Below, one piece after another: positions 1 through 64,000 of a stretch of 64,000 nt of DNA. Under the pieces are notes generated by a model that saw only the letters and a list, made by a program, of their open reading frames with translations, did no database searches and was not told the DNA's origin. The DNA is from Lysobacter firmicutimachus (GTDB taxonomy: Bacteria; Pseudomonadota; Gammaproteobacteria; Xanthomonadales; Xanthomonadaceae), in assembly GCF_037027445.1 (NCBI RefSeq), contig NZ_JBANDL010000002.1:930001-994000 (forward strand), given 5' to 3'. Within the stretch, counting starts at the first letter, position 1; each line of letters opens with the position of its first letter. A program made the position numbers and the translations under genes.

Positions 1-474
1 GAGATCATGATGCGGCACGTGGTCGAGGCGGCGCGCCGGGCGATCGACAAGCCGTTCCAGGCCCAGGCCGAGGCGGTGAACTGCCACCATAACTACGTCA
101 ACCGCGAGCATCACTTCGGCAAGGACGTGCTGGTGACCCGCAAGGGCGCGGTGAGCGCGCGCAAGGGCGAGCTGGGCATCATTCCGGGCAGCATGGGCAC
201 GAAGAGCTTCATCGTGCGCGGACTGGGCAACCCGGACAGCTTCCACAGCTGCAGCCACGGCGCCGGCCGAGTCATGAGCCGCACCGAGGCCAAGAAGCGG
301 ATCAGCCTGGAAGAGCACGCCCAGGCCACCGCGCACGTGGAATGCCGCAAGGACGCGGAGGTGGTGGACGAGTCGCCGGCGGCGTACAAGTCGATCGACG
401 CGGTCATGGCCGCGCAGAGCGACCTGGTCGAGATCGTGCATACCCTGCGCCAGGTGGTGTGCGTGAAGGGTTGA
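1..474 (+). CDS. rtcB: RtcB RNA ligase, C-terminal part
   Basis: The frame is open from base 1, so the gene begins upstream of the window and only about the last 157 residues are seen. RtcB joins 2',3'-cyclic phosphate or 3'-phosphate RNA ends to 5'-OH ends, using GTP and Mn2+. The stretch reading NCHHNY, then IIPGSMG, then SCSHGAGR is the RtcB C-terminal core. The histidine in SHGAGR (codon 256-258) matches the residue that becomes guanylylated in the E. coli enzyme. The protein ends in the family-typical VVHTLRQVVCVKG. The next gene, 79 bases on and on the same strand, is rtcA, so this is the usual RNA end-repair pair. Confidence 0.96.
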   Translation, partial: EIMMRHVVEAARRAIDKPFQAQAEAVNCHHNYVNREHHFGKDVLVTRKGAVSARKGELGIIPGSMGTKSFIVRGLGNPDSFHSCSHGAGRVMSRTEAKKRISLEEHAQATAHVECRKDAEVVDESPAAYKSIDAVMAAQSDLVEIVHTLRQVVCVKG

Positions 475-553
475 GCCGGCGCGCCAGGGGCGCGCGGCAC
501 GACGAACGACAAGAAACAAGGAGCAAGGGCGGCCGGAGGCTCGCCCGAAAGTC

Positions 554-1588
554 ATGGACCGCAAGATGGAAACGATACAAATCAGCGGCATCGAGGGCGG
601 CGGGCAATTGCTGCGCACCGCCCTGAGCCTGAGCCTGTGCACCGGCACGGCCTTCGAAATGCAGCATATCCGCGCCCAGCGTTCGCGCCCGGGCCTGATG
701 CGCCAGCATCTGACCGCGGTCGGCGCGGCGGCGCAGGTCGGCCGCGCCCACGTCGACGGCGCCCAGCTCGGCGCGACCGAGCTGCGCTTCATTCCGGGCG
801 AAGTGCGTTCCGGCCGCTACCGCTTCTCGATCGGCACCGCCGGTTCGGCGACGCTGGTGCTGCAGACCGTGCTGCCGGCGCTGTGGCGCTGCGCGGAGCC
901 GTCCGAGCTGAGCATCGAAGGCGGCACCCACAACCCGCTCGCGCCGAGCGCGGACTTCATCGCTACGACTTACTTGCCGGCCTTGCGTCGGTTCGGCGTG
1001 GAAGTCGACTTCGCTCTGCGCAGCTACGGTTTCTACCCGGCCGGCGGCGGCAGCGTGCAGGCGCTGGTGCGCCCCTGCGCGCAATTGCAGGTACAGACCT
1101 TCGCGCGGCGCGACCCGGCGCCGCGCCTGGAGGCGGCGGTGCTGCTGTCGGCGCTGCACGACGAAATCGGCCAGCGCGAGCTGCGCGTGCTCGGCGAACG
1201 CTGGGGCCTGGGCGAGGCGCAGCTGCAACTGCGCCGCGTCGCCCAGGCGCACAGCCCGGCCAACGTGTTGAGTCTGCGCGTCAGCGGCGAGGACCAGCAC
1301 ACCGAGTTGTTCACCGCCTTCGGCGAGCGCGGCGTCAGCGCCGAACAGGTCGCTACCGGCCTGGCGCGGCAGGTTTCGGCCTACCTGGCTTCGCCGGCCG
1401 CGGTCGGCGAGCACCTGTCGGACCAGTTGCTGTTGCCGATGGCCTTGGCCGGCGGCGGCGAGTTCACCACCGCGGCGATCAGTGCGCACCTGGCGAGCAA
1501 TGCCCGCCTGATCGAGAAATTCCTGCCGGTGGAGATCGACTGGACGCGCGAGGCCGAGGATGTCTGGCGAGTGACGGTGCAGTCCTGA
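554..1588 (+). CDS. rtcA: RNA 3'-terminal phosphate cyclase RtcA
   Basis: This 344-residue protein has the normal family length. RtcA uses ATP to turn an RNA 3'-phosphate into a 2',3'-cyclic phosphate through an adenylylated histidine. The N-terminus reads ISGIEGGGQLLRTALSLS and includes the family's EGGGQ motif. The C-terminal motif EHLSDQLLLPMALAGG contains His287, which corresponds to the catalytic histidine (His309 in E. coli). The start is uncertain between the ATG at 554 and the one at 566, because the best GGAGG lies rather far upstream. It follows rtcB and is probably co-transcribed with it; the rtcR regulator is not in the window. Confidence 0.95.
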   Translation: MDRKMETIQISGIEGGGQLLRTALSLSLCTGTAFEMQHIRAQRSRPGLMRQHLTAVGAAAQVGRAHVDGAQLGATELRFIPGEVRSGRYRFSIGTAGSATLVLQTVLPALWRCAEPSELSIEGGTHNPLAPSADFIATTYLPALRRFGVEVDFALRSYGFYPAGGGSVQALVRPCAQLQVQTFARRDPAPRLEAAVLLSALHDEIGQRELRVLGERWGLGEAQLQLRRVAQAHSPANVLSLRVSGEDQHTELFTAFGERGVSAEQVATGLARQVSAYLASPAAVGEHLSDQLLLPMALAGGGEFTTAAISAHLASNARLIEKFLPVEIDWTREAEDVWRVTVQS

Positions 1589-1635
1589 GCGCAATGAAGG
1601 CGCGGCGGCGTTCGCCGTCGCGCCGGAGCGCGCGG

Positions 1636-2085
1636 TCAAGGCGTGCGCGGCGCCATGCCGCCGGCCGCCGCGGCCGGGTTGGCGACGCCGGCGCGCAGCC
1701 GCACGGCGACGGTGCGGCCGGCGATCGCGGCCGTAGGTTTGTGGGCGATCACCAGGCGCGCTTTCAGGTAGTCGGCGTACAGCGTGTCGGCGCCTTGCCA
1801 GCGCAAGTCGACGCCATAAGCGCTGGCGTTGCGGGTGGCGCCGTGCAGTTCGGCCAGCGCCGGCGCGGCGCGCCAGTCTGCGCCGTGGGCGACCACCCGG
1901 ATCCGGTACACGAACGAGGCGGTGGCGCCGGGATTGGCCTCGGTCAGCACCGCATCGGCGCGCGCGTCGGGCGAAGCGACGCGCGCGACTTCGACATCGG
2001 CTGCGGCCGGATCGCGCGCGCAGCCGGCGATCAGCGCCAGCGACAAGGCGGCGACGGCGGCCCAGCGGCGATGCAGCGTGGTCAT
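1636..2085 (-). CDS. small predicted lipoprotein of unknown function
   Basis: Product of 149 residues. The start chosen at 2085 gives a clean lipoprotein signal: a basic N-terminus (TTLHRRW), a hydrophobic run, and LIAGC as the lipobox with Cys near residue 22. The frame is open upstream, but those residues are Arg- and Pro-rich and look non-coding. The mature part contains VYRIRVVAHGADW and other strand-like stretches that could form a small beta domain; no family was recognised. It is convergent with rtcA, the two ending 48 bases apart. Confidence 0.6.
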   Translation of the reverse strand: MTTLHRRWAAVAALSLALIAGCARDPAAADVEVARVASPDARADAVLTEANPGATASFVYRIRVVAHGADWRAAPALAELHGATRNASAYGVDLRWQGADTLYADYLKARLVIAHKPTAAIAGRTVAVRLRAGVANPAAAAGGMAPRTP

Positions 2086-2168
2086 GGCGAACGGTCTCGG
2101 GTGCAGGGCGATGCCGCGCGGCATCGGTGCGGCCAGCATAGAGCACGTGCGGCGCCGCCGGCGCGAAA

Positions 2169-2197
2169 CGAAAACGCCGGCTGGGCCGGCGTTTTCG
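2169..2197 (-). terminator. terminator after the toxin-44 gene
   Basis: A perfect 13-bp stem (2169-2181 against 2185-2197) with a 3-base loop lies 25 bases past the stop of the leftward toxin gene. On the minus strand the stem ends in TTTTCG followed by TTTCG. The arms are symmetric, so weak activity in the other direction is possible, but no plus-strand gene ends here. Confidence 0.75.
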
Positions 2198-2221
2198 CAA
2201 CCGATCCGGCCGGCGCTGCGG

Positions 2222-3430
2222 TCAATCCGACCACACCCGCCACATGCCCGAGTTGTAATACTCGTAGCCGGCCTTGATCTGCGCCTGGTCGCGCGGATCG
2301 TCGCCGTAGCTGCTGTCGCCCAGGTCGTAGGGCTTGCCCCAGCCGTCCTGGGTGGTGTTGGATTCGATCTGCACGTAGCCGGCGCCACGCAATCCGATCT
2401 GCTCGGGGATGTCCATCGCCGCGGCGATCACGCCGAAGTGGAAGTTGCCGTAGTTCTCGTACTGCGCGCCCTGGGTCTTGAAGTCCCACGGGCCGCCGCC
2501 CTGTACCTGCTCCTTGAACCACAGCATGTCGCCCGGGTTCGGGAACTCGTGCTTGTGGGTGTCGGCGATGTTGGCGTCCATCGACACGCCCGGAGGCGCT
2601 TCGGGCACGTTGATCAGCCCAGCCTTGGAGGCCTCTTCCATGCTCAGCACCTTGCCCATCGCCTGGGCCACGCCGTCGATGCTGGCGCCGGCGCCGAGCA
2701 GGCCGACGTCGTCGTTCTGCATGGTCTTGAGCTGCGGCATCGCCGCTTCGAACACCGCGGTGCGGGTCGGCAGGTCGGCGCCCTGGGCGGCATTGAGAAT
2801 GCCGGTCAGGGCGCTGGGGTCGTACTGGTTGGTGCCGGCCGTGCGGCCGCTGAAGTCGACGATATGGCGCCGGCCCATGGCCACGCTCATCACGTCCTGC
2901 AGTTGTTCCTTGCTCAGCGAACCGACCGCTTCCTGGAACGCGGCCGGGTCGTTGCCGAGGCTGGCCAGTACCTTGCCGACCGCGACCGTCTCCGCATTGC
3001 CCCAGGTGCCCTGGGTGGCGCTGTACTCGTCGCCGATATCGCCCTTGACCGCGTCGATGAAGCCGGTCTTGGCGTCGCTGCTGCCGTGGCTGGCGATCGC
3101 GTCGGCCAGCGCTTCGCGGCCGCCGTTGTCGCCGTCGAAGGCGCGCACGAAGCGCGCGGTCTGGGTCGCGTCCATGCCTTCGGCGAGCTTGTTGAACAGA
3201 TCGCTGCGCTCGCCCTTGCTCAGCGAGCCCATCATGCCGTCGATTTCCTGCGTCCAGTTCTTGATGTCGTCGTCGCTGAGCTTGCTGATGAACTCGTTGC
3301 GTTCTTGCGGCGAGAGTTTGTCGACCTCGGCGCTGATCGCGTCGAGGTCTCCCTTGCTGACGTCCCAGTCCAGCAAGCCCTGGCTGAGCCGGTCTTTGGC
3401 GGTGGATACGGCGGAGTCGACGCTGCTCAT
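2222..3430 (-). CDS. polymorphic toxin with type 44 C-terminal domain
   Basis: Product of 402 residues without a signal peptide or membrane segment. Roughly residues 1-290 are helical and Ser/Asp/Ala-rich (for example SLSKGERSDLFNKLAEGMD), resembling the carrier part of polymorphic toxins. The last 100 residues read WFKEQVQGGGPWDF, then NYGNFHFGV, then GDDPRDQAQIKAGYEYY. This is recognised as the bacterial toxin 44 (Ntox44) fold, which has been predicted to be an RNase; the assignment is by eye. Strong helices before it may serve delivery, but no known secretion domain was seen. No immunity gene is obvious next to it: the lipoprotein at 1636-2085 is the nearest small gene on the same strand, beyond a terminator. 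Confidence 0.75.
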   Translation of the reverse strand: MSSVDSAVSTAKDRLSQGLLDWDVSKGDLDAISAEVDKLSPQERNEFISKLSDDDIKNWTQEIDGMMGSLSKGERSDLFNKLAEGMDATQTARFVRAFDGDNGGREALADAIASHGSSDAKTGFIDAVKGDIGDEYSATQGTWGNAETVAVGKVLASLGNDPAAFQEAVGSLSKEQLQDVMSVAMGRRHIVDFSGRTAGTNQYDPSALTGILNAAQGADLPTRTAVFEAAMPQLKTMQNDDVGLLGAGASIDGVAQAMGKVLSMEEASKAGLINVPEAPPGVSMDANIADTHKHEFPNPGDMLWFKEQVQGGGPWDFKTQGAQYENYGNFHFGVIAAAMDIPEQIGLRGAGYVQIESNTTQDGWGKPYDLGDSSYGDDPRDQAQIKAGYEYYNSGMWRVWSD

Positions 3431-3793
3431 GGGGGAGCTCCTGGCGAAAGTGGCGGCGGCGCTCGCGGCGCGCCGGCGCGGTGCGGTACCGCAATGCAGG
3501 GCAGGCTAGGGCGACAGGCGGGCGGCGCGCATTCAGGGGTGACCCTAGGCGTGGCGGAAAAACATCGAATCCGTGACGTTCATCGCGGCCTGGCTGCGGC
3601 CGTCGGCCGTACGCGTCGGTGCGGTCGCGCGGCGCACACAGGGGGCCGCGCGATGCCGATGCAGACCGTTTGCGGCAGCGAGGTTTGCGTTGTTTGCCCG
3701 CCGGGGGGGGCGAGGGTGAACCACGACTGAGGTCCGGTCGCAGGGCCGGCCGGCCAAGATCGGCGCATGACCTAAGATCGGGTCTCAGTCCCG
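3431..3793. other. intergenic region between divergent genes
   Basis: These 363 bases separate the start of the leftward toxin gene from a rightward lipoprotein gene. A GGGGGAGCTCC stretch just upstream of the toxin start supplies its ribosome binding site. A run of eight or nine G near 3702-3710 is the only notable simple sequence. Open frames here are Arg/Ala-rich and unconvincing. Confidence 0.5.
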
Positions 3794-4048
3794 ATGAGAT
3801 CGAGCAAGACGGTCATGATCCGAATTCTCCTTGGCGCCGCGGCGATGAGCCTGTGTCTGGCTCTGTCCGCCTGCGCTACCGGCGCCGGTGGCGGCGTGGC
3901 CGAGCTGTCGCCGGTATGCGCGCAGCAATACCAGCAGGCCTCCGAACAGTCGCGCGGCGTCGGCGAACAGCAGCGCGCGGTCTACACCCACTACGTGTCG
4001 CCGAACTGCCGCGAGGAACAGGAGCGACTGGACAAAGCGCAGCGCTGA
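3794..4048 (+). CDS. small predicted lipoprotein
   Basis: Product of 84 residues (77 if translation begins at the internal ATG of MIRILL). The N-terminus has a hydrophobic helix and the lipobox LSAC, so the mature protein is about 57 residues, anchored to a membrane. The mature part is Gln/Glu-rich and contains two further cysteines (SPVCAQQYQQ and SPNCREEQ) that could pair. The family is not recognised. It stands alone, divergent from the toxin gene, and faces the methyltransferase gene. Confidence 0.6.
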   Translation: MRSSKTVMIRILLGAAAMSLCLALSACATGAGGGVAELSPVCAQQYQQASEQSRGVGEQQRAVYTHYVSPNCREEQERLDKAQR

Positions 4049-4146
4049 TTCGTCGCGCCGCGCGATCGATACAGGGAGCCGCCGCTGCGCGCGCTCGGCA
4101 AGCGCGTGGGGGTGCTCCCCGTCGCCGAGTCGAACGGCGCAGCCGG

Positions 4147-4593
4147 TCAGATCGAACGCCGCTGCGCCGACAGCCGGATCTCGCGCAAGGGGGCGCCGCC
4201 GTCGACGAACAAGCGCCCCTGCGGGGTCAACGCGGCACGAATCCGCGCCAGCGCCCGTTCTGCGGTTTCGGGATGGCGCCCGTCGAGCGCGCCGACGCGC
4301 ACTGCGAACGCCAGGTCGTAGCGCGCCTCGCCGTCCTCCAACACCAAGTCCTCCACCGCGATCCGGCGAAACTCCAGCCGCCCTCCGGCCAGTGATGCGC
4401 CCGATCCGGCCAGCGCTTGACCGATCGCCTTGGCCGAACGGTCGATCGCCAGCACCCGTCCGTCGCCGATCCGCTCCAGCACCGCGCGTGCGGCCGCGCC
4501 CGGCCCACAGCCGATTTCCAGCACGCGCAGGCCAGGCCGCAAGGGCAGGGCGCGGACGATCGCGGCCAGGCGGGGCGAGATCGGGGTGGGCAT
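4147..4593 (-). CDS. class I SAM-dependent methyltransferase
   Basis: Product of 148 residues from the chosen start at 4593 (160 from the upstream ATG at 4629). LRVLEIGCGPGAAARAVLER is the glycine-rich SAM-binding motif I, and RVLAIDRSAKAI supplies the acidic motif II residue. YDLAFAVRVGALDG fits the region after motif IV. It is short for the family and ends soon after the RLFVDGG strand, so it looks like a minimal Rossmann methyltransferase. The substrate cannot be told from the sequence. It lies 94 bases downstream of the cyclase-like toxin gene on the same strand and could be co-transcribed. Confidence 0.75.
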   Translation of the reverse strand: MPTPISPRLAAIVRALPLRPGLRVLEIGCGPGAAARAVLERIGDGRVLAIDRSAKAIGQALAGSGASLAGGRLEFRRIAVEDLVLEDGEARYDLAFAVRVGALDGRHPETAERALARIRAALTPQGRLFVDGGAPLREIRLSAQRRSI

Positions 4594-4687
4594 GGCATTC
4601 GCTGGCGCGGATGCCCGAAGCGGCGCCATCGGAACGCTGGCCGCCCGATCGGAGCGGCGCAGCGTTCGGGCCCGGGCGGGGATCAGC

Positions 4688-5878
4688 TCACATGCGCGGC
4701 CCGGTGCGCGTGGGCGCGCTGGGATCCGGCGGCTGCGTCGCTTGCTGAGGCGCTTGCTGAGGGGCTTGTTGGATGCGCGCCTGCTGCTCTTGTCGGTCGA
4801 CCGTCGCCACCGCCTCGTTGCGCAGTTCGCGGCCCGGCGCCGCGGCGGCGGCTTGCTGGGTCGCCTGGCGCAGCGCTTCGCGATCGCCGCCCTGCGCGGC
4901 GGACAGCATGCGATCCAGACTCTGCGAGATGTCCTGGGCCGGGTTCGGTGCTTTGGGGACCGGCGGTTTGGGCGGCAGGTCGCTGCTCCATCCGAACTTC
5001 ACCATGCCCGGCTTGTCCGCATCGGCGAACGACCTGACGCCGTCCGGCTTCCAGGTTTCCTTGAGCACCGCGCCGGACTTGGTGTAGTACTCGGACAGCT
5101 CCTGGGCGTTGTTCAGCACCGCCCACTTGCCGCGATTCACGAACGCGACCGGGAATTCGCCCGGCTTGGCGACGGCGCCGACGAATCCGCCGTCCTTTTT
5201 CACCACCGACGCTTCGTGATCGATCATGTAGCTGGGAAAATTGACCTGCGGGCCATGGCGGATCACGTTGTGCTCGGTGTCGCGGAACGGGCGCCTGCCG
5301 TCGACCTTGGCCACTTCCTCGTTGATCTTGTCGATGATCTGCTTTTCTTCCTTGGAGCCGACCAGCGGGGTATGCGGCCGGCCCGCGCCGCGGAAGGTCA
5401 GCATGTCGTGCATGTCGTAGTCGCCGGTGAACGGCAGCGCCTTCCAGTCAGGCTGCGCTTTGAGCGCCGACAGCGACTCGTCCAATCGGTTCATGTCGAG
5501 CGGGTAGATCTTGTCCTTGACCTGATCGCCCAGCCCGTGGCCGCTGCTGAGGTAGAGGCCTTTGAGTTCCCCGCTGGCCTTGTCCCAGTGGCCGACATAG
5601 CCCTCGATGCCGGCATCGCGGACTTTCTGCAGCATTTCGGCCGAGTTTTCCGGGTAGGCCTTGGCGATGGAGGACGGCTTGATGGTCTTTTCGAGGATGT
5701 CGTGCCCTTTCGCCGCCGCCCCCTGATCCAGTGCGGCCAATGTCGCCGCACCCGCCGCTCTGAAGCTGACGGCGAAATTCCCTTTGCGCGAGGCCTCTTC
5801 GATCGCGGCGCGGTGTTGCGGCGTTACGAACTCCCGCTCGACCTGGCCGATCACATCGTTCTTGTCGTTCTTTCCCAT
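4688..5878 (-). CDS. edema factor/ExoY-like nucleotidyl cyclase, putative effector
   Basis: Product of 396 residues; the start at 5878 is chosen because upstream codons are basic and non-coding in character. Residues about 45-300 follow the order of motifs in the anthrax edema factor/CyaA/ExoY catalytic domain. Lys57 and Lys64 are seven residues apart, like the two ATP-binding lysines of edema factor. TGDYDMHD carries the metal-binding pair Asp153/Asp155. EEKQIIDKINEEV then leads to a RHG motif with His208 and nearby Asn213. The edema factor His351 position is Leu62 here, although His59 is close by. The C-terminal ~80 residues are Gln- and Pro-rich and may be a delivery tail. There is no signal peptide. 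If active it would make a cyclic nucleotide in a target cell. Confidence 0.65.
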   Translation of the reverse strand: MGKNDKNDVIGQVEREFVTPQHRAAIEEASRKGNFAVSFRAAGAATLAALDQGAAAKGHDILEKTIKPSSIAKAYPENSAEMLQKVRDAGIEGYVGHWDKASGELKGLYLSSGHGLGDQVKDKIYPLDMNRLDESLSALKAQPDWKALPFTGDYDMHDMLTFRGAGRPHTPLVGSKEEKQIIDKINEEVAKVDGRRPFRDTEHNVIRHGPQVNFPSYMIDHEASVVKKDGGFVGAVAKPGEFPVAFVNRGKWAVLNNAQELSEYYTKSGAVLKETWKPDGVRSFADADKPGMVKFGWSSDLPPKPPVPKAPNPAQDISQSLDRMLSAAQGGDREALRQATQQAAAAAPGRELRNEAVATVDRQEQQARIQQAPQQAPQQATQPPDPSAPTRTGPRM

Positions 5879-6630
5879 CGTGTCTTCCTGTTTCGATTCG
5901 GCTTTGAGCGTGGCGGCCGGCGGAAAGTTCGGCGATCGCCGCAGCGACGCTCCGTGCGGAGCGTTGGGTTCCGGTGCTGGTCGTGGCGATGCACGGCGAA
6001 TAGAGCGCCGCAGCAGCGATATCGGAGCGCCTGATCGCGCGCCGGCCATGCGTGGTAGGACGATGCTCTGCATCGTGGTCCGTAGGGGGCGCAGAATAAT
6101 CTTTGCGATCGCCGTCGTGGCCGAACTTCCGCTCACGCGCCGCATTTCGGCAAGCGACGCGTGTTCCGATCGCGAGACGCGTCACAAATCGATTCGACGT
6201 CTGCTCGGGCAGACGGGCGATCCGCGCCGGAACATCGGTGTCCAGGCGCAGCGCTCGGCGGCGGCCGATTAGAGAGCGCATGCGCGCGCCTCGCATCGTG
6301 GGAGGGGCGAAGATTTGTTCCGGCGCGATCGATGCGGGTGGCGAACCGCGGTCGGGGGCGTAGCGATCGGCCGGCCGGTACCCGCGCCGCTCGAGCCCCC
6401 AGGAACCGGCCCATCCGGCGAGGTCGGCTCCATCCCTCCCCCGAATAGTCTGTCTGTGCGGCTATCCGTCCGCACGTCCGAGTTTGGGTCTGGGGGCCTT
6501 TCGGCGGACAATGAGCCGATTCCTCCGCGCGGGCCGCGGCGTCGCGTCCGATCTGGCCGCTCTCGCCGCTCCCGATCCGGCTCGGCGCCCCGGCGGCCGG
6601 CTTGCGGGGAAACCCCAGGGACTTTCGTAA
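5879..6630. other. long intergenic region upstream of the dusA fragment
   Basis: These 752 bases lie between the divergent cyclase-like gene and the dusA start. No open frame looks protein-like; the candidates are Arg-rich shadows. A small inverted repeat, GTGCGG/CCGCAC at 6457-6476, and GGGGAAACCCC just before the dusA start are visible. The promoters of both divergent genes should be here, but none could be assigned. Confidence 0.4.
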
Positions 6631-6792
6631 ATGGCTGATATTTTGAGAGAAACCATCGATCCCGAGGCGTTGAAACTGTCGGTCGCGCCGATGATGGATT
6701 GGACCGATTCCGTTATTAATCATGGGTTTAAGATTGCATTGGTGTGCTCTTGGTACAGCTCCGGCGCATGCGGTGCGACCGGTTCGGTGTAG
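6631..6792 (+). pseudogene. dusA: dusA 5' fragment, interrupted at the integration site
   Basis: The first 26 codons end in LSVAPMMDWTD, the N-terminal FMN-binding strand signature of tRNA dihydrouridine synthase A. The family continues with RHCRYF or similar, but here the frame turns into an unrelated tail that stops at 6790-6792 after 53 codons. The remainder of dusA is nowhere in the window. The 5' end of dusA is an established insertion site for prophages and genomic islands, so this is read as the left junction of the element. The hybrid frame could still be translated into a short non-functional peptide. Confidence 0.75.
6688..6712. other. putative attL core in dusA
   Basis: The change from dusA-like to foreign sequence falls just after the codons for APMMDWTD (6685-6708). 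Known dusA-directed integrases use a core spanning this motif. No second copy was found by eye in the window, so the matching attR must lie to the right of 64000 if the model holds. Exact borders cannot be set without the other end. Confidence 0.45.
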
Positions 6793-6812
6793 GATTCCCG
6801 TTTAGTTAGCCA

Positions 6813-7781
6813 ATGGATCACATGCATATGCTGGCGAACTCATTGATCGCTGATGGGGCTCATAGCAGCCTGCTTGAAGGCGTGTTTACTGCTCCGCCCA
6901 TCGAGCCCCGAGCCGAAATGTGCGCATACGAATCACTCTGGCTTGGTCAGGGAGCGTGGTTTGCCAACATCGCCACCCTCTTTCGAAACCATCCTGGTGC
7001 CGTGCCATCGGAGTTGGTCCCGTCAGCGGAGATCGACTCGATCTGGTCGCGCTTAAAAGGCTCGCTTGGTGACCAGCTTGAAGACGTAGGGATCCGAGTC
7101 AATGGTGCGGGCGAGTACCCGGCGAAGCTAAGGGACGCCGATCACCCTATCGAACTAGTCTACTTCCGAGGCGACTGGTCTTTGGTGGATACGCCATGTG
7201 TAGCTATCGTTGGTACGCGTTCGCCAAGCGATGAAGGAGCGGCCAACGCCGGGAGAATCGCAAAGGCCCTTGTACGCGAAGGCTTCACTGTTGTATCTGG
7301 GCTCGCGAGGGGAATTGATGCCGCCGCACACAGAGCGGCGATTAGCGCTGGAGGGCGGACAATAGCGGTAATTGGAACCCCTTTGTCAGAGGTCTATCCA
7401 AAAGAAAACGCCGCACTCCAGGCGCAGATTGCTGAGCAGCACCTAGTCATCTCCCAGGTTCCGTTTTTACGGTATAGCCAGCAGCACTACAAAGCTAACA
7501 GCTTGTTCTTCCCTGCGCGGAACGTAACGATGTCGGCATTGACGCAGGCAACGATTATCGTAGAAGCAGGTAATACATCAGGCACTCTGGTGCAAGCTCG
7601 TGCAGCGCTGAATCAGGGACGAAAGCTATTTATCCTTGAAAGTTGCTTCCGAGATCCGAAGCTCACTTGGCCTTCAAAGTACCAAGCTCAGGGCGCAATG
7701 CGCGTTCAAAACGTCACTCAGATACTTGAGGCTCTCAAGGATGAGACAGGTGGATTTGATGGCTCGGCTGACAAAAATTGA
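6813..7781 (+). CDS. DprA-like nucleotide-binding (Rossmann) protein, cargo gene
   Basis: Product of 322 residues. The C-terminal two thirds follow DprA/Smf: VAIVGTRSPS (about residue 130), VVSGLARGIDAAAHRAAI, TIAVIGTP with VYPKEN, and FFPARNVTMSALTQATIIVEA followed by SGTLVQARAALNQGR. The SGLARGID loop is the phosphate-binding region. The N-terminal ~120 residues are unlike standard DprA and lack a clear SAM or winged-helix domain. It lies directly inside the left prophage junction and overlaps the downstream phosphoribosyltransferase gene by 23 bases. That pairing points to a defence or nucleotide-sensing module rather than transformation. Codon use is less GC-rich than in the structural genes. 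Confidence 0.8.
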   Translation: MDHMHMLANSLIADGAHSSLLEGVFTAPPIEPRAEMCAYESLWLGQGAWFANIATLFRNHPGAVPSELVPSAEIDSIWSRLKGSLGDQLEDVGIRVNGAGEYPAKLRDADHPIELVYFRGDWSLVDTPCVAIVGTRSPSDEGAANAGRIAKALVREGFTVVSGLARGIDAAAHRAAISAGGRTIAVIGTPLSEVYPKENAALQAQIAEQHLVISQVPFLRYSQQHYKANSLFFPARNVTMSALTQATIIVEAGNTSGTLVQARAALNQGRKLFILESCFRDPKLTWPSKYQAQGAMRVQNVTQILEALKDETGGFDGSADKN

Positions 7782-8397
7782 ACAAGGATTTGGTCGGCTC
7801 GACGCAAGTGATTCATGTTGGCATATCGGAGAGTTCCAGTCCCATGGCGGATGGAGCGCCGGAGAGACAAATCAGCAGATTAAAAATCTCAAGATCGAAG
7901 TTCCTGTTCCTCCCAACCGCAAGCGATATAAAGACGAAGCTGTGCGGTATTGGGGTGGAAAGCTTGCCGAGTGTCTTAGCGCTGACGCCATTCGCCGCGA
8001 TGTAACTTTTGTCCCTGCTCCTTGCTCAAAGCCCGTTGGTCACGCCGAGTACGACGACAGAATAAGGCGTGTGCTTGATGATCTTGCTGGGCGTATCGGT
8101 GTGTTAGATATTCGCGAACTTGTTGTCACGCATACCGAGCGTCAGGCACAACACAAGGGCGAGCATAGAAGTTCACCTGCGGAGCTTCTGCAGACGCTTA
8201 GACTCAATCCGGCTGCGCTACAACTTCCATTGCGACCAATCGTTTTGATACTTGACGACGTTTTTACGCAGGGGAGTACGTTCCGAGCGCTGAAGACACT
8301 CATCACACCTGTGCATGGTGTGCAAGAAGTGGGGGGGATTTTCTTGGCGCGAACAGTTTGGCCCAAGCCGCCAGAAATCGTTCTGCCCGTGTTTTAA
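7759..8397 (+). CDS. ComF-like phosphoribosyltransferase paired with DprA-like protein
   Basis: Product of 212 residues from the ATG at 7759, which lies inside the end of the DprA-like gene; an earlier in-frame start at 7636 would nest much deeper and is less likely. IVLILDDVFTQGST (161-174) is the PRPP-binding loop of type I phosphoribosyltransferases, with the paired Asp residues. FVPAPCSKPVGHAEYDDR and ELLQTLRLNP fit the ComF-like core. The 23-base overlap suggests coupled translation. DprA/PRTase pairs are known in phage-defence settings; the PsyrTA system also includes a protein of this general kind. The specific activity here is inferred. Confidence 0.75.
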   Translation: MARLTKIEQGFGRLDASDSCWHIGEFQSHGGWSAGETNQQIKNLKIEVPVPPNRKRYKDEAVRYWGGKLAECLSADAIRRDVTFVPAPCSKPVGHAEYDDRIRRVLDDLAGRIGVLDIRELVVTHTERQAQHKGEHRSSPAELLQTLRLNPAALQLPLRPIVLILDDVFTQGSTFRALKTLITPVHGVQEVGGIFLARTVWPKPPEIVLPVF

Positions 8398-8528
8398 GCT
8401 CGAGAAAAAGCGCCGAATATCCGGGGGGCGAATTTCGCGCTTCTTTGGTGATATCGCTAATTGGGTGCCTGCGCGACGGATCAGCCGCAGCAGCGCGTCC
8501 TGACTTGGGAGCGTCGACCTGCCGACGA

Positions 8529-8741
8529 CTATGCTTTTCGCTGGTTGTCCCACCAATCCGCAACGTCGCGGATGTCTAGTACACCATTGATCGGTCGCGG
8601 TGCATCGCCGCGGGAAACCCGATTCTGGACTGCCTTCAACGTTAGATTCGGCAGGTATTCGTTGCGGAACTGTTCCAGCGTCATGCGCGGGCCGTAGTGG
8701 CCATACAGAAGCCAGAACGTCGATTTCTCAGCGGCAGCCAT
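8529..8741 (-). CDS. PrtN-like pyocin/phage activator
   Basis: Product of 70 residues starting at 8741, where GAGGAGG sits eight bases upstream of the ATG and decides against the start 30 bases earlier. The order TFWLLYGHYGPRMTLEQ, LPNLTLKAVQNRV, APRPI, then LDIRDVADWWDNQ follows the PrtN family, small DNA-binding activators that switch on pyocin or prophage late genes. Its upstream partner overlaps it by 14 bases. A promoter with an operator-like site lies before that partner, so the activator is probably silenced in the lysogen by the repressor at 9081-9533, like the PrtR/PrtN pair. Confidence 0.6.
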   Translation of the reverse strand: MAAAEKSTFWLLYGHYGPRMTLEQFRNEYLPNLTLKAVQNRVSRGDAPRPINGVLDIRDVADWWDNQRKA

Positions 8742-8946
8742 TTGCCGCCTCCTCATTGGGTGGCATGACACGCGTGCTCTCTACCGCTCGCTGCAGGTTG
8801 GCCAGGAGCGGGAACTGCCGCAAAGGCGTCGATGCGCGATCTTGAGCCGATTGGGTATTGGTCATCGAGCGGACGCTAGACGGGTAGTAGAACTGTCCGA
8901 CAGTAGTCAGGCCGAGGAACAACTCGACTGTCGTGGTGTCTGCCAT
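8728..8946 (-). CDS. small hypothetical protein upstream of prtN-like gene
   Basis: Product of 72 residues if it begins at MADTTTVELF (8946); the frame is open to an ATG at 8994, giving 88 residues. LFLGLTTVGQFYYPSSVR is the only ordered-looking stretch. The family is unknown. The gene is first in a two-gene leftward unit and overlaps the PrtN-like gene by 14 bases. The promoter and operator-like site at 9012-9057 precede it, which supports its being expressed. Confidence 0.45.
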   Translation of the reverse strand: MADTTTVELFLGLTTVGQFYYPSSVRSMTNTQSAQDRASTPLRQFPLLANLQRAVESTRVMPPNEEAANGCR

Positions 8947-9011
8947 CACCTCGCGCCACTTGCTTCCGAGGTGCCAGGGGGAAGGAGCTTGCATCGCTGG
9001 CGCTTTGCCTT

Positions 9012-9033
9012 TAGGTTAAGTATTCTGTACCTT
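9012..9033. promoter_or_regulatory. 22-bp palindromic operator-like site 1
   Basis: The arms are TAGGTTAAG and CTGTACCTT around a 4-base centre (TATT). The reverse complement differs from site 10919-10940 at only two positions. It covers the -10 of the leftward promoter of the prtN-like unit. Confidence 0.55.
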
Positions 9034-9057
9034 ATGGGCCGAAAGGTGCCTCGTCAA
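9029..9057 (-). promoter_or_regulatory. leftward promoter of the prtN-like unit
   Basis: On the minus strand TTGACG (complement of 9052-9057) is followed after 17 bases by TAAGGT (complement of 9029-9034). The -35 is 5/6 to consensus and the -10 is weak. The -10 lies inside the palindromic site at 9012-9033, so a protein bound there would block polymerase. Confidence 0.45.
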
Positions 9058-9080
9058 GGCCGGGCAGGAAGGGAGGTGTG

Positions 9081-9533
9081 CTACTTGATGCTCTGAGCCA
9101 TCTCTGCCAGCAGTGGCGGCGACATGCTCGGCGAATCGGCCAGGACTTTGTAGAGGAGCGCTATGGCGCGGGCTTCGCGTGGAATGCCAGTTCGATCAGG
9201 CGCGATAGCTTTAAGGATGAGCTTGAGTCGGTCGACGTCGAGTTCACTTGATCGGACGGTGGCGCGTTGATCGCCAGATCCCGTAGCCAGCCACTCGACG
9301 GAAAAGCCCGTTACGGCTTGAATTGCATTGAGGTTCGCGTGGCTTGGAGAGGCAATGCTGTCACTCTCCCATTGACTTACCAAGCTTTTGCTTATCTTGA
9401 CCTTGGTAATGTTGGAAATGCCTGCCGCAAACGCTTCTTGCGACAAATTACAGTCTAGGCGTGCGTAACGAATCCTTGCGCCAGTCGTTCGTGGATGGGC
9501 GACTGCGGCGGTGCGGAGAGGACGCTTAGTCAT
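9081..9533 (-). CDS. XRE-family prophage repressor without a cleavage domain
   Basis: Product of 150 residues. Residues about 17-80 form a helix-turn-helix of the XRE/lambda repressor type: GARIRYARLDCNLSQEAFA, then SKSLVSQWES as the recognition helix, then NLNAIQAVTGFSVEWLATG. The remaining ~65 residues lack the Ser/Lys S24 peptidase domain of self-cleaving repressors, so induction must use another route (antirepressor, partner peptidase or competition). The gene is transcribed leftward from a region containing two overlapping copies of the TAGGT/ACCTA palindrome, which fits autoregulation. It is the natural candidate to bind all five sites listed here. Confidence 0.8.
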   Translation of the reverse strand: MTKRPLRTAAVAHPRTTGARIRYARLDCNLSQEAFAAGISNITKVKISKSLVSQWESDSIASPSHANLNAIQAVTGFSVEWLATGSGDQRATVRSSELDVDRLKLILKAIAPDRTGIPREARAIALLYKVLADSPSMSPPLLAEMAQSIK

Positions 9534-10093
9534 AAGTTGCCGATCTTGTTAGAAAAAGGTTTATTAAAACGTACCTAAGACAGGATATCTTAACCTATCT
9601 ATACGTCACCGATTTGCGAATTCCATTGAGGAAGGGATGGAGTCTTAGGTGGTCCAAACCTCGCTACCAATCATCTGTTCCTACATGCCTATAGCGCTTT
9701 CTAGAAGCATTCGTCTAGTGAGATAGGTCCGATCGTTGGCAAATAGATCGCGGCTAAGCGGCCCTAACTTAGGTCGCTACAAAGGACGAGTTGGTCCCAT
9801 GACTTGGAAGGAACATCTGGGTTGAGCGAGCCGCCTAGCTGCCGGAACACATTGTGACGTACGGCACATTTTCAATTCGGGCGCGTAGCCGCTCGGGCTG
9901 ACTGAGCGGCCAGCATTTAAGTGATGAGCATTGGTGGCATGCGCAGTGATCATTCTTGGCATCCTGACGGCCTGCTTAACGCCGTCGGAACCGCATGAAA
10001 CTTTTAGTGTAGACGGCCGACGGGTGAATCATTGAAGCTCGCGACAGAAAGAAAGGGGGAGGCCCCCTGAAGAAGAACGAGAAAGGATTTCAA
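9534..10093. other. intergenic control region between repressor and early genes
   Basis: No convincing gene is present in these 560 bases; they are richer in A and T than the flanks and have stops in all frames. The left 65 bases contain the tandem operator-like sites. The right end carries GAAAGGATTTCAA before a GTG start. It probably holds the divergent control region, but the rightward promoter was not pinned down. Confidence 0.5.
9556..9597. promoter_or_regulatory. two overlapping operator-like sites upstream of the repressor
   Basis: The first site, 9556-9577, has outer arms AAGGT and ACCTA at exactly the same 22-bp span as the other copies, but a different centre. The second, 9576-9597, ends in CTTAACCTA like the others and has a degenerate left arm. 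Together they lie 23-64 bases upstream of the repressor start. Confidence 0.45.
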
Positions 10094-10423
10094 GTGAAGG
10101 ACACCGAACGCAGCACCACCGTCATCCCGCTTCCTACGCGCCTCAATGTCACCCGGATTCGGCTGGGCAATATCTGGCTTACGGCTTCCGAACTGGTGCG
10201 AACCATGGCCCACGCCGAACGCAGCGTCAGCGATGCGCCTTATGTCCTGATGCTCGACTCACAGGGAGACGTTCATGCGCTGCAGTCCGGTGACGCGGAC
10301 TACGCCACCAGTGTTGGCGCGGACGGATTTGTCTGCACCCTGGACGCGACTACTCAGGTTGACCAACTCGCGGCCAGTTTGCGTGCAGCGGCGCTGCGCC
10401 AGGGGGCGCAGGAAATCGCATGA
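10094..10423 (+). CDS. hypothetical early prophage protein
   Basis: Product of 109 residues starting at GTG, preceded by GAAAGGATTTCAA. It contains a region of alternating hydrophobic residues (YVLMLDSQGDVHALQS) and a helical end (TQVDQLAASLRAAALRQ). No cysteine cluster, signal or membrane segment was seen, and no family was recognised. Its stop overlaps the start of the nuclease gene by four bases, so the two are translationally coupled and may act together in DNA processing. Confidence 0.65.
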   Translation: MKDTERSTTVIPLPTRLNVTRIRLGNIWLTASELVRTMAHAERSVSDAPYVLMLDSQGDVHALQSGDADYATSVGADGFVCTLDATTQVDQLAASLRAAALRQGAQEIA

Positions 10424-10941
10424 GGGCGCAACGGCGCTATGGCAGCTCGTTGATCCGGAAGATCGAATCGACCGATCAGGTCAAACGCGAACGGGCAAAG
10501 CGGCGTGATGTAGAAGCGATGCACGGCCGCGCGCTAGTTCGCTGGGCGAATTTGATGGCTGTTGCAGGTCGCCCGGAACTGGCCTTCCTCCTTCACGTGC
10601 CGAACGGTGGAGCGCGCTCAGCGTCAACTGGAGCGGAGCTGAAGCGCCAGGGCGTTCGCAGAGGCGTCTGGGACTACTTTCTGCCCATGCAGCGCCGCCC
10701 TGATGAAGCCATGCCTTACGCGGGCCTCTGGATTGAACTGAAGGAGCCTAGTGAACGTCGATCGATCCGCGGTGGACTGTCCCCTCAGCAAATGGCGTTC
10801 GGACGGTTCGTTCATGGCCATGGCTTTGCCACAGTGGTCGCTTACGAGTGGACCGAGGCTCGCGATGCACTAGCGGCTTATTTGGACGCTCAGGTAGTGC
10901 CGTTTTTTTGGTGTCCATTAGGTACAGAAAACTTAACCTAA
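10420..10941 (+). CDS. VRR-NUC domain nuclease
   Basis: Product of 173 residues. The C-terminal ~115 residues show the VRR-NUC (restriction-like) fold: HVPNGGARS, GAELKRQGVRRGVWDYFLP with the catalytic Asp, GLWIELKEPS as the ExK motif, and GGLSPQQMAFGRFV. Such small phage proteins are thought to cut structured or damaged DNA; the precise substrate is not shown here. An N-terminal basic helix (about 1-45) could aid DNA binding. The last codons lie inside operator-like site 10919-10940, so the gene end doubles as a regulatory region for the next unit. Confidence 0.85.
   Translation: MRAQRRYGSSLIRKIESTDQVKRERAKRRDVEAMHGRALVRWANLMAVAGRPELAFLLHVPNGGARSASTGAELKRQGVRRGVWDYFLPMQRRPDEAMPYAGLWIELKEPSERRSIRGGLSPQQMAFGRFVHGHGFATVVAYEWTEARDALAAYLDAQVVPFFWCPLGTENLT
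10919..10940. promoter_or_regulatory. 22-bp palindromic operator-like site
   Basis: The arms TAGGTACAG and CTTAACCTA flank a 4-base centre (AAAA). The site overlaps the last codons of the nuclease gene and lies upstream of the antiterminator/RepA unit. The arms match the copies at 9012 and 13744. Confidence 0.55.
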
Positions 10942-11008
10942 TCACGGTCGGGTAATGGCTTTGACTGCCAGAGCCGGTCGAGTGATTCCACGTCAAAGGA
11001 GTGTCTTC

Positions 11009-11083
11009 GTGCACAGCGGAAGAAAGGTACGGGCAAATGATGTGACCACCACTCTCCCAAGGTCTGAAAGGGGGCGGGCATGA
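11009..11083 (+). CDS. 24-residue coupled leader peptide, tentative
   Basis: A GTG preceded by AAAGGAG at good spacing opens a 24-codon frame whose TGA overlaps the ATG of the gene at 11080. The same frame is open from an ATG at 10955. The peptide is basic (SGRKVRAND, PRSERGRA). It could be a leader that couples translation or a start-up site for an antiterminator. The evidence is only the binding site and the ATGA overlap. Confidence 0.3.
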   Translation: MHSGRKVRANDVTTTLPRSERGRA

Positions 11084-11316
11084 GCGGCTCTTTTATGACG
11101 CGTCCAGAGCGGTCGACCCAACGTCGTCAAGGCCGGGTGCTGGTGCAGAAGGTGAAGGCCTCCGGGGGGTGCTTCTGCTGCACCCATAGGGACCGAAGCA
11201 GCGAAGCGTGGGGGCGCGCGCTGTGCGGAAAGGAATCACCCGCCAGATTCCTCAAAGCCGGATGCGACTTCGATCCGGAATACAGCCGCATCTATGGGCC
11301 GGAGCAAGTCGAATGA
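11080..11316 (+). CDS. small cysteine-containing phage protein
   Basis: Product of 78 residues with GCFCCTH and two later cysteines (ALCGKE, AGCDFD), a pattern that could bind one zinc ion. GGGGGCGGGC precedes its ATG. It ends with an ATGA overlap into the next gene. The family is not named here; short proteins of this layout occur beside replication and antitermination genes of phages. The basic N-terminus would suit nucleic acid binding. Confidence 0.55.
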   Translation: MSGSFMTRPERSTQRRQGRVLVQKVKASGGCFCCTHRDRSSEAWGRALCGKESPARFLKAGCDFDPEYSRIYGPEQVE

Positions 11317-12215
11317 CGCCTCCCCAGTCTCATCCCCTCCGGCGCCGCAACGTGGCAAAAATGCTGGCTCGGCTGCATCCCAAAGGTATTACGGAGCCTT
11401 TCAACGGCGCGCGCAGTACCGCCCCGCAACGCGAGACCGCGATGGACATTGCTGGCGCATTGGGTGCAGCGGGGCAAGCCGGCCCCGCTCAGCGCCTTGC
11501 GGTCCATGTGCTGTGCTTACGGTGGTGGCCCGGGTTGTTCGAAGGCCCGGCCCGCGTTGTGGGTCACCGCACGGTGTTCCCGACCAGGCCGAGTTGGTCT
11601 TCTCCCCGCGCCAGCCTACGCGTACCGCGTGATCAACCGGCGCCGATAGAACGCATTCCCGTAGAGCGGCCCGCTGAGACGTCGGTGTTCCAGCACCTGG
11701 CGGATCTCGTTGGTGCTCGCATCGCGAGCCGAATTCGACGTGATCGTTCGCGACAGGACGAAGAGTTGATTGAGAGACTGTCTGCGTGGGTACATGGGGG
11801 CCCGGCGTCGCCTCTATCGGAAGAGCGATATGGCACGCGCGAATGCTTGGACGACGCGTTGGCCGAACGGGTGCTCGCGCCGGCCTTCCTCGGTGCTTGG
11901 TCGCGCGCGGTGATCGAAGAGTTCCGCCGCCCGAACCACTGTTCATCGTGCCATGGCTTCGGCGAGCGCCTACAGCTCATCGGCTTGGGTGGCAACCGCG
12001 CCCGCGCGGAAGTCGTCAGCTGCGAGCAATGCATTGGCCAGGGCGTCGTGCCGTGGTCAAAGAAACGCCGCGCGCGGCAGCTATCGATTGGCGAACACCC
12101 ATACCGTAACTTCCTCAACCCTCATCACGAAGGTGCGTTGGCGTTGCTGCGCGAGTTGGAGCATCGGGGGGCGGTCTTGCTGTTGCGCCACCTGGGCACG
12201 GACGGCTCCACATAG
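11313..12215 (+). CDS. zinc-finger protein, candidate late antiterminator (Q-like)
   Basis: Product of 300 residues. The start at 11313 overlaps the previous stop (ATGA) and is preferred over an open frame starting at 11208. Near the C-terminus CSSCHGFGE and CEQCIGQGV form a DnaJ-like CxxCxGxG pair, which is also seen in phage antitermination Q proteins. Flanking helices are basic (SKKRRARQL). It sits between early genes and the origin, and the strong terminator at 13863-13905 stands before the late genes, which fits a Q role. The N-terminal half has no recognised domain. An alternative is a general phage DNA- or RNA-binding regulator. Confidence 0.55.
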   Translation: MTPPQSHPLRRRNVAKMLARLHPKGITEPFNGARSTAPQRETAMDIAGALGAAGQAGPAQRLAVHVLCLRWWPGLFEGPARVVGHRTVFPTRPSWSSPRASLRVPRDQPAPIERIPVERPAETSVFQHLADLVGARIASRIRRDRSRQDEELIERLSAWVHGGPASPLSEERYGTRECLDDALAERVLAPAFLGAWSRAVIEEFRRPNHCSSCHGFGERLQLIGLGGNRARAEVVSCEQCIGQGVVPWSKKRRARQLSIGEHPYRNFLNPHHEGALALLRELEHRGAVLLLRHLGTDGST

Positions 12216-12219
12216 GGCT

Positions 12220-13260
12220 ATGGCGATCGACGAAGACCCGGCGGACGCCGGCGGCCGATCCGGGTCTCCCCGCCGCAGGGCACTGCGTAACAGCAAGTCG
12301 TTAGTCGCACGCCAAGCGTTTCTATCCGCAACGCGACAATCGCCGCCTAACGGTGGTCGGAAGCAAAGGAAGCTCGCCGAACTCGGCGCCGAGATCCTCG
12401 CAGTGCGACCCGCACGCCATGAGGTGGCGTTCTTGCACTCCGCGTTCTGCCGAGTGGGACTGCCCCGATCGCTGCCCGAGGGCGACGTCTTTGAGCGATG
12501 CAGTGGAAACGTGGGCCTGCACTTGGAGGCGGGCACCCTTTGGGACGGCACGAAAGACATTAGGCCGGGCATGCCGTACGGCACCCGACCGCGGCTGCTG
12601 CTACTGCATCTGATTCGGACTTACCTGCATACGCACCACCGGACCATCGACCTGAGCATGACGCTCCGGCATTTCATGACCCAGACGCTATCCATAGACG
12701 CTAGCGGCGGCGAGCGCGGCGGCGGTACGTCGTTCAATGAGCAACTGAGAGCTCTGGCGGCCTGCCGTCTGTGGATTGGGTACGCCGCGGCGTCTGCTAC
12801 CAGCCGTGTCCAAAGTGCCGATGGCTGGGTATCGGTGTTTGAAGACTTCGCCGTTGAGACCAAGAAATCGGACCCGCGCACGCCGTGGCGAAAGACGATC
12901 ACCCTCTCGCGCGAGTTCGTGGCCACCTTGCGTGAGTCGGCGGTACCGCTCGATATCCGCGCGCTGCGCGGCATCCAAGACAGCGCGTTGTCTTTGGACG
13001 TTTACGCGTGGCTGGCGCACCGACTGCATCGTTTGGAGCATTCGGTCGTCCTCCACTGGGCCAGCCTGCGCGGTCAGTTCGCGCACGAGTACGACGACAA
13101 GAAGGCATTCAAGAGGAACTTCAAGAAGAGCATGCACGACGTACTGACCGTGTATCCGCAAGCGAGTGTACGCCCGGTCTTTGGTGGCTACCTACTGCTG
13201 CCATCGCCTGCGCCTGTAGGTGTTCTGGAAAAGGATGAGGCCTTTGCGGCGATGAGATAA
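12220..13260 (+). CDS. repA: RepA_C-family plasmid-type replication initiator
   Basis: Product of 346 residues from an ATG five bases after the previous stop. Recognised by motif order as the plasmid RepA_C family: FLHSAFCRVGLPRSLPEG, LHLEAGTLWDG, MPYGTRPRLLLLHLI, then ITLSREFVATLRESAVPLDIRAL, SALSLDVYAWLAHRLHRL and WASLRGQFAHEY. These form the winged-helix initiator core that binds iterons. Four iterons, 13-mers and a DnaA box lie 210-370 bases downstream. The prophage thus carries a plasmid-style replicon, which would let it replicate as an extrachromosomal circle or replicate after induction. No partition genes were seen. Confidence 0.8.
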   Translation: MAIDEDPADAGGRSGSPRRRALRNSKSLVARQAFLSATRQSPPNGGRKQRKLAELGAEILAVRPARHEVAFLHSAFCRVGLPRSLPEGDVFERCSGNVGLHLEAGTLWDGTKDIRPGMPYGTRPRLLLLHLIRTYLHTHHRTIDLSMTLRHFMTQTLSIDASGGERGGGTSFNEQLRALAACRLWIGYAAASATSRVQSADGWVSVFEDFAVETKKSDPRTPWRKTITLSREFVATLRESAVPLDIRALRGIQDSALSLDVYAWLAHRLHRLEHSVVLHWASLRGQFAHEYDDKKAFKRNFKKSMHDVLTVYPQASVRPVFGGYLLLPSPAPVGVLEKDEAFAAMR

Positions 13261-13434
13261 CGCGCCTTCAACCTGGCTGGACGCCCGCATCGACGGATGA
13301 GGTGACCGCCAACTTTTTTGCGCTGTCCAAGGCGCATCACCATCCTCTGCGCGGCGTGCTGCGCGGAGGCATTGTCGTGGGTGACATGAAGATCGCGTTC
13401 GCCGAAGAAGCAATGACGTGCAATCCTAGGAAAC

Positions 13435-13631
13435 TGTGGAAAAATCTGGGGATATGCTGTGAGTTTAGCGATGAATCAGGACCCCCAAGACGATGAATTA
13501 GGACCCCCGATTTGGGGGAATTAGGTCCCCTTCAATGCGATGAATTAGGTCCCCCCTAAAGCTTGTAGTTTTTGCTTGTAGCTTTTGCTTATAAGCTTTG
13601 CTTGGTAAGACAGCGCCGTTTCTGTGGATAA
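13435..13631 (+). other. replication origin: DnaA boxes, iterons, AT-rich 13-mers
   Basis: After the iterons come three tandem 13-mers (13561, 13574 and 13587) of the form GCTTGTAGTTTTT, then GCTTGG, forming an AT-rich unwinding region. TGTGGATAA at 13623-13631 is a perfect DnaA box in reverse orientation, and TGTGGAAAA at 13435-13443 is a near match. The order DnaA box, iterons, 13-mers, DnaA box is typical of iteron plasmids. The stretch from 13261 to 13469 otherwise holds no convincing gene. Confidence 0.75.
13470..13555 (+). repeat. four iterons of the RepA origin
   Basis: Direct repeats of GATGAATTAGGACCCCC begin at 13470, 13492, 13515 and 13539, so the period is 22-24 bp (about two helix turns). 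Copies 1, 2 and 4 differ by one or two bases; copy 3 has GGG for GAT and loses one C. Plasmid RepA proteins bind such arrays. The spacing is not that of a CRISPR array. Confidence 0.8.
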
Positions 13632-13743
13632 CTACGGAGGCGACGCGGACGAAGCGAAACAGCGTTCGACGACGGCGGCGCATAGGCGTTGGGTAGGAAC
13701 TTCTCGCGTGCGCGCCGAGGTCGCTACCGATCTTGAAGATCAT

Positions 13744-13765
13744 TAGGTTCAGAATACTTGACCTA
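13744..13765. promoter_or_regulatory. 22-bp palindromic operator-like site before the late operon
   Basis: The arms TAGGTTCAG and CTTGACCTA flank a 4-base centre (AATA). The right arm contains TTGACC (13758-13763), a possible -35, with TACGCT 18 bases further on as a weak -10. The late-gene promoter is probably here and controlled through this site. Confidence 0.5.
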
Positions 13766-13862
13766 GCGCACCCGCATCCCCTACGCTTCGCCACGCTGGG
13801 TTGATTACGCCTCCCCCTCTACCCAGCACCGCCCACTCCCAAGCCTGGGATGGGTTCCCCCC

Positions 13863-13905
13863 GAAGCCCCCGACCGCCCCCCTCGGTCGGGGGCTTCTTC
13901 ATTTC
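13863..13905 (+). terminator. strong terminator in the late leader
   Basis: GAAGCCCCCGACC (13863-13875) pairs perfectly with GGTCGGGGGCTTC (13885-13897), followed by TTCATTTCGG. This 13-bp GC-rich stem lies after the putative late promoter and before the first lysis gene. It would stop late transcription unless polymerase is modified, which suits an antitermination switch. Confidence 0.7.
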
Positions 13906-13989
13906 GGCCGCAACGGCCGCCTTCCCCAGCGCAGCACGCTACCCGCCAACGCGGTGCGGCGAGCGCAGCGCGTTACCCAGGACGATTCC

Positions 13990-14517
13990 ATGCTCCGTTT
14001 ACCGGCCACTCCCATCGCGCTGGTGCGCGAAGTTATCGTGCCCGCGCTGGCTCACTTTCCCGCCGCATGGGCGAGTCGAGAAGCCATTGCGCTGCTGGTG
14101 GCCATCGCCATCCAGGAGAGCAACTTGGCCACTCGCCGGCAGGGCACGCCGACGAAGCCCGGCCCCGCCCGTGGCCTATGGCAGTTCGAAGTGGCCGGGG
14201 CGAGTGGTGTCCTGCAACACCCTGAGTCCCACGCGCAGGCAGGAGCGCTCTGCCGACAAGCCCATATCCCCGCCAGTGCGGGAGCGGTGCATCGCCGCGT
14301 CGAAGTGGATGATCTGCTGGCCTGCCGATTCGCGCGCCTGCTGTTGCGCACCGATGCAGCGCCGCTGCCGCCAGCCAACGCGAACGCGGAAGCCGAGGCG
14401 TTCGCCTACTACCTGCGCAACTGGCGTCCAGGCGCGGCGCGCACACCGCAAGGGCGCGCGAAGTGCGCGAAGCGCTTCACGCGCGCTTGGCGACTCGCTC
14501 TGGAGGCCGTGGCATGA
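13990..14517 (+). CDS. phage endolysin, lysozyme/transglycosylase-like
   Basis: Product of 175 residues from the ATG at 13990; the upstream open frame runs through the terminator and is rejected. AIAIQESNLATRRQG contains the Glu expected of the lysozyme/lytic transglycosylase fold, and PGPARGLWQFE matches the conserved G-LWQ strand. The C-terminal helices (AFAYYLRNWRPGAARTPQG, AWRLALEAVA) complete a one-domain enzyme. There is no signal peptide, so release needs a holin, provided by the next genes. It is the first gene of the lysis cassette and its stop overlaps the next start by four bases. Confidence 0.75.
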   Translation: MLRLPATPIALVREVIVPALAHFPAAWASREAIALLVAIAIQESNLATRRQGTPTKPGPARGLWQFEVAGASGVLQHPESHAQAGALCRQAHIPASAGAVHRRVEVDDLLACRFARLLLRTDAAPLPPANANAEAEAFAYYLRNWRPGAARTPQGRAKCAKRFTRAWRLALEAVA

Positions 14518-14945
14518 GCGGTCGCTCTACCCAGACCGCTGCTGCGCTCACCAGCCAGGTCGCCGCGGCATCGGGTGCGGCGACGGGCGCGACCCTGCTG
14601 GTGCTCGGCATCCCGCTGGAGGCTCTGCTAGCTGCACTGATCGGCGCAGCGTTGAGCTACGTCGCGCGTCCTGCGGTGTCGCACTCAAAAATCCCAGTGC
14701 GCCTGCTCGGCATCGTGTCCGACGCCCTGATTGGCGGCTGGCTGTTCGTGATCGTCGTGAAGTTGACGCCGCTCCACCGTTTCGGCGTGGCCGAAATCCC
14801 CATCGAAGCGGGAGCGGGCTTGCTGGCGCTCCTGTGGCGTGTGCTGCGCGTGTGGCTGCCGGCAAAGCTAGACCGCGCCTTCGATGCGGTGCTGGCGTTC
14901 TGGACGCGGGATCGTGGTCAAGACGGTGAGGGAGGTTCGCAATGA
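14514..14945 (+). CDS. membrane protein, candidate holin
   Basis: Product of 143 residues beginning in an ATGA overlap with the endolysin gene. It has an Ala/Gly-rich hydrophobic segment (about 17-45) and a second around VSDALIGGWLFVIVVKL, then a third weaker one (LLALLWRVLRVWL). The C-terminus is charged. The position between endolysin and spanins and the membrane segments fit a holin. Which of this and the following protein forms the hole cannot be told from sequence alone. Confidence 0.55.
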   Translation: MSGRSTQTAAALTSQVAAASGAATGATLLVLGIPLEALLAALIGAALSYVARPAVSHSKIPVRLLGIVSDALIGGWLFVIVVKLTPLHRFGVAEIPIEAGAGLLALLWRVLRVWLPAKLDRAFDAVLAFWTRDRGQDGEGGSQ

Positions 14946-15319
14946 TGGCGGTGCTGTCGGTCGTCGATGGCTTGGCCTGCGGGGTCATCGCTTGGGTCTG
15001 CGGCGCGCTGTTGTTGAGCGCACACGGCGACCGTGCGCGAGCGATCGCGGTCAACTTCGGGCTCCTGATGCTCGCGGTCGGCACGGTCGCCTTGGCCTTC
15101 CTGCCTTCCGCCCAATCTGCCGAGGCGGTATGGGCGCTGCGTGCCGTCAAGTTGGGTGGCGCCGTGGTCGCGGCGGATCTGTACGGCCAACGCCTGGGCT
15201 GGGCCGCGCAAGCGCGCGCTGTGTATGGCTGGCTGGCGAACTGTCTGATCCAGGCTCGCATCTTCTGGCGTCGCGTCCGCACGTGGTCTGCGCGCCCGCG
15301 CTCCGGCGGTGCAACGTGA
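14942..15319 (+). CDS. membrane protein, second holin/antiholin candidate
   Basis: Product of 125 residues whose ATG overlaps the previous stop. Three hydrophobic segments are visible: GLACGVIAWVCGALLLSA, FGLLMLAVGTVALAFLP and a shorter AVYGWLANCLI. The tail is short and basic. Phage holin families of this plan are common, and with the gene before it this could be a holin-antiholin pair. No family name is claimed. Confidence 0.5.
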   Translation: MMAVLSVVDGLACGVIAWVCGALLLSAHGDRARAIAVNFGLLMLAVGTVALAFLPSAQSAEAVWALRAVKLGGAVVAADLYGQRLGWAAQARAVYGWLANCLIQARIFWRRVRTWSARPRSGGAT

Positions 15320-15696
15320 TCGCGGCCCTCGCCGCTGTCGCGACGGGTGCAGGTCGCTGGGCGGTGATCCTGGCGCTGGGGCTGCTGGCGAGCCTGTCAC
15401 TCAACTTGTGGCAATGGGAACGCGCGCGCACCGCGCAGCTGCGAATCGAGAACCGCGCGCTGGGTGCGGCACTGACCACGGTCCAGGCCCTCGCCACCGA
15501 CGCCACGCGCGACAACAAGGCGCTGCTGGCCGAGCTGGACGCGCTGATCGAGCGTGGCCGAACCACGCGTGCCGTCTATCGCCACGCAGCCACCCAAGCG
15601 CCTCTGCACGCGCAGTGCGCGCCGGGTGCGGAGCGCATTCAAGCCGTCAACCAAGGGCTCGGGCCGTCCGAGTCCTCTCCAGAGAGAGTGAAGTGA
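15316..15696 (+). CDS. inner-membrane spanin (Rz-like)
   Basis: Product of 126 residues starting at a GTG that overlaps the previous stop. One N-terminal anchor (WAVILALGLLASLSLNLWQW) is followed by a long helix, EIENRALGAALTTVQALATDAT-like in character, with a coiled-coil pattern, and a periplasmic tail with one cysteine. This is the layout of the Rz inner-membrane spanin. The outer-membrane partner is likely the lipoprotein at 16154. Confidence 0.65.
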   Translation: MIAALAAVATGAGRWAVILALGLLASLSLNLWQWERARTAQLRIENRALGAALTTVQALATDATRDNKALLAELDALIERGRTTRAVYRHAATQAPLHAQCAPGAERIQAVNQGLGPSESSPERVK

Positions 15697-16157
15697 TGCA
15701 AAAGAACACAGTGGCCACCCCGGTCGAGACCCATGTGCTGATGCTGATGGTGAAACCGGAGGGCGGCGAGAGGACAATGGGACACAAGCGGCCGGAGACC
15801 GGGCCAGCTCCGACGTTGGGCCATGGCGTAGCGAGAGCGGCGCAGGCCGAGACATCGCTCCCCATGTCGGCAGTGACCAGCGACCCGAACTCGTTGCCGA
15901 GTCCGATTGTCGCGACGTGCGTGGAACTCGGCGAGGAACAACTGATCAGTCATGACCTGATCGATCGCTTGGTCAAGCGTCTGCTGCCGGTGCTGGCGCG
16001 CGAGGCGCCGAGCGGCACGGTCACGCCCACCATCAACGCGCTTCCCCCGGTCCTGTCCGCGCAGTCGCCGCTACATTCGGACTTGCAAGACCGAGTGAAG
16101 CGGCAACGTGAGATCAATCGACGGCTGCGTAGCCTTCTGGAGCGGGTCGTCGTTTGA
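15696..16157 (+). CDS. hypothetical protein within the lysis cassette
   Basis: Product of 153 residues. Its ATG overlaps the stop of the spanin gene (TGATG). The N-terminal half is low in structure, the C-terminal half helical, ending in LQDRVKRQREINRRLRSLLER, a basic heptad-like stretch. There is no signal or membrane segment. It lies between the two spanin-like genes, an unusual place; the function is unknown. Confidence 0.55.
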   Translation: MQKNTVATPVETHVLMLMVKPEGGERTMGHKRPETGPAPTLGHGVARAAQAETSLPMSAVTSDPNSLPSPIVATCVELGEEQLISHDLIDRLVKRLLPVLAREAPSGTVTPTINALPPVLSAQSPLHSDLQDRVKRQREINRRLRSLLERVVV

Positions 16158-16456
16158 ACCAGCGCTGTATTGCTTGGGTCGCGCTGGTGATCGCGCTGGC
16201 TGGATGCAGCACCGCTCCGAGCGCCGGGCCAACCCCGGCGCTGTGCGATGCGCGCTGCGTCGCTCCATGTGTCGGTGAGCGCGGCGATACCGGTATCCGC
16301 TGGCAGTCTGAGCCCGACGACCCGGCCGCATTCGATGCGCTCGGTGAGGCGGTCATCCCGGCATTGACCGAGAAGTTGCGGCGGTGCGAACTGCACCGAC
16401 GCGCCTGTGAACAATGCTTGCGGCGCTTACACGAGCGCGGCGTGATCGCACTTTAG
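16154..16456 (+). CDS. outer-membrane spanin lipoprotein (Rz1-like)
   Basis: Product of 100 residues starting at TTG in a TTGA overlap. The N-terminus NQRCIAWVALVIALAGC ends in a lipobox (LAGC), followed by a Pro/Ala/Ser stretch and several cysteines (CDARCVAPC). Small lipoproteins with this sequence character beside an Rz-like gene are outer-membrane spanins. It is longer than most Rz1, with a helical C-terminus. Confidence 0.6.
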   Translation: MNQRCIAWVALVIALAGCSTAPSAGPTPALCDARCVAPCVGERGDTGIRWQSEPDDPAAFDALGEAVIPALTEKLRRCELHRRACEQCLRRLHERGVIAL

Positions 16457-16466
16457 GCGGAACGTC

Positions 16467-17162
16467 ATGAACGACCCTATCCAAGCCGCGCCCGATGCCG
16501 TTCGGGCCGCATACCAAAGGCTTACACCTAAGCGCGCCGCGTTCGCCCTCGCCATCCCTACCGCTCCGAGCTTGGTGCAGGCCGCCGTCAGTGCTGGTTA
16601 CACCGACAAAGCCGCCAAGGCGAAAAGCAGTGGCTTGGCGCAGCATCCAGACGTGAAGGTTGTTGTGGATTGGCTGACCAGTACGACCCTGGCGGCGGCG
16701 CAACTAACGGTCGAAGGCGTCATGCGTGAGTTGGCCGCGCTAGTGTTCGCCGATCCCGCGGCTCTATTTGACCCGAACACGGGAGCGTTGAAGCCGCCCC
16801 GCGCTTGGCCAGAGGCGGCCGGCAAGTTCGTTACGGCCGTCGATGTAGCCGATCTCTACGAGGGCAGCGGAGACGACCGAACGAAGGTCGGCGAGGTCCA
16901 TAAGCTCAAGTTCGCCGACAAGCTGGGGGCAGTCAACACCGCTCTGAAGTTGCTGAACGCATTCCCGGAAAAGAAGAAGGCTGTGACCCATACGCATCGG
17001 GTAGGTGTCGTCGTAGTGCCCGCGAAGCAGCCTTGGGGAGACGCGGGAACGGCTGCCCAAGGCTCGGCCGCCCCTCTGGTTTCGCCACCGCTGACCACGT
17101 CCACCCAGTTTAGGCTGACTAAATCTCTAATTCGAGACGATAACGGCTCAATTCCAGAATAA
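16467..17162 (+). CDS. terminase small subunit
   Basis: Product of 231 residues. LTPKRAAFALAI, followed by LVQAAVSAGYTDKAAKAKSSGLAQHPDV, is the helix-turn-helix of the small terminase family (Terminase_2 type), which recognises the packaging site. VADPAALFDPNTG-like text and a central helical region (KLGAVNTALKLLNAF) would form the oligomerisation part. The gene order small subunit, then large subunit, is broken by one foreign gene. Confidence 0.8.
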   Translation: MNDPIQAAPDAVRAAYQRLTPKRAAFALAIPTAPSLVQAAVSAGYTDKAAKAKSSGLAQHPDVKVVVDWLTSTTLAAAQLTVEGVMRELAALVFADPAALFDPNTGALKPPRAWPEAAGKFVTAVDVADLYEGSGDDRTKVGEVHKLKFADKLGAVNTALKLLNAFPEKKKAVTHTHRVGVVVVPAKQPWGDAGTAAQGSAAPLVSPPLTTSTQFRLTKSLIRDDNGSIPE

Positions 17163-17218
17163 ACGTCTGTAGCGAATTGCTAGCCTGTAGCCCCTGCTAG
17201 CGAAGAGTGGTTCTATTT

Positions 17219-18346
17219 ATGGTGACATCGTTTGGGAAAATCCATTGCTGCAAAGCGTTTCGTCTAATGGACGAAACGCCACGCCTGGACTTTAGCCGGG
17301 TCAGCCTCAACATGATGACGGGTAGGCAGACGCAGCTGACCCTGGACACTAATGTGGTCATCAGCATGATCGATTGCTGTAAGACCGATGCCGCTGCTGA
17401 TGACTCAACACTGAAGAAAAACGGGCTGCTGGAGTTCGTGAATTTTCTGCGTGACTGCAACAGACTGAATCTAGCCTATTGCATAAGCCCTTACTTCGCT
17501 CTGATCGAAATGCCTGCTGATCAAGCTGAGGTTGCCGCACAGGCGGTAGAGATTTTTCCTGTTAAGTTTGGACTGACATGGACCGACGCGGAGAATAGCT
17601 TGGCGCCTGATCTATCAAAAGTAGGGCGTCGCACAAAAACTGATCGTTACCTGGGGCTGAGGGATGATGAGAGTGTATTTATGTCGCAGTATTATGGCGG
17701 CCTTCTTATGCTTTTACTGGTAGCTCGGGATTTTCGCGAGTCGGAGCCATTCGATCAATTCAAGGCGTTCTTGCGTCTGTCGAGAGCCCATCTAGACATC
17801 GTTTCATCTCGCATCATCCAGATAGCGAGATTTGTGCTCGCTCCGGCCCAGGTTGAAGGAACGGAGCTCCACGAATTGTGGAAGGACATCGTGTTGAACT
17901 TTACTCAGCGCGAAAAGCCACTGCAGCGATACCCATCAAGCTTTCATCAGATGGACAAGGCCGCAATGAACGGTGCTCACGACCTCGTGGTGCTGGACTC
18001 AGCCCTTGTCGTGGAGAGCAGGGGATTAGGAGGAGTTGACGCTGATCCATGGCTAGTTACTGGTGATAGGAAGCTCGCTTCATTGGTGCGTGCTATTCAC
18101 CATGTGGGTCGGGATAGGAGCGAAGCCGGAAAGAGGCTAGAGAGGGATATTCTCGCCCATCACGGCGATTACTGGACAAAAACTGAAATCGAAATTGCGG
18201 TCCAACAGCCGCGAATGAGCGGAAAGCTGGATTTAGATTGCCTCAAACGGCAGGCCTTAGCTATCAGGGCGCTCGCTGAAAGAAACACTAGAATTTCGCT
18301 CGACTTGCTTGACTCCGCGGTACCGGGTACTCGACGTTCCTTGTGA
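17219..18346 (+). CDS. PIN-like nuclease domain protein inserted between terminase genes
   Basis: Product of 375 residues from the ATG at 17219; a GTG at 17207 and an ATG at 17267 are alternatives. LTLDTNVVISMIDC starts like a PIN domain with the first acidic residue. Further on, NGAHDLVVLDSALVVES, then DPWLVTGDRKLASLV, match the closing strand with an Asp and a TGD motif. The middle is helical (YYGGLLMLLLVARDF). PIN domains are mostly RNases. The gene sits between the small and large terminase subunits and has lower GC and less biased codons than both, as expected of a moron gained by transfer. It may be a superinfection-exclusion or host-directed gene; this is inference. Confidence 0.6.
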   Translation: MVTSFGKIHCCKAFRLMDETPRLDFSRVSLNMMTGRQTQLTLDTNVVISMIDCCKTDAAADDSTLKKNGLLEFVNFLRDCNRLNLAYCISPYFALIEMPADQAEVAAQAVEIFPVKFGLTWTDAENSLAPDLSKVGRRTKTDRYLGLRDDESVFMSQYYGGLLMLLLVARDFRESEPFDQFKAFLRLSRAHLDIVSSRIIQIARFVLAPAQVEGTELHELWKDIVLNFTQREKPLQRYPSSFHQMDKAAMNGAHDLVVLDSALVVESRGLGGVDADPWLVTGDRKLASLVRAIHHVGRDRSEAGKRLERDILAHHGDYWTKTEIEIAVQQPRMSGKLDLDCLKRQALAIRALAERNTRISLDLLDSAVPGTRRSL

Positions 18347-18436
18347 TCCTAACGGTGCAGTCTCAATGGAAAGGCTGTTTCGCAGGTGGGCCTGTTAGAG
18401 GAAATGCCGCTGGGGCGACTTTCAAATTACTGACCT

Positions 18437-19879
18437 ATGCAGACCACCTCTGTCGACGACGAGGTGGTTTGGCAGCCAACCGCAAAGCAAGCCGAATTCC
18501 TGGCATGCGACGACTTCGAGGTCCTGTATGGTGGCGCGGCTGGAGGTGGCAAGTCCGATGCACTTCTGATTGATGCGTGGGCGCTGGCGCATAACGGTCC
18601 CCAACACCCGCAGCACCGCGCGATCTTGTTCCGGCGTAGTTTCCCGGAACTGAAAGACCTGATCGACCGATCGCACGAACTGTATCCAGCGTTTATCGAA
18701 GGCGCGGTTTACGACAAGAACGAGCATCGCTGGCGCACGCCCTGGGGTGCGATGGTTGAGTTCGGCTACCTCAATCACGACAACGACCGCTTTAAGTACC
18801 GTGGCCGCGCCTGGAATGTCATTGGCTTTGACGAGCTGACGCTCTGGGCTACGCCGGTCTGCTACCTCTACCTGCTGTCGCGCAACCGCACCACGGCGCG
18901 CGATCTGCCGCGCTATATGCGCGCCACCACCAACCCCGATGGCGTCGGCCAGCGCTGGGTGATGGAACGATTCGCCATCGAGGAAGCTGGTGGCCCTGCG
19001 CGGCTGTCGGTGGAGATGGATTTCGAGGAAGAGGACGGCGCGGGTGGCTACCGCGAGGTAAAGCGAGCATTCCACCGAACCTTTATCCCCGCCAAGCTCG
19101 CCGACAACCGTCATCTTCGTGGTACCGGATATCGCGAGACTTTGATGATGCTCCCCCCGGAGGAGCGCGACGCGCTTCTGAGGGGACTCTGGCGCGGCAA
19201 TCGCGTCGAGGGCGCGTTCTACTTCCGCGAGCTGCAGGCGATGCGTGCCCAGCATCGCGTCGGCAAGGTGCTGCATGTGCCCGGCGTGCCGGTCAACACG
19301 TTCTGGGATCTTGGCTACAGCGACTTCAATTCCATCTGGTTCCATCAGCAGATCGGGCTGACGCATCGCTTCATCCGCAGCTACCAGAACAGCGGCTACG
19401 GAGTCGATCACTACGTGACGTTGCTGCAAGAACTTCAGCAGCAGCACGGCTACCACTACGGCACGCACTACCTGCCTCACGACGGCGCGCATCACTCCGG
19501 TCAGACCGGAAAGACGATGTATCAGCTCCTCAACGAGTCCATGCCAGGGCACAACTTCCAGATCGTGCCGCGCGTCCACGCCCTAATCGTGGGTATTCAA
19601 CAGACGCGCGCTGCCATGGCGTCTTGCTGGATTGACGACACGGAGTGCGCGGACGGACTGGCTTCGCTGGCCGCATACCGCAAGCGCTACAACAAGATCA
19701 TCAGCGCATTCGCGGACGAACCCATTCACGACAGCCACTCCAACTACGCCGATGCCTTCCGCCAGTTCGCGCAGGGCTACGACGGCGCGCGGATGGTTAT
19801 CACGAGTTCGTCGGCCGAATGGAAGCGTAAGTTGGCCTTGGCCCAGCGGGCCGCGCGCCGCAACCACATGACTGCCTGA
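18437..19879 (+). CDS. terminase large subunit
   Basis: Product of 480 residues. GGAAGGGKSDA (about 32-42) is the Walker A loop, VIGFDE (128-133) the Walker B with the catalytic Glu, and ATTNPDG (164-170) the coupling motif. The nuclease domain shows WDLGYSD with Asp291 and Asp296 and a later HSNYADAFRQFA segment. The motor packages DNA into the procapsid and cuts it. It follows a 90-base gap after the PIN-like gene and precedes the portal gene by nine bases. Confidence 0.93.
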   Translation: MQTTSVDDEVVWQPTAKQAEFLACDDFEVLYGGAAGGGKSDALLIDAWALAHNGPQHPQHRAILFRRSFPELKDLIDRSHELYPAFIEGAVYDKNEHRWRTPWGAMVEFGYLNHDNDRFKYRGRAWNVIGFDELTLWATPVCYLYLLSRNRTTARDLPRYMRATTNPDGVGQRWVMERFAIEEAGGPARLSVEMDFEEEDGAGGYREVKRAFHRTFIPAKLADNRHLRGTGYRETLMMLPPEERDALLRGLWRGNRVEGAFYFRELQAMRAQHRVGKVLHVPGVPVNTFWDLGYSDFNSIWFHQQIGLTHRFIRSYQNSGYGVDHYVTLLQELQQQHGYHYGTHYLPHDGAHHSGQTGKTMYQLLNESMPGHNFQIVPRVHALIVGIQQTRAAMASCWIDDTECADGLASLAAYRKRYNKIISAFADEPIHDSHSNYADAFRQFAQGYDGARMVITSSSAEWKRKLALAQRAARRNHMTA

Positions 19880-19888
19880 TCCGATTCG

Positions 19889-21967
19889 ATGACCGACACG
19901 ACCCGCCATCGCGACGTAGCGCGCGAGGTGTTCTGGCGTCTGGAGGAACTGCGCACACGCGGTCACGAGACCTACATGCTCCACGCGCGCCGCCTGGAGG
20001 ACTACTACCTTGGTGGTGGGCGACAGTGGCGAGCGCAGGATCGCCGCGCCGTCGAGGAAGAAGGCCGACCGGCGCACGAGGTAAACGTCTGCTTGCAGGC
20101 CATCAATGCGGCTGCCGGCTATCAGATTCAAAACCGCGTGGACATGGCCTATCTGCCGAAGGGTGGTCGGGCCGACGAAGCACAGGCCAAGGTGCTCTCC
20201 AAGGTCATCAAGCACGCCTTGGAGAACACCGAGTATCGGTACGCCGAGACCGACGCCTTCATGGACGGAATCATCCAGCAGCGCGGATACCTCGATATCC
20301 GCATGGACTACTCGGATAACGAGGAGGGTGAGCCGCGCATCATTACCCTCGATCCGCTAGACGTGCTACCGGACGCCGACGCCAAGGGCTACGACCCGGA
20401 TAGCTGGGCCGATTGCACGACCACTCGTTGGCTGACGGCCTTTGAGATCGAGCAGCACTACGGCCGCGCCGCGGCTCAGGAAATCGTGGGGTCGTCGCGC
20501 AACTACTGTGACACCGATAACTGGTGGACCGATGTGGGTGTGCGCCGGGAGGGATTCGCTTCGATGCCCCCCAGCTACGCGATGAGTGTGGGCTACTACG
20601 GCACGGAAGGTCCGTGGCGTCGCTACCGCATCGTGGATCGACAGGCGAACGAGTATCAGCCGACCTTGGTCGCGCGATGGCCTACGGGTGACCTGCGCAT
20701 TGTGGAGGGGCTTCCGAGCGAGCATTTGGGCTGGCTGATCGACCAGGGCGTATATGTGACGCGTCGACGCATGCGCCGGGTTCGATGGCAGGTCTGCGCA
20801 CCGGAGGTCTGCCTGTACGACCAGCTCAGTCCTTACGAGCACATCACGGTCGTTCCTTACTACCCCTACTTCCGGCGCGGTCGCACCATCGGGATGCTGG
20901 ACAACGCCGTCAACGTCCAAGACATCCTCAATAAGTTCATCAGCCAGTACGCCCATATCGTTAATGCGAGCGCCAACGGCGGCTGGCAGGGCGAAGCCAA
21001 CGCCCTGGCCAACATGACAGATGAACAGTTTGCCGAGGACGGGGCGCAAACCGGCTTGGTGCTCCTGCGCAAGCCCAATACCCAACCGTTCCAGAAGATC
21101 GAGCCGAACCAGCCCCCGACCGGCATCGAGAAAATGATCGAGTTCGCCGCCGGCCACATGCAGGCGGTCACGGCGATCAACGAGAGCTTGAACGGCCAGG
21201 GTGGAGCGGACATGAGCGGCGTCGCGATCCAGGCGCGGCAGCACGCGGCGCAGCAAGCGCTGGGCGTCACGCTCGATAACCTGGGTCGCACGCGCAAGCT
21301 GGTATCAACCCGAATGCGCAAGCTGGTGCAGCGCTTCATGGGCGGCCCTCGCATCATCCGAATCAGCGAGCCCGACCCGTATGGCGTGGATCGACGCGTT
21401 CCGCTTCTGCTGAACATGCCGCAGGAAGACGGCACGATCCTGAACGACCTGACGCTAGGCGAGTACGACGTTACCGTCACCGAGCAACCGTACACCGTCA
21501 CGTTCGACAACAGCCAATTCGAGCAACTGCGCACGATGGTCAAGGAGATGGGGGTTCCAATTCCCCATCATTTGATCGTGAAGGCGTCGACGTTGGCGAA
21601 CAAGTCGGAAATTGCGGACGCACTGCGCGAGGCCGAAGGCAAGGCCGATCCGGTGGCCGAGGCAGAAGCGGCGCTCAAGCAAGCGCAGGCGCGGCTGGCG
21701 CACAACCAGGCTGTCAGCGAGGCCGTCGAAACCCAGTTCAGCGCGCTGCGTACGGCCGAGATCATTACGACCATCCCCCAAACAGCGGCCATTGCCGACG
21801 CGCTGCTGCGATCGGCCGGCTTCGAAGACCAAGACGCCGCGCCCATCGTGCCGAGCGCACTGGCAGGTGGTGAGTCTGGAAGCATCGACCACGCCGAGAA
21901 CACGTATCCCCTGACGCCCGACAACCCCAATAGGGGATTGACGGCCGGAATGACTGCAACTCCCTAA
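19889..21967 (+). CDS. P22-type portal protein
   Basis: Product of 692 residues, as long as P22-type portals. GHETYMLHARRLEDYYLGGGRQW, AINAAAGYQIQNRVD and LDPLDVLPDADAKGYDPDSWAD follow the P22 portal family. The last ~100 residues (for example EAEAALKQAQARLAHNQAV) form a long helical barrel as in P22. The portal is the dodecameric gate for DNA entry and binds terminase and the tail. This family is usual in short-tailed phages. It lies directly before the scaffold gene. Confidence 0.88.
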   Translation: MTDTTRHRDVAREVFWRLEELRTRGHETYMLHARRLEDYYLGGGRQWRAQDRRAVEEEGRPAHEVNVCLQAINAAAGYQIQNRVDMAYLPKGGRADEAQAKVLSKVIKHALENTEYRYAETDAFMDGIIQQRGYLDIRMDYSDNEEGEPRIITLDPLDVLPDADAKGYDPDSWADCTTTRWLTAFEIEQHYGRAAAQEIVGSSRNYCDTDNWWTDVGVRREGFASMPPSYAMSVGYYGTEGPWRRYRIVDRQANEYQPTLVARWPTGDLRIVEGLPSEHLGWLIDQGVYVTRRRMRRVRWQVCAPEVCLYDQLSPYEHITVVPYYPYFRRGRTIGMLDNAVNVQDILNKFISQYAHIVNASANGGWQGEANALANMTDEQFAEDGAQTGLVLLRKPNTQPFQKIEPNQPPTGIEKMIEFAAGHMQAVTAINESLNGQGGADMSGVAIQARQHAAQQALGVTLDNLGRTRKLVSTRMRKLVQRFMGGPRIIRISEPDPYGVDRRVPLLLNMPQEDGTILNDLTLGEYDVTVTEQPYTVTFDNSQFEQLRTMVKEMGVPIPHHLIVKASTLANKSEIADALREAEGKADPVAEAEAALKQAQARLAHNQAVSEAVETQFSALRTAEIITTIPQTAAIADALLRSAGFEDQDAAPIVPSALAGGESGSIDHAENTYPLTPDNPNRGLTAGMTATP

Positions 21968-21984
21968 CCTGAAGTCCGACACCT

Positions 21985-22968
21985 ATGCCCGATATCGATC
22001 CGACTGACTTGAATCCCCACCGCATCACCGAGGAGCAGCGTGCGGCCTTACATGCCGCTGATCCCGATGCCTTTGATGATGACCTCATCGAGGAATCTGG
22101 CGAGGTAACGGTGAGCGAATCGCCGTCCCAGCCCTACGAACCGGTCAGCGTGCCGGAGACCGAGACGGCCCCGCCCGCGCGCGGCTCGGTCCCGATGATT
22201 CCGAAACCGCGCCTGGATGAGGTACTCAACCGCGTCTCGGAGCTAGAGCGACAACTGCGCGACCGCGATGCGCGTGACGCCGCGGTGGGCGTTGCCACGC
22301 AGGATCGGGACTTCGCTGCGGAGCGCGGTCAGGTCAAGGCGCAGTGGGATGCCGAGATTGCCACGCTGAAGAAGCAATGGGACGATGGCGATCTTGATGC
22401 GGACGAATACCATGATCAGCGTGACGCCCTCACCAACAAGTACAGCGAGCGGGGGCACGCGCTAACCGTCGAAGAAGCACGGCACGTCGCAAAGGCCGAA
22501 CGTGTAGCCGCGAGTCAGCAAGCCGCGCAAGAGGCGGCACAGACGAGTTGGAACCAAAAGATCGCCGAGTGGGTTGCTGCGAACGACGCGTTCATGGCCA
22601 ATCCGATCCGAAAGAAAGCAGTGGCCGATCTTCTGGCCGAGTTGGATACGCAGGGCGACGGCTCGCTCGACGACGATGCGCTCATCGCGCTGATGCAGGA
22701 GCAAGCCTTCGACGCATTCGGGTGGACCGCGCCGGCAGCACGCGCGCCAGTTCCGGCCGTCGACCCACGAACCGTTGCGATACAGGCACGTCATGCGGCT
22801 GCGGCGCGCGCGGCGGCAGCGGCATCCGCGGCCCCGCCCCACGTGGCGGGCGGCGCGGGCACGGGAAGCCGTGACCTGATCATCGATCTTGAACAGATCA
22901 AGCCGGGAGACTTCAAGAAGATCCCGGAAAGCACCCAGAGAGCTTTACTCGGGGAGGATTTGCCGTAG
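21985..22968 (+). CDS. capsid scaffolding protein
   Basis: Product of 327 residues, acidic and largely helical. The N-terminal ~65 residues are disordered, then come coiled-coil stretches (LNRVSELERQLRDRDARDAAV; EIATLKKQWDDG), and an Ala-rich tail before a short C-terminal motif (DLIIDLEQIKPGDFKKIP). This layout and the position between portal and capsid indicate the internal scaffold. Two foreign genes separate it from the capsid gene. Confidence 0.7.
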   Translation: MPDIDPTDLNPHRITEEQRAALHAADPDAFDDDLIEESGEVTVSESPSQPYEPVSVPETETAPPARGSVPMIPKPRLDEVLNRVSELERQLRDRDARDAAVGVATQDRDFAAERGQVKAQWDAEIATLKKQWDDGDLDADEYHDQRDALTNKYSERGHALTVEEARHVAKAERVAASQQAAQEAAQTSWNQKIAEWVAANDAFMANPIRKKAVADLLAELDTQGDGSLDDDALIALMQEQAFDAFGWTAPAARAPVPAVDPRTVAIQARHAAAARAAAAASAAPPHVAGGAGTGSRDLIIDLEQIKPGDFKKIPESTQRALLGEDLP

Positions 22969-23162
22969 GAAACTGAGGTGGTGATCGTGTTTTGGCCTGG
23001 CCGTTACATGGTTTTGAGCCGCTGGTGGCCTCCTGCAGCCCCGACTTCCGTTTTGGCCAATTTTCTCGTTCAGGTGGGACCCCATCTAACGCTGTGAGAC
23101 CCGGACTTGAAATAATCGTCGTGCGCGTGATTCCATGCCGACAGTAGCAAAAGGAGGCGCGC

Positions 23163-24227
23163 ATGGGTTTTCTGTCGGATACGGAACTGGACGGGCTCTC
23201 GATAGTCCGAATGAATTTTCAAGTGGTTGGCGAGGGGGCGTTTACTCCGAGGCCGGCAATGCCGAGTGTCGAGCAAGCGGATTTTTTCCTCGGCAGGGTG
23301 CGCGACATTGACATCTCTGCGGCGTTTTCGTTTGAGCCAACGTCGGAAACGATGGAGATCATACGAGCGATCGCAGCCGGTGATCAAAGATTTGCTAACG
23401 GTGCGGTTGCACTGGCTCGTGATTTTGATCGCCAGCATGTGGGCCAGAGTAAAGCGGGGGCATTCTTCGCGTTTGAATTGTCTGCGAACGATCCTGCGGT
23501 AAAGCTCTATGCCTTGCTCAAGTATGACTATAGCGAAGTGCTCACTCTTCGCCAGAGCAGTGCGAGAGGGCAGTTGCGTAAGATAGTTCAAGCATTTGTA
23601 AAAGATAAGCGTGCGCTGCAAAAATCGGCGCTGATACGTGTCGTAAATGGAAACGTTGAGGCAGAAATATCGGCGACCGACCGCGGGGCTCGTTCGCCGA
23701 GCATTACGGATTTTTTCACGCGCTTTTTGCAGGTTAAACGAGAGCGTGATGACGTTGAGTTGAACAAGGCCGCAAGCGACGCATTGCTGGAGATCCTGAA
23801 CACTGTGCCAGTAGCTCATTGGCCCAGCGGGCGGGCGACGGCGCTATCAACGATGCGAGAAGCATTGCGGACGTCTCGTGAGATTAGTGATGACGTGGTT
23901 ATCAATGCTGTTTGGGTGGCAGCAGGTCGGCCTAATGACGAAGAGCTAACTGATGCGCTGCGCAAACGAGCGGTTGCAGCGCTGAAAAAGAAAAAAATTT
24001 CGGGCTTGAGCTTCCAAACGAACAGCACCGTTTTTAAGGTGGCTTCTAAGCGAAAGATCAGAACTGTGGAAAACGTTCGGATTGAGTTTCCGGATTCGCT
24101 CAGTGGAGTGGTCGTAGACACTGCTAAAGAAGCAGATGGCTCCGCTGTTATTACAATCAGAACACAGCAAATTGCGAGTGATGAAGTTGTCACTGAAACC
24201 ATTGGGAACGTTCGTCAACTTACTTAA
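23163..24227 (+). CDS. NdpA/YejK-like protein, first gene of an inserted pair
   Basis: Product of 354 residues with an excellent binding site (AAAGGAGGCGCGC) before its ATG. The order AGAFFAFELS, then LYALLKYDYSEV, a nucleotide-length helix, then SITDFFTRFLQV followed by ADALLEIL-like text, resembles the 37-kDa nucleoid-associated protein family (NdpA/YejK); the match is by eye and distant. No membrane segment is present. The second gene starts inside its end. GC is clearly lower than in the phage genes, with many A/T-ending codons. It lies between scaffold and capsid genes, a place for cargo. A role in defence or exclusion is inferred. Confidence 0.5.
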   Translation: MGFLSDTELDGLSIVRMNFQVVGEGAFTPRPAMPSVEQADFFLGRVRDIDISAAFSFEPTSETMEIIRAIAAGDQRFANGAVALARDFDRQHVGQSKAGAFFAFELSANDPAVKLYALLKYDYSEVLTLRQSSARGQLRKIVQAFVKDKRALQKSALIRVVNGNVEAEISATDRGARSPSITDFFTRFLQVKRERDDVELNKAASDALLEILNTVPVAHWPSGRATALSTMREALRTSREISDDVVINAVWVAAGRPNDEELTDALRKRAVAALKKKKISGLSFQTNSTVFKVASKRKIRTVENVRIEFPDSLSGVVVDTAKEADGSAVITIRTQQIASDEVVTETIGNVRQLT

Positions 24228-25503
24228 TGAGGGTGGTCGGGCTGTCGTTTCTGAAAGTCATTTTGCTCAGGTAAGCATCAATGGGCTTTCTTTCGATGAC
24301 GCAACGCAACTCCTGGCTCTCTTAAGTGGTTTTGGACTAGTAGCCAACATTGTTGATGATGCGGAGCAGGAGTTGGATGCCAACTCGCTGCTGGGAGGAA
24401 TTGCGCCCTTCAGCGTGACGTTCGCCAAGCCGGAGATAAAAGGTGGAATTGGATTCATCACTACCTTTGCGTTTCAAGGTTGGCTGAAAAATCCGGACAT
24501 CTCTGGTGTAACCCACGTAGCTGTTGCATGCGCAACCGCTGCATTTGCGACAGAGGCTTTTGTCGTCTCGCCTTGGGAATGGTCGGGGGAATTTACCCCA
24601 AAGCCGCAGCGAAAAAGTCCACGCTTGGTTGTAATTATGCGTGGCAGCTCCGCGGTAATTCCTGTGGATATTCGGCCATATCTACTTCACGGCGTGGACG
24701 ATGCACTTTCGGACGACCCGGTGATGATCGCTTGGAGCGATGCCGCAGCGGATGTATGTGTCGCATCGTTAGCAAGTGAGATCGAAGGTTCTAACGGGAA
24801 GTTGACGTTCACAGGGCCGCCCCGACTGGAATTTGACGCGCCCGTGAATGTGGATTCCAAGCGCCTTGTTCAGAGCGATTTTTCGCTCTTACAAGGTGCG
24901 GTGCGGTGGGTCTATGCCGTTGAACGAGAGACAGACCTTAAGCATCGTCTGTTTGGACAGGAGTTCTCGCGACTGGCCAATAAGGGCGGAAATTTAGCGG
25001 ACGAGATGTCCCGAGTTGTCGCCAGTGCCTTAGATGGCGCCAATATTGCGTATGGCTTCAGTGTTCAGGAGATGAGTCGTGAGGCATTAAAAGGCCTTGC
25101 TGATCTACGAAAAGCAGTCGCTGATGAAACACAAAAAGCATCAGAGGCAGCTCGGCAGTTGGCTCTCAACGCGGCCGGCGCAGAATTTTATGCGCTAGGC
25201 CTTCTCGCTGCGCGGGTAACATCAACAGTCGATCCGTTCATTATCGATTGCATGGCTGCGCTTGGTGTTTTTTACGTAATTGCTGTGCTGTATATCAACT
25301 GGCGCTATTTGATTCAGCAGGGCGATCAGCGCAAAGTTTGGAGGGCAAAGCTCTATCGATATCTTACTGACGACGATTACACCGCAATGGTAATTGCGCC
25401 AATTTCCCATTCGGAGCGCCTTTTAAGATGGATGATGGTTGTCATTGCTATTCTTTCACTCGTTACGTTTGCCGCTATCTGGGTGATTAATCACGCGGTA
25501 TAG
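24181..25503 (+). CDS. two-TM membrane protein paired with the NdpA-like gene
   Basis: Product of 440 residues. The ATG at 24181 lies 47 bases inside the upstream gene; an in-frame start at 24136 is also possible. The first ~290 residues are soluble, with no recognised motif. Residues about 295-350 (LKGLADLRKAVADETQKASEAARQ is part) form a helix of coiled-coil type. Two transmembrane helices follow, about 353-374 and 417-437, joined by a basic loop with RAKLYRYLTDDDY. A cytosolic sensor with a C-terminal membrane hairpin is the layout of many abortive-infection effectors. The family is not recognised. Low GC matches its partner. Confidence 0.55.
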   Translation: MKLSLKPLGTFVNLLNEGGRAVVSESHFAQVSINGLSFDDATQLLALLSGFGLVANIVDDAEQELDANSLLGGIAPFSVTFAKPEIKGGIGFITTFAFQGWLKNPDISGVTHVAVACATAAFATEAFVVSPWEWSGEFTPKPQRKSPRLVVIMRGSSAVIPVDIRPYLLHGVDDALSDDPVMIAWSDAAADVCVASLASEIEGSNGKLTFTGPPRLEFDAPVNVDSKRLVQSDFSLLQGAVRWVYAVERETDLKHRLFGQEFSRLANKGGNLADEMSRVVASALDGANIAYGFSVQEMSREALKGLADLRKAVADETQKASEAARQLALNAAGAEFYALGLLAARVTSTVDPFIIDCMAALGVFYVIAVLYINWRYLIQQGDQRKVWRAKLYRYLTDDDYTAMVIAPISHSERLLRWMMVVIAILSLVTFAAIWVINHAV

Positions 25504-25695
25504 CTACGCTGGCGATTCGTCCCGCCACTCGCCCGTTGAGAACAACGCTTCCGCAGTGCGTGTCCTGCGATACCAAACGCGCCCCTGGTAGGGCATCCCC
25601 GGCCCGCAGCCCCGTCCTGGCTGCGCTTCCGCTTCGACCCGCGACAGAGGTCACGCCCATGACTTGAACCGATATCCCGCCAGGGAGGATTCCCC

Positions 25696-26811
25696 GTGTC
25701 CGTTACCGATTTCGGCCGGCAGCAGCCCCAGCAGAAGCTGGCCTGGGGCCATAAGGCGTACGAGGAGTACGTCGAGAAGTTTTTCTTCACCAAGATGCTG
25801 GGCCAAGGCTCCGAGGCCATCATCGAGCACATCACCGAACTGTCCAAGAATTCCAAGGGCGAGGTCGGTGCCTTCTTCCACCTGATTTCCCGCATCACCG
25901 GCGGCGGCGTCGTCGGCGACAACCAGCTCAAGGGCCGCGAGCGCACGCTCGACTCGCACTGGCAGCGCGTCAACTTCGACCAGTTGCGCAACGGCATCAA
26001 GAACAAGGGCCGCCTAGCTGACCAGAAGTCCGTCCTGCAATTTCGTCGTCCGACTCGCAAGGCGATGGCGCTGTGGCTGGCCGATACCTGGGAAGACCAG
26101 GCCATCCTCACGGCCTCGGGCATCAGCTACGCGTTCAACACGGATGGTAGTCCCCGCACCACGCCCGAGGGTCAAGACCCGTGGACGGAGCTGGAGTACG
26201 CCAACGATGTTCGTCCGCCGACCGCGAACCGGCATTTCCGCTGGGATGCGACCGAAGGGTTGGTCGCAGGCGATACCTCGGCTGTCGAAGCGGCCGATCT
26301 GCCCGTCTACGACATGCTGCCGGAGATCAAAGCGCGCGCCGCTACCAAGCGGATGACCCCGTTGCGGTTGGCGGGCAAGGACTACTTCATCGTCCTCGCG
26401 CACGAGAACACGATGGCGCGGTGGTACCGCAACCCGGACTTCCGCAGCGCCATCGTTAACGCGGACGTGCGCGGCGAGGCCAATAAGATCTTCACAGGCG
26501 CCATCGTGACGATGAACGGTCTCGTCATTCACCCCTACGCCCGCGTCTACAACACCCTCGGCGCCGCTGCGGGTTTGAAGTGGGGTGGCGGCAACGTCAA
26601 CGGCTCGCGCACGCTGGTGCTCGGTGCGCAGGCGCTGGCGTTGGCCGACCTGGGCGTTCCGGGTTGGGAAGAGGAAGACGAGGACTACAAGAACCGCTAC
26701 GGCGTGTCGATCAACAAGATGGGCGGCTGGTTGAAGCCGCAGTTCCCGTCGTCCTACGACGGCGGCAGCGTCGAGGACTTCGGCGTCATGGCGATCGATC
26801 ACGCGATCTGA
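25696..26811 (+). CDS. major capsid protein, N4 gp56-like
   Basis: Product of 371 residues from a GTG with GGAGG nine bases upstream. The sequence KLWGHKAYEEYVEKFFF-like start, SKNSKGEVGAFFHLISRITGGGVVGDN, FDQLRNGIKNKGRLADQKS, then AGKDYFIVLAHENTMARWY and GAIVTMNGLVIHPYARVYN follow the N4-gp56 capsid family (HK97 fold). The C-terminal half ends in the typical DFGVMAIDHAI. It forms the head shell. It is the first phage gene after the inserted pair. Confidence 0.88.
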   Translation: MSVTDFGRQQPQQKLAWGHKAYEEYVEKFFFTKMLGQGSEAIIEHITELSKNSKGEVGAFFHLISRITGGGVVGDNQLKGRERTLDSHWQRVNFDQLRNGIKNKGRLADQKSVLQFRRPTRKAMALWLADTWEDQAILTASGISYAFNTDGSPRTTPEGQDPWTELEYANDVRPPTANRHFRWDATEGLVAGDTSAVEAADLPVYDMLPEIKARAATKRMTPLRLAGKDYFIVLAHENTMARWYRNPDFRSAIVNADVRGEANKIFTGAIVTMNGLVIHPYARVYNTLGAAAGLKWGGGNVNGSRTLVLGAQALALADLGVPGWEEEDEDYKNRYGVSINKMGGWLKPQFPSSYDGGSVEDFGVMAIDHAI

Positions 26812-26859
26812 TCCTTTCGTCGCCTGCAGGCGACTTTCTCCTTCTCCCAGGAATCTCTC

Positions 26860-27255
26860 ATGAGCAAGCCCGATACCGTGGGCGTGCAGTACCTGCGCGT
26901 GCGCGTTTTCAACTACACCTTCGCTGACCTGCCTTCGGGCACGTTCGTACCGGCGCTCAAGCTGCCGATGGGTTCGATCCTCATCGCGGCATTCAATCTG
27001 GTCGAAAGCCCGTCCAACGCCGGTACGTCCGACGTACTCGACATCGGCACGGCGGCGGCCCCCGCGTCGTTTCTGGACAACAACGACTTCAAGATCGCAG
27101 CGAAGACCCAGTTCACGACCTTGGGCGGCCCGTTCGCCCAAGGGCTCGCCCTCGGGGTAACGCGAACGGCGGTCGGCACCTCCGCGACGGCCGGCCGCGG
27201 TTGCGTGGTCGTGCAGTACGTCGTGAAGGGTACTGCCGATGAAGTCTACGGCTAG
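26860..27255 (+). CDS. small virion protein, possible head decoration
   Basis: Product of 131 residues, mostly beta by appearance (RVRVFNYTFADLPSGTFVPALKL; TSATAGRGCVVVQYVVKG), starting 48 bases after the capsid gene. Decoration or minor capsid proteins often sit here. No family was recognised. There is no signal or membrane segment. Confidence 0.6.
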   Translation: MSKPDTVGVQYLRVRVFNYTFADLPSGTFVPALKLPMGSILIAAFNLVESPSNAGTSDVLDIGTAAAPASFLDNNDFKIAAKTQFTTLGGPFAQGLALGVTRTAVGTSATAGRGCVVVQYVVKGTADEVYG

Positions 27256-27308
27256 CCCTCCGCTGCGCCTCGCGATTATTTCCTCTCTTACCTTTAAAGG
27301 AGAACTCC

Positions 27309-27707
27309 ATGCAGTTTCGCCACCCCGATGGTGCGCGGCTGGCGCTGACGACCGGTCATGTGACGCATGTGGGGCCGGACTGGGCTCCGCTGCATCCGTT
27401 GTTTCATGCCGAAGCGCTTGCGCAGGGCTGCGAGTGCGATCAGCGCACGATCCGCACGCGGCAAGTTGTCGTGCCGCGCGCATCGGATTCGGCAGTCAAG
27501 GCGCTCGACGAGTCCGAGCTGATCCGCGGTGCGCTCATGACCCTGGCGCAGCGGCAGCACCCCGGCGATCTGACCGGCGATGGGATGCCCGACCTGAAAG
27601 TCGTCGCCAGCCTGTGCGGCTTCCGCGCCAAAAAGGAAACCGTCCACGCGATATGGCACGACCTCGTAGCCGCGAGTCTCGCCGACGACACGAACGATGA
27701 CCCGTAA
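27309..27707 (+). CDS. hypothetical virion-operon protein
   Basis: Product of 132 residues with AAAGGAG ten bases upstream of its ATG. The N-terminus is beta-like (QFRHPDGARLALTTGHVTHVG), the middle has GCECDQ, and the C-terminal half holds two helices. Of unknown function; the place between capsid and adaptor genes suggests a head completion role. Confidence 0.55.
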   Translation: MQFRHPDGARLALTTGHVTHVGPDWAPLHPLFHAEALAQGCECDQRTIRTRQVVVPRASDSAVKALDESELIRGALMTLAQRQHPGDLTGDGMPDLKVVASLCGFRAKKETVHAIWHDLVAASLADDTNDDP

Positions 27708-27734
27708 GCGTTTGCGATCGCCGGAGCCCGAGCG

Positions 27735-28403
27735 ATGAATCTGGCCGCGCTGATCGCGATGGCGCGCGAGCGTCTGGACGACGAGATCGAGCCCTATTTG
27801 GTCGGTGACGCCTCGTTGGCCGGTTGGGCGACGGAAGGCGAGCGGGAGGCGTGTCTGCGGGCACGCCTTTTGTTTGACGACGAGCCCGGTGAAGTGACAA
27901 CCGTGCCGCTCGCGTTGGGACAAGGCGTGTACCGCCTCGACCCGCGCGCACTGTTCGTTGTCTCAGCCAACATTCTTTGGTCGGGCGAGACACGCCTTCA
28001 CGCCCTCGAACTGAAGGGGCTGGATTGGATTCGCGACCAATCGCGGCGCGTGAGTAGCTTCGGAATGCCAGAGGTACTGGCCGATGATGGGCGTGCTCGG
28101 GTGCATGTGTGGCCCCGTCCGGTGCGGCCGGGTCGGCTGCAATTGGCGCTGTACCGCGCACCGATGCGTGCGTTGCTCGATCCTGCGGACGAGCCCGAGA
28201 TCGCCCCCGAGTATCACGATGGGCTGATCGACTGGATGTTGTATCGCGCCTTCCAGATCAAGGACCGCGAAATCGAAGATGTATCGCGCGCAGCTCTCGC
28301 TTTGCGGGACTTTACGTTGCGCTTTGGCGAGCGGCCCACGGCCGATGTGCTGCGCCGGCATCGCGAACGTCGTCGCACTACTACGCGGTACGGCGGTTAC
28401 TGA
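27735..28403 (+). CDS. head-tail adaptor protein
   Basis: Product of 222 residues. LAALIAMARERLDDEIEP, RARLLFDDEPGEV, the strand pair GVYRLDPRALFVV, then VHVWPRPVRPGRLQLALYRAP and EYHDGLIDWMLYRAFQIKD are typical of phage adaptor proteins of podoviruses (a helical bundle with a beta insert). It would bind the portal and start the short tail. Recognition is by motif order. Confidence 0.65.
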   Translation: MNLAALIAMARERLDDEIEPYLVGDASLAGWATEGEREACLRARLLFDDEPGEVTTVPLALGQGVYRLDPRALFVVSANILWSGETRLHALELKGLDWIRDQSRRVSSFGMPEVLADDGRARVHVWPRPVRPGRLQLALYRAPMRALLDPADEPEIAPEYHDGLIDWMLYRAFQIKDREIEDVSRAALALRDFTLRFGERPTADVLRRHRERRRTTTRYGGY

Positions 28404-28405
28404 TC

Positions 28406-29737
28406 GTGAGCGTTCGCGACGACGAACTGGCCCCTCGGGCCGGTTGGCCGCTGGGTATGAACAACCTTGCGGGTGAGACCGCGTTGCCGGTGACCGACTC
28501 CGGGGCGCCGGCCGCAGTGCGCGAGGCCGACAACGTGGATTTCGATGTGGCCGGCAAGCCGCACCGCCGCGATGGCTACACCTTGGCGGTGCCCGGCACA
28601 CGCGTCCATAGCGCGTGGGGCGACGCCACGTGGCCGTGGGGCTTGTTCGTGAGCGGTGACACGTTGACCGCGTTGCACCCAGACGAACGCTCCGAGCCTC
28701 TTGTCGACGGACTTGCGCCCGGTTGGCCAGTGGCCTTTGAGCGGCTCAACGACTCGGTGTTGTGGAGCAACGGCGTTCAGTGCGGTGTGCTTGGCCTGGA
28801 CTTGGAGGCAATGCCGTGGGCGTGCCCCACGCCGGAGCGCGCCCCACGCATCGAGATAGAGGCCGATGGTGCCCTGGATGCGGGGCATTACCAACTCGCG
28901 ATGACGTTTCTGGACGCGCGCGGTCGTGAGTCCGGTGCATCGAACCCGATTGCGTTTGAGATGCCGGCGAACAGCCGGCTGCGGCTTTCGCAGTTGCCGC
29001 AGCCGTTGGATGTCCTGCGCGTGCCTCGTGTTCGCGTGTACCTGAGTTCGGGACTAGATGGCGTCTTCCGTGTCGCGGCGACGCTACCCGTGGGCGTTAC
29101 GGACCTGACGTTGACTGAGCCAGCCTCGGGCCGTGCGTTGGAGACATTGAACCTGCGCCCGCTGCCGGCAGGGCAGGGTGTGTGCGTCCACAACGGTCGC
29201 CAGTTTGTCGCGCGTGGGGCGGAGGTCTGGTTCTCGCCGCCGCTGCGGTACGGGCTTACTCACCCTGGTCGAGATCGCGTGGGCTTCGCTGGGCGCGTGG
29301 ATTTGCTCGCGCCGGTCGCCGATGGCAGCGACGGTGCGGGATTGTTCGTCGCCGACGCCAAACGCACGTATTTCCTGGCCGGACCTTCGCCGGCCGAATG
29401 GCGCCAAGTCATCGCCTATCCCGTAGGCGCTATTCCGGGCGCTTTGATTCGATTGCCGGGCGAGGTGTGGAACCTGCCGACCAAAGCTCCGTTGCCCGTC
29501 TGGATCGCCCGCAATGGCCGCGTCTGCGTCGGATTGCCCGGCGGCCAGGTCATCACGCCGCAACCGCGCGAGGGCTCGCCCGACGCCGTTCTCGATGCCG
29601 CTTCGCGCGGCGCGCTGCTTTACCGCGAACACGGCGGAAAGCAACAGCTCATCACCACCCTGCGCGACGCGCAGCCCCAGTCCCTTGCGGTACGGGACCG
29701 AGCCATCGCGCGGGTCTACCGACACGACGACCCATGA
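28406..29737 (+). CDS. tail structural protein, propeller-like
   Basis: Product of 443 residues from a GTG three bases after the previous stop. NNLAGETALPVTDSGAPAAVREADNVDF-like N-terminal text followed by repeated strands (SAWGDATWPWGLFVSG, RVYLSSGLDGVFRVAATL, AGLFVADAKRTYFLAG, RNGRVCVGLPGGQV) suggests a beta-propeller tail or tail-stabilisation protein, as in other podoviruses. Its stop overlaps the next start by four bases. Confidence 0.55.
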   Translation: MSVRDDELAPRAGWPLGMNNLAGETALPVTDSGAPAAVREADNVDFDVAGKPHRRDGYTLAVPGTRVHSAWGDATWPWGLFVSGDTLTALHPDERSEPLVDGLAPGWPVAFERLNDSVLWSNGVQCGVLGLDLEAMPWACPTPERAPRIEIEADGALDAGHYQLAMTFLDARGRESGASNPIAFEMPANSRLRLSQLPQPLDVLRVPRVRVYLSSGLDGVFRVAATLPVGVTDLTLTEPASGRALETLNLRPLPAGQGVCVHNGRQFVARGAEVWFSPPLRYGLTHPGRDRVGFAGRVDLLAPVADGSDGAGLFVADAKRTYFLAGPSPAEWRQVIAYPVGAIPGALIRLPGEVWNLPTKAPLPVWIARNGRVCVGLPGGQVITPQPREGSPDAVLDAASRGALLYREHGGKQQLITTLRDAQPQSLAVRDRAIARVYRHDDP

Positions 29738-29928
29738 AGCTGCTGATCCCACCCGAGACCGTGCAGGCCCGTCTGGCGCTTTGCCGCGCCTGCCCGCACT
29801 TCCAGGCGCAGTCCACGCCGCTCCCTGGCGGCGGCACCTTGCCGACCGCCAGTTGCGCGCGCTGCGGCTGTTTTCTCCACGTCAAAGCCCGGCTATTCGG
29901 ACAGCGTTGCCCCGAAGGCAAGTGGTGA
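29734..29928 (+). CDS. small zinc-ribbon protein
   Basis: Product of 64 residues in an ATGA overlap. CRACPHF, then CARCGC and a final RCPEGKW give a zinc-ribbon-like cysteine pattern resembling the small DUF6171-type phage proteins. It may help tail assembly or be a chaperone; nothing in the sequence decides. Confidence 0.6.
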   Translation: MKLLIPPETVQARLALCRACPHFQAQSTPLPGGGTLPTASCARCGCFLHVKARLFGQRCPEGKW

Positions 29929-29937
29929 AGGAACCTC

Positions 29938-30552
29938 ATGACTCAAGATATTTGGCGCACTCACGCCGACGAGATTGCGCGCGAGTTGCGCAGCCACCGC
30001 TACGAGCGAAGCGACGAAGGCCTGCTGTTGACGCGCATGGGCGTGTTCCTGGGCGGCGCCATGAAGGTGCGCGACCATCGCGACGGCCATCAGCAGTGCA
30101 TAGCGATCGACGCCAACACGTTGCTCGATGAGGGGCTGAACCATTTGCTCAATGTGGGGTTCCCACCTACCGGCGGCTATCCGCAGATCACGCAGTGGTA
30201 TCTGGCTCCGTTTAAGGGCAACTACACCCCCGACCCGACCCTCACGGCTGCGCAGTTTCCGGTGGCGGCGGACGAGTTCACCGCGTATACGGCCACCACG
30301 CGACCGGCGTGGGTCATCCCGCGATTGGCGAGCGCGAAAAGCACCGGCAATACCGGCAACGAGGCCTTGCTGGTTCTGGCGGCGGGTGGTCCCTACAACT
30401 TGTACGGGTGCCTGATCGTCTCGTCGTCGGCGAAGGGATCGACCACCGGCACAGGCATGGCGGCGGTGCGGTTCGATCATCCCCGTTTGAACATGGCCGG
30501 TGGCGACAAGCTCGGCATCGAGTACGTGCTGACCGCTACCGACGCGGGCTGA
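29938..30552 (+). CDS. virion protein of unknown role
   Basis: Product of 204 residues, with a short N-terminal helix (HADEIARELRSHRY) and a beta-rich body ending NMAGGDKLGIEYVLTATDAG. The text FPPTGGYPQITQWYLAPF resembles structural proteins of related prophages. It belongs to the tightly packed virion operon, three bases before the next start. Confidence 0.5.
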   Translation: MTQDIWRTHADEIARELRSHRYERSDEGLLLTRMGVFLGGAMKVRDHRDGHQQCIAIDANTLLDEGLNHLLNVGFPPTGGYPQITQWYLAPFKGNYTPDPTLTAAQFPVAADEFTAYTATTRPAWVIPRLASAKSTGNTGNEALLVLAAGGPYNLYGCLIVSSSAKGSTTGTGMAAVRFDHPRLNMAGGDKLGIEYVLTATDAG

Positions 30553-30554
30553 CC

Positions 30555-32447
30555 GTGCCGGGTGCCCGCCACACCGACTGGACGCACGTCCATGTGGTCG
30601 GCGACCGCAGGCAGGCGGCGGGATACGTTCCGTTCGCGCGCAAGGTGCTCGGCGCGGTGGTCGCGGATGCGGCGCACCTGGGACTGCGCACGCACCAAAT
30701 GACCCGGCATCTGCCCGATGGCGCGGTGGTGATCGGCGAGCTACGTGGCGGCATTCCGCGCATGACCATCGTGCCGCCGCCGCTGATCCAACGTCCCGTC
30801 GATCTGCCGCGCGGAAAAGACGACTTCGTAGTGTGGGCGCGCGACACCGCGCACCCGCAGGGGTTGGATGCCCGGTTCCCGCAGCAGATCCTGCGCCCGC
30901 GCTGGACGACCTACTTCCACGAGGCGGCGACCACGGGGTACGCCGAGTTCGCCGGCAAGAAAGGCACGTACCGCGCGCTGTTCCCGGATGGTGTGCGCTA
31001 TGCCGCGAACGTGGACTGGCGTAGCCAGGACGACGAGCGCATTCAATGGTACGGCCCGTCCACCCGCTACTTCGTCGACGGCTATCGTCGACCGTTGGCG
31101 CAATACGGCCGTTGGGTGTTCGGCCTGGGCCAAGTTCTGTTGGACGTGGATCGCTACTGCGAGGCCAGCGAGGTCGAATTCCCGGAGCGAACGGTGATGG
31201 GCGCGGCCTTCGATGGTCGCTGGCTGATGGTGATCATGGCCGCCTTGTCCGAGGTGAGCTGGCCGCCTGCGCCACCGCTGGCCGAGCAGCACCCGGACGG
31301 CTGGGCCAGCCCGTCGTACTTCATGGGTGAGGTGCCGTTGGCGCTTCGCCGCTTTGAGATGGTCATCGATCCATCAGTGCCTGGGCCGATGAAGCGTCGC
31401 GTGGTCGCGCGTTCCCACGAAACACTGTGGGAAGGCGTTGAGGCGCGCGCCACGGTGCCCTGGCATTTTGATGCAACTGGTCGGGTCGCAGTCGCGCACG
31501 TGCCGCCGAGTTCGGCGCAGACCGTGCAGCAAGGCGAGGTGTGGTCGCGCCCCTCCGAGGCGCATACGCGGCTGGAGTTGAACGTGACGGCCACGGGCAC
31601 TGTGCGATTCACGCGCGCGGCGGTCAGTTTGGCCGCTGGCGACGGGGCCGCGGCGACCCTGGCCGAGGACGGCGCGGCCGTGTTGCAGGTCGTGCGCCGT
31701 GGGCGGGGGTTCGCCTACCGACTGGACGGCGCTGAAACCGCCGCATGGGAGCTGGGCCTGGTGACGGACCCCACACCAGGCCGGATCGATTGGTGTCGCC
31801 GGCAAGTGCTGTGCGCGGATCTGCGCGAAGGCGCGTTGTTGTTGCTGGAGTCGCGGCAAACCTTCGCGGGCGGTCCGTCGCCGGCATTGCGCTTCATTCA
31901 CCGCGTCGTGCTGTGGCAGCGGGGCGGCGAGACCGTCATTGCACACACGCCGATTGAACGCACCGCATTTACGATGGTTCCGACCTACACCGCCGTGCTG
32001 GCGCGGTTGTCGGAAGCGCCGGTTGCGCCGTTGGCATTGGTACATCTGCACGCGTTCGGGCCGTCAAATCTCGGGTTGACCACGAACTTCGGCATGTCGC
32101 TGCTTGCGGCGCATCTGACGACGCCCTTCCGAAAAGCCGACACGTTCGGTCAGACACGTATCGCCAACTCGGCGGGCGCATGGCTGGCCATTCGCGACAC
32201 GTCAGTGAGCGCCAGCAACTCGGCTGCGAATCAACAGATTGACTTTGCCGGCCACACCACGATGCCGGGCTTCGCCAGCGTCGATGGCGTCACGGTGTGT
32301 TCGTACAACACCAACATCTACCTCAACGGCGCGGAAGTGATCGCGAACCACGCGACTGGCACGCCACTGAGCGCTTTGACCGGCATTGGCGGTGACCAAG
32401 CCCGCTACCACCCCGTGTGGTTGCTGGGAAAGCCCACGCCCGTCTAG
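30555..32447 (+). CDS. large virion protein, possible tail or fiber component
   Basis: Product of 630 residues from a GTG two bases after the previous stop. It is mostly beta, with FHEAATTGYAEFAGKKGTYRA-like text, a central domain rich in Trp and Tyr, and a C-terminal part containing NTNIYLNGAEVIANHATG. The N-terminal ~100 residues could attach to the tail. No family was recognised; a tail or spike role is inferred from place and size. Confidence 0.5.
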   Translation: MPGARHTDWTHVHVVGDRRQAAGYVPFARKVLGAVVADAAHLGLRTHQMTRHLPDGAVVIGELRGGIPRMTIVPPPLIQRPVDLPRGKDDFVVWARDTAHPQGLDARFPQQILRPRWTTYFHEAATTGYAEFAGKKGTYRALFPDGVRYAANVDWRSQDDERIQWYGPSTRYFVDGYRRPLAQYGRWVFGLGQVLLDVDRYCEASEVEFPERTVMGAAFDGRWLMVIMAALSEVSWPPAPPLAEQHPDGWASPSYFMGEVPLALRRFEMVIDPSVPGPMKRRVVARSHETLWEGVEARATVPWHFDATGRVAVAHVPPSSAQTVQQGEVWSRPSEAHTRLELNVTATGTVRFTRAAVSLAAGDGAAATLAEDGAAVLQVVRRGRGFAYRLDGAETAAWELGLVTDPTPGRIDWCRRQVLCADLREGALLLLESRQTFAGGPSPALRFIHRVVLWQRGGETVIAHTPIERTAFTMVPTYTAVLARLSEAPVAPLALVHLHAFGPSNLGLTTNFGMSLLAAHLTTPFRKADTFGQTRIANSAGAWLAIRDTSVSASNSAANQQIDFAGHTTMPGFASVDGVTVCSYNTNIYLNGAEVIANHATGTPLSALTGIGGDQARYHPVWLLGKPTPV

Positions 32448-32451
32448 TCCA

Positions 32452-32464
32452 CCCCCCCCCCCCC
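32452..32464 (+). repeat. homopolymer of 13 C
   Basis: Thirteen consecutive C lie between the stop of the 630-residue protein gene and the ATG at 32484. Such a run is prone to slipped-strand change. It sits in the leader of the next gene, where a length change would alter spacing rather than reading frame. Confidence 0.85.
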
Positions 32465-32483
32465 GACCTCTCCGGACCTTTCC

Positions 32484-32972
32484 ATGCTTCTGCTAACGCC
32501 AGCGTTGGCCAACTTGCTGTTGGCGCAAATCAAAACCCAGCTCGACGGGGGACGATTGATCCTCTTTGCCGGGGCGGTGCCGCGCAGCGCTGCCGAAGCG
32601 CTCGATCTGGTGAATGTGCATACGGAGCTAGTGCGAATCGGCCTCAATGGTTCCGGGAGCGGGCTGACGTTTGACGCACCGATCAATGGCGTCTTGAGCA
32701 AAGCGCCCACCGAGGTTTGGCGCGGTACAACCGTATTTGAAGGCGCCGAAGCCACGCAGACCACGCTGACGCCCACCTTCTACCGTTTCTGCACTGCCGG
32801 CGACGACGGCCGCGCGCTCGCGGACGCGCTCATCGGCGTGCGCCTGCAAGGCGCAGTGGGCGGCCCCAGCAGCGGGGCCGAGTTGCGCCTGGGCATTGCA
32901 ACCCTGACGGCCGGCAACGAGCAGCCGGTCGGCGACTTCGGTTGGCGCTTGCCGCAGGCGGCAGGCGGCTAA
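32484..32972 (+). CDS. virion-operon protein, beta-rich
   Basis: Product of 162 residues. A helical N-terminus (ALANLLLAQIKTQL) leads to beta segments (GRLILFAGAVP, TYRFC-like TPTFYRFCTAGDDG, AELRLGIATLTAG). The family is unknown. It has no good ribosome binding site; the poly-C run lies 20 bases upstream of its ATG, so its translation may depend on the leader. Confidence 0.5.
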   Translation: MLLLTPALANLLLAQIKTQLDGGRLILFAGAVPRSAAEALDLVNVHTELVRIGLNGSGSGLTFDAPINGVLSKAPTEVWRGTTVFEGAEATQTTLTPTFYRFCTAGDDGRALADALIGVRLQGAVGGPSSGAELRLGIATLTAGNEQPVGDFGWRLPQAAGG

Positions 32973-32974
32973 GC

Positions 32975-33871
32975 GTGGGCGCGCTGACCAAAACGGCAAC
33001 GGTCACGGTGACGCGAGGCACGCCAGCGTATCCCGCCGCCCCGGCGATTGGGTTTCATCTGTATGCGACGCCTTCACCGCGTTCGACGGCCTTTCGGCAG
33101 AAAGGCGATTTTCCGAATCGACCTGAGCATTTCCGTCAATGGAGCCAACTGGATGCCTCGCCGCCTGATGGCTGGTACGGGCCGATCCGCCACATGACGT
33201 TCGTGCGCTTTCCCGGTGTACGTGTGATCGGCAATGGGTATCCCGAGCCCGGTCACGATGGTCCGATTTGGGGTGTGTTTGACGTCCCCACAACGACGGG
33301 CGTTCATCGGGAGACGCGGAATTACTACCGCGAAGGCCCGCGTGGCCTGTGGATTCCACGCGACGGCACGTACACCGATCCGCCGGGATGCCAAACCGGA
33401 GGGCCGTGCCGCGTCGTCATGCTGTCGGGTTTTCCTGGCCGCGAAGCGGTCCCGGGCGTTCCCGAAGTTGTAACGGTAGACACGCACGACGGCTGGAATG
33501 CCGGTGCGAACAGCGTGGACCGTCTCGATGGGGATCTACGCACCGTGTTTCAGGTCGATATCGCAGCAGCCGGTGCCGTGGGGTTCGCTTTGGAGCGTCC
33601 GGACGTCGGTCGCTTTGATTTATTGTCGCATGCGTTCTATTTCGATACCGATCCCTTTGACGGGACACGTCGCGTGGCGTGCATGGAGTTCGGACGATGG
33701 ATGACACCACCGTCCGCCTATACGCGCGACGACGAATTTGAGCTGCGGCGTGTAAAAGGGCTGGTGGCTTTCTCGATCAATGGCACAGGCATTTATGACT
33801 CGCCGAACCTATCGACCGGGCCGGTCAACGTCGGGGCTGCGCTGTACTGCGCGGAGGACCGGGTGCTTTGA
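32975..33871 (+). CDS. virion-operon protein, concanavalin-like appearance
   Basis: Product of 298 residues from a GTG two bases after the previous stop. The strands GAVGFALERPDVGRFDLLS, HAFYFDTDPFDGTRRVACMEFGRW, then FELRRVKGLVAFSINGTGIYDS look like a lectin-like beta sandwich, which would suit a receptor-binding part of the tail. Its stop overlaps the next TTG start (TTGA). Confidence 0.45.
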   Translation: MGALTKTATVTVTRGTPAYPAAPAIGFHLYATPSPRSTAFRQKGDFPNRPEHFRQWSQLDASPPDGWYGPIRHMTFVRFPGVRVIGNGYPEPGHDGPIWGVFDVPTTTGVHRETRNYYREGPRGLWIPRDGTYTDPPGCQTGGPCRVVMLSGFPGREAVPGVPEVVTVDTHDGWNAGANSVDRLDGDLRTVFQVDIAAAGAVGFALERPDVGRFDLLSHAFYFDTDPFDGTRRVACMEFGRWMTPPSAYTRDDEFELRRVKGLVAFSINGTGIYDSPNLSTGPVNVGAALYCAEDRVL

Positions 33872-35322
33872 GCACCATCTTGTTCGAGACGTTGGCGCCG
33901 CCGGCTTCACCGGACCCGGCGATTGGCGATAGCACGTTGACGCTGGGCGGCTTCGGATTCGCGCGTGGGTTTGGCGCGGGTGCGCTGGGTGACGGTGAGT
34001 TGTGGCTGCAAGCGGCGAATGGAGGCGTAGCGCCGCCCGCCGTCGCCTTCTGCATCGGTGACGGCGCGGTGCAACTGGCGGCTACGTACAGCTTTGGTCG
34101 GGGGGTGATGCCGCCCGCGCAAGGCGATGCGGTCGTGGCGGCCGACGGCCGCGGCTCGGCCGCCAGCCAAGTCGGCGACGGCGCGGTGGTGCTAGCCGGA
34201 TTTGGTAGCGAGTTGCGCCAACCGCCCACCACGGGCGCCGACACCGTACGCTTGAATGCGGGCGTCGAGGCCCACACCCGGCTGTCGTCGATCCAAACCG
34301 CGTTGTTGCACGTCAATCTCGCCCTGGCGGCAGCGCCGCGCGCGCGCTGGAGCGGCACTCGGCACCTTCGGGCGCAGGCGAGATTGGGCGATGCGCTGGG
34401 CCTCATCCTGCGCGAACTGCTGGTCACGACCGTCGCGCTTGGAGAACACCACCATATATCCGCGATTGCGGTTGAGCAGATGGTCGATGCGCTGCTGCTG
34501 GGCGACGCGGTGGAATCCGAGTTGGAAGCACGTGCGCTGATCGCGGAAGCCATGGCCTTGGGTGCGACGCTCGATCCGCTTCGGATCGGCACGTTGGTCA
34601 GCGGGTTGATCGTGGGCGGCAGCGTGGCCGAGACCTTGACCGCGACGGTGCGTTGGCTGGACGAGCTGCGCCTGCAGGCGGTACTACGCCCCAGCGTGCT
34701 GCGCCTGGTCGTCTTGACCGACCGCGTGAAACTCGCTGCGGCGGTGAGTGAGCGCGCAGAAGTTCAAGTAGTGCTGCGCGACCACCTGGGCGCGATGGTT
34801 CGTTTTCACCTGGACTCAGGTGAGTACGTCGCCTGGGTCATGAATACACAAAGCAAGGCGATTTCCCGGTACACGAACTATCCCTTCAACAGCTTCCTGC
34901 CCTTGGCGGGCAACGTATACGGGGCGACGGATACCGGCTTGTATCGATTGGGCGGCGACACCGATGCCGGCGAGCCCATCCATGCACGCATCCGTCAGGG
35001 CATGTCGGCCTTCGGGTCGCAATTGAAGAAGGCGTTTCCGAGCATGTACCTAGGCTACACCGCCAGCGGCGACCTGCGCCTGAGTGTGGTGGCCGCCGAC
35101 CCGCGAACCGGGCAGCGAATCGCGCACACCTATCGACTTCGTGCGCGCGCGGCCGACAGCGTGCGCGAGGGGCGGGTCAAGGTCGGGGCCGGTTTGCAAT
35201 CGGTGTACTTCGACTACGTGATCGAGAACATCGACGGTGCCGACTTCGGTCTGGACGTGATCGAGTTCCTGCCGCTGCGGGTGGATCGCCGCGTGCGCGG
35301 TAACAGCAGTGGGAGACGTTGA
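33868..35322 (+). CDS. large virion-operon protein
   Basis: Product of 484 residues from TTG in a TTGA overlap. The N-terminal half is Ala/Gly-rich with repeats of a GDGAVxLA-type motif (GDGELWLQA, GDGAVQLAAT, GDAVVAADG, GDGAVVLAG), followed by long helices (AEVRWLDELRL-like) and a beta C-terminus containing YVAWVMNTQSKAISRYTNYPFNSF. The GDG repeats suggest a fibrous or spike-like fold. The function is inferred only from the operon. Confidence 0.45.
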   Translation: MSTILFETLAPPASPDPAIGDSTLTLGGFGFARGFGAGALGDGELWLQAANGGVAPPAVAFCIGDGAVQLAATYSFGRGVMPPAQGDAVVAADGRGSAASQVGDGAVVLAGFGSELRQPPTTGADTVRLNAGVEAHTRLSSIQTALLHVNLALAAAPRARWSGTRHLRAQARLGDALGLILRELLVTTVALGEHHHISAIAVEQMVDALLLGDAVESELEARALIAEAMALGATLDPLRIGTLVSGLIVGGSVAETLTATVRWLDELRLQAVLRPSVLRLVVLTDRVKLAAAVSERAEVQVVLRDHLGAMVRFHLDSGEYVAWVMNTQSKAISRYTNYPFNSFLPLAGNVYGATDTGLYRLGGDTDAGEPIHARIRQGMSAFGSQLKKAFPSMYLGYTASGDLRLSVVAADPRTGQRIAHTYRLRARAADSVREGRVKVGAGLQSVYFDYVIENIDGADFGLDVIEFLPLRVDRRVRGNSSGRR

Positions 35323-36077
35323 TGACGACCTCAACCAACGGCGGCGTGGCTGGCGAGCCCGTTTGTTTCTGGACGGACTTGCGGGGCTGCACGCAGGAGT
35401 GCGAGACCCCGTTGCCGCCGAGCGACTGGACGGCCTCGGGCACTAACGGCCATGTCTTCTTTGTCTCGCCGAACACGATCGGCAACCCGGTACGGATACC
35501 GGCCGGAAGTGAAGAGCCGCCCCCAGGTTTCCGGCAGTTGGTGGGCTTTGGGCATACCTTGCAAACGGAAGTAAGCGACGGGTTCTACGGGGCTTACGAT
35601 GCCAATCCCGAGCAGTACACAGGGGGCGTCGAGAACATCCGGATCGTTCGGATGGCGCTGTTGGACGGCGCCATTCTTGAGACGACGCCGATGCCGGGCG
35701 TCTTTCCTGTTGAGCTAGTGAGCCAAGAATCCAACGCGAACACGTACACGTTTCGTGCGAGCTTCAGCGGGACGCTACCGGCCTTTGATCCTGCCTATGC
35801 CTGGGGTGTGCTGGCGGACCTTGCGCTGACGAGCACCGACGTTGGTGCACTGCCGATCCGGGTGACGTTCGGCGGCACCTACACGTTCGACGTGCCGACC
35901 GTGTTCGTTGTGAATACGGGGGCGTTGGCGTTCCCGCTTGGGCCGCTGGAAAGCGGCGGCATCTCGTACTCGGCTTGGATCAACACCTTGCCGTGCAGTC
36001 CGCCCGATGCGGTGGTGAGTATCCGCGTCAATGATGGGCCGCCCTTGTCGCTGGGGTTCTTCCATGGGTGCCATTGA
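35322..36077 (+). CDS. virion-operon protein with paired cysteines
   Basis: Product of 251 residues; ATG at 35322 preferred to the TTG three bases before. The N-terminus carries FWTDLRGCTQECETP, and the end has NTLPCSPP and FFHGCH, so disulfides or metal sites are possible. The body is beta-rich. It is the last gene before a small minus-strand cargo island and faces it. Confidence 0.5.
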   Translation: MTTSTNGGVAGEPVCFWTDLRGCTQECETPLPPSDWTASGTNGHVFFVSPNTIGNPVRIPAGSEEPPPGFRQLVGFGHTLQTEVSDGFYGAYDANPEQYTGGVENIRIVRMALLDGAILETTPMPGVFPVELVSQESNANTYTFRASFSGTLPAFDPAYAWGVLADLALTSTDVGALPIRVTFGGTYTFDVPTVFVVNTGALAFPLGPLESGGISYSAWINTLPCSPPDAVVSIRVNDGPPLSLGFFHGCH

Positions 36078-36085
36078 CCCACTCG

Positions 36086-36337
36086 CTAGAGCAGGTCGTC
36101 CAAAATCGGCGGAAAATCCCAGAGCCAAGTGATTCGCTTCCAGCCTGGGACCGAAGGGGGCGGCATAACACTCAACTCAGGGCGCCCATGCGGACGCCAT
36201 TCGTTGTGGTAGCGGACCTCGCCAGTAGACTCATTCTCGAAAAAGGTTTGATAGAACCCGATATCGCGTGGGTGGAACTTTGGGTAAAGCATTGCTGCCG
36301 CAAGGGCTCGGTTTGTGTAGTGCTTCTGACTGTTCAT
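36086..36337 (-). CDS. small minus-strand cargo protein
   Basis: Product of 83 residues against the direction of the virion operon. The ATG is preceded by GGAGAAATCAACT, a good binding site. The sequence has several aromatic residues (IGFYQTFFENESTG, WKRITWLWDF). The family is unknown. Location between virion genes and lower GC than its neighbours suggest a lysogen-expressed moron. Confidence 0.5.
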   Translation of the reverse strand: MNSQKHYTNRALAAAMLYPKFHPRDIGFYQTFFENESTGEVRYHNEWRPHGRPELSVMPPPSVPGWKRITWLWDFPPILDDLL

Positions 36338-36342
36338 AGTTG

Positions 36343-36408
36343 ATTTCTCCGTAATTGGCGTCCACCAAAAAATTTGTGGCGCCTACAATCATTTATCGTC
36401 GGAGAAAT
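36343..36408. repeat. inverted repeat in the cargo island
   Basis: ATTTCTCCG (36343-36351) and CGGAGAAAT (36400-36408) are perfect inverted arms and contain ribosome-binding sequences pointing both ways. Inside them GGCGTCCAC and GTGGCGCC can pair with one bulge. It may act as a divergent control region or a hairpin. Confidence 0.5.
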
Positions 36409-36451
36409 GCCGAGAGCGGAAATGGTCAAAGTCAGCGGCAGTGGGGGTATC

Positions 36452-36673
36452 TCACCGTCCGCATTCCGCTCGACGGATGGCGACATTTATCCGTTTCTGA
36501 TTGGAACTGCCGCAGACCGGGCAGGTCCGCCGCGGCCCGGGCGCTATCCACTTGTTGCCACTCCGACACGCAGCCCAAGCGTGGACGTGTCTGACGACGC
36601 TGATCACGCAGCGTGCGAGGTAGATCAGGGCGCGAAGGGTGGACGCGTCGTCTAGAAGATTTTCGATATTCAT
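36452..36673 (-). CDS. possible small zinc-ribbon protein
   Basis: Product of 73 residues beginning at NIENLLDDASTLRAL after Met (36673). CPVCGSSN with a later cysteine gives a partial zinc-ribbon. There is no good binding site and the frame is open upstream, so confidence is low. A plus-strand frame across the same bases (36407-36655) is a rival. The remainder of 36338-36897 holds an inverted repeat and no clear gene. Confidence 0.3.
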   Translation of the reverse strand: MNIENLLDDASTLRALIYLARCVISVVRHVHAWAACRSGNKWIAPGPRRTCPVCGSSNQKRINVAIRRAECGR

Positions 36674-36897
36674 GGAGGTTGATGGCCTTTGGACGCTCCG
36701 TCGAGATGACGGGGCTCGCGTCATTACCTCAAAACGCCGGCTGCTTTCCCTCTTGCGCTTTTTCCGCGGGCTTCTAGCCGCTTGAGGTCGACAAGAACAT
36801 GCCGATCCCGCGTATGCCTTAGCCATTCGTCTATTGGCTGAGCTGAAGCTGTCGGCGGTCAGCCTCGCCGCGACGGTTCATCCATCGGAACACTCCC

Positions 36898-38787
36898 TTG
36901 ACTGATTTCTGCCCGGTCCTCTCGGCGGACCCGGCCGTGCTGTACGTCAGCGACGGCCACAAAACGTTCATGAATCTGGCAACGCGGACTTACGAACTCG
37001 CCATCCAACAAAGCGGACAACTCGCCGGGTTTACGGCCCTACCGACCACGTTCACGGTCAACTTCGACTACAACGCTGGTCAAATCCCCTTCCAGCGTCC
37101 GCTTCCGCCTCGTGTCGATGCTGCGGATTTCGAGCTGCGCACGCCGCCCGAGCCCGCGCGACCGCCGGTCTTTGAACCGCGAACGCCGGATTTGACCGAA
37201 CTGCCCGACGAGTCCTTTCCTGCGCCCAGCCTTTCCTACGGGCCGAAGCCGAGCCATCCGAACCTCGTTGCGCCGACACCGCCCCGCCACCCTGGCGCCT
37301 TAGTGGTCCCGGAAACCCCTGGCTACGTCATGCCGGCGCTGCCGAGCTTCATCGAGCTGCGGCTGCCGGACGTGCCCGAGATACGCCTACCGCACTTCGA
37401 TAGCGATCGGCCGGTTTTTGTGGAGCCGCCGTTCAACGAGGCCTGGGCGTTCTCGCCCCAGGCTTACGTCTCGGCATTGCTGGACAAGCTGCGCGGCAAG
37501 GTCGGCGCCTGGTTGGACGGCGAGGCCGCATTGCCTCTGGCCATAGAGCGCGCGCTGTTCGAACGCGGCCGTGGCCGCATTGAGCTGGAGACAGCGGCCA
37601 GCGTCGAGCAAGCCTATGAAGACTTCGCCGCGCGCGGGTTTACCCAGCCGCCGGGCATGTTGATCGCCCGCATCGATGCCACCCGCCAAGCCGGTCAAAG
37701 TCGCCTCGCCGAGTACAGCCGCGAAGTCGCGATCAAGCAGTACGAGGAATCCCTCGCCAACATGCGACTTGCCGTGCAGCAAGGCATCGCCCTGGAAGGC
37801 GTGGCGATCAACTTGCACACCGAGGAGCAACGCTTGGCTCTGCAGGCGGCGCAGTTCCTGCGCGACAGCGCCATCGCGGTGCTCAACGCCCGGATCAGTG
37901 CCTTCAATGCACGCCTGCAGGCGTACCAGACAGAGGCCCAGGTCTTCGCCGAGCGTATCCGTGCGGAGTTGGCGAAGGTCGAGGTGTTCCGCGCACAGAT
38001 CGAAGGCGAACGCGCGCGCGGCGAAATCAACGAACAACGTGTGCGCCTCTACGCTGAGCAGATACGAGCGCTCAACGGCATGGCCGATCTGTACCGCGCC
38101 CGGGTCGAGGGCGTCAAAGCCCAGGCCGATGTGGAGCGATCGATCATCGAATCGTTCAAGGCCGAAGTCGATGCCTATGGCGCGCGATGGGATGCCTTCG
38201 GCAAGGAGTGGGATGGCTACCGCGCGAGCGTCGAAGCCGAGAACAGCAAGGTCACGGTCCATCGCAATTTGATCGAGGCGTTCTCCACCAAGGTCCAGGC
38301 GGTCAACGCCGGCAACGGTGCGCGGCTGGATCGTGAGCGACTGCGCATTGCACAGCACGGCCAGCAGATCGCGGTGTTCCAGTCTGATCTGGAGCGCATT
38401 CGCGCCTTACTCGCCGCCGAGCAGGCCCGTCTCGGCGCGGTGGCGCAACGCACGGATGCGCAGGCACGCATCTACAGCGCCCAAGGCAGCGTGGAGCAGT
38501 CGGCCAGTGCGGCGGCCGATCGCACCTTCCAACTCGGCCTGGAGCGCGAGAACGCGCGGGTCAACACGCAGCTTAAAGCCGCCGAGATCCGCGTGCAGGA
38601 GAACATCCAGCTCACCAGCTTGCTGCTGGAGGTTCGCAAGATGCTGGCGCAGGTCATGGGCCAGCTCGCCGCGTCGAGCGCGTCGGCCGTCAACTACAGC
38701 GCTGCGGTGAGTAGTTCCCGCAGCGAGGCCAAGTCGTGCAGCACCGACTTCAACTTTCAGGGCGAAATCGCCGATTCGAGTGTTTGA
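36898..38787 (+). CDS. long coiled-coil virion protein
   Basis: Product of 629 residues starting at TTG. Residues about 80-175 are Pro-rich (RTPPEPARPPVFEPRTP and similar), and about 190-580 are almost entirely helical with long heptad runs (EQRLALQAAQFLRDSAIAVL, RAELAKVEVFRAQIEGERA). Such a rod with a Pro-rich head is usual for internal virion or DNA-ejection proteins of podoviruses. It is followed closely by another ejection-like gene and the giant polyvalent protein. Confidence 0.6.
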   Translation: MTDFCPVLSADPAVLYVSDGHKTFMNLATRTYELAIQQSGQLAGFTALPTTFTVNFDYNAGQIPFQRPLPPRVDAADFELRTPPEPARPPVFEPRTPDLTELPDESFPAPSLSYGPKPSHPNLVAPTPPRHPGALVVPETPGYVMPALPSFIELRLPDVPEIRLPHFDSDRPVFVEPPFNEAWAFSPQAYVSALLDKLRGKVGAWLDGEAALPLAIERALFERGRGRIELETAASVEQAYEDFAARGFTQPPGMLIARIDATRQAGQSRLAEYSREVAIKQYEESLANMRLAVQQGIALEGVAINLHTEEQRLALQAAQFLRDSAIAVLNARISAFNARLQAYQTEAQVFAERIRAELAKVEVFRAQIEGERARGEINEQRVRLYAEQIRALNGMADLYRARVEGVKAQADVERSIIESFKAEVDAYGARWDAFGKEWDGYRASVEAENSKVTVHRNLIEAFSTKVQAVNAGNGARLDRERLRIAQHGQQIAVFQSDLERIRALLAAEQARLGAVAQRTDAQARIYSAQGSVEQSASAAADRTFQLGLERENARVNTQLKAAEIRVQENIQLTSLLLEVRKMLAQVMGQLAASSASAVNYSAAVSSSRSEAKSCSTDFNFQGEIADSSV

Positions 38788-38790
38788 TCC

Positions 38791-40215
38791 GTGGCCGAGA
38801 ACCCCACACCCCCGCGCCGTCGTGCGCCCAATCCCGAGCTGGACACACTCAACACCGAGTACGGCAAGCTGCGAAGCGGCTTCGATGCCGCCTCGCAGCG
38901 CACCCAAACGCTTACCGGCGCACGTAGGCGTTTGGAGGAAACGGCCAGGCCGGAACTGATCGTGCCGCGCAACGAGTTTCAAGCGCCTTATGAAATTTCC
39001 AAGGTGCCCAATGGTGCGCGTGCGCTGCGGCAACTGGACGGCCAGCTGGCGCAAGCGGAGGCTGCAAAGCAAGCCTATGCCGCGCCATTACAGCAGATGG
39101 CCGGCAAGTACCGCGACTTTACGAATCGGACGCAGACACAAACATTGTTGCGCAGCGCTGGGGCTCCGGTCGCCGCGCCATCCCGAGGGTTGCCCGTCGC
39201 CAACGCCGCCCTTGCCCCAGCGTCCACCGACCCAGGCAACCGCAGTGCGAGCGCTGCCTCTGCGCTGCCTAATGCACCGCAGTTGCGGCCCGGTGATGCG
39301 AACACGTTCACGGGCGCGAACGGAATCACGCGCGCCGTACCGGGTCTGTTGAGCTCACAGGCGACGGCGGTGCCTCAACGTACCTTGCCGCCCGCGATGG
39401 TGGCGCCGCCTTCGACCGCGCCGCGCGTCGCCGATACGACCGGCGGTGCGTTGGAAGGCGCGCGCGTCGCCGCACTCCAGACACGCGCGGATGCGGGTTC
39501 GATGGTGACAGATGGCTTTGGTCCCGAGGCGGAATTGATGCGCCGCTTTGAGATTTCACAGGGCAGCTATCAGAACAAGGGGCGGCCGAGTTCGCGCGCC
39601 GCCGCCGCGCAGGCGTTGTTCGGGCAGCTGGGCGCGATGAACCAAGCCAGCGCCAGCGGGCAGCAAGCCGCGAATGGCCTGCTGCAATCCGGAGCCAGCG
39701 CGCAGAACCTCGCCAACGAGGCGTTTGCACAGCGTCGTCAGGACGCTCGCCGGCTGGAATTCGAAAGCGCAGCGGCGCAGCAGCAACAGGCCGTCGAAGG
39801 CCAACGCGTCTTGCGCACTCTCAATACGGCGGACGGCCGAACCGGTGCATTGCGCCAGGACGGCAGCTTCACCCCAATCACCGACGCCGGCGGCCACGCC
39901 GTGCAGGAAGTTGTCAAGGCCGACGCGGGTGGGCAGATCACTCCAAAAGATCAACTGGACTATTTGGGCCAGCAGCAAAAGGCCGTTTTGGACAGTTTGT
40001 CGCTCGATGAAGATCAGCGCGCGCAGCAGCTCGCCGCGTTGGATACGCGCGCGCAGGCGCTATTCGCGCCACCGGTAGCAGCGGCGCCAGCGCCGGCAGC
40101 TGCGACGGGCAAGCCGAGCTTGGATCAGTTTCTCGCACAAGCCCGCAAAGCCAACCCCTCGGCCACCGACGCGCAGTTGACCGCGTTCTATCAGCGTAAG
40201 TACGGCACCCCATGA
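38791..40215 (+). CDS. internal virion protein, ejection-protein-like
   Basis: Product of 474 residues from a GTG three bases after the previous stop. The N-terminal ~115 residues are helical, the middle is Ala/Pro-rich and disordered, and the C-terminal part holds QFLAQARKANPSATDAQL. Its composition and place before the giant protein suggest a protein carried in the head and ejected with DNA. Its stop overlaps the giant start by four bases. Confidence 0.55.
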   Translation: MAENPTPPRRRAPNPELDTLNTEYGKLRSGFDAASQRTQTLTGARRRLEETARPELIVPRNEFQAPYEISKVPNGARALRQLDGQLAQAEAAKQAYAAPLQQMAGKYRDFTNRTQTQTLLRSAGAPVAAPSRGLPVANAALAPASTDPGNRSASAASALPNAPQLRPGDANTFTGANGITRAVPGLLSSQATAVPQRTLPPAMVAPPSTAPRVADTTGGALEGARVAALQTRADAGSMVTDGFGPEAELMRRFEISQGSYQNKGRPSSRAAAAQALFGQLGAMNQASASGQQAANGLLQSGASAQNLANEAFAQRRQDARRLEFESAAAQQQQAVEGQRVLRTLNTADGRTGALRQDGSFTPITDAGGHAVQEVVKADAGGQITPKDQLDYLGQQQKAVLDSLSLDEDQRAQQLAALDTRAQALFAPPVAAAPAPAAATGKPSLDQFLAQARKANPSATDAQLTAFYQRKYGTP

Positions 40216-43200
40216 CCGATTTGATTGACCCCTTCGACACTCCGGCGACAACCGGGGTGGTGGACCCCTTTTCGCCCGCGGCCACACCGCCGACACCGAA
40301 ACAACCCGCAACCGGGTTTCTGAGCGCCGCCGCGCGCGGCTTCAAGCGCAGCCTGCCGGAAACGCAGAGCCTCTTGTACGGTGCCGGCGCGGCGTTGGCC
40401 GGTGCAGTCGGCGCCGACGAGTGGCGCGATAGTACGCTGGCGAACTACCAGCGCATCGAGCGCGAGCAGGTTCAGCCGCTCCAGAACCAAGCCACGTTCA
40501 AAGGCGTGTTGGCGGGCGACGACAGCGCAGGCGAATGGGCCGGCGATGTGCTCGGCAACTTCGGCGGTCAGGCCCTGCAGAGCTTGGCCACGGCGGCGGC
40601 CGGCGCCGCGATCGGCAGCGCCGCACCCGGTGCCGGCACGGCGGCTGGTGCCGTGGGTGGCCTGGTTGCGCGTGGAGCAGCCAAGCGGCTGATTACGGAG
40701 TCGGTCGAGTCGCTGGTCGCCGATCAGATGCGCAAGGGCATCGCACGCGAGGCAGCCGAAGCGGCGGGCAAAGTCGCGCTGCAACGCCGCTTGCAACAGG
40801 TCGGCGGCGCGACCCTGGCAGGATTGGGGTTGAACACTGCGCAGGAAGCCGGCATCGCGTACACCGGCCGCGCCGACGACGCGGCCGAAGCTGGGGAGGG
40901 GCTCGATGCAGGCGACGCCTGGCGCGCGCTGGGCGCAGGCGCTGTCGCGGGCGCGGTGGACAGCGCCGCGGAAGGAATCGGCGTGGGGCGTTTGCTCAAG
41001 GGCGCGTCCAGCAGCCCGCGTGTCACCCGCCGGTTGCTGGCGGGTGCAACGCAAGGCGCGATCACGGAAGGCGGCACTGAAGGCGTCCAGGCCGCATTGG
41101 AGCGTTGGGGCGCACAGCGCGACCTGACCGGCGCCGAGGCGACCGACGACTACATCGAGAACATCGCGGCCGGCGCGTTGGGCGGTGGCGTCATGGGTGC
41201 GGCCGGTGGCGTGCGTCGATCGGTGCCGGAAGGTCAGCCGCCGAACGCGCCCACGCTCGCGCTGCCATCTCCTGTGATTTCGGTCGATGCGTCTGGCGAG
41301 GCCATCACGCCGGCCCAAGCCTTCCAACAACAGCAAGCGGACGTCGATTTCATACGCCGCCGCCAAGCAGTGGATCTCGCGGGCAACGTCAATCCGGCCC
41401 GGCCGTTCCACTCCGCAGCCATCCCTAATGTCGATGCGTTGGTCGATGGCGGGCCAATGGGCGAGTTGGAGCCGTTGTCGGGTGAAAATGGAAAGCTGAG
41501 ACCACAGGCGCTCGCACCGGGCATGCCGCCGCCCCTGGCATTGCCGCCCCCGGACATCACGATCAACGAGGCGGGTGAAGCCGTCACGGCGGCGCAGACG
41601 TTCCAGCAACAGCAGGCGGACGCAGAGTTCGTGCGTAGCCGTCAAAGCACGGGACTCACGGCAGACGTCAATCAGGCGCGCGCGGCGCATCCGGGTGCGG
41701 CCCCCAACGAGAGCGACTCTGCGACCTCGCCGTCGCAGCGCCCCCTGCGGCGGTTGTCTATCCAAGGCGGGCCACGAAAGGGATACCTCAATCCCGCTGC
41801 GTTCGACGGGACGACCGGTCTTCCCGATCCGAACAATGGCCCGTTGTCGCGCGCGATCAATGTCGCCGCAGAACAGGGCGCTCTCCAAGGGGCGACTGAT
41901 AGCGCTCAGACGGAACCCGGCACGATTCCGCCGACGCGAGGCTTTGAGTCGCGTCGCGCGGTGGGCGATTGGCGCGGCTCCGCCGCCCCGCAACGCGACA
42001 CCGCAATGCCGAATCGAGGTGCGGAATCACGCAACGCGCTGCCTGCCGAACCCCCGCGCGCGCCGGTCACTCCCGATCTAGCCACGGTCACGCGCGTGCG
42101 CGAGTATCTGGCCGCCCAAGCCGACCGTGGCCCACTGCCGAAGACCGAGCAGTTGGTGGCGGCATTTGGCTTGAACAAGCGCCAGATGGGCGAACTGCGC
42201 AGCGAAGTGTTGGTGGAGCGTCGCAAGCGAGTGAATGCCGAAGACGCCGCGATACGGGCTACACGCGCGCAGCAGCCGGCAACGTCCGCCGCTCCGTCGA
42301 GCGTACAAGCGGATACGGCTTCCCAGCTTTCGAATAACCCGTCCCCCGCGGCCGTGGCCACGACCGACGAGGACATCCAGACGGTCAGCGCGCCGTCGTC
42401 ATCGCCTGCGACAGACGCCGCCGCGCTTGAGCACCAGGCTCCCGATACTGCGTTGGCGGATGTGCAGGGCGAGAACATGGCGGCAAGCCACGCTTCGGCG
42501 GCGACAGAGCCTGCGAGTGAGATCCCACCAGCGGCATCGATCCCGACCGACTCCAGCTTCGTCACAGCGGACAATAGCGGTGCGACGCAGACCGCTTCGC
42601 CGCCTGATGATACGCCGCCGGCCACGGCGACTGTGCCGGTGGTCGCTGCGCAAGCGCCGAGTAAGACTGTTCGGTCGGAAGCGTCTGCAGGCGCCGTCCC
42701 CGCCTCTTCTGGCGAGTTTGTACGCGTGCGCGATGTATACGGCGATTCGCACCGCGTGCGCGCCGCCGATCTGAACGGCACCCGCGCCATGTTGCCGACT
42801 TATAACGTGGACGGTAAGCGCAGGCTTGGGCGTTCGGTGCTGCGCGATAACCTCGATCAAGACGGCAGTCGCGCGCGGGAAACGTGGAAGGACTTGCGGG
42901 AGATTAGCCGCAAGGGCGCCACGTCTGCGGAAAACGTAGGATTCCGCTCACGTCGCGCTGCGCTGGCGGCCATCGAGCAGCACGGTCAATCGCCCGACGA
43001 CTTCGATTTGGTGTCGCGCGGTGGCGGTCTGGTGGCTGTGCGCAAGCCAACCGGTTCGAACACGCATGCGCCCCCGGCCGTCGCAGCTTCGGCTACGAAA
43101 CCGCGGTACGACAAAGTGGAAGCGGTCACGCCGGCCGGGCCGCCTACAAATGCGCCGGCAGTTTATGATTCGGCGCCGAAGGCCAAGGAGCAGCGCGATG

Positions 43201-46200
43201 GGGAACTACCTGAATCAAGTCATCAAAGCGATCGGCCGGGAGAACTTCCAGGCGCTGAACACGAGCGACCTGCCGATTCTGGACGTGTGGAATCTGCTGG
43301 AGATCTGGTACGTGGGAAGTCCGAGGAAATTTCGGGCACTCGTGGAAAGCGGCGAACTCGTGCCGCTGTTGAAGAAGACACACCGACACGCGTTGGAAGA
43401 CGCCTGCGAGACGCGGCTGACGAACCTGCATCTGACGCCGAGCGAGTGCTTGGAAATGGCCGGGCTGCCGCTGAAGCTGTAGCCGCTCCTGCGGACTTCA
43501 ACCTGACCGACGAACTGGAGTTCCAGGGCGTCGGCGATGTCAAGAAATTCAACCACAACCTCAACGCCATTGCGGTACTGAAGGCCGTTGAGGCACGCGG
43601 CACGCCGGCGACGCCGGAGGAACAATCGGCCCTGGCGCGCTATGTCGGCTGGGGCGGTCTGCCGCAGGCGTTTCAACATCCCACTACCGGAGCGGTCAAG
43701 AAGGGGTGGGAGCAACGCGTGGCCGACCTAGCAGCGGCATTGTCTGCCGAGGAGTTGGCCGCCGCCGGTCGGTCCACGCAAGACGCACACTACACCGCCC
43801 GCAACGTCGTCGATGCGATGTGGAGCGCGGTGGTGCGGCTCGGGTTCACGCACGGCCGTGTGCTGGAGCCGAGCCTGGGCACCGGCAATTTCTTCGGCCG
43901 GATGCCCGCGTCCATACGCGCCGTGACCCAGCGAACTGGCGTGGAGCTGGACCCGATCACCGGGCGCATTGCGCGCCTGCTGTACCCCAGATCTAACGTG
44001 CAGGTTCGTGGCTTCCACGAACTGCGGGTCGTGCCCGAAAGCTTCGATCTTGTCATCGGCAATCCGCCGTTCGGCGCGCAGTCCGTCCATGACCCGCAGT
44101 ACCCGGACCTGTCGCGTTTCAGCATCCACAACTATTTCTTCGCCAAATCGATTATGGCGCTGCGGCCGGGTGGCCTGCTGGCGATGGTGGTGTCCAATTC
44201 GTTCTTGGATGCGAACACGAAGACGACGCGCCAGTGGGTCTCCGAGCGGGCACGATTCCTTGGCGCGATTCGGTTGCCGCAAACCGCGTTCGCCAAGAAC
44301 GCTGGAACCAATGTAACCACCGACATTGTTTTCTTGCAGCGGTTGGCGGAAGGCGTGGAATCCAATCCGGAAGATTGGGTGCCGGTGGAGCAAGCGCGGG
44401 ATGAGCGAGCAGGACAATCGTTCTCGTTGAACCGTTACTACCGCGATCGTCCGCAACGCATGTTGGGTCGCATGGTGTGGAGCACGCACACGACGCATGG
44501 AGCGCAAGGTGCGGTGCTAGCGGCGTGGCAGGGCGTGGACCTGGGCCGTGCTCTGGACGTGGCGGTGTCTAAGTTGCCCAAAGCGGTGTACCTCCCGCCC
44601 GGCATCCCCATCGAGCAGATGGAGCAGGGCGCGCGGGATGCGGAGTCGGCCGCAATGCCTGCCACTGCGCCCGGCGATCACGTCAAGGTCTACGGCTACT
44701 ACGTCGATGCCGATGGCACGTTGCGCCAGCGCCAGCCCGATCACAACGGCGAGAAGACTCAGGTCGACGCCGGTCTTAAGGCCACCGAATCCCAGCGTGT
44801 CCGCGGCATGGTTGGTATTCGCGATGCGATGCGGCGGTTGCTCGCCGCGGAATTGCTCGAGACCAGCACCGACGCCGAAGTCGCGGACCTTCGCGTTGAA
44901 CTGAATCGGGTCTACGACGCGTTCACGAAGGTATCGGGCCTACTGTCACGCGATGCGAATAAGCGCGCCTTCCGATCCGATCCGGACGCGCCGCTGTTGC
45001 TGAGCCTGGAACGCGATTACGACCGGGGTGTGTCGCGCGAAGCCGCGAAGAAGGCCGGTACGACCGCGCGGCCGGAGTCGGCGCGCAAGGCCGACTTGCT
45101 GAGCAAGCGCGTGCAGTACCCGGTCAAGCCGGTGACGAAGGTCAGCGACGCCAAGAGCGCGATGCTCGCCTCGTTGAACGAGCGTGGACGCATCGATATG
45201 GACTTCATGCGCGCGCTGTATCCCAATACGACCGCCGATGATCTCATGCGCGAGTTGGGCGATCTGGCCTACGCGCTCCCAGACGGCACGGTGGAACCGT
45301 CCGACGCGTACCTGTCGGGCAACGTGAAGGCCAAATTGGTGGCGGCGCGCGCAGCAGCCGAGGCAGACCGCAAGTACCGCCGCAACGTTGATGCCCTGGA
45401 GAGGGTGCAGCCGGCCCATGTAGACCCCGCCGACATCTTCGTCCAGCTTGGCACGCCGTGGATTCCCACCAGCGACTACGCCGCGTTCGCAAAGGAGACC
45501 TTTGAAGGCGCTTTGAGTGGGCAGCATGTCGCGGCATTGGGCCAGTGGGTGGTCCAGGTCAAGAGTCAGAACCGCGTGCTCAACCACGACCGATGGGGCA
45601 CCGACCGCATGGGCGCGGAGAAGTTGATGGCCGCGTTGATGATGAATAAGCCGATCACGGTCTATGACGCCAGCAGCTCGCGCGATCAGCCGCCCATCCT
45701 CAACAAAGAGGCGACGGCAGCGGCCCAAGGCAAGGCGGCCGAACTGGTGCAGGCCTTCGGCGACTGGATCTGGAAAGACGCGGACCGACGCGAGCGCCTG
45801 GCTCGGCACTACAACGACACCTTTAACACGAACGTGGAGCGGGGCTTCGATGGCGCCCACATGAGCTTCCCGGGCATGGCGCGCGGCATATTAGCCAATG
45901 GCGAGCTGCGACCGCATCAGTCCGGATTTGCCTACCGCATGATTCAGGACGGCGTGGCCCTGGCCGAGCATGTCGTAGGTGCGGGCAAAACCTACGCATC
46001 GATCGCGGGCGTCATGGAGATGCGTCGCCTGGGCCTGTGGCGAAAGCCGATGATCGTGGTGCCGAACCATCTAGTCGACCAATGGTCGGCTGACTTCCTG
46101 CGGCTCTACCCCGGCGCGAACGTCCTGGCCGCCAGCCGTCAGGACTTTGAACGCGGCAAGCGGCGGCAACTGTTCGGCCGCATCGCGACTGGTGAGTGGG

Positions 46201-49200
46201 ATGCGGTCATTGTCGCGCATTCCTCGTTCGGCTTTATCCCGCTGCCTGCCGACGCAGAGGAGAACATTCTTAAGGCCGAAGTGCAGGAAATCGGCGAAGC
46301 CCTGGATGCGATCCGGGCGAGCGAAGGTAAGAACTCGCTGTCGTTCAAGCAGCTTCAAAAGCGCAAGGACCGCATCATCGAGCGTCTGGACCGCATCTCC
46401 GAGCGCAGCCGCGATGACCTGCTGGACTTCGCGGAGATGGGAGTGGACGCCTTGGTGGTCGATGAGGCGCACGAGTTCAAGAACTTGTTCTTCGTCACCA
46501 CCCAGCGCAACGTCGCCGGCCTGGGCAGTCCCGAGGGCTCCAAGAAGGCCTTCGATCTGTTCGTGAAGATGCGTTATTTGGAAGGGGTCAACCAAGGTAA
46601 GAACCGCGTGTTCCTGACCGGCACCCCCGTGTCGAACACATTGTCGGAGGTCTACCACTTCCAGCGTTACCTTCAGTACGGCGCATTGAGCCAGCTCAAC
46701 GTCACCCAGTTCGACGCGTGGTCGAGCACGTTCGGCGCGATGGTCACCGATTGGGAAATGGATGCGGCGGGGCGGTTCAAAGAGAAGAAGCGCTTCAGCA
46801 AATTCGCGAACCTGCCGGAGCTGCGCACGATGTGGCGACAGTTCGCCGATACCGTAACCCGAGCGGATCTGGTTCGCGACGCGCAGGCGCAAGGCCGTCG
46901 GTTCCCGCTGCCGAAGATCAAGACCGGCGGCCCGCAGAATATCGTGGTAGCCCGCTCGCCGTTGCAAGCGGCATACATCGGCATCCCGGAGCAACAGTTG
47001 GATGGCAACGGTCAGCCGATGCTGGACCCGGAGACGGGGACGCCCAAGGAGCGGTATCCGCGCGATTCGATCATCGGGCGCATGGAGAACATGCCTAAAG
47101 ACCCGAGCATCGACAACCACCTCAAAGCGACGGGCGATGCGCGCAAGGCCGGGTTGGACTATCGCCTAGTCGATCCGTCGGCTCCCGACTTCGCCGAATC
47201 CAAGATCAATGTCGCCGCCGGCAACATCGTGCGGATATGGCAGGGGAACAAAGCCCGGCGTGGCACCCAGTTGGTGTTTTGTGATCTGTCGGTGCCGGCA
47301 TCGGCGCGGGGCCGGGCGACTGAGGCAGCGCAGGCAAAGGGACCGACGTGGTTCGTGCGCAACGATGCCGGGCACTTGGAGCACGTGGATGGGGTGAAGG
47401 TCGCGCTGTCGGCCTGGCCGGAGCGCGTGTTCTTCCTACGCAAGATTCGGAACATCCAACTCATCGTTGATGCGGGCTCGGGCGCAACGGTCGCCCGTGA
47501 GTCGAAACGGCAGGATGTGATTGATCTGGCCAATGCCAGGCTGGCCAAGGATCGTGAGCAGTGGCAACGCAGGTTCGAGACCGAGGCGATTGCCTCTGAG
47601 GATATCGACGCCTATGTCGCGCGCTGGGAGGCTGAGCAAGAAGCCAAGGAAGGCGGTGCCGCCGACGAAGCAGGGGACGCAGAAGCCGATGCATCTCAGG
47701 CGGTGGTCAGCCTGGATGAGCTATTGGCAGACCAAAGCCGGTTCAGCGTCTACGACGATTTGAAGGCGAAGTTGATCGCACAGGGTATCCCCGCTGAACA
47801 AATCGCCTTTATCCACGACTTCGCCACCGACCAGCGCAAGGCAGACCTGTTCGCAAAGGTAAATCGCGGCGACATTCGGGTGCTCATGGGGTCGACGGCG
47901 AAGATGGGCGCGGGCATGAACGTGCAGCGCAAGCTGGTCGCCTTGCACCATCTGGACGCACCTTGGCGGCCGTCCGACCTGGAACAGCGCGAAGGGCGCA
48001 TCGTCCGCCAAGGCAACGAGTTTTACGAGGTCGACCCAGACGGCTTCGAGATCGAGATCCTGCGCTACGCGACCAAGCAGACCTACGACGCGCGGCAATG
48101 GGAGATTCTGGAGCGCAAGGCGCGTGGGATCGAGTCGTTCCGCGCAGGCGATGCCAGCGTGCGCGAAATCGAGGACGTGACCAGCGAGGCCGCCAACGCG
48201 GCCGAGATGAAGGGCTCCGCGTCGGGCAACCCCCTGATTCTGGAATCGGTGCGGTTGCGGTCGGAGGTTCGCAATCTGGAGGCGCAGGAGCGCTCCCATA
48301 AGCGGTCGATCCACCAGATGGAAGCCGTGGTCCGTAAGTTCAATGCCGGCAACCACTACAGCTACACCGACCGGGATCGCACCCGCCGAGCCGTTGACCA
48401 GCTGGACCGTGACGGCCCCTTTGAGCTGACGTTGGGCGAGCGCACCTTTGACGAGAGAAAAGGCGTTAAGGCCGAACCCGTGCTGGCCGCTTTCAAGCGG
48501 GCTACCTCGGCAGACGGCCCGGTTCGCGCCGGCAGCTTCCGAGGGGCAGACATCTGGGTGGATCACCGGGGCGATGCCTTCCGAGTGACCTTGCAGGTAG
48601 GCGACTTCACGGTCGGCCAGACGGAGTTTGGACGGGAGGGCATCACGCCCGGTGGCTACGTCAGTCGCTTGGAAAACATGATTGAGCGTTCTGATCGTCT
48701 GGTCGCCGAGGCGGAAGCTCGGGTTCAGCAGTTTGAGCGCGAGGCCAAGCAGGCCAGCGAGGAAATGACGCGCGGATTTCCGCAGCAGGGCGAACTGGAC
48801 GGCAAGCGCGAGCGGTTCCAGAAGGTCGTGGCCGCGTTGCGGGCGGGCAAGCAGGCGGTTGATGGCGACCCTGCGCCGACAGGGGCTTTCAGCCGTCCGC
48901 GGCGGCCGGTCGAACGTGGGACGCCAGCGGTGGCGGTCCGTCGAGCGATCGCGCCGATCATCGCGGGCTGGTCGCGCGCGGCCCCTCGCGTGATCGTGGT
49001 CGAGACGGGGGGTGACCTGCCAGCGTCCGCTCAATCCCAGGCCGGCTATGCGGACGCGGAAGGCTTTTACGATGGCGAGAGTACGGTTTATCTCGTCGCG
49101 GCCAATCTGACCGACGTCGAGCGAGCCAAAGCCGTTCTGGCCCACGAAGCGATTGGCCACTACGGCATCGAGGCCATCACCGGGCCGGTCCTGTGGGGGC

Positions 49201-52200
49201 AATTGGAATCCACCGTGGACACGATGCGGTCGAGTGGCCGGTATGCGGATTTGTTCGCTGAGATCGATCGCCGCTATCGCGGAGCCAATCGCGGAATCGC
49301 CACCCGTGAGGCGATTGCGGTCATGGCCGAGAAGGGAATCCGTAACAGCGTCATTGATCGTGTGATTGCTGCCCTGCGCCGCTTTCTGCGCGCGCTGGGG
49401 TTCGATGTAGCATTCAGTGCCGCTGAGCTACGGCAACTGATCGCACAGGCGGCGCGATATGTACGCGACGGTGCCCGCCCCCGTGCGGCACGGCTCGCCG
49501 AGGCTCCAGCCTGGTCCAGGCCGGCACCGCGTTTCTACTCGGCGTTCACCGAGTCGGTTCGCAACGCCAAAGGGGCGCCCAAGGTAGCCGCAGCGAGGCA
49601 ATGGCAACAGTGGTTGGATGGCGCGCAACGTCGGGGCGAGTTTCGCCAAGGTGAGCGTGATTGGTCCGGGGTCGACGAGTGGTTGGCCGCCCGCGACAAA
49701 ACCACGCGGCAAGAGTTGGCAGATTACGTAAATTTCAACGAACTGGTATTGCACGAAACCGTGCTGTTCGACCTGTCTAAGCCGCTCGGACCGTCAGAGT
49801 GGGAAAAGGTCAAGGTACCCGCGGCACTGCAAGCCGATGCCGACAAACTGGCTAAGCACGGATTTGAGGTGGTCCGGCTTCGGGATGATCCGCGTCGCTC
49901 CAAACGACTGCAGCACAAAGACAACCCCGGCGTCTTGGTGCCGGCCGATGACTTTTACTGGCTGGTTGACGAAGCGGCGTACCACGCCGCCAGCAACATT
50001 GAGATGCACCACGGCGGCTATCGCAAGCTCAAGGAATTGTTCAAGGAGTATTCGTCGAAGGAGGGTGAGCGCTATCGGGAGCTATTGCTGAGGCTACCGG
50101 TCACCCAGCGACGTCTTACTTCCGGGCAGCAGCAACGAATTCGCGCGCTCCAGCAGCGTCCCTACAATACGTTGTCCAATGTGGAGCGGATTGAACTGGA
50201 CGACGCCGCTGAGCACGAGTATTTCTCAGGCCACTTTCCTCAAGACACCAACATCCTGGCGCACGTGCGGTTTAACGAGCGTGTCGATTCGGAAGGCCGC
50301 TCGGTTTTGTTCATTGAAGAAATTCAGTCGGACTGGCATCAGCAAGGGCGGCGGGAAGGCTATCGGCCGCGCGGCCCCGATACCGCTGAGGAAGCCGAGT
50401 ACCGGTCGCTGGTGCAGCGGCTGCGAGCGAGCGAGGTATTGACGCCGGATGAACAGCGACGGCGCAAGGAACTGCACAAACGCGTTCAACCGGGCTGGGA
50501 TGGCGTGCCAGATGCCCCGATGAAGAACGCCGCCGACTGGTCGCTGCTGGTCTTCAAGCGAATGGTGCGCTGGGCAGTGGATCATGGGATGGATCGGATC
50601 GCCTGGACATCGGGCGCGCAGCAAGCCGCTCGCTATGCGGGAACCGATGCCAACCAAGCGCGTCGCGAGCAGGGCTTGGGTACGTTCTACGACCAGTTGC
50701 TTCCCAGCACGATCAATCAGTGGGCCAAACGCTTCAATGGTCGGGCCGGTCGCCACGTGTTCGGACTGGTCGGTGAGGCGCAGGAAGGCTCTCATGTGAT
50801 CGATCTCACACCGGCCATGCAGGATGCGGCGCGCGCGGGACTGCCGATGTTCAGTCGTCCTGACCCGAATCGTTCGGCTTCTCGGTTGGAGTTGTCGGAC
50901 GAAGGGCGTGAATCCGTGAAGGACTGGCTTGCCAAGCGCGGCGCGGCCAAGTTGACCGATCTCAAGCCGGCGTTGCTGGGCGCGATTCCGATGAACGCCT
51001 TGTCGGACTTCGCGCCAAAAAAAATGCCAGGTATCGGCCACTATCTGGAATTGCGCTATCAGCTGGATGCCTATCGCCATCAGCGCTACGTCAAGACCGA
51101 TGCCATAGCGCAGAAATGGCTCTCCTTTGCAACCGGCGGCGGTGCGCGCGCGCTGGTGCGCCGCGAGCCCACCGCGCAGGCGCGGGCCTTGGCCGACCTG
51201 ATGCACGACAGCACCGTCGCCGGCGTCGATCCCACGTTGAAGGAGGCGACCTACAAGAAAGATCCGGAAAAGGTGCGGATACACCGTGAGCTTCGACGTC
51301 GCTTCGATGCGCTACCGACCGACGGGCAGGAGTTGTATGTGTCGGTGCGCAATGCCTACACCGAGCAAATGAAGCTGATCGAAAAGGCGCTGGCAGAGAA
51401 TTTGGAGCGGGCCATCCAGATCAACCGAAACCGTGCGGACCGTGAGTATGAAGATCGGCTGGAGGAAATCGAAGAAGATCCCGAGCTGGACGATGCTGGG
51501 AAAGCAGAGCAACGGACGCGAGCGGCCCGCCTGCACGCGTCGAGCATTCGCAAAGCCAATCAGCGTGCGAATGCGCAAGTGATCAAGTTGCGGGAGAAAT
51601 TCGAAGCCCAACGCGTTGACGCGCCCTATTTTCCGCTGAAGCGGTTCGGCCGCTATTTCGCCGTGGTCAAGCGGGACGGCCGCATGGTTGGATTTTCCAA
51701 GTTCGAAGGCCGGGCAGAACTGGATGCCTTTGCCGAGAAGATGCGTGAACAAGGGCTGGAAGTCCGGGCCGGTGTAGATGCCGAGAAGACCAGCCTGCGG
51801 CAGTCCATCGATCCAGGCTTTGTCGCCGACATTCAGCAAATCCTTGACGACGCGGGTGCGCCCGATTTCCTGCGAGATGAGGTCTATCAGCTTTATTTGG
51901 AGCGTCTGCCCGACCTGAGCTTGCGCAAGAGCTTTATCCACCGGAAGAAGGTGCCCGGCTATAACGCGGACGCGCTGCGGGCCTTCGGCAGCGCCATGTT
52001 CCATGGAAGCTACCAGCTCGCGCGGTTGAAGTACGCCCTGGAGATGGGTGAGGCGCTAGACGTTGCCGAGCAACAAGCTAAAGAGCACGCACCGATCGGT
52101 GGGATGCTGCTTGTCAACGAGTTGCGCAAGCGCCACGAGTTCATACTCAACCCGAAAGGCGGCGCCGCCGCCCAAATAGCCACCAGCGCCGCCTTCGTGT

Positions 52201-53651
52201 ACCACCTGGGCGCGAACCCGGCGCACTTGTTCCTCAACGCCACTCAAACCTTGATGCTGGGGGTGCCGATCCTTGGTTCGCGATATGGGTTCGGTAAGGC
52301 GTCCAGCGCGCTGACCAAGGCGGCGCAGGACTTCGCGCGCGGCAAGGGCCATATCGAGCGTGCCGCGCTCACTACAGCCGAGCAGAACGCGGCCAAAGCT
52401 TTCGTCGAGATGGGTGTTTGGGAAAAGACCCAGGCCCATGACCTGGCCGGCGTAGGCGACAAGGGGGTCGAGTATTCGGCCGTGCGCCAACGGGTCATGA
52501 GTAAGCTGGGCTGGATATTTCATCAATCCGAGCGCTTCAATCGCGAAGTCACTTCCATGACGGCGTACCGATTAGCCCGAGAGGCCGGGGATACCCATGA
52601 CGCAGCGGTACAGCGAGCGGCCAAACTGACCTACGAGGTGCATTTCGACTACTCCGCGGCGAATCGCCCGCGCTGGATGCAGAGCGACGTGGCCAAGGTG
52701 CTGTTCGTGTTCCGCAACTACAACGTCAACCTGATCTACCGCTTATTCCGGGACGTGCATCAATCCTTCCGGGCCGAGTCGCCGGAGGCGCGGGCCGAAG
52801 CCCGCCGACAACTGGGAGCCATGATGGGGATGTACGCCCTCATGGCTGGCGTTACGGGCGTCCCGCTCTATGGCCTGGCGGTCATGATGGCAGGGTTGTT
52901 TGAGGACGATGATGAGCCGCTCACGGCCGAGCAGCAGTTCGCGCGCGGCACTCGGGAGCTGTTGGGCGAGGATGCGGCGCGCTTGTTGCTCAGTGGTGTG
53001 CCTGGAAGCCTGCTGGGCGTGGACGTGTCCGAACGCATTGGTCTACCGAATCTGTGGTTCCGCAGTCCGGATCGGGAGTTGGAGGGCCGAGACGCCTACT
53101 TCTTCTGGATGGAGCAGGTGCTGGGCGCGGCCATGGCGATCCCTAAGAACCTGTTTACCGGCCTGCAGCAGGTGCATGAGGGGCATATCGAGCGCGGTAT
53201 CGAGACTATGGTGCCGGCGTTCGTTCGCTCGCCCCTGCGCGCGTTGCGTTATGCCGGCGAGGGAGCAACGACACTGGACGGACAGTCCATCACCGACGTA
53301 ACCCCGGCCGGCGTGCTCGCTCAGGCGCTGGGGTTGTCGCCGCTTGCGGTGGCCGAGCAGTACGAGAAGAACAGTGAGTTGAAAGGAGCGGATGCGCGAC
53401 TGAACAAACGTAGGCAACAGCTCATGAATCGCTATTTCATGGCGGTGAAGCAACGGGACAATGACGGAGCGAAGGAGGTGCTGGCCGAAATTCGGTGGTT
53501 CAACCGAGGCAATTCGGCGTACGCGATCACCCGAGAAACGCTGCAACGATCGCAGCAGATGCGCGCTCGTCATGACGCTATGGCGGACCATGGCATTACG
53601 GTCACGCGCAGGATGAGGGCATTAGGCCAGGACGGTGCAACCGAACGATAA
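40212..53651 (+). CDS. 4479-residue polyvalent protein: DNA methylase, helicase, metallopeptidase
   Basis: In order: a Gly/Ala-rich hydrophobic N-terminus (about 35-350); two copies of a ~60-residue repeat (from 351 and 444); a disordered part; an N6-adenine methylase-like domain with LEPSLGTGNFFG (1218-1229) and NPPF (1284-1287); an SNF2-like helicase with GAGKT (1923-1927), DEAH (2084-2087), GTPVSNTL (2137) and QREGRIVRQG (2592-2601); a zinc metallopeptidase with HEAIGH (2978-2983); then LPD-type domains (about 3100-4450), including FIEEIQSDWH. This is the layout of phage polyvalent proteins such as DarB, thought to enter the host with DNA and protect it from restriction. A separate small gene is nested at 43198-43482. 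The end, 53651, closes the clear phage genes. Confidence 0.9.
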   Translation: MTDLIDPFDTPATTGVVDPFSPAATPPTPKQPATGFLSAAARGFKRSLPETQSLLYGAGAALAGAVGADEWRDSTLANYQRIEREQVQPLQNQATFKGVLAGDDSAGEWAGDVLGNFGGQALQSLATAAAGAAIGSAAPGAGTAAGAVGGLVARGAAKRLITESVESLVADQMRKGIAREAAEAAGKVALQRRLQQVGGATLAGLGLNTAQEAGIAYTGRADDAAEAGEGLDAGDAWRALGAGAVAGAVDSAAEGIGVGRLLKGASSSPRVTRRLLAGATQGAITEGGTEGVQAALERWGAQRDLTGAEATDDYIENIAAGALGGGVMGAAGGVRRSVPEGQPPNAPTLALPSPVISVDASGEAITPAQAFQQQQADVDFIRRRQAVDLAGNVNPARPFHSAAIPNVDALVDGGPMGELEPLSGENGKLRPQALAPGMPPPLALPPPDITINEAGEAVTAAQTFQQQQADAEFVRSRQSTGLTADVNQARAAHPGAAPNESDSATSPSQRPLRRLSIQGGPRKGYLNPAAFDGTTGLPDPNNGPLSRAINVAAEQGALQGATDSAQTEPGTIPPTRGFESRRAVGDWRGSAAPQRDTAMPNRGAESRNALPAEPPRAPVTPDLATVTRVREYLAAQADRGPLPKTEQLVAAFGLNKRQMGELRSEVLVERRKRVNAEDAAIRATRAQQPATSAAPSSVQADTASQLSNNPSPAAVATTDEDIQTVSAPSSSPATDAAALEHQAPDTALADVQGENMAASHASAATEPASEIPPAASIPTDSSFVTADNSGATQTASPPDDTPPATATVPVVAAQAPSKTVRSEASAGAVPASSGEFVRVRDVYGDSHRVRAADLNGTRAMLPTYNVDGKRRLGRSVLRDNLDQDGSRARETWKDLREISRKGATSAENVGFRSRRAALAAIEQHGQSPDDFDLVSRGGGLVAVRKPTGSNTHAPPAVAASATKPRYDKVEAVTPAGPPTNAPAVYDSAPKAKEQRDGELPESSHQSDRPGELPGAEHERPADSGRVESAGDLVRGKSEEISGTRGKRRTRAAVEEDTPTRVGRRLRDAADEPASDAERVLGNGRAAAEAVAAPADFNLTDELEFQGVGDVKKFNHNLNAIAVLKAVEARGTPATPEEQSALARYVGWGGLPQAFQHPTTGAVKKGWEQRVADLAAALSAEELAAAGRSTQDAHYTARNVVDAMWSAVVRLGFTHGRVLEPSLGTGNFFGRMPASIRAVTQRTGVELDPITGRIARLLYPRSNVQVRGFHELRVVPESFDLVIGNPPFGAQSVHDPQYPDLSRFSIHNYFFAKSIMALRPGGLLAMVVSNSFLDANTKTTRQWVSERARFLGAIRLPQTAFAKNAGTNVTTDIVFLQRLAEGVESNPEDWVPVEQARDERAGQSFSLNRYYRDRPQRMLGRMVWSTHTTHGAQGAVLAAWQGVDLGRALDVAVSKLPKAVYLPPGIPIEQMEQGARDAESAAMPATAPGDHVKVYGYYVDADGTLRQRQPDHNGEKTQVDAGLKATESQRVRGMVGIRDAMRRLLAAELLETSTDAEVADLRVELNRVYDAFTKVSGLLSRDANKRAFRSDPDAPLLLSLERDYDRGVSREAAKKAGTTARPESARKADLLSKRVQYPVKPVTKVSDAKSAMLASLNERGRIDMDFMRALYPNTTADDLMRELGDLAYALPDGTVEPSDAYLSGNVKAKLVAARAAAEADRKYRRNVDALERVQPAHVDPADIFVQLGTPWIPTSDYAAFAKETFEGALSGQHVAALGQWVVQVKSQNRVLNHDRWGTDRMGAEKLMAALMMNKPITVYDASSSRDQPPILNKEATAAAQGKAAELVQAFGDWIWKDADRRERLARHYNDTFNTNVERGFDGAHMSFPGMARGILANGELRPHQSGFAYRMIQDGVALAEHVVGAGKTYASIAGVMEMRRLGLWRKPMIVVPNHLVDQWSADFLRLYPGANVLAASRQDFERGKRRQLFGRIATGEWDAVIVAHSSFGFIPLPADAEENILKAEVQEIGEALDAIRASEGKNSLSFKQLQKRKDRIIERLDRISERSRDDLLDFAEMGVDALVVDEAHEFKNLFFVTTQRNVAGLGSPEGSKKAFDLFVKMRYLEGVNQGKNRVFLTGTPVSNTLSEVYHFQRYLQYGALSQLNVTQFDAWSSTFGAMVTDWEMDAAGRFKEKKRFSKFANLPELRTMWRQFADTVTRADLVRDAQAQGRRFPLPKIKTGGPQNIVVARSPLQAAYIGIPEQQLDGNGQPMLDPETGTPKERYPRDSIIGRMENMPKDPSIDNHLKATGDARKAGLDYRLVDPSAPDFAESKINVAAGNIVRIWQGNKARRGTQLVFCDLSVPASARGRATEAAQAKGPTWFVRNDAGHLEHVDGVKVALSAWPERVFFLRKIRNIQLIVDAGSGATVARESKRQDVIDLANARLAKDREQWQRRFETEAIASEDIDAYVARWEAEQEAKEGGAADEAGDAEADASQAVVSLDELLADQSRFSVYDDLKAKLIAQGIPAEQIAFIHDFATDQRKADLFAKVNRGDIRVLMGSTAKMGAGMNVQRKLVALHHLDAPWRPSDLEQREGRIVRQGNEFYEVDPDGFEIEILRYATKQTYDARQWEILERKARGIESFRAGDASVREIEDVTSEAANAAEMKGSASGNPLILESVRLRSEVRNLEAQERSHKRSIHQMEAVVRKFNAGNHYSYTDRDRTRRAVDQLDRDGPFELTLGERTFDERKGVKAEPVLAAFKRATSADGPVRAGSFRGADIWVDHRGDAFRVTLQVGDFTVGQTEFGREGITPGGYVSRLENMIERSDRLVAEAEARVQQFEREAKQASEEMTRGFPQQGELDGKRERFQKVVAALRAGKQAVDGDPAPTGAFSRPRRPVERGTPAVAVRRAIAPIIAGWSRAAPRVIVVETGGDLPASAQSQAGYADAEGFYDGESTVYLVAANLTDVERAKAVLAHEAIGHYGIEAITGPVLWGQLESTVDTMRSSGRYADLFAEIDRRYRGANRGIATREAIAVMAEKGIRNSVIDRVIAALRRFLRALGFDVAFSAAELRQLIAQAARYVRDGARPRAARLAEAPAWSRPAPRFYSAFTESVRNAKGAPKVAAARQWQQWLDGAQRRGEFRQGERDWSGVDEWLAARDKTTRQELADYVNFNELVLHETVLFDLSKPLGPSEWEKVKVPAALQADADKLAKHGFEVVRLRDDPRRSKRLQHKDNPGVLVPADDFYWLVDEAAYHAASNIEMHHGGYRKLKELFKEYSSKEGERYRELLLRLPVTQRRLTSGQQQRIRALQQRPYNTLSNVERIELDDAAEHEYFSGHFPQDTNILAHVRFNERVDSEGRSVLFIEEIQSDWHQQGRREGYRPRGPDTAEEAEYRSLVQRLRASEVLTPDEQRRRKELHKRVQPGWDGVPDAPMKNAADWSLLVFKRMVRWAVDHGMDRIAWTSGAQQAARYAGTDANQARREQGLGTFYDQLLPSTINQWAKRFNGRAGRHVFGLVGEAQEGSHVIDLTPAMQDAARAGLPMFSRPDPNRSASRLELSDEGRESVKDWLAKRGAAKLTDLKPALLGAIPMNALSDFAPKKMPGIGHYLELRYQLDAYRHQRYVKTDAIAQKWLSFATGGGARALVRREPTAQARALADLMHDSTVAGVDPTLKEATYKKDPEKVRIHRELRRRFDALPTDGQELYVSVRNAYTEQMKLIEKALAENLERAIQINRNRADREYEDRLEEIEEDPELDDAGKAEQRTRAARLHASSIRKANQRANAQVIKLREKFEAQRVDAPYFPLKRFGRYFAVVKRDGRMVGFSKFEGRAELDAFAEKMREQGLEVRAGVDAEKTSLRQSIDPGFVADIQQILDDAGAPDFLRDEVYQLYLERLPDLSLRKSFIHRKKVPGYNADALRAFGSAMFHGSYQLARLKYALEMGEALDVAEQQAKEHAPIGGMLLVNELRKRHEFILNPKGGAAAQIATSAAFVYHLGANPAHLFLNATQTLMLGVPILGSRYGFGKASSALTKAAQDFARGKGHIERAALTTAEQNAAKAFVEMGVWEKTQAHDLAGVGDKGVEYSAVRQRVMSKLGWIFHQSERFNREVTSMTAYRLAREAGDTHDAAVQRAAKLTYEVHFDYSAANRPRWMQSDVAKVLFVFRNYNVNLIYRLFRDVHQSFRAESPEARAEARRQLGAMMGMYALMAGVTGVPLYGLAVMMAGLFEDDDEPLTAEQQFARGTRELLGEDAARLLLSGVPGSLLGVDVSERIGLPNLWFRSPDRELEGRDAYFFWMEQVLGAAMAIPKNLFTGLQQVHEGHIERGIETMVPAFVRSPLRALRYAGEGATTLDGQSITDVTPAGVLAQALGLSPLAVAEQYEKNSELKGADARLNKRRQQLMNRYFMAVKQRDNDGAKEVLAEIRWFNRGNSAYAITRETLQRSQQMRARHDAMADHGITVTRRMRALGQDGATER
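43198..43482 (+). CDS. 94-residue gene nested in the giant gene (+1 frame)
   Basis: AAGGAG lies eight bases before the ATG. The product starts GNYLNQVIKAIGRENF and contains LPILDVWNLLEIWYVG, LVPLLKKTHRHALEDACE and LTPSECLEMAGLPLKL, a compact helical protein by look. Counted by hand, 77 of 94 codons end in G or C, against 34 of 95 in the giant frame over the same bases, whose translation here is charged and disordered (ELPESSHQSDRPGELP). It falls in the linker before the methylase domain. The family is unknown; it may be regulatory, an immunity-type or a packaging-related protein. Confidence 0.75.
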   Translation: MGNYLNQVIKAIGRENFQALNTSDLPILDVWNLLEIWYVGSPRKFRALVESGELVPLLKKTHRHALEDACETRLTNLHLTPSECLEMAGLPLKL

Positions 53652-53905
53652 GTTTCGGTGTGGTTAGCGCGTCGGAAAATACTTAAATCGGCTCGGCGCG
53701 GGATAGCAAGACGTGTCCGTGCGCAGTGGGGCTGACCAATGGTCGGGATCGCGGCCAATACGCTGGTAACTGTCTAAACCTCACAAATTTGGCCGGCGCG
53801 AAGATCAGCCCCCTCTTGGCCGACGGAGAAACGTGACTCGATCCATCCTCTAGGCGTGGCCGGCTCGATATTCTCCCTATGTGAGATAGGGGAGTCCACC
53901 TGGAC

Positions 53906-55585
53906 ATGGAGTTGGTTTTGCGCCGCGGGTTGCAGGTCATGGTAATACTGCTTGCCTCCCTATTTACGGCAGGGGCCCATGAGGCTTCGTCATTCACGTT
54001 GTCCGAGTTAAACCGGACCGCAAGAGACCAGTCACCTGAGGCTGTGCTGTCGGGCCGCTATCGCGATCAGTTTCTGGCGCTACCTAGTCCAGAAATAAAA
54101 CTTCAATCCACAGCGCCTCGGTGGTGGCGGCTCACTGCGGTCCGCGATATATCGGCGCAAGGTTCGCCCCAGCTAGTACTGAGCCAGCCGTACTGGAAGC
54201 AACTGGAAGTTTGGCGCCCAGGTGACCGAAAGCCAGTTCGCCGGTCTGTCTATGGCCCCGACAAAGACCTCACACATTCGTCGATCGCGCACGTTGTTCC
54301 TTTGTCCGATGGGCTACGCGCTGGCGAGTCGGTCTATCTCCGTGTTAGCTCTGCGGATGAAGTGTCATCGACAGTGGCTGTCATGCCGTTGGCAAGAGTT
54401 TATGAGCAAGATGTTCAGTTTGGCCGGATATGGACGTTCGTTCTTACATCTCTTGGTGGTGTGGCCGCGCTGGCCCTCATCTTCTGGGTCTGCCTCAGGC
54501 AGTGAGGTTACGCGTATCTCGCTCTTACGCTGATCGCGCAAATGATCAGCCTCTCAATTGATGGGGGCGAGTTCCGCAGCTCGGAGTGGCTGTCCGCATT
54601 CGCAATGGATCGTCGCACCAACATCCTTCTGAGCACAACGGCTGTGCTGGCGAGTGTGCGCTTCCTCATTTTCTTTCTGGGCTTACCCAGTCATCAGCCC
54701 GGCGTTGCTCGCCTGCTCAACATTTGCAGCGCCCTGCTTGGCGCGGTGTTGGTGGTATCGACCGTGCAAGTTTGGTATGCGACGGCGATGGTTGGGAATC
54801 TTGTGCTTCTGGTTGTGATCGCGGCCGTCGCCGTCGCCGGTACGAAGGCCATTCGCCGTAGGCAGCGCGAAGCGTACGTGTTACTCGCGGCTTGGTCCCC
54901 GCTAATGGTGATACTCGTCGTGAAGGTAGGCAGCCTGCAGCGCTGGTGGCCCATGTACGATTGGTTGCAGTTTGCTTATCCGGCGTCGCTAACGGTCGGT
55001 GGGCTAGGGTTACTGGCCGGCCTTTCTCTGAAGCTCTATCAACTGAGTCGTGACCGCGATGCTGCGCGACATCGAGCGACTTACGACGGATTGACGGGTG
55101 GGCTCAGTCGTGCCGCCATGGAAGATTCGCTACAAAGCGCCGTGGCTTCAGCCCATGGCAATGGCGTACCTTTGTCGGCGGTCTTTATTGATGTAGACCG
55201 CTTTAAGAAGATCAACGACGACTTTGGCCACGCCGTAGGCGATGAAGTCTTGCGTATTGTTTCACTCCGGATGCGAAACAGGCTGCGGGCCGACGACCTG
55301 TGTGGCCGATTTGGTGGCGATGAAATGGTAGTGGTGTTCGTGGGTGCTCCCCTAGCGGAGGCAACGAAACGAGCCGAGCAACTGCGTTCCAGCATCACTG
55401 ACAGCCCGCTCTCGATTGGCGGCCAAATCATCCCGATTAGCTTAAGCATGGGCGTTGCGCAATTGCGACCCGGTGAAAGCTATCAAGACTTGCTGAAACG
55501 TGCGGACTCGGCGCTGTACGCAAGTAAAGAGGCGGGGCGAGGCAGAGTCACTGCGCACGATGCAGTGACGGGTGTTTTACTGTAG
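53906..55585 (+). pseudogene. membrane diguanylate cyclase broken by one TGA codon
   Basis: One frame, 560 codons with stop, is interrupted only by TGA at 54503-54505. Before it lie a signal peptide and a 7TMR-DISM extracellular-type sensor domain; after it come transmembrane helices and a GGDEF domain with VFIDVDRFKKINDDFGH and RFGGDEM. RADD, five residues before it, is the inhibitory I-site. The residue at the TGA is expected to be Arg (LRQ-R-GYAYLAL), so C to T would explain the stop. The GGDEF part could still be made from an internal ATG at 54542. It would synthesise cyclic di-GMP if intact. Confidence 0.75.
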
Positions 55586-55666
55586 GCACGTTTCGGAATG
55601 CGCCGCGCATCTCAGCGGCCGCGGTGATTCCCGATAGTCTCAGCAGAACAACCAAGGGGAATCGCC

Positions 55667-55792
55667 ATGAAGCCAGTCAAATGCCTTGTCGTATGTGTCG
55701 TATTCGTCGGGATGCTCGCGTGTTCGGCATGCCGGCCACCGACCGATCCGACGTTCGCCCAGCAACAGAACGAACAAAAGGGGCGCGGGTGA
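55667..55792 (+). CDS. 41-residue lipoprotein
   Basis: AAGGGG sits seven bases before the ATG. The peptide has MKPVKCLVVC, a hydrophobic core, and the lipobox LACS, leaving a short tail ACRPPTDPTF. Too small for automatic callers, but the signal is clean. Very short Cys-rich lipoproteins of this sort occur as entericidin-like or immunity peptides; the function is unknown. Confidence 0.5.
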   Translation: MKPVKCLVVCVVFVGMLACSACRPPTDPTFAQQQNEQKGRG

Positions 55793-55802
55793 ATACTCGG
55801 TC

Positions 55803-55838
55803 AAAAAAAAAGGCTTCGGACCTGACACCTCCGAAGCC
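55803..55838 (-). terminator. terminator of the leftward RHS unit
   Basis: On the minus strand the arms at 55831-55838 and 55812-55819 (GGCTTCGG/CCGAAGCC, extended by A/T pairs) form a stem followed by nine T. It lies 30 bases after the stop of the secreted protein gene, ending the RHS operon. Confidence 0.85.
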
Positions 55839-55868
55839 AGTATGTTCACCGTGAGACCGGTGCCTATG

Positions 55869-56345
55869 CTAGTTCGCGGCCTTCTTGCCAACTTCGAAGC
55901 GGAAAGGCTGCGATTTATATTCGCAGTTCCTTTGGTCGCTCAATGTCAGTCTGAACTCGGTAGCCTGATCTTTGCGCGACTCGATGAGGAAACTGAAAGA
56001 GTCGCCCGGACGTACGGCCTTCAGGATAGCGGGGGGATAAGAGTCCAAAGTTGGATCTTCGTGCCGCCAGCCAGCAGGCGTGTTGGTTTCGAGATAAGTT
56101 GAGTGCGGATGAATCGCTAAAGGTTCGTCGCCATCGAAGGCGGCAAACTTCACTTTGGACTTGGAATTGTTTTGGAATACAAAGCGACTGAAGTCTATCG
56201 CCTTGCCCCTAACTTCCTTAGTGATCGGACCGACGTAACTTACTGAACTCAAACTTCGCTGCGCTTCAGAAAGGCTGCACTTTGCGGCAACTGATGCCTG
56301 AGGAGCGCCCAGCGCAAGGAGTAGAACGAAGTAGACAGCTTTCAT
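55869..56345 (-). CDS. secreted protein, putative immunity to the RHS toxin
   Basis: Product of 158 residues with a Sec signal (VYFVLLLALGAPQASVAA), then a beta-rich mature domain with one Cys pair (KCSLSE and RNCEYK) and DFSRFVFQNNSKSKVKFAAF. It begins three bases after the RHS stop, so it is co-expressed. An immunity protein exported to the periplasm would match a toxin acting there; this is inferred from order alone. The family is unknown. Confidence 0.5.
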   Translation of the reverse strand: MKAVYFVLLLALGAPQASVAAKCSLSEAQRSLSSVSYVGPITKEVRGKAIDFSRFVFQNNSKSKVKFAAFDGDEPLAIHPHSTYLETNTPAGWRHEDPTLDSYPPAILKAVRPGDSFSFLIESRKDQATEFRLTLSDQRNCEYKSQPFRFEVGKKAAN

Positions 56346-56348
56346 TGC

Positions 56349-59300
56349 TCACTTGCTCCTATTGTAGAAGACGTGTCTTTTGGTTCGGTCGTATCGATTC
56401 CAAGATTCCCAGATCACTTGTTTGGCGCCAGCCGTCAGGAATTCGACCATTTTATTCTTGGCTGCATTGACACATTCCTGTTCGGTTGCGAAGGCCGAGC
56501 CCAGTTGGCTGCCTTCAACAGCCTCAGCGCCAGCCCTGGCTCCATCGATCCAGTCATTGATGTCGTTGACATGCTGTAGCTCCTCGCGCTTAGTTTGAGA
56601 GCGTTGCTTGTTATCGACCAAGTTCCTTCGCAGATTTATGACGGCGCCCACTTTCACGTCGTACTCGTTGAGAAAATATTGTCCGTCCTGGCATTTGCAA
56701 GGGGAATCGACTGTCCAGTCAATCGTGGTGCGTCCCATGAGACCAGAACCGACCTCGCTTCCTTTGGCTCCTGGGTAATTGTAGGTCGTGTCCAGGTTAT
56801 CGAGGTTCCCAGGGAGCGTTTGATGCGGCAATCTGGTCCACTGGAGTAGACCCATTGGGTCTGCCCACATCAGGGGCGAGCTGGTTACATAATTGTACGT
56901 GTTCATGCCGCCAAACAGTCCGATGGGATCGCTTTGCAGATATCGTCCGCTAGAAGGATCGTAGTCGCGATGTAGGTTGTAGTGCGTGCCGCTAATCGAG
57001 TCAAATTGTTGCCCAGCGAAGCGCAGATCAAAAATGAACGTTTGGCCATCCAGATCGGGGTCTTGGTTCGGTAGTGAACCGCCGAACACATCCCCTGTCA
57101 GATCCCACTTCCATACGGCCTTCTGGCGAACAGGATCGATGATTGTCCGCGGTGTCCCCAGGTGGTCGGCCTGCACATACAGCAGCTTCCCGCCGGCTAC
57201 GATGCCAATGGGCGCGTCGCCGAGCCAGATCACCTCCTGGCTTGCAATTCCAGCGGCATCGTAGCGACCCATGAAGCGACCGACCGTGTCGTAGGTCGTG
57301 TAGTCGATGGCGACGCCGTCCTGGCGCTGTACACGCTCGCCGTTACCGCTATATCGATAGGTCATCACCGAAACGCCGTTGACCTTGACCTCGCTCATCC
57401 GCCCAGCGGCGTTATAGACCCACTCCAGCGCAGTTCCCGCGTTGCTGATCGTGTTGCCCGTGGCATCGTAAGTGCGGGCAACACCGCCCCATTGCATCAG
57501 TCGATCTGTATCGGATGCATAGAACGATGTCGTGCTGGTGGCGCCGTTCGTTACCTCGGTCATTCGATTGCGGGTGAAGGCGTTGTAGATATAGGTTTTG
57601 AGCGGGGCGTTATCGGCGCCGTTCTTGACGGCCGTGAGCTGGTTGAGCGTGTCGTATTCGTACTTGCGTACAGGCGGATTGGATAGGTTTCCGGAGCGGA
57701 GCGAAATCAAATTCCCGACCTCGTTGAACTCGAAGCCCAGCGACAAACCATCCGCAGCGCTGTCCTGGATGGAGGTCGGCTGGTAGTTCAGGTTCATCGT
57801 CCGGTTGAGCGCACGGCCATTCCCGAACGTCAGCTTGCCCGCTGGGCCGAATGGGTAGTAGGTGATGCTGCTGAGCAGGTTCTCGCTGGCCTGACCCGGC
57901 CGAGTCACTACAACACTACCTACGTCGCCCGTGCCGCTGGCTGCGTAAGCGACGCGCATACCGCTGGGATAGGTCATCGCCAACAGTCGGCCGGCCTTCG
58001 AATATTCGTACCGCGATACGAAGGTCTTGCCGTTGATGATCTGTACTTTGCGGCTGATGCGGCCATAGCGGTTGTAGCAATACTCGGTGCTACCGCTTCC
58101 ATCGACGGTACGGACTAATTGCCCGACCGTAAAACGCTCATCCGCAGCGCAGGCTGCCGGTGCGGTGTCGTAGGTATGAGTGACCGTCAAGGCCGCGTCG
58201 GCAGGATAGCTAGATGTCAGCTTGCGGCCGAGAGCGTCATAGGCAAAGACGCTGGTGCGGCCGGCCGCGTCTGTGCTCGATGTGAGATTTCCTGCGCTAT
58301 CGTATGTGTTGGTCGTGGTTCCGGTGGCCGGGCTGGTCAATGACAGCAGATCGCCGAACCGATTACGGCTGTAGGCGGTCTCTCTGCTAAGGGCGTCACT
58401 GACAATGGCCAGGCCCCCGCCAGTGTCATAGTTGTAGCGCGATCCATTCGATGGGGGGTTGTTTACGTTCAATAGAGTCGCTGACGGTCGATTAAGCTCG
58501 TCGGTCTGCTGGACGGATTGAGTGCCCAGGGCATCCGTCGTGTAATTGGGCGTTCCATTTTTCCAATAGCTGGTCTTCGTGGTTCGACCGTAAGCGTCCT
58601 TGACGGCATTGATCCAGCCCAGCTGATTACGAAGCGTTGTGAGCGTTCGGGTGATGGTGCCGGCACTGTCTTTAACATCGGTCTTCTCCGGGCGACCCTC
58701 GTTGTCCAACGTGTACTGGATTCGGTCGCCCTTGGAGTTGTAGATGTCGGTGACTCGGCCGGCGGCGTCGTAGTCGAAGCGGGTATAGACCCCATCGGGA
58801 TCGGTAGTCTTCTTCAAGCGACCGGCTACGTCGTACTCCATCAGGGTGATGGCATCGTCGGTCTCGACGGCGGCATTGCTTCCGCGGACGATTTGTCGCA
58901 GGAGGCGACCACGCGGGTCGTACTCGACCTCAGCGATCACCCCGGTGGCGTCCTTGACAGACACGGCCCGACCGGAACGGTCGTATCGCAAATACTCGGT
59001 GACGTGACCGAGGGCATTCGTTTCCTTCCAGACATCGCCCTTGCGATGGGTGCAACTACCGCCAGCCGTTGCGCAACCTGCATCATCCAGCGCGTAATAG
59101 CTGAAGGTACTGATGTCGCTCACGTCCGTGCGCGGACCGTTGACCCTGATGATCTGGCCAGCGATCGGGCATGTGCCCGCCTGAACGTCGCTGGATTCGC
59201 AGTAAACCGCACTGGTAGTCCGCGTCTCGCCTGTTGCGGGGTCAGTCCGCGTCGTTGTCAGCTCCTGACCCCGCGCGTTGTACGTCCACTGGAGCTTTGA

Positions 59301-60908
59301 CCACAAGCTGCCGCTACGGTCATAAACGCGTTCCTCAGTGGGGAGATCGAAAACGGGGTGCCAATCGGTTTGCGTTTTACGCTCGTAGTTGCTGCCCGGA
59401 GCGTCGATGCGCTGAACGATCTGGCCCTTTGCGTTGTAGTCGAAATCAGTCTTGCCACCAAAGTCGTTGACTACGTCGGGATACCCGTTTGCGTCGTAGG
59501 TGAAGACCGCACTCTCGCTGCAACTATCGGTTGTGCAGACCCGTTGCTTGTCGGTCACCAGCTTTCGACCGTTGATCGTTGTGAACCGGTATTTCATGCG
59601 CAGACCGTTGGCATACACAACATCGTTGCCTTCGATGACATAGCGCTCGGCGCCGCCAGTATGCTCGGTTGACACCGGATTGCCGGCGTTGTCGTAGCCA
59701 AAGGTCGCTTTGACAGCGCCGGTTTCGTCCAAGATCTGGGTAAGCAGCCCAAACTGGAATGGCTCCGTGCCAGCGTAGTAGCGGTAATCGCGCTTGTACC
59801 CCGTAGGCGATAGCACGCGCTCCAGTCGGCGCTCCTTGAATTCGGGCAGTGTCGGGAACAGTGGCGATCCGTAGGTGTAGTCATAGCGGACACCATCGGG
59901 ATCGGTCACCGACGAGATGAATCCGTCGCCATTGTGCGCGATCACCAGGGAGCGTCCCTGCGCGTCGGCTACCTGGCTGAGCAGACCGCCCGTGTACGTG
60001 AGCGTCAGGTGGTATCCATCGAGATAATCGACGGCCATCAAGCGGCCTTGAGCGTCGTAGGTCTCGGTTGAACCGTCTGCGGGGTTCTCCAGTTCCCACA
60101 TCACCGGAACACCAGCTTCAAGGATGGGGCGCAGCACTACCTGCACTTCCGAGCTGGCTGTCCACAGTCCCCCAACCTTCTTAAAAACGAGCTGCCTTCC
60201 GTCGTCTCGGTGGATCGTCGCAATCTTGGCATCCGCCGACATGTCGCGAAATTCCAGGCTGCGGCTGTAGGTATGCCGCCAGTTCTCGCCCAGGCCGACC
60301 GTCAGTACCTCGGGCGCGCTGTTGTAGTAGCGGTGGAAGCTGAGGCCGCGACCACCGGTGCCGGCGTAGTCGACCTCGTCTTGGAACTTGTTTTGGGCAT
60401 TGATAACAATTGGATTGCCGACAGGGTTGTTGCTGCAATCGCTGCAGCCCAGGTTCTTGCCGATGTCTTCTTCATCGGCCTTCAGCGGCCAATAGGAGTT
60501 CGCGCTACCATACCAATACGAATAGTTGGTGCGGTAGGGCGGCTCGATATTAGGCGGCAGGTCAAATCGGTTGCCGACTTCGAGATGCACACTCGTCAAA
60601 GGGGCGACGGTTTCGATCATCGCCTTCTGACAGTTGGTATGAACACGAATGGTCTGATTGAATCCTCTCGGATCGATAGGCCGCGACGCAGCTTCTTCTA
60701 GCACTTCCGCTCTATGTCTCTTGCATTTCTTCATTGCGTCGCGATACGTATAGGTCGGGCCAGCCCCCGCCCAGGTCAAGGGCGGAGCAGGAAACATGGC
60801 CTGCCCCGTCTCGGGTGGGAATGCAGCCAGCGCGGCGCTCGGATGCAGGCAGGCCAATGCCGCCGCCAATCCGGCGGTCAGTGGGTGATATCGATTAACA
60901 GCCGTCAT
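56349..60908 (-). CDS. exported RHS-repeat toxin with an unrecognised tip
   Basis: Product of 1519 residues from the start at 60908; the upstream open frame lacks a binding site. Residues 1-28 are a Sec signal peptide, followed by a Cys-rich N-domain and a DUF6531-like region (CSDCSNNPVGNPI). The body consists of YD/RHS repeats forming the shell. The core ends at DPIGLFGGMN and the DPMGL motif near nt 56850. The last ~165 residues are the toxic tip, containing REELQHVNDINDWIDGAR and QECVNAAKNKMVEFL; no family is claimed. It is downstream of a DUF416-like gene and upstream of the putative immunity gene. Confidence 0.85.
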   Translation of the reverse strand: MTAVNRYHPLTAGLAAALACLHPSAALAAFPPETGQAMFPAPPLTWAGAGPTYTYRDAMKKCKRHRAEVLEEAASRPIDPRGFNQTIRVHTNCQKAMIETVAPLTSVHLEVGNRFDLPPNIEPPYRTNYSYWYGSANSYWPLKADEEDIGKNLGCSDCSNNPVGNPIVINAQNKFQDEVDYAGTGGRGLSFHRYYNSAPEVLTVGLGENWRHTYSRSLEFRDMSADAKIATIHRDDGRQLVFKKVGGLWTASSEVQVVLRPILEAGVPVMWELENPADGSTETYDAQGRLMAVDYLDGYHLTLTYTGGLLSQVADAQGRSLVIAHNGDGFISSVTDPDGVRYDYTYGSPLFPTLPEFKERRLERVLSPTGYKRDYRYYAGTEPFQFGLLTQILDETGAVKATFGYDNAGNPVSTEHTGGAERYVIEGNDVVYANGLRMKYRFTTINGRKLVTDKQRVCTTDSCSESAVFTYDANGYPDVVNDFGGKTDFDYNAKGQIVQRIDAPGSNYERKTQTDWHPVFDLPTEERVYDRSGSLWSKLQWTYNARGQELTTTRTDPATGETRTTSAVYCESSDVQAGTCPIAGQIIRVNGPRTDVSDISTFSYYALDDAGCATAGGSCTHRKGDVWKETNALGHVTEYLRYDRSGRAVSVKDATGVIAEVEYDPRGRLLRQIVRGSNAAVETDDAITLMEYDVAGRLKKTTDPDGVYTRFDYDAAGRVTDIYNSKGDRIQYTLDNEGRPEKTDVKDSAGTITRTLTTLRNQLGWINAVKDAYGRTTKTSYWKNGTPNYTTDALGTQSVQQTDELNRPSATLLNVNNPPSNGSRYNYDTGGGLAIVSDALSRETAYSRNRFGDLLSLTSPATGTTTNTYDSAGNLTSSTDAAGRTSVFAYDALGRKLTSSYPADAALTVTHTYDTAPAACAADERFTVGQLVRTVDGSGSTEYCYNRYGRISRKVQIINGKTFVSRYEYSKAGRLLAMTYPSGMRVAYAASGTGDVGSVVVTRPGQASENLLSSITYYPFGPAGKLTFGNGRALNRTMNLNYQPTSIQDSAADGLSLGFEFNEVGNLISLRSGNLSNPPVRKYEYDTLNQLTAVKNGADNAPLKTYIYNAFTRNRMTEVTNGATSTTSFYASDTDRLMQWGGVARTYDATGNTISNAGTALEWVYNAAGRMSEVKVNGVSVMTYRYSGNGERVQRQDGVAIDYTTYDTVGRFMGRYDAAGIASQEVIWLGDAPIGIVAGGKLLYVQADHLGTPRTIIDPVRQKAVWKWDLTGDVFGGSLPNQDPDLDGQTFIFDLRFAGQQFDSISGTHYNLHRDYDPSSGRYLQSDPIGLFGGMNTYNYVTSSPLMWADPMGLLQWTRLPHQTLPGNLDNLDTTYNYPGAKGSEVGSGLMGRTTIDWTVDSPCKCQDGQYFLNEYDVKVGAVINLRRNLVDNKQRSQTKREELQHVNDINDWIDGARAGAEAVEGSQLGSAFATEQECVNAAKNKMVEFLTAGAKQVIWESWNRYDRTKRHVFYNRSK

Positions 60909-61551
60909 GGTCCGTCCCTTTGAAAGCGATTGCCGGTGGAAGCATGCTGGGATGCGCGTTTGCTCCCACCATGCGAAGAGATTTAACGGTCGAGTCTCGG
61001 CAATCGTGAGATGCGGCCACCAATTGCTCAAAACAGCGTCGCTGCCTATGTGCCTCTAGTTGAAGCAGTTGTCTGATGATATCTGGTTGGTCGGACTCGT
61101 TGACCGAGAGCGCGCCGCCGTTGGCGTTGACGATCGTGCATAGCGCGACATTGCACACCTCTTCAAGACCGATCTGACTGCCGTCGTACTCCATGCTGAA
61201 TCCGATCCCTGAGCAGGTATCAAAGGCCACTTCCTCTAGCGGCGACATCTCGCGAATACGAATTCGGGGAGGGCTTTGTCTGTAGACGCGCTCTAGGACT
61301 TGATCGGAATATCGCTTCGGCTTATCAAGCAAAGCGTTGTTCCACAGTTCGTCCAGCGATTGACGCAAAGCGCGCACGCTGCCTCGTTTGTACTCGCGTC
61401 GGTACAGTCGATAGTTCGCGAGCATCGGCTCGCAGCACGAGGCCATGAACGACGCACGCTTCCAGTGTGGCGCGTCGGCTAGGGCAAAAAGAACTTCAGA
61501 TCTAAACTCTCTGAGCATCCTGTGCTTCCCTGCTTGGTCGTAGTTGTACAA
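60895..61551 (-). CDS. DUF416-like protein
   Basis: Product of 218 residues overlapping the RHS start by 14 bases. ADAPHWKRASFMASCCEPMLANYRLY-type text and SLDELWNNAL, then SPLEEVAFDTCSGI, follow the DUF416 (YjaG-like) pattern of short helices, by eye. Members often sit beside toxin loci and may act as accessory or immunity proteins. In this operon it could be a chaperone or adaptor for the RHS protein. Confidence 0.5.
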   Translation of the reverse strand: MYNYDQAGKHRMLREFRSEVLFALADAPHWKRASFMASCCEPMLANYRLYRREYKRGSVRALRQSLDELWNNALLDKPKRYSDQVLERVYRQSPPRIRIREMSPLEEVAFDTCSGIGFSMEYDGSQIGLEEVCNVALCTIVNANGGALSVNESDQPDIIRQLLQLEAHRQRRCFEQLVAASHDCRDSTVKSLRMVGANAHPSMLPPAIAFKGTDHDGC

Positions 61552-61630
61552 AGTGCCTGTCGCAACCTATTGGCCCAGCCCGCCGGCCCCTATTGGCCGG
61601 CGGGCGGTCGTCCTGCACCGCGCTACCGCT

Positions 61631-61855
61631 CTACCGACGGGGGGTACGTCGGAGGGCGCAAGACTTCCTCGGCGGGGACGTACGCGGAGGAAGTTGCGGT
61701 ACAGGCCGGCTTAAAAGTTCTTCGCGCAGGATGAGAACGTCTCGGGGAGCCGTTATGCCGAAGCGAACCAGTCCGTTTGCACAGCGGAACACACGGACCT
61801 CGATGTCTTGGCCGACCTTGATGGCTTGGACCGGCCGGCGGGAGAGAACCAGCAT
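61631..61855 (-). CDS. csrA: CsrA-family RNA-binding regulator
   Basis: Product of 74 residues. MLVLSRRPVQAIKVG is the CsrA start (with the RNA-contacting residues), and RFGITAPRDVLILREEL holds the second RNA-binding strand with the conserved Arg. The usual length is about 61-70; here a basic Pro/Arg tail follows. CsrA binds GGA motifs in mRNA leaders and blocks translation. It lies inside the leftward toxin cluster, six bases after the preceding gene. It is diverged from chromosomal csrA, so it may be a horizontally acquired copy that controls the cluster. Confidence 0.85.
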   Translation of the reverse strand: MLVLSRRPVQAIKVGQDIEVRVFRCANGLVRFGITAPRDVLILREELLSRPVPQLPPRTSPPRKSCALRRTPRR

Positions 61856-61861
61856 AGGCGC

Positions 61862-62194
61862 TTACCTCGGCCAGACGCACGGAAAGTGCAAGCCGTACTG
61901 ATCGCAAGCCTCGCGAAGGTCCAGGCTCGGCACTGGGTCATGGAGCAAAGCCTCAAGTGCCGGCGGCGTCATGAACCGAATGATGCATTCACGCTTCCCG
62001 CCGAAGCCGGGCGCCCACACTTCGGTCGTAACGGAATGCTCTAGATGATGGCGCCGCGCACGCGCTCGCGCCGCGCCGATACAGGTCTCTTGGCTAGCGA
62101 ATGGAATGTGGTCGTCCTCGCCATCAATCGACACACGCCAGTTCAATGAGCCACGGCAGACTGCTTCAAAGGTGACAAAATTGGCGTTTACCAT
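61862..62194 (-). CDS. hypothetical protein
   Basis: Product of 110 residues starting NANFVTFEAVCRGSLNWRV, with beta strands, a helix (AARARARRHHLEHSV) and a C-terminal motif CDQYGLHFPCVWP. There is no signal peptide. The family is not recognised. It overlaps the upstream gene by seven bases and is followed six bases later by csrA. Confidence 0.5.
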   Translation of the reverse strand: MVNANFVTFEAVCRGSLNWRVSIDGEDDHIPFASQETCIGAARARARRHHLEHSVTTEVWAPGFGGKRECIIRFMTPPALEALLHDPVPSLDLREACDQYGLHFPCVWPR

Positions 62195-62847
62195 TTTTCA
62201 TACTCCTTAAGAATTCCGACCTTTCGGACGAATTCTTCGCCAACTAACTGCGGGTGATACGAACGGCCTTCGATCTGGCCTGGATGCCCGAACAGAACTT
62301 TGGACTCTTGCTCTTTGCGACTGCACAGCTCAGGGAACGCGGCCCAATAGGTAACGTCGATGATCTCGTGGCTGGACAAGGTCAGCCACGCATGCAGGTT
62401 GATCTGCGCAACTGCTGCATTGCCTGGTAGTAGCATTCGCTCCAGTTCTTCTAGGGGCGTATGAAGAAGCTTTTGATCGCCTTGCTGGACATAGCCCAAG
62501 GTGTAGACGAGCGGAACCCGAAGCATGCGTTCCAGAAGGCCGCGAACCGCGGTAGTAATTCCGAAACGTTCACGGGCCACCAGATCAGCGCTGATCTCTC
62601 CGATATCGTGGCTCAACTCTCGTCGGACCATGGCGATGACTTCTTGCGAGGCGAATCGCGCGGAGGTCGGATCGAAGCGAGACCGGTGTAGCCCCCAAAC
62701 GAGGGAGCGCGCCTGAGCGGATTCGAACGCAACTTCGTAACGACGCGCGGCGTGCTGCGACGTGTCGCTGCGCTTAGAAGAAAAAAGCCGGCGTATCCAA
62801 GGAAGCGTCAGGGGTCGCATATACGCCGGGTGATCAATTCGTGACAC
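62188..62847 (-). CDS. hypothetical protein downstream of the effector gene
   Basis: Product of 219 residues from a GTG preceded by GGAG (CCAGGAGAGCTTT). No signal peptide. Helical, with RRYEVAFESAQARSLVWGLHRS and LHAWLTLSSHEIIDVTYWAAF. Family unknown. It lies 86 bases downstream of the XVIPCD-type effector gene and could be its immunity or accessory protein, although known X-Tfi immunity proteins usually have export signals. Confidence 0.5.
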   Translation of the reverse strand: MSRIDHPAYMRPLTLPWIRRLFSSKRSDTSQHAARRYEVAFESAQARSLVWGLHRSRFDPTSARFASQEVIAMVRRELSHDIGEISADLVARERFGITTAVRGLLERMLRVPLVYTLGYVQQGDQKLLHTPLEELERMLLPGNAAVAQINLHAWLTLSSHEIIDVTYWAAFPELCSRKEQESKVLFGHPGQIEGRSYHPQLVGEEFVRKVGILKEYEKW

Positions 62848-62933
62848 AAAGCTCTCCTGGCCGCCCGTTACGGGGCGGTGTGGCTGAGGTCGGATTGGGA
62901 GTTGGCTGCGCCGGTGCGTGGAGCAGCGGTTAA

Positions 62934-64000
62934 TCAGCTAATCGATAGCGCGCTCTTTTGCTGTGTCTGCTGCTGCGTTAGTTCGCGCTCGCGCTGCTGT
63001 TCCTGCGCGATGGTCTGCGTAGCCGCTTGCAACTTCTGATCAGACTGCTCGACAGGAGTCTTCAATGCCTGTTCGACTGATACCGTTGCGATCTTGCTGG
63101 CCGGATCGCCTAGCTTTCCTTCCACCGCATGCATGTTGCCATTCGACCCCAGCAAGACATGGTCAATGCGATTCAATGCATTGGCCGAGAGCGAAGTATT
63201 CGTGCTGCCGGGATGCATATCGCGATTGTCCTTGCATGCGGCGGTCAGGCAGCGACTGATGCGTTCACTGCCCTCGTCATAGGGCTTTCCGATGCTTTCA
63301 TCGATTGCCCGAACGCCGGCACGGGCCTGCTCCAAGAGCGGATGGTTGGGGTTGCTCGGATTGGTGGGACTGTTGGCGCCGGGCGCGGAAGGCGCTGTCT
63401 CGGCAGGCTTCGGTGCAGTCAGGTTGGGGAACTGCGCTCGAACTGATTCCTCTTGCGACTGCACGCGGGATGCCATGCTCGGCAGCACCGTCTCGGTCAT
63501 CAGGTGTCGATCGATGGCTTCGCCGCCTTTAGTCCAAGCGCCATAGGCGAAAACGGTCGTCTGTGTGATATCGACCGCGTTGAGGTTCGACGCCACCCCG
63601 GCTGCGCCACCTGCCAATGCGCCGACGCCGGCCCCGACAACGGGGGCGCGCCGCGATACGGCCTGCACGGCGTCACCGCTGGCATCCAGTGCTACATCGG
63701 CCGCCACGCCGCTTCCGGCGATAGCGGTGCGCTGCCCGCGCTCGACCACGGCCTGCACACGTTCCAGATCCGTGATGCGACCTTGGGTGAAGTCGCGAAT
63801 CGCGGTTGCGTCCTCGCGAGCACCCTGTCGTGCCTGAGCAGCTTCGGCCTGGTTGATCTGCCGCGCCGCTTCTCCGGTCTTCTGCAAGTCCGAAGCATTC
63901 CGGTCCGCCCACTGTTGAACGCTGTCGGGCAGGATGTCCATGCCCCCGATGCCGCGCAGGACGCTAGCACCGGCATTGGCGCCGCGAGCCTGAACCTCGC
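62934..64000 (-). CDS. type IV secretion killing effector with XVIPCD, partial
   Basis: The frame is open to the window edge, so the N-terminus lies beyond 64000. The residues seen include a Gly/Ala-rich helical part (VGAGVGALAGGAAGV) and a C-terminal ~130 residues matching the Xanthomonadaceae T4SS recognition domain: NHPLLEQARAGVRAIDE, NALNRIDHVLL, MHAVEGKLGDPA and SVEQALKTPVEQS, ending in a Gln-rich tail. XVIPCD proteins are delivered by contact into rival bacteria. The toxic activity is encoded in the part not seen. Confidence 0.75.
   Translation of the reverse strand, partial: EVQARGANAGASVLRGIGGMDILPDSVQQWADRNASDLQKTGEAARQINQAEAAQARQGAREDATAIRDFTQGRITDLERVQAVVERGQRTAIAGSGVAADVALDASGDAVQAVSRRAPVVGAGVGALAGGAAGVASNLNAVDITQTTVFAYGAWTKGGEAIDRHLMTETVLPSMASRVQSQEESVRAQFPNLTAPKPAETAPSAPGANSPTNPSNPNHPLLEQARAGVRAIDESIGKPYDEGSERISRCLTAACKDNRDMHPGSTNTSLSANALNRIDHVLLGSNGNMHAVEGKLGDPASKIATVSVEQALKTPVEQSDQKLQAATQTIAQEQQRERELTQQQTQQKSALSIS

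Follow-up and report, generated by a model that had tools for sequence, protein, structure and literature searches.

A short open reading frame lies entirely inside a giant gene of Lysobacter firmicutimachus, one base out of step with it, which raises the question of whether it is a gene in its own right and how two readings came to share the same bases. The stretch of 64,000 nucleotides analysed here, called the window below, carries on its plus strand a giant polyvalent gene (40212..53651, 4479 amino acids), recognised from its open reading frame and its Pfam domains. The domains above cut-off, all on the same strand, are an Eco57I methylase match (residues 1275-1347; 44034..44252), an SNF2-related domain, SNF2-rel_dom (residues 1922-2091; 45975..46484), a Helicase_C domain (residues 2528-2601; 47793..48014), and large polyvalent protein associated domain 39, LPD39 (residues 3574-3756; 50931..51479). 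An adenine methylase followed by an SNF2 helicase and accompanied by other polyvalent domains marks the gene as DarB-like, and its methylase, SNF2 helicase, and LPD39 are shared with the DarB-like polyvalent proteins described in the main text of PMC5512222 (Iyer et al. 2017). In that main text the words 'overlapping', 'TnpV', and 'frameshift' are absent, and the passages containing 'nested' and 'reading frame' deal with other matters.

The nested open reading frame and its recurrence

The nested frame (43198..43482, plus strand) is translated into a 94-residue product with a single stop, at its end. It falls between an upstream segment of the giant protein, which begins at EFVRVRDVYG (residue 835) and has approximate limits of 42714..43050 on the plus strand, and the start of the methylase module, which begins at FNLTDELEFQ (residue 1096; 43497..44600, plus strand) and looks LPD36-like from its position and from a GWGG motif as given in PMC5512222. 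Across the nested gene, the giant reading (residues 996-1090; 43197..43481, plus strand) forms a polar, stop-free linker. Coordinates and translation bear out the preliminary description, in which the small frame was placed at +1 to a giant frame that stays open, and the AAGGAG site reported there is present at 43185..43190 on the plus strand, 7 nt 5′ of the nested ATG. The hand counts of G/C at third positions (77/94 in the nested frame and 34/95 in the giant frame) agree with the computed values of 0.819 (81.9%) and 0.358, for which the whole giant gene gives 0.75. The share of the residues VILMFYWC is 39% in the nested product and 13% in the giant reading of the same bases.

Openness or length of the frame proves nothing by itself, because a codon-permutation test of stops in the +1 frame gave a p value of 0.62 for the window and values below 0.05 in just 3 of 77 loci. 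The sum of this test (0 stops observed, 70 expected) is biased because the candidates were chosen as stop-free, and the test, like other per-locus stop tests a weak one, was superseded by the reverse stop test and the substitution tests described below. A Shine-Dalgarno sequence of at least 4 nt precedes 56 of the 57 starts judged homologous, compared to 8.4% of 5423 control ATGs, a count that is somewhat inflated since the starts were initially chosen partly by Shine-Dalgarno strength.

Six database homologues of the window protein were found, each 94 residues long. Among the relatives of the giant gene, which were fetched with the methylase piece 43482-44600, the same +1 frame occupies the same place in locus L002 (77% identity) and in L083, a GTDB contig of a Thermomonas genome (44% identity). 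The upstream segment also precedes the nested gene in L002, and L083 has a different segment there. Of the loci that have a complete giant frame, 138 after removal of duplicates, 128 contain a homologous nested frame; the profile search gave no match in the other ten, P1 darB among them. Since the profile seeds were drawn from +1 frames, the tallies of frames for the whole set follow in part from how it was built. Loci from which no seed of profiles A3-A5 was taken are free of this bias, though near-relatives of the seeds remain among them; of these methylase-fetched loci, 69 of 79 have the nested frame, and all 95 nested matches in non-seed, methylase-fetched loci are in +1. Searches from the nested side led to 19 loci, most of them already in the set, and all 19 sit within a spanning giant frame; those with profile A4 and with the L087 protein found no loci. 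Phages of Gram-negative hosts and elements of Firmicutes thus share both the arrangement and its relative frame, although the loci and the pairs compared below are phylogenetically non-independent. On the conservation of its sequence, the frame at 43198-43482 is a real gene.

Some loci need separate mention. The nested frame of phage JC1 is seen by eye and has no profile match. L043 and L077 were left out of the nested set before counting, as inspection by eye found the +1 frames close to their methylase implausible; L053 was kept in the 75-gene stop test and left out of the Shine-Dalgarno and ten-Firmicutes-gene analyses. In L028 and L086 the +1 frame lies farther upstream, with none in the first search window, and L091 gave a weak minus-strand match of the first profile (E 1.5). 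Closer to the window, its own genome was the sole match among 198 family and 20 genus genomes and, in a search with profile A4, among 369 genomes of the class, own genome included. The window protein matched nothing in phage records and GTDB contigs, in a search of limited reach that also missed the GTDB contig L083.

Purifying selection on the nested frame and stop avoidance in the giant frame

In 15 equal-length pairs (of 17 given) with 485 differences, 207 nested nonsynonymous differences were observed against 364 expected. The window and L002 by themselves show 26 nested amino-acid changes versus 39.3 expected (p 0.002), and nested identity exceeds giant-frame identity in 179 of 180 pairs, which are non-independent. 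In the same 15 pairs the giant frame has 398 nonsynonymous differences versus 397.3 expected (z 0.10), the expectation allowing for how each change is classed in the nested frame and for the absence of stops. A first expectation of 341 had ignored the nested constraint, so the apparent giant-frame excess that it produced is to be read as an effect of the nested gene. The Firmicutes pairs behave alike, with nested depletion in six of six and 217 giant-frame differences versus 217.1 expected, and no amino-acid constraint on the giant frame was detected within the overlap in either set. The distribution of changes over codon positions points in the same direction: in 13 pairs, giant positions 1, 2, and 3 carry 20.5, 8.9, and 7.4 changes per 100 codons inside the nested gene, compared to 5.8, 3.3, and 33.0 at 150-450 nt downstream. 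These substitution patterns place purifying selection on the nested frame, and the giant reading across it looks like a neutral polar linker. The preliminary description had offered selection confined to the giant frame as evidence against a nested gene; the reverse is found and, together with the six homologues of equal length and the matching position and frame in L002 and L083, this upholds the small gene proposed there.

The giant frame is nevertheless kept open, as the substitution and stop patterns together show, though its residues appear to vary neutrally. No giant-frame stop occurs inside 75 nested genes, where 90.9 would be expected. Third-position T is found at 0 of 1590 places where it would make such a stop and at 387 of 3186 others (12%); in ten Firmicutes nested genes the corresponding counts are 0 of 229 and 74 of 580. 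The fixed +1 arrangement could be understood from the same property, because one base back a stop needs a T in the nested third position, which would be easily avoided. The remaining alternative frame has stops in every nested gene checked (458 in 74 genes).

Family relations and origin of the nested gene

A relation to TnpV (Pfam PF14198, cut-off 27 bits) is clear in the Firmicutes, where all six proteins tested score 135-152 bits; five of these are nested, and the sixth, L043:13983, overlaps the end of the giant frame. The window protein belongs to no Pfam, PHROGs, or NCBIfam family in the searches made and stays below the TnpV cut-off. Of 20 phage or viral nested proteins scanned, those of the window and L083 included, L045, L075, and L087 lie above the cut-off, and nine more match TnpV below it, at E values up to 1. 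The pattern P..Y..L...G.L...L is common to TnpV and the nested proteins. In profile comparison, the window group (XAN) reaches 86% with MAQ, 81% with QTL, and 33% with NLQ, and the Firmicutes TnpV 2.3% with the window group, 37% with NLQ, 1.1% with DKQ, 0.6% with S18, 0.4% with S80, and 0.2% with QTL. Because this TnpV-XAN figure and those for QTL-MAQ (1.4%) and QTL-NLQ (10%) are low, the comparisons do not join all nested groups into one family, and the link of the window product to TnpV is indirect. No TnpV was found in the window's own genome, and control genomes were likewise silent. Sequence searches of the PDB turned up no natural relative at a good E-value, and A5 matched best to a designed helical repeat (E 3e-5). 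Elsewhere, TnpV is described, in the sources consulted in part, as belonging to transposons and mobilisable elements, whereas here it lies within another gene in +1. It also occurs alone, as four of six plasmid TnpV loci viewed have no spanning frame.

We consider it very probable, from the comparison of sequences, that the nested gene is real and was captured by a fusion of coding segments. A small TnpV-like gene would have been caught between two coding segments as they fused into the giant polyvalent gene, so that the fused frame reads straight across it. We infer that the small gene was captured and did not arise in place: it looks older than the giant reading across it, because the nested frame is selected and the giant reading is neutral but stop-free. 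Ribosomes would start inside the giant mRNA at the nested ATG and make a 94-residue, probably helical protein, and the giant protein would be made as well, crossing the region as a flexible linker.

The preliminary description had left the choice between overprinting and insertion into the linker. Insertion fits better, given the selection on the nested frame, the standalone relatives of TnpV type, and the neutral, stop-free, polar linker in the giant frame. A young gene overprinted de novo on an existing linker would have precedent, since overprinting gave rise to many viral proteins according to the review PMC8227390 in the part consulted, but it fits less well and is highly improbable: selection is seen on the nested frame and none is detected on the giant one, the nested proteins are conserved across diverse loci in which the giant reading is a polar linker, and TnpV relatives exist that have no spanning frame or overlap the end of the giant frame. 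Programmed frameshifting, by which the nested sequence would be the C-terminal domain of the upstream protein, is likewise very unlikely. It draws on phage PBC5, whose upstream part runs directly into the nested frame (2197 codons), and on PHROG 938, the last part of whose profile matches nested proteins. The 'endolysin' matches of L039 and L032 to this profile lie at its end and were read as the nested part and not as a true endolysin domain, as the profile length equals that of the PBC5 upstream protein. However, a single phage, in its GenBank and RefSeq copies, shows the PBC5 change, which could reflect one mutation or an error in sequencing, and nested starts have an ATG and a Shine-Dalgarno sequence. 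Moreover, 19 of 74 loci have a nested-frame stop no more than 5 codons ahead of the ATG (no more than 3 in 9 loci), which leaves little room for a shift there, though room exists in the other 55.

It is also conceivable that the giant gene is not read across at all and that the two frames are those of separate genes, the open frame being accidental. The lack of amino-acid constraint in the giant frame would agree with this, as would two plasmid records with a nested TnpV, in one of which an SNF2 gene starts after TnpV and in the other of which, with an incomplete gene table, the giant gene is lacking. Against it stand the absence of stop-making T, in the Firmicutes genes as well, and the giant protein of JC1, which according to the part of PMC9144972 consulted is present in virions with 51 unique peptides overall, a figure that does not imply coverage of the linker. 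We regard separate genes as highly improbable and retain the capture of a TnpV-like gene by fusion.

Possible function and significance

For the nested protein we propose, tentatively and by analogy, a role as dedicated partner of the methylase-helicase module, which it might load, escort, or hold in check. The model is P1 Ulx, encoded beside darB and described as 'Aids DarB localization' in the consulted part of PMC9024508; through nesting, the partner would stay with its module. The two cases are alike in that a small gene adjoins a methylase-helicase gene, but ulx is a separate gene downstream of darB, and P1 darB has no nested match. Ulx was considered as a homologue of the nested proteins and set aside, with no detectable sequence homology. 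The partner role is a guess, since Ulx is non-homologous, TnpV is found without a giant gene, and virions are absent from conjugative elements. An alternative of rather low probability is that the nested protein is a recombination directionality factor or a DNA-binding protein with no relation to the giant protein. Such a factor was proposed for Tn4451 TnpV from its likeness to lambda Xis (PMC3158075, in the part consulted), and some plasmid records show annotated TnpV genes in the neighbourhood of recombinase or helix-turn-helix genes; however, the frequent position inside methylase-helicase giants suggests a link with the giant protein, and of 12 nested products considered, 6 have an acidic pI of 4.5-5.2 (6.3 for the window product and 9.0 for that of L083).

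Complete genes nested in another frame are familiar from phages, as Rz1 in Rz and genes B and E of phiX174. The present case resembles them in having a complete inner gene with its own start, and differs in that the inner gene is conserved and apparently captured and the outer reading has no detectable constraint.

This conserved group of small genes appears to have been overlooked because it is hidden inside larger genes: none of 15 annotated records (14 phages) gives the nested frame as its own gene, and the public annotations examined never give the nested and the giant gene both in full. If the nested proteins are partners of the giant anti-restriction effectors, they may supply a component so far missing from a system known chiefly through P1. 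It is possible, if doubtful, that an obligatory partner of the TnpV superfamily is nested in the genes of the methylase-helicase polyvalent effectors, in phages and in conjugative elements alike. Nesting would then bind the partner inseparably to the methylase module even as other parts of the giant protein reshuffle, and the giant linker would simply be a reading of the partner gene shifted by one base. The arrangement would also be a clean natural example of a captured gene overprinted by a fusion gene: selection constrains one of the frames, the other is neutral but kept open, and the contrast can be measured across many loci.

The nested gene, its relatives and its start

The ORF at 43198–43482 on the forward strand, with a 94-residue product on translation, lies in the +1 frame relative to the giant polyvalent ORF at 40212–53651 (forward strand, 4479 residues), which encloses it. 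An AAGGAG motif stands 7 nt 5′ of its ATG at 43198, and the computed G/C content of third positions reaches 0.819 when these bases are read in the nested frame and 0.358 when they are read in the giant frame, with 0.75 for the entire giant gene, in agreement with the preliminary description, which had reported the frame, the motif and values of about 82% and 36%. The overlapped stretch corresponds to giant residues 996–1090, and the segment FNLTDELEFQ, where the methylase module is taken to start, lies 14 nt past the nested ORF end. The giant protein matches the Eco57I methylase, SNF2, Helicase_C and LPD39 domains, and its gene belongs to a prophage because genes for the terminase large subunit (18437–19879), portal (19889–21967) and head-closure protein Hc3 (28109–29737) are located upstream.

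At the protein level, the nested ORF is conserved. Six relatives, each of exactly 94 residues and with 76–94% identity, came from a search with the window protein against 5.8 billion protein sequences. A nested protein on an IMG/VR contig (L002) is 77% identical and has the same position and frame in a giant ORF, and Thermomonas sp. S9 (L083) has a 44% identical protein, its start preceded by AGGAGG, at the same place in +1 within a 2753-codon open frame. No match to the window protein was found in phage records and GTDB contigs, the GTDB search having limited reach since it missed L083, and a search of 19 further genomes from the genus did not find the protein either.

A Shine-Dalgarno match of at least 4 nt precedes 56 of 57 starts judged homologous, compared to 8.4% of 5423 control ATGs that share this frame within those giant genes, the first count being inflated to some degree because Shine-Dalgarno strength helped in the first choice of starts. 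A stop closes the +1 frame no more than 5 codons 5′ of the ATG in 19 of 74 loci, which argues against frameshifting as a general route.

None of the 15 annotated records with a nested ORF, from 14 phages (13 records of 12 phages, with PBC5 twice, together with JC1 and USP_25), lists it separately as a gene; in the PBC5 records it forms the end of an annotated upstream gene. Just upstream of 9001 in this Sinorhizobium phage (L163/L169), the upstream polyvalent part enters the nested rather than the methylase frame, through either a natural change or a sequencing error. The record of Pseudomonas phage Itty13 (L171, NC_070969, 4905–16163) has three large opposite-strand ORFs annotated over the giant frame, probably a misannotation. 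Among the matches listed, the accessible portions of the open-access literature on TnpV (the transposon-encoded protein of Pfam PF14198), DarB (the P1 methylase-helicase protein) and overlapping or nested phage genes do not describe the nested arrangement.

Prevalence of the nested arrangement

The nested arrangement is general among relatives of the giant gene. Of 162 loci initially collected, 160 were fetched with the methylase piece 43482–44600, which excludes the nested gene. A +1 ORF of at least 60 codons was found near the methylase start in 89 of 91 loci (L002–L092), 76 of these being distinct, and further upstream in the remaining two (L028 and L086). Searching with a profile built from eight nested proteins added weak matches (E up to 10); all of those on the plus strand were in +1 to the methylase frame, and a single one fell on the minus strand. 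When 180 loci were searched in six frames with three nested-protein profiles (A3, A4 and A5) and a Firmicutes TnpV profile, 166 of 167 matches were in +1, and six fell outside the ORF of the methylase frame.

Nested matches occur in 128 of the non-duplicate loci that contain the start of their giant ORF (138 in all), a set that takes in the window and phage records found via nested matches, with profile seeds that were themselves +1 ORFs. Recounts were therefore made on methylase-fetched and non-seed loci, the latter still including near-relatives of seeds because only identical 300-base stretches were removed: matches were present in 115/122 methylase-fetched loci, in 69/79 of those without a seed in A3–A5 (A3–A5 matches only) and in 58/65 of those giving no seed whatever. 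All 95 A3–A5 matches in non-seed methylase-fetched loci were in +1. Among the 138, no profile match was found in L024, L053, L080, L098, L102, L138, L155, L176, L178 and P1, of which L024, L080 and L176 (phage JC1) have a plausible nested ORF by eye. A search from the nested side placed 19 of 19 loci within a spanning giant frame, most being contigs already in the set, and two further such searches found no loci. These figures describe the relatives of one methylase module and apply to that module. Three loci (L049, L054 and L063) carry two tandem nested ORFs of the QTL group per giant gene, both in +1.

Selection on the two frames

Across 75 nested genes, from loci chosen without regard to an open giant frame and not independent of one another, the giant frame contains no stop, where 90.9 were predicted by shuffling nested synonymous codons. 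Third-position T occurs at 0/1590 sites where a stop would result and at 387/3186 elsewhere; for ten Firmicutes genes, the values are 0/229 and 74/580. Judged from these sequence patterns, the giant frame is still read across the nested gene. The third frame has 458 stops over 74 genes and is stop-free in none, a possible reason why only a single frame would allow a captured gene to be crossed.

Conservation is higher in the nested than in the giant frame for 179 of 180 pairs (mean identities 0.644 and 0.478), which are non-independent, have nested identities of 50–98% and were aligned under guidance of the nested protein, favouring the nested frame in gapped pairs. Purifying selection only in the giant frame, named in the preliminary description as the refuting outcome, is the reverse of what the substitution test gave. 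In 15 equal-length pairs out of 17 chosen, 207 of 485 differences alter the nested protein and 398 the giant reading, where placing the same changes at random predicts 364 and 341, respectively. With changes placed in the same nested class and stops disallowed, 397.3 giant changes are expected (z 0.10); stops excepted, the giant reading thus behaves like a neutral one. Between the window and L002, there are 26 nested changes against 39.3 expected (p 0.002), and the conditional test predicts 41.4 giant changes where 39 are seen (z −0.9). Nested depletion is seen in 6/6 Firmicutes pairs, and their giant changes number 217, where 217.1 are expected. Within the nested gene, the codon position changed most over 13 pairs is the first of the giant frame (20.5 per 100 codons); at 150–450 nt downstream it is the third (33.0 per 100 codons).

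In four pairs (L005/L007, L046/L063, L004/L009 and L017/L025), the giant protein 5′ of the nested ATG is barely alignable, the nested genes are >90% identical and the methylase is also nearly identical; the upstream giant protein is alignable in L044/L059, L021/L032 and L032/L089. An exchange boundary at the nested gene is possible in those four pairs, and the nested gene may travel with the methylase, although rapid change of a disordered upstream segment would look alike.

Origin and possible role of the nested protein

Each of the six tested proteins from Firmicutes is Pfam TnpV (135–152 bits, cut-off 27), five of them being nested and the other overlapping a giant ORF end, and the nested proteins of L045, L075 and L087 also exceed this cut-off. 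In Firmicutes loci, the nested match ends ~1.1–4.1 kb, mostly 2.2–3.1 kb, 5′ of the methylase. TnpV starts 17 nt before the giant ORF end in L043 (13983), L126 (13896), L154 (13986) and L098 (5287), possibly a stage before capture. By profile comparison, the phage nested-protein groups MAQ (95.9%), NRY (93.5%), S45 (91.6%) and PHX (87%) link to Firmicutes TnpV, and no link to that profile was obtained for NLQ (37%), XAN (2.3%), DKQ (1.1%), S18 (0.6%), S80 (0.4%) and QTL (0.2%). NLQ links to MAQ and NRY (97% each); XAN, the window's group, gives 86% with MAQ, 81% with QTL and 33% with NLQ, and QTL with MAQ gives 1.4%. It is reasonable to regard the window protein as a putative member of the TnpV group, given its place, frame, size and indirect profile link.

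TnpV matched 36 plasmid records; among six loci viewed, a long spanning frame encloses TnpV in two and is lacking in four. In L182 (Monoglobus plasmid), that frame is also the one of an annotated SNF2 gene; L185 (Cohnella plasmid) was counted for its long spanning frame alone, methylase content aside. The PLSDB gene table, which is incomplete, lists the nested TnpV, with the SNF2 gene starting only after it in L182 and no giant gene in L185. TnpV thus also stands alone. Between the overprinting and insertion offered in the preliminary description, capture of a pre-existing gene is the better fit, ahead of birth by overprinting.

Tn4451 TnpV has been postulated to act in excision because it resembles lambda Xis (PMC3158075). 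In P1, Ulx is listed as a protein that 'Aids DarB localization' (PMC9024508), and incorporation of the Dar proteins reportedly proceeds in order (PMC12810830). The JC1 paper states that DdrA, DdrB, Hdf and Ulx lack identified homologues in that phage group (PMC9144972). Ulx is a small protein whose gene adjoins darB, whereas the nested proteins are encoded inside the giant gene and show no homology to Ulx in profile comparison. By analogy, the nested protein might, rather doubtfully, serve the methylase-helicase module as its dedicated partner, much as Ulx serves DarB; since conjugative elements are without a virion, such a role would need to be broader than packaging.
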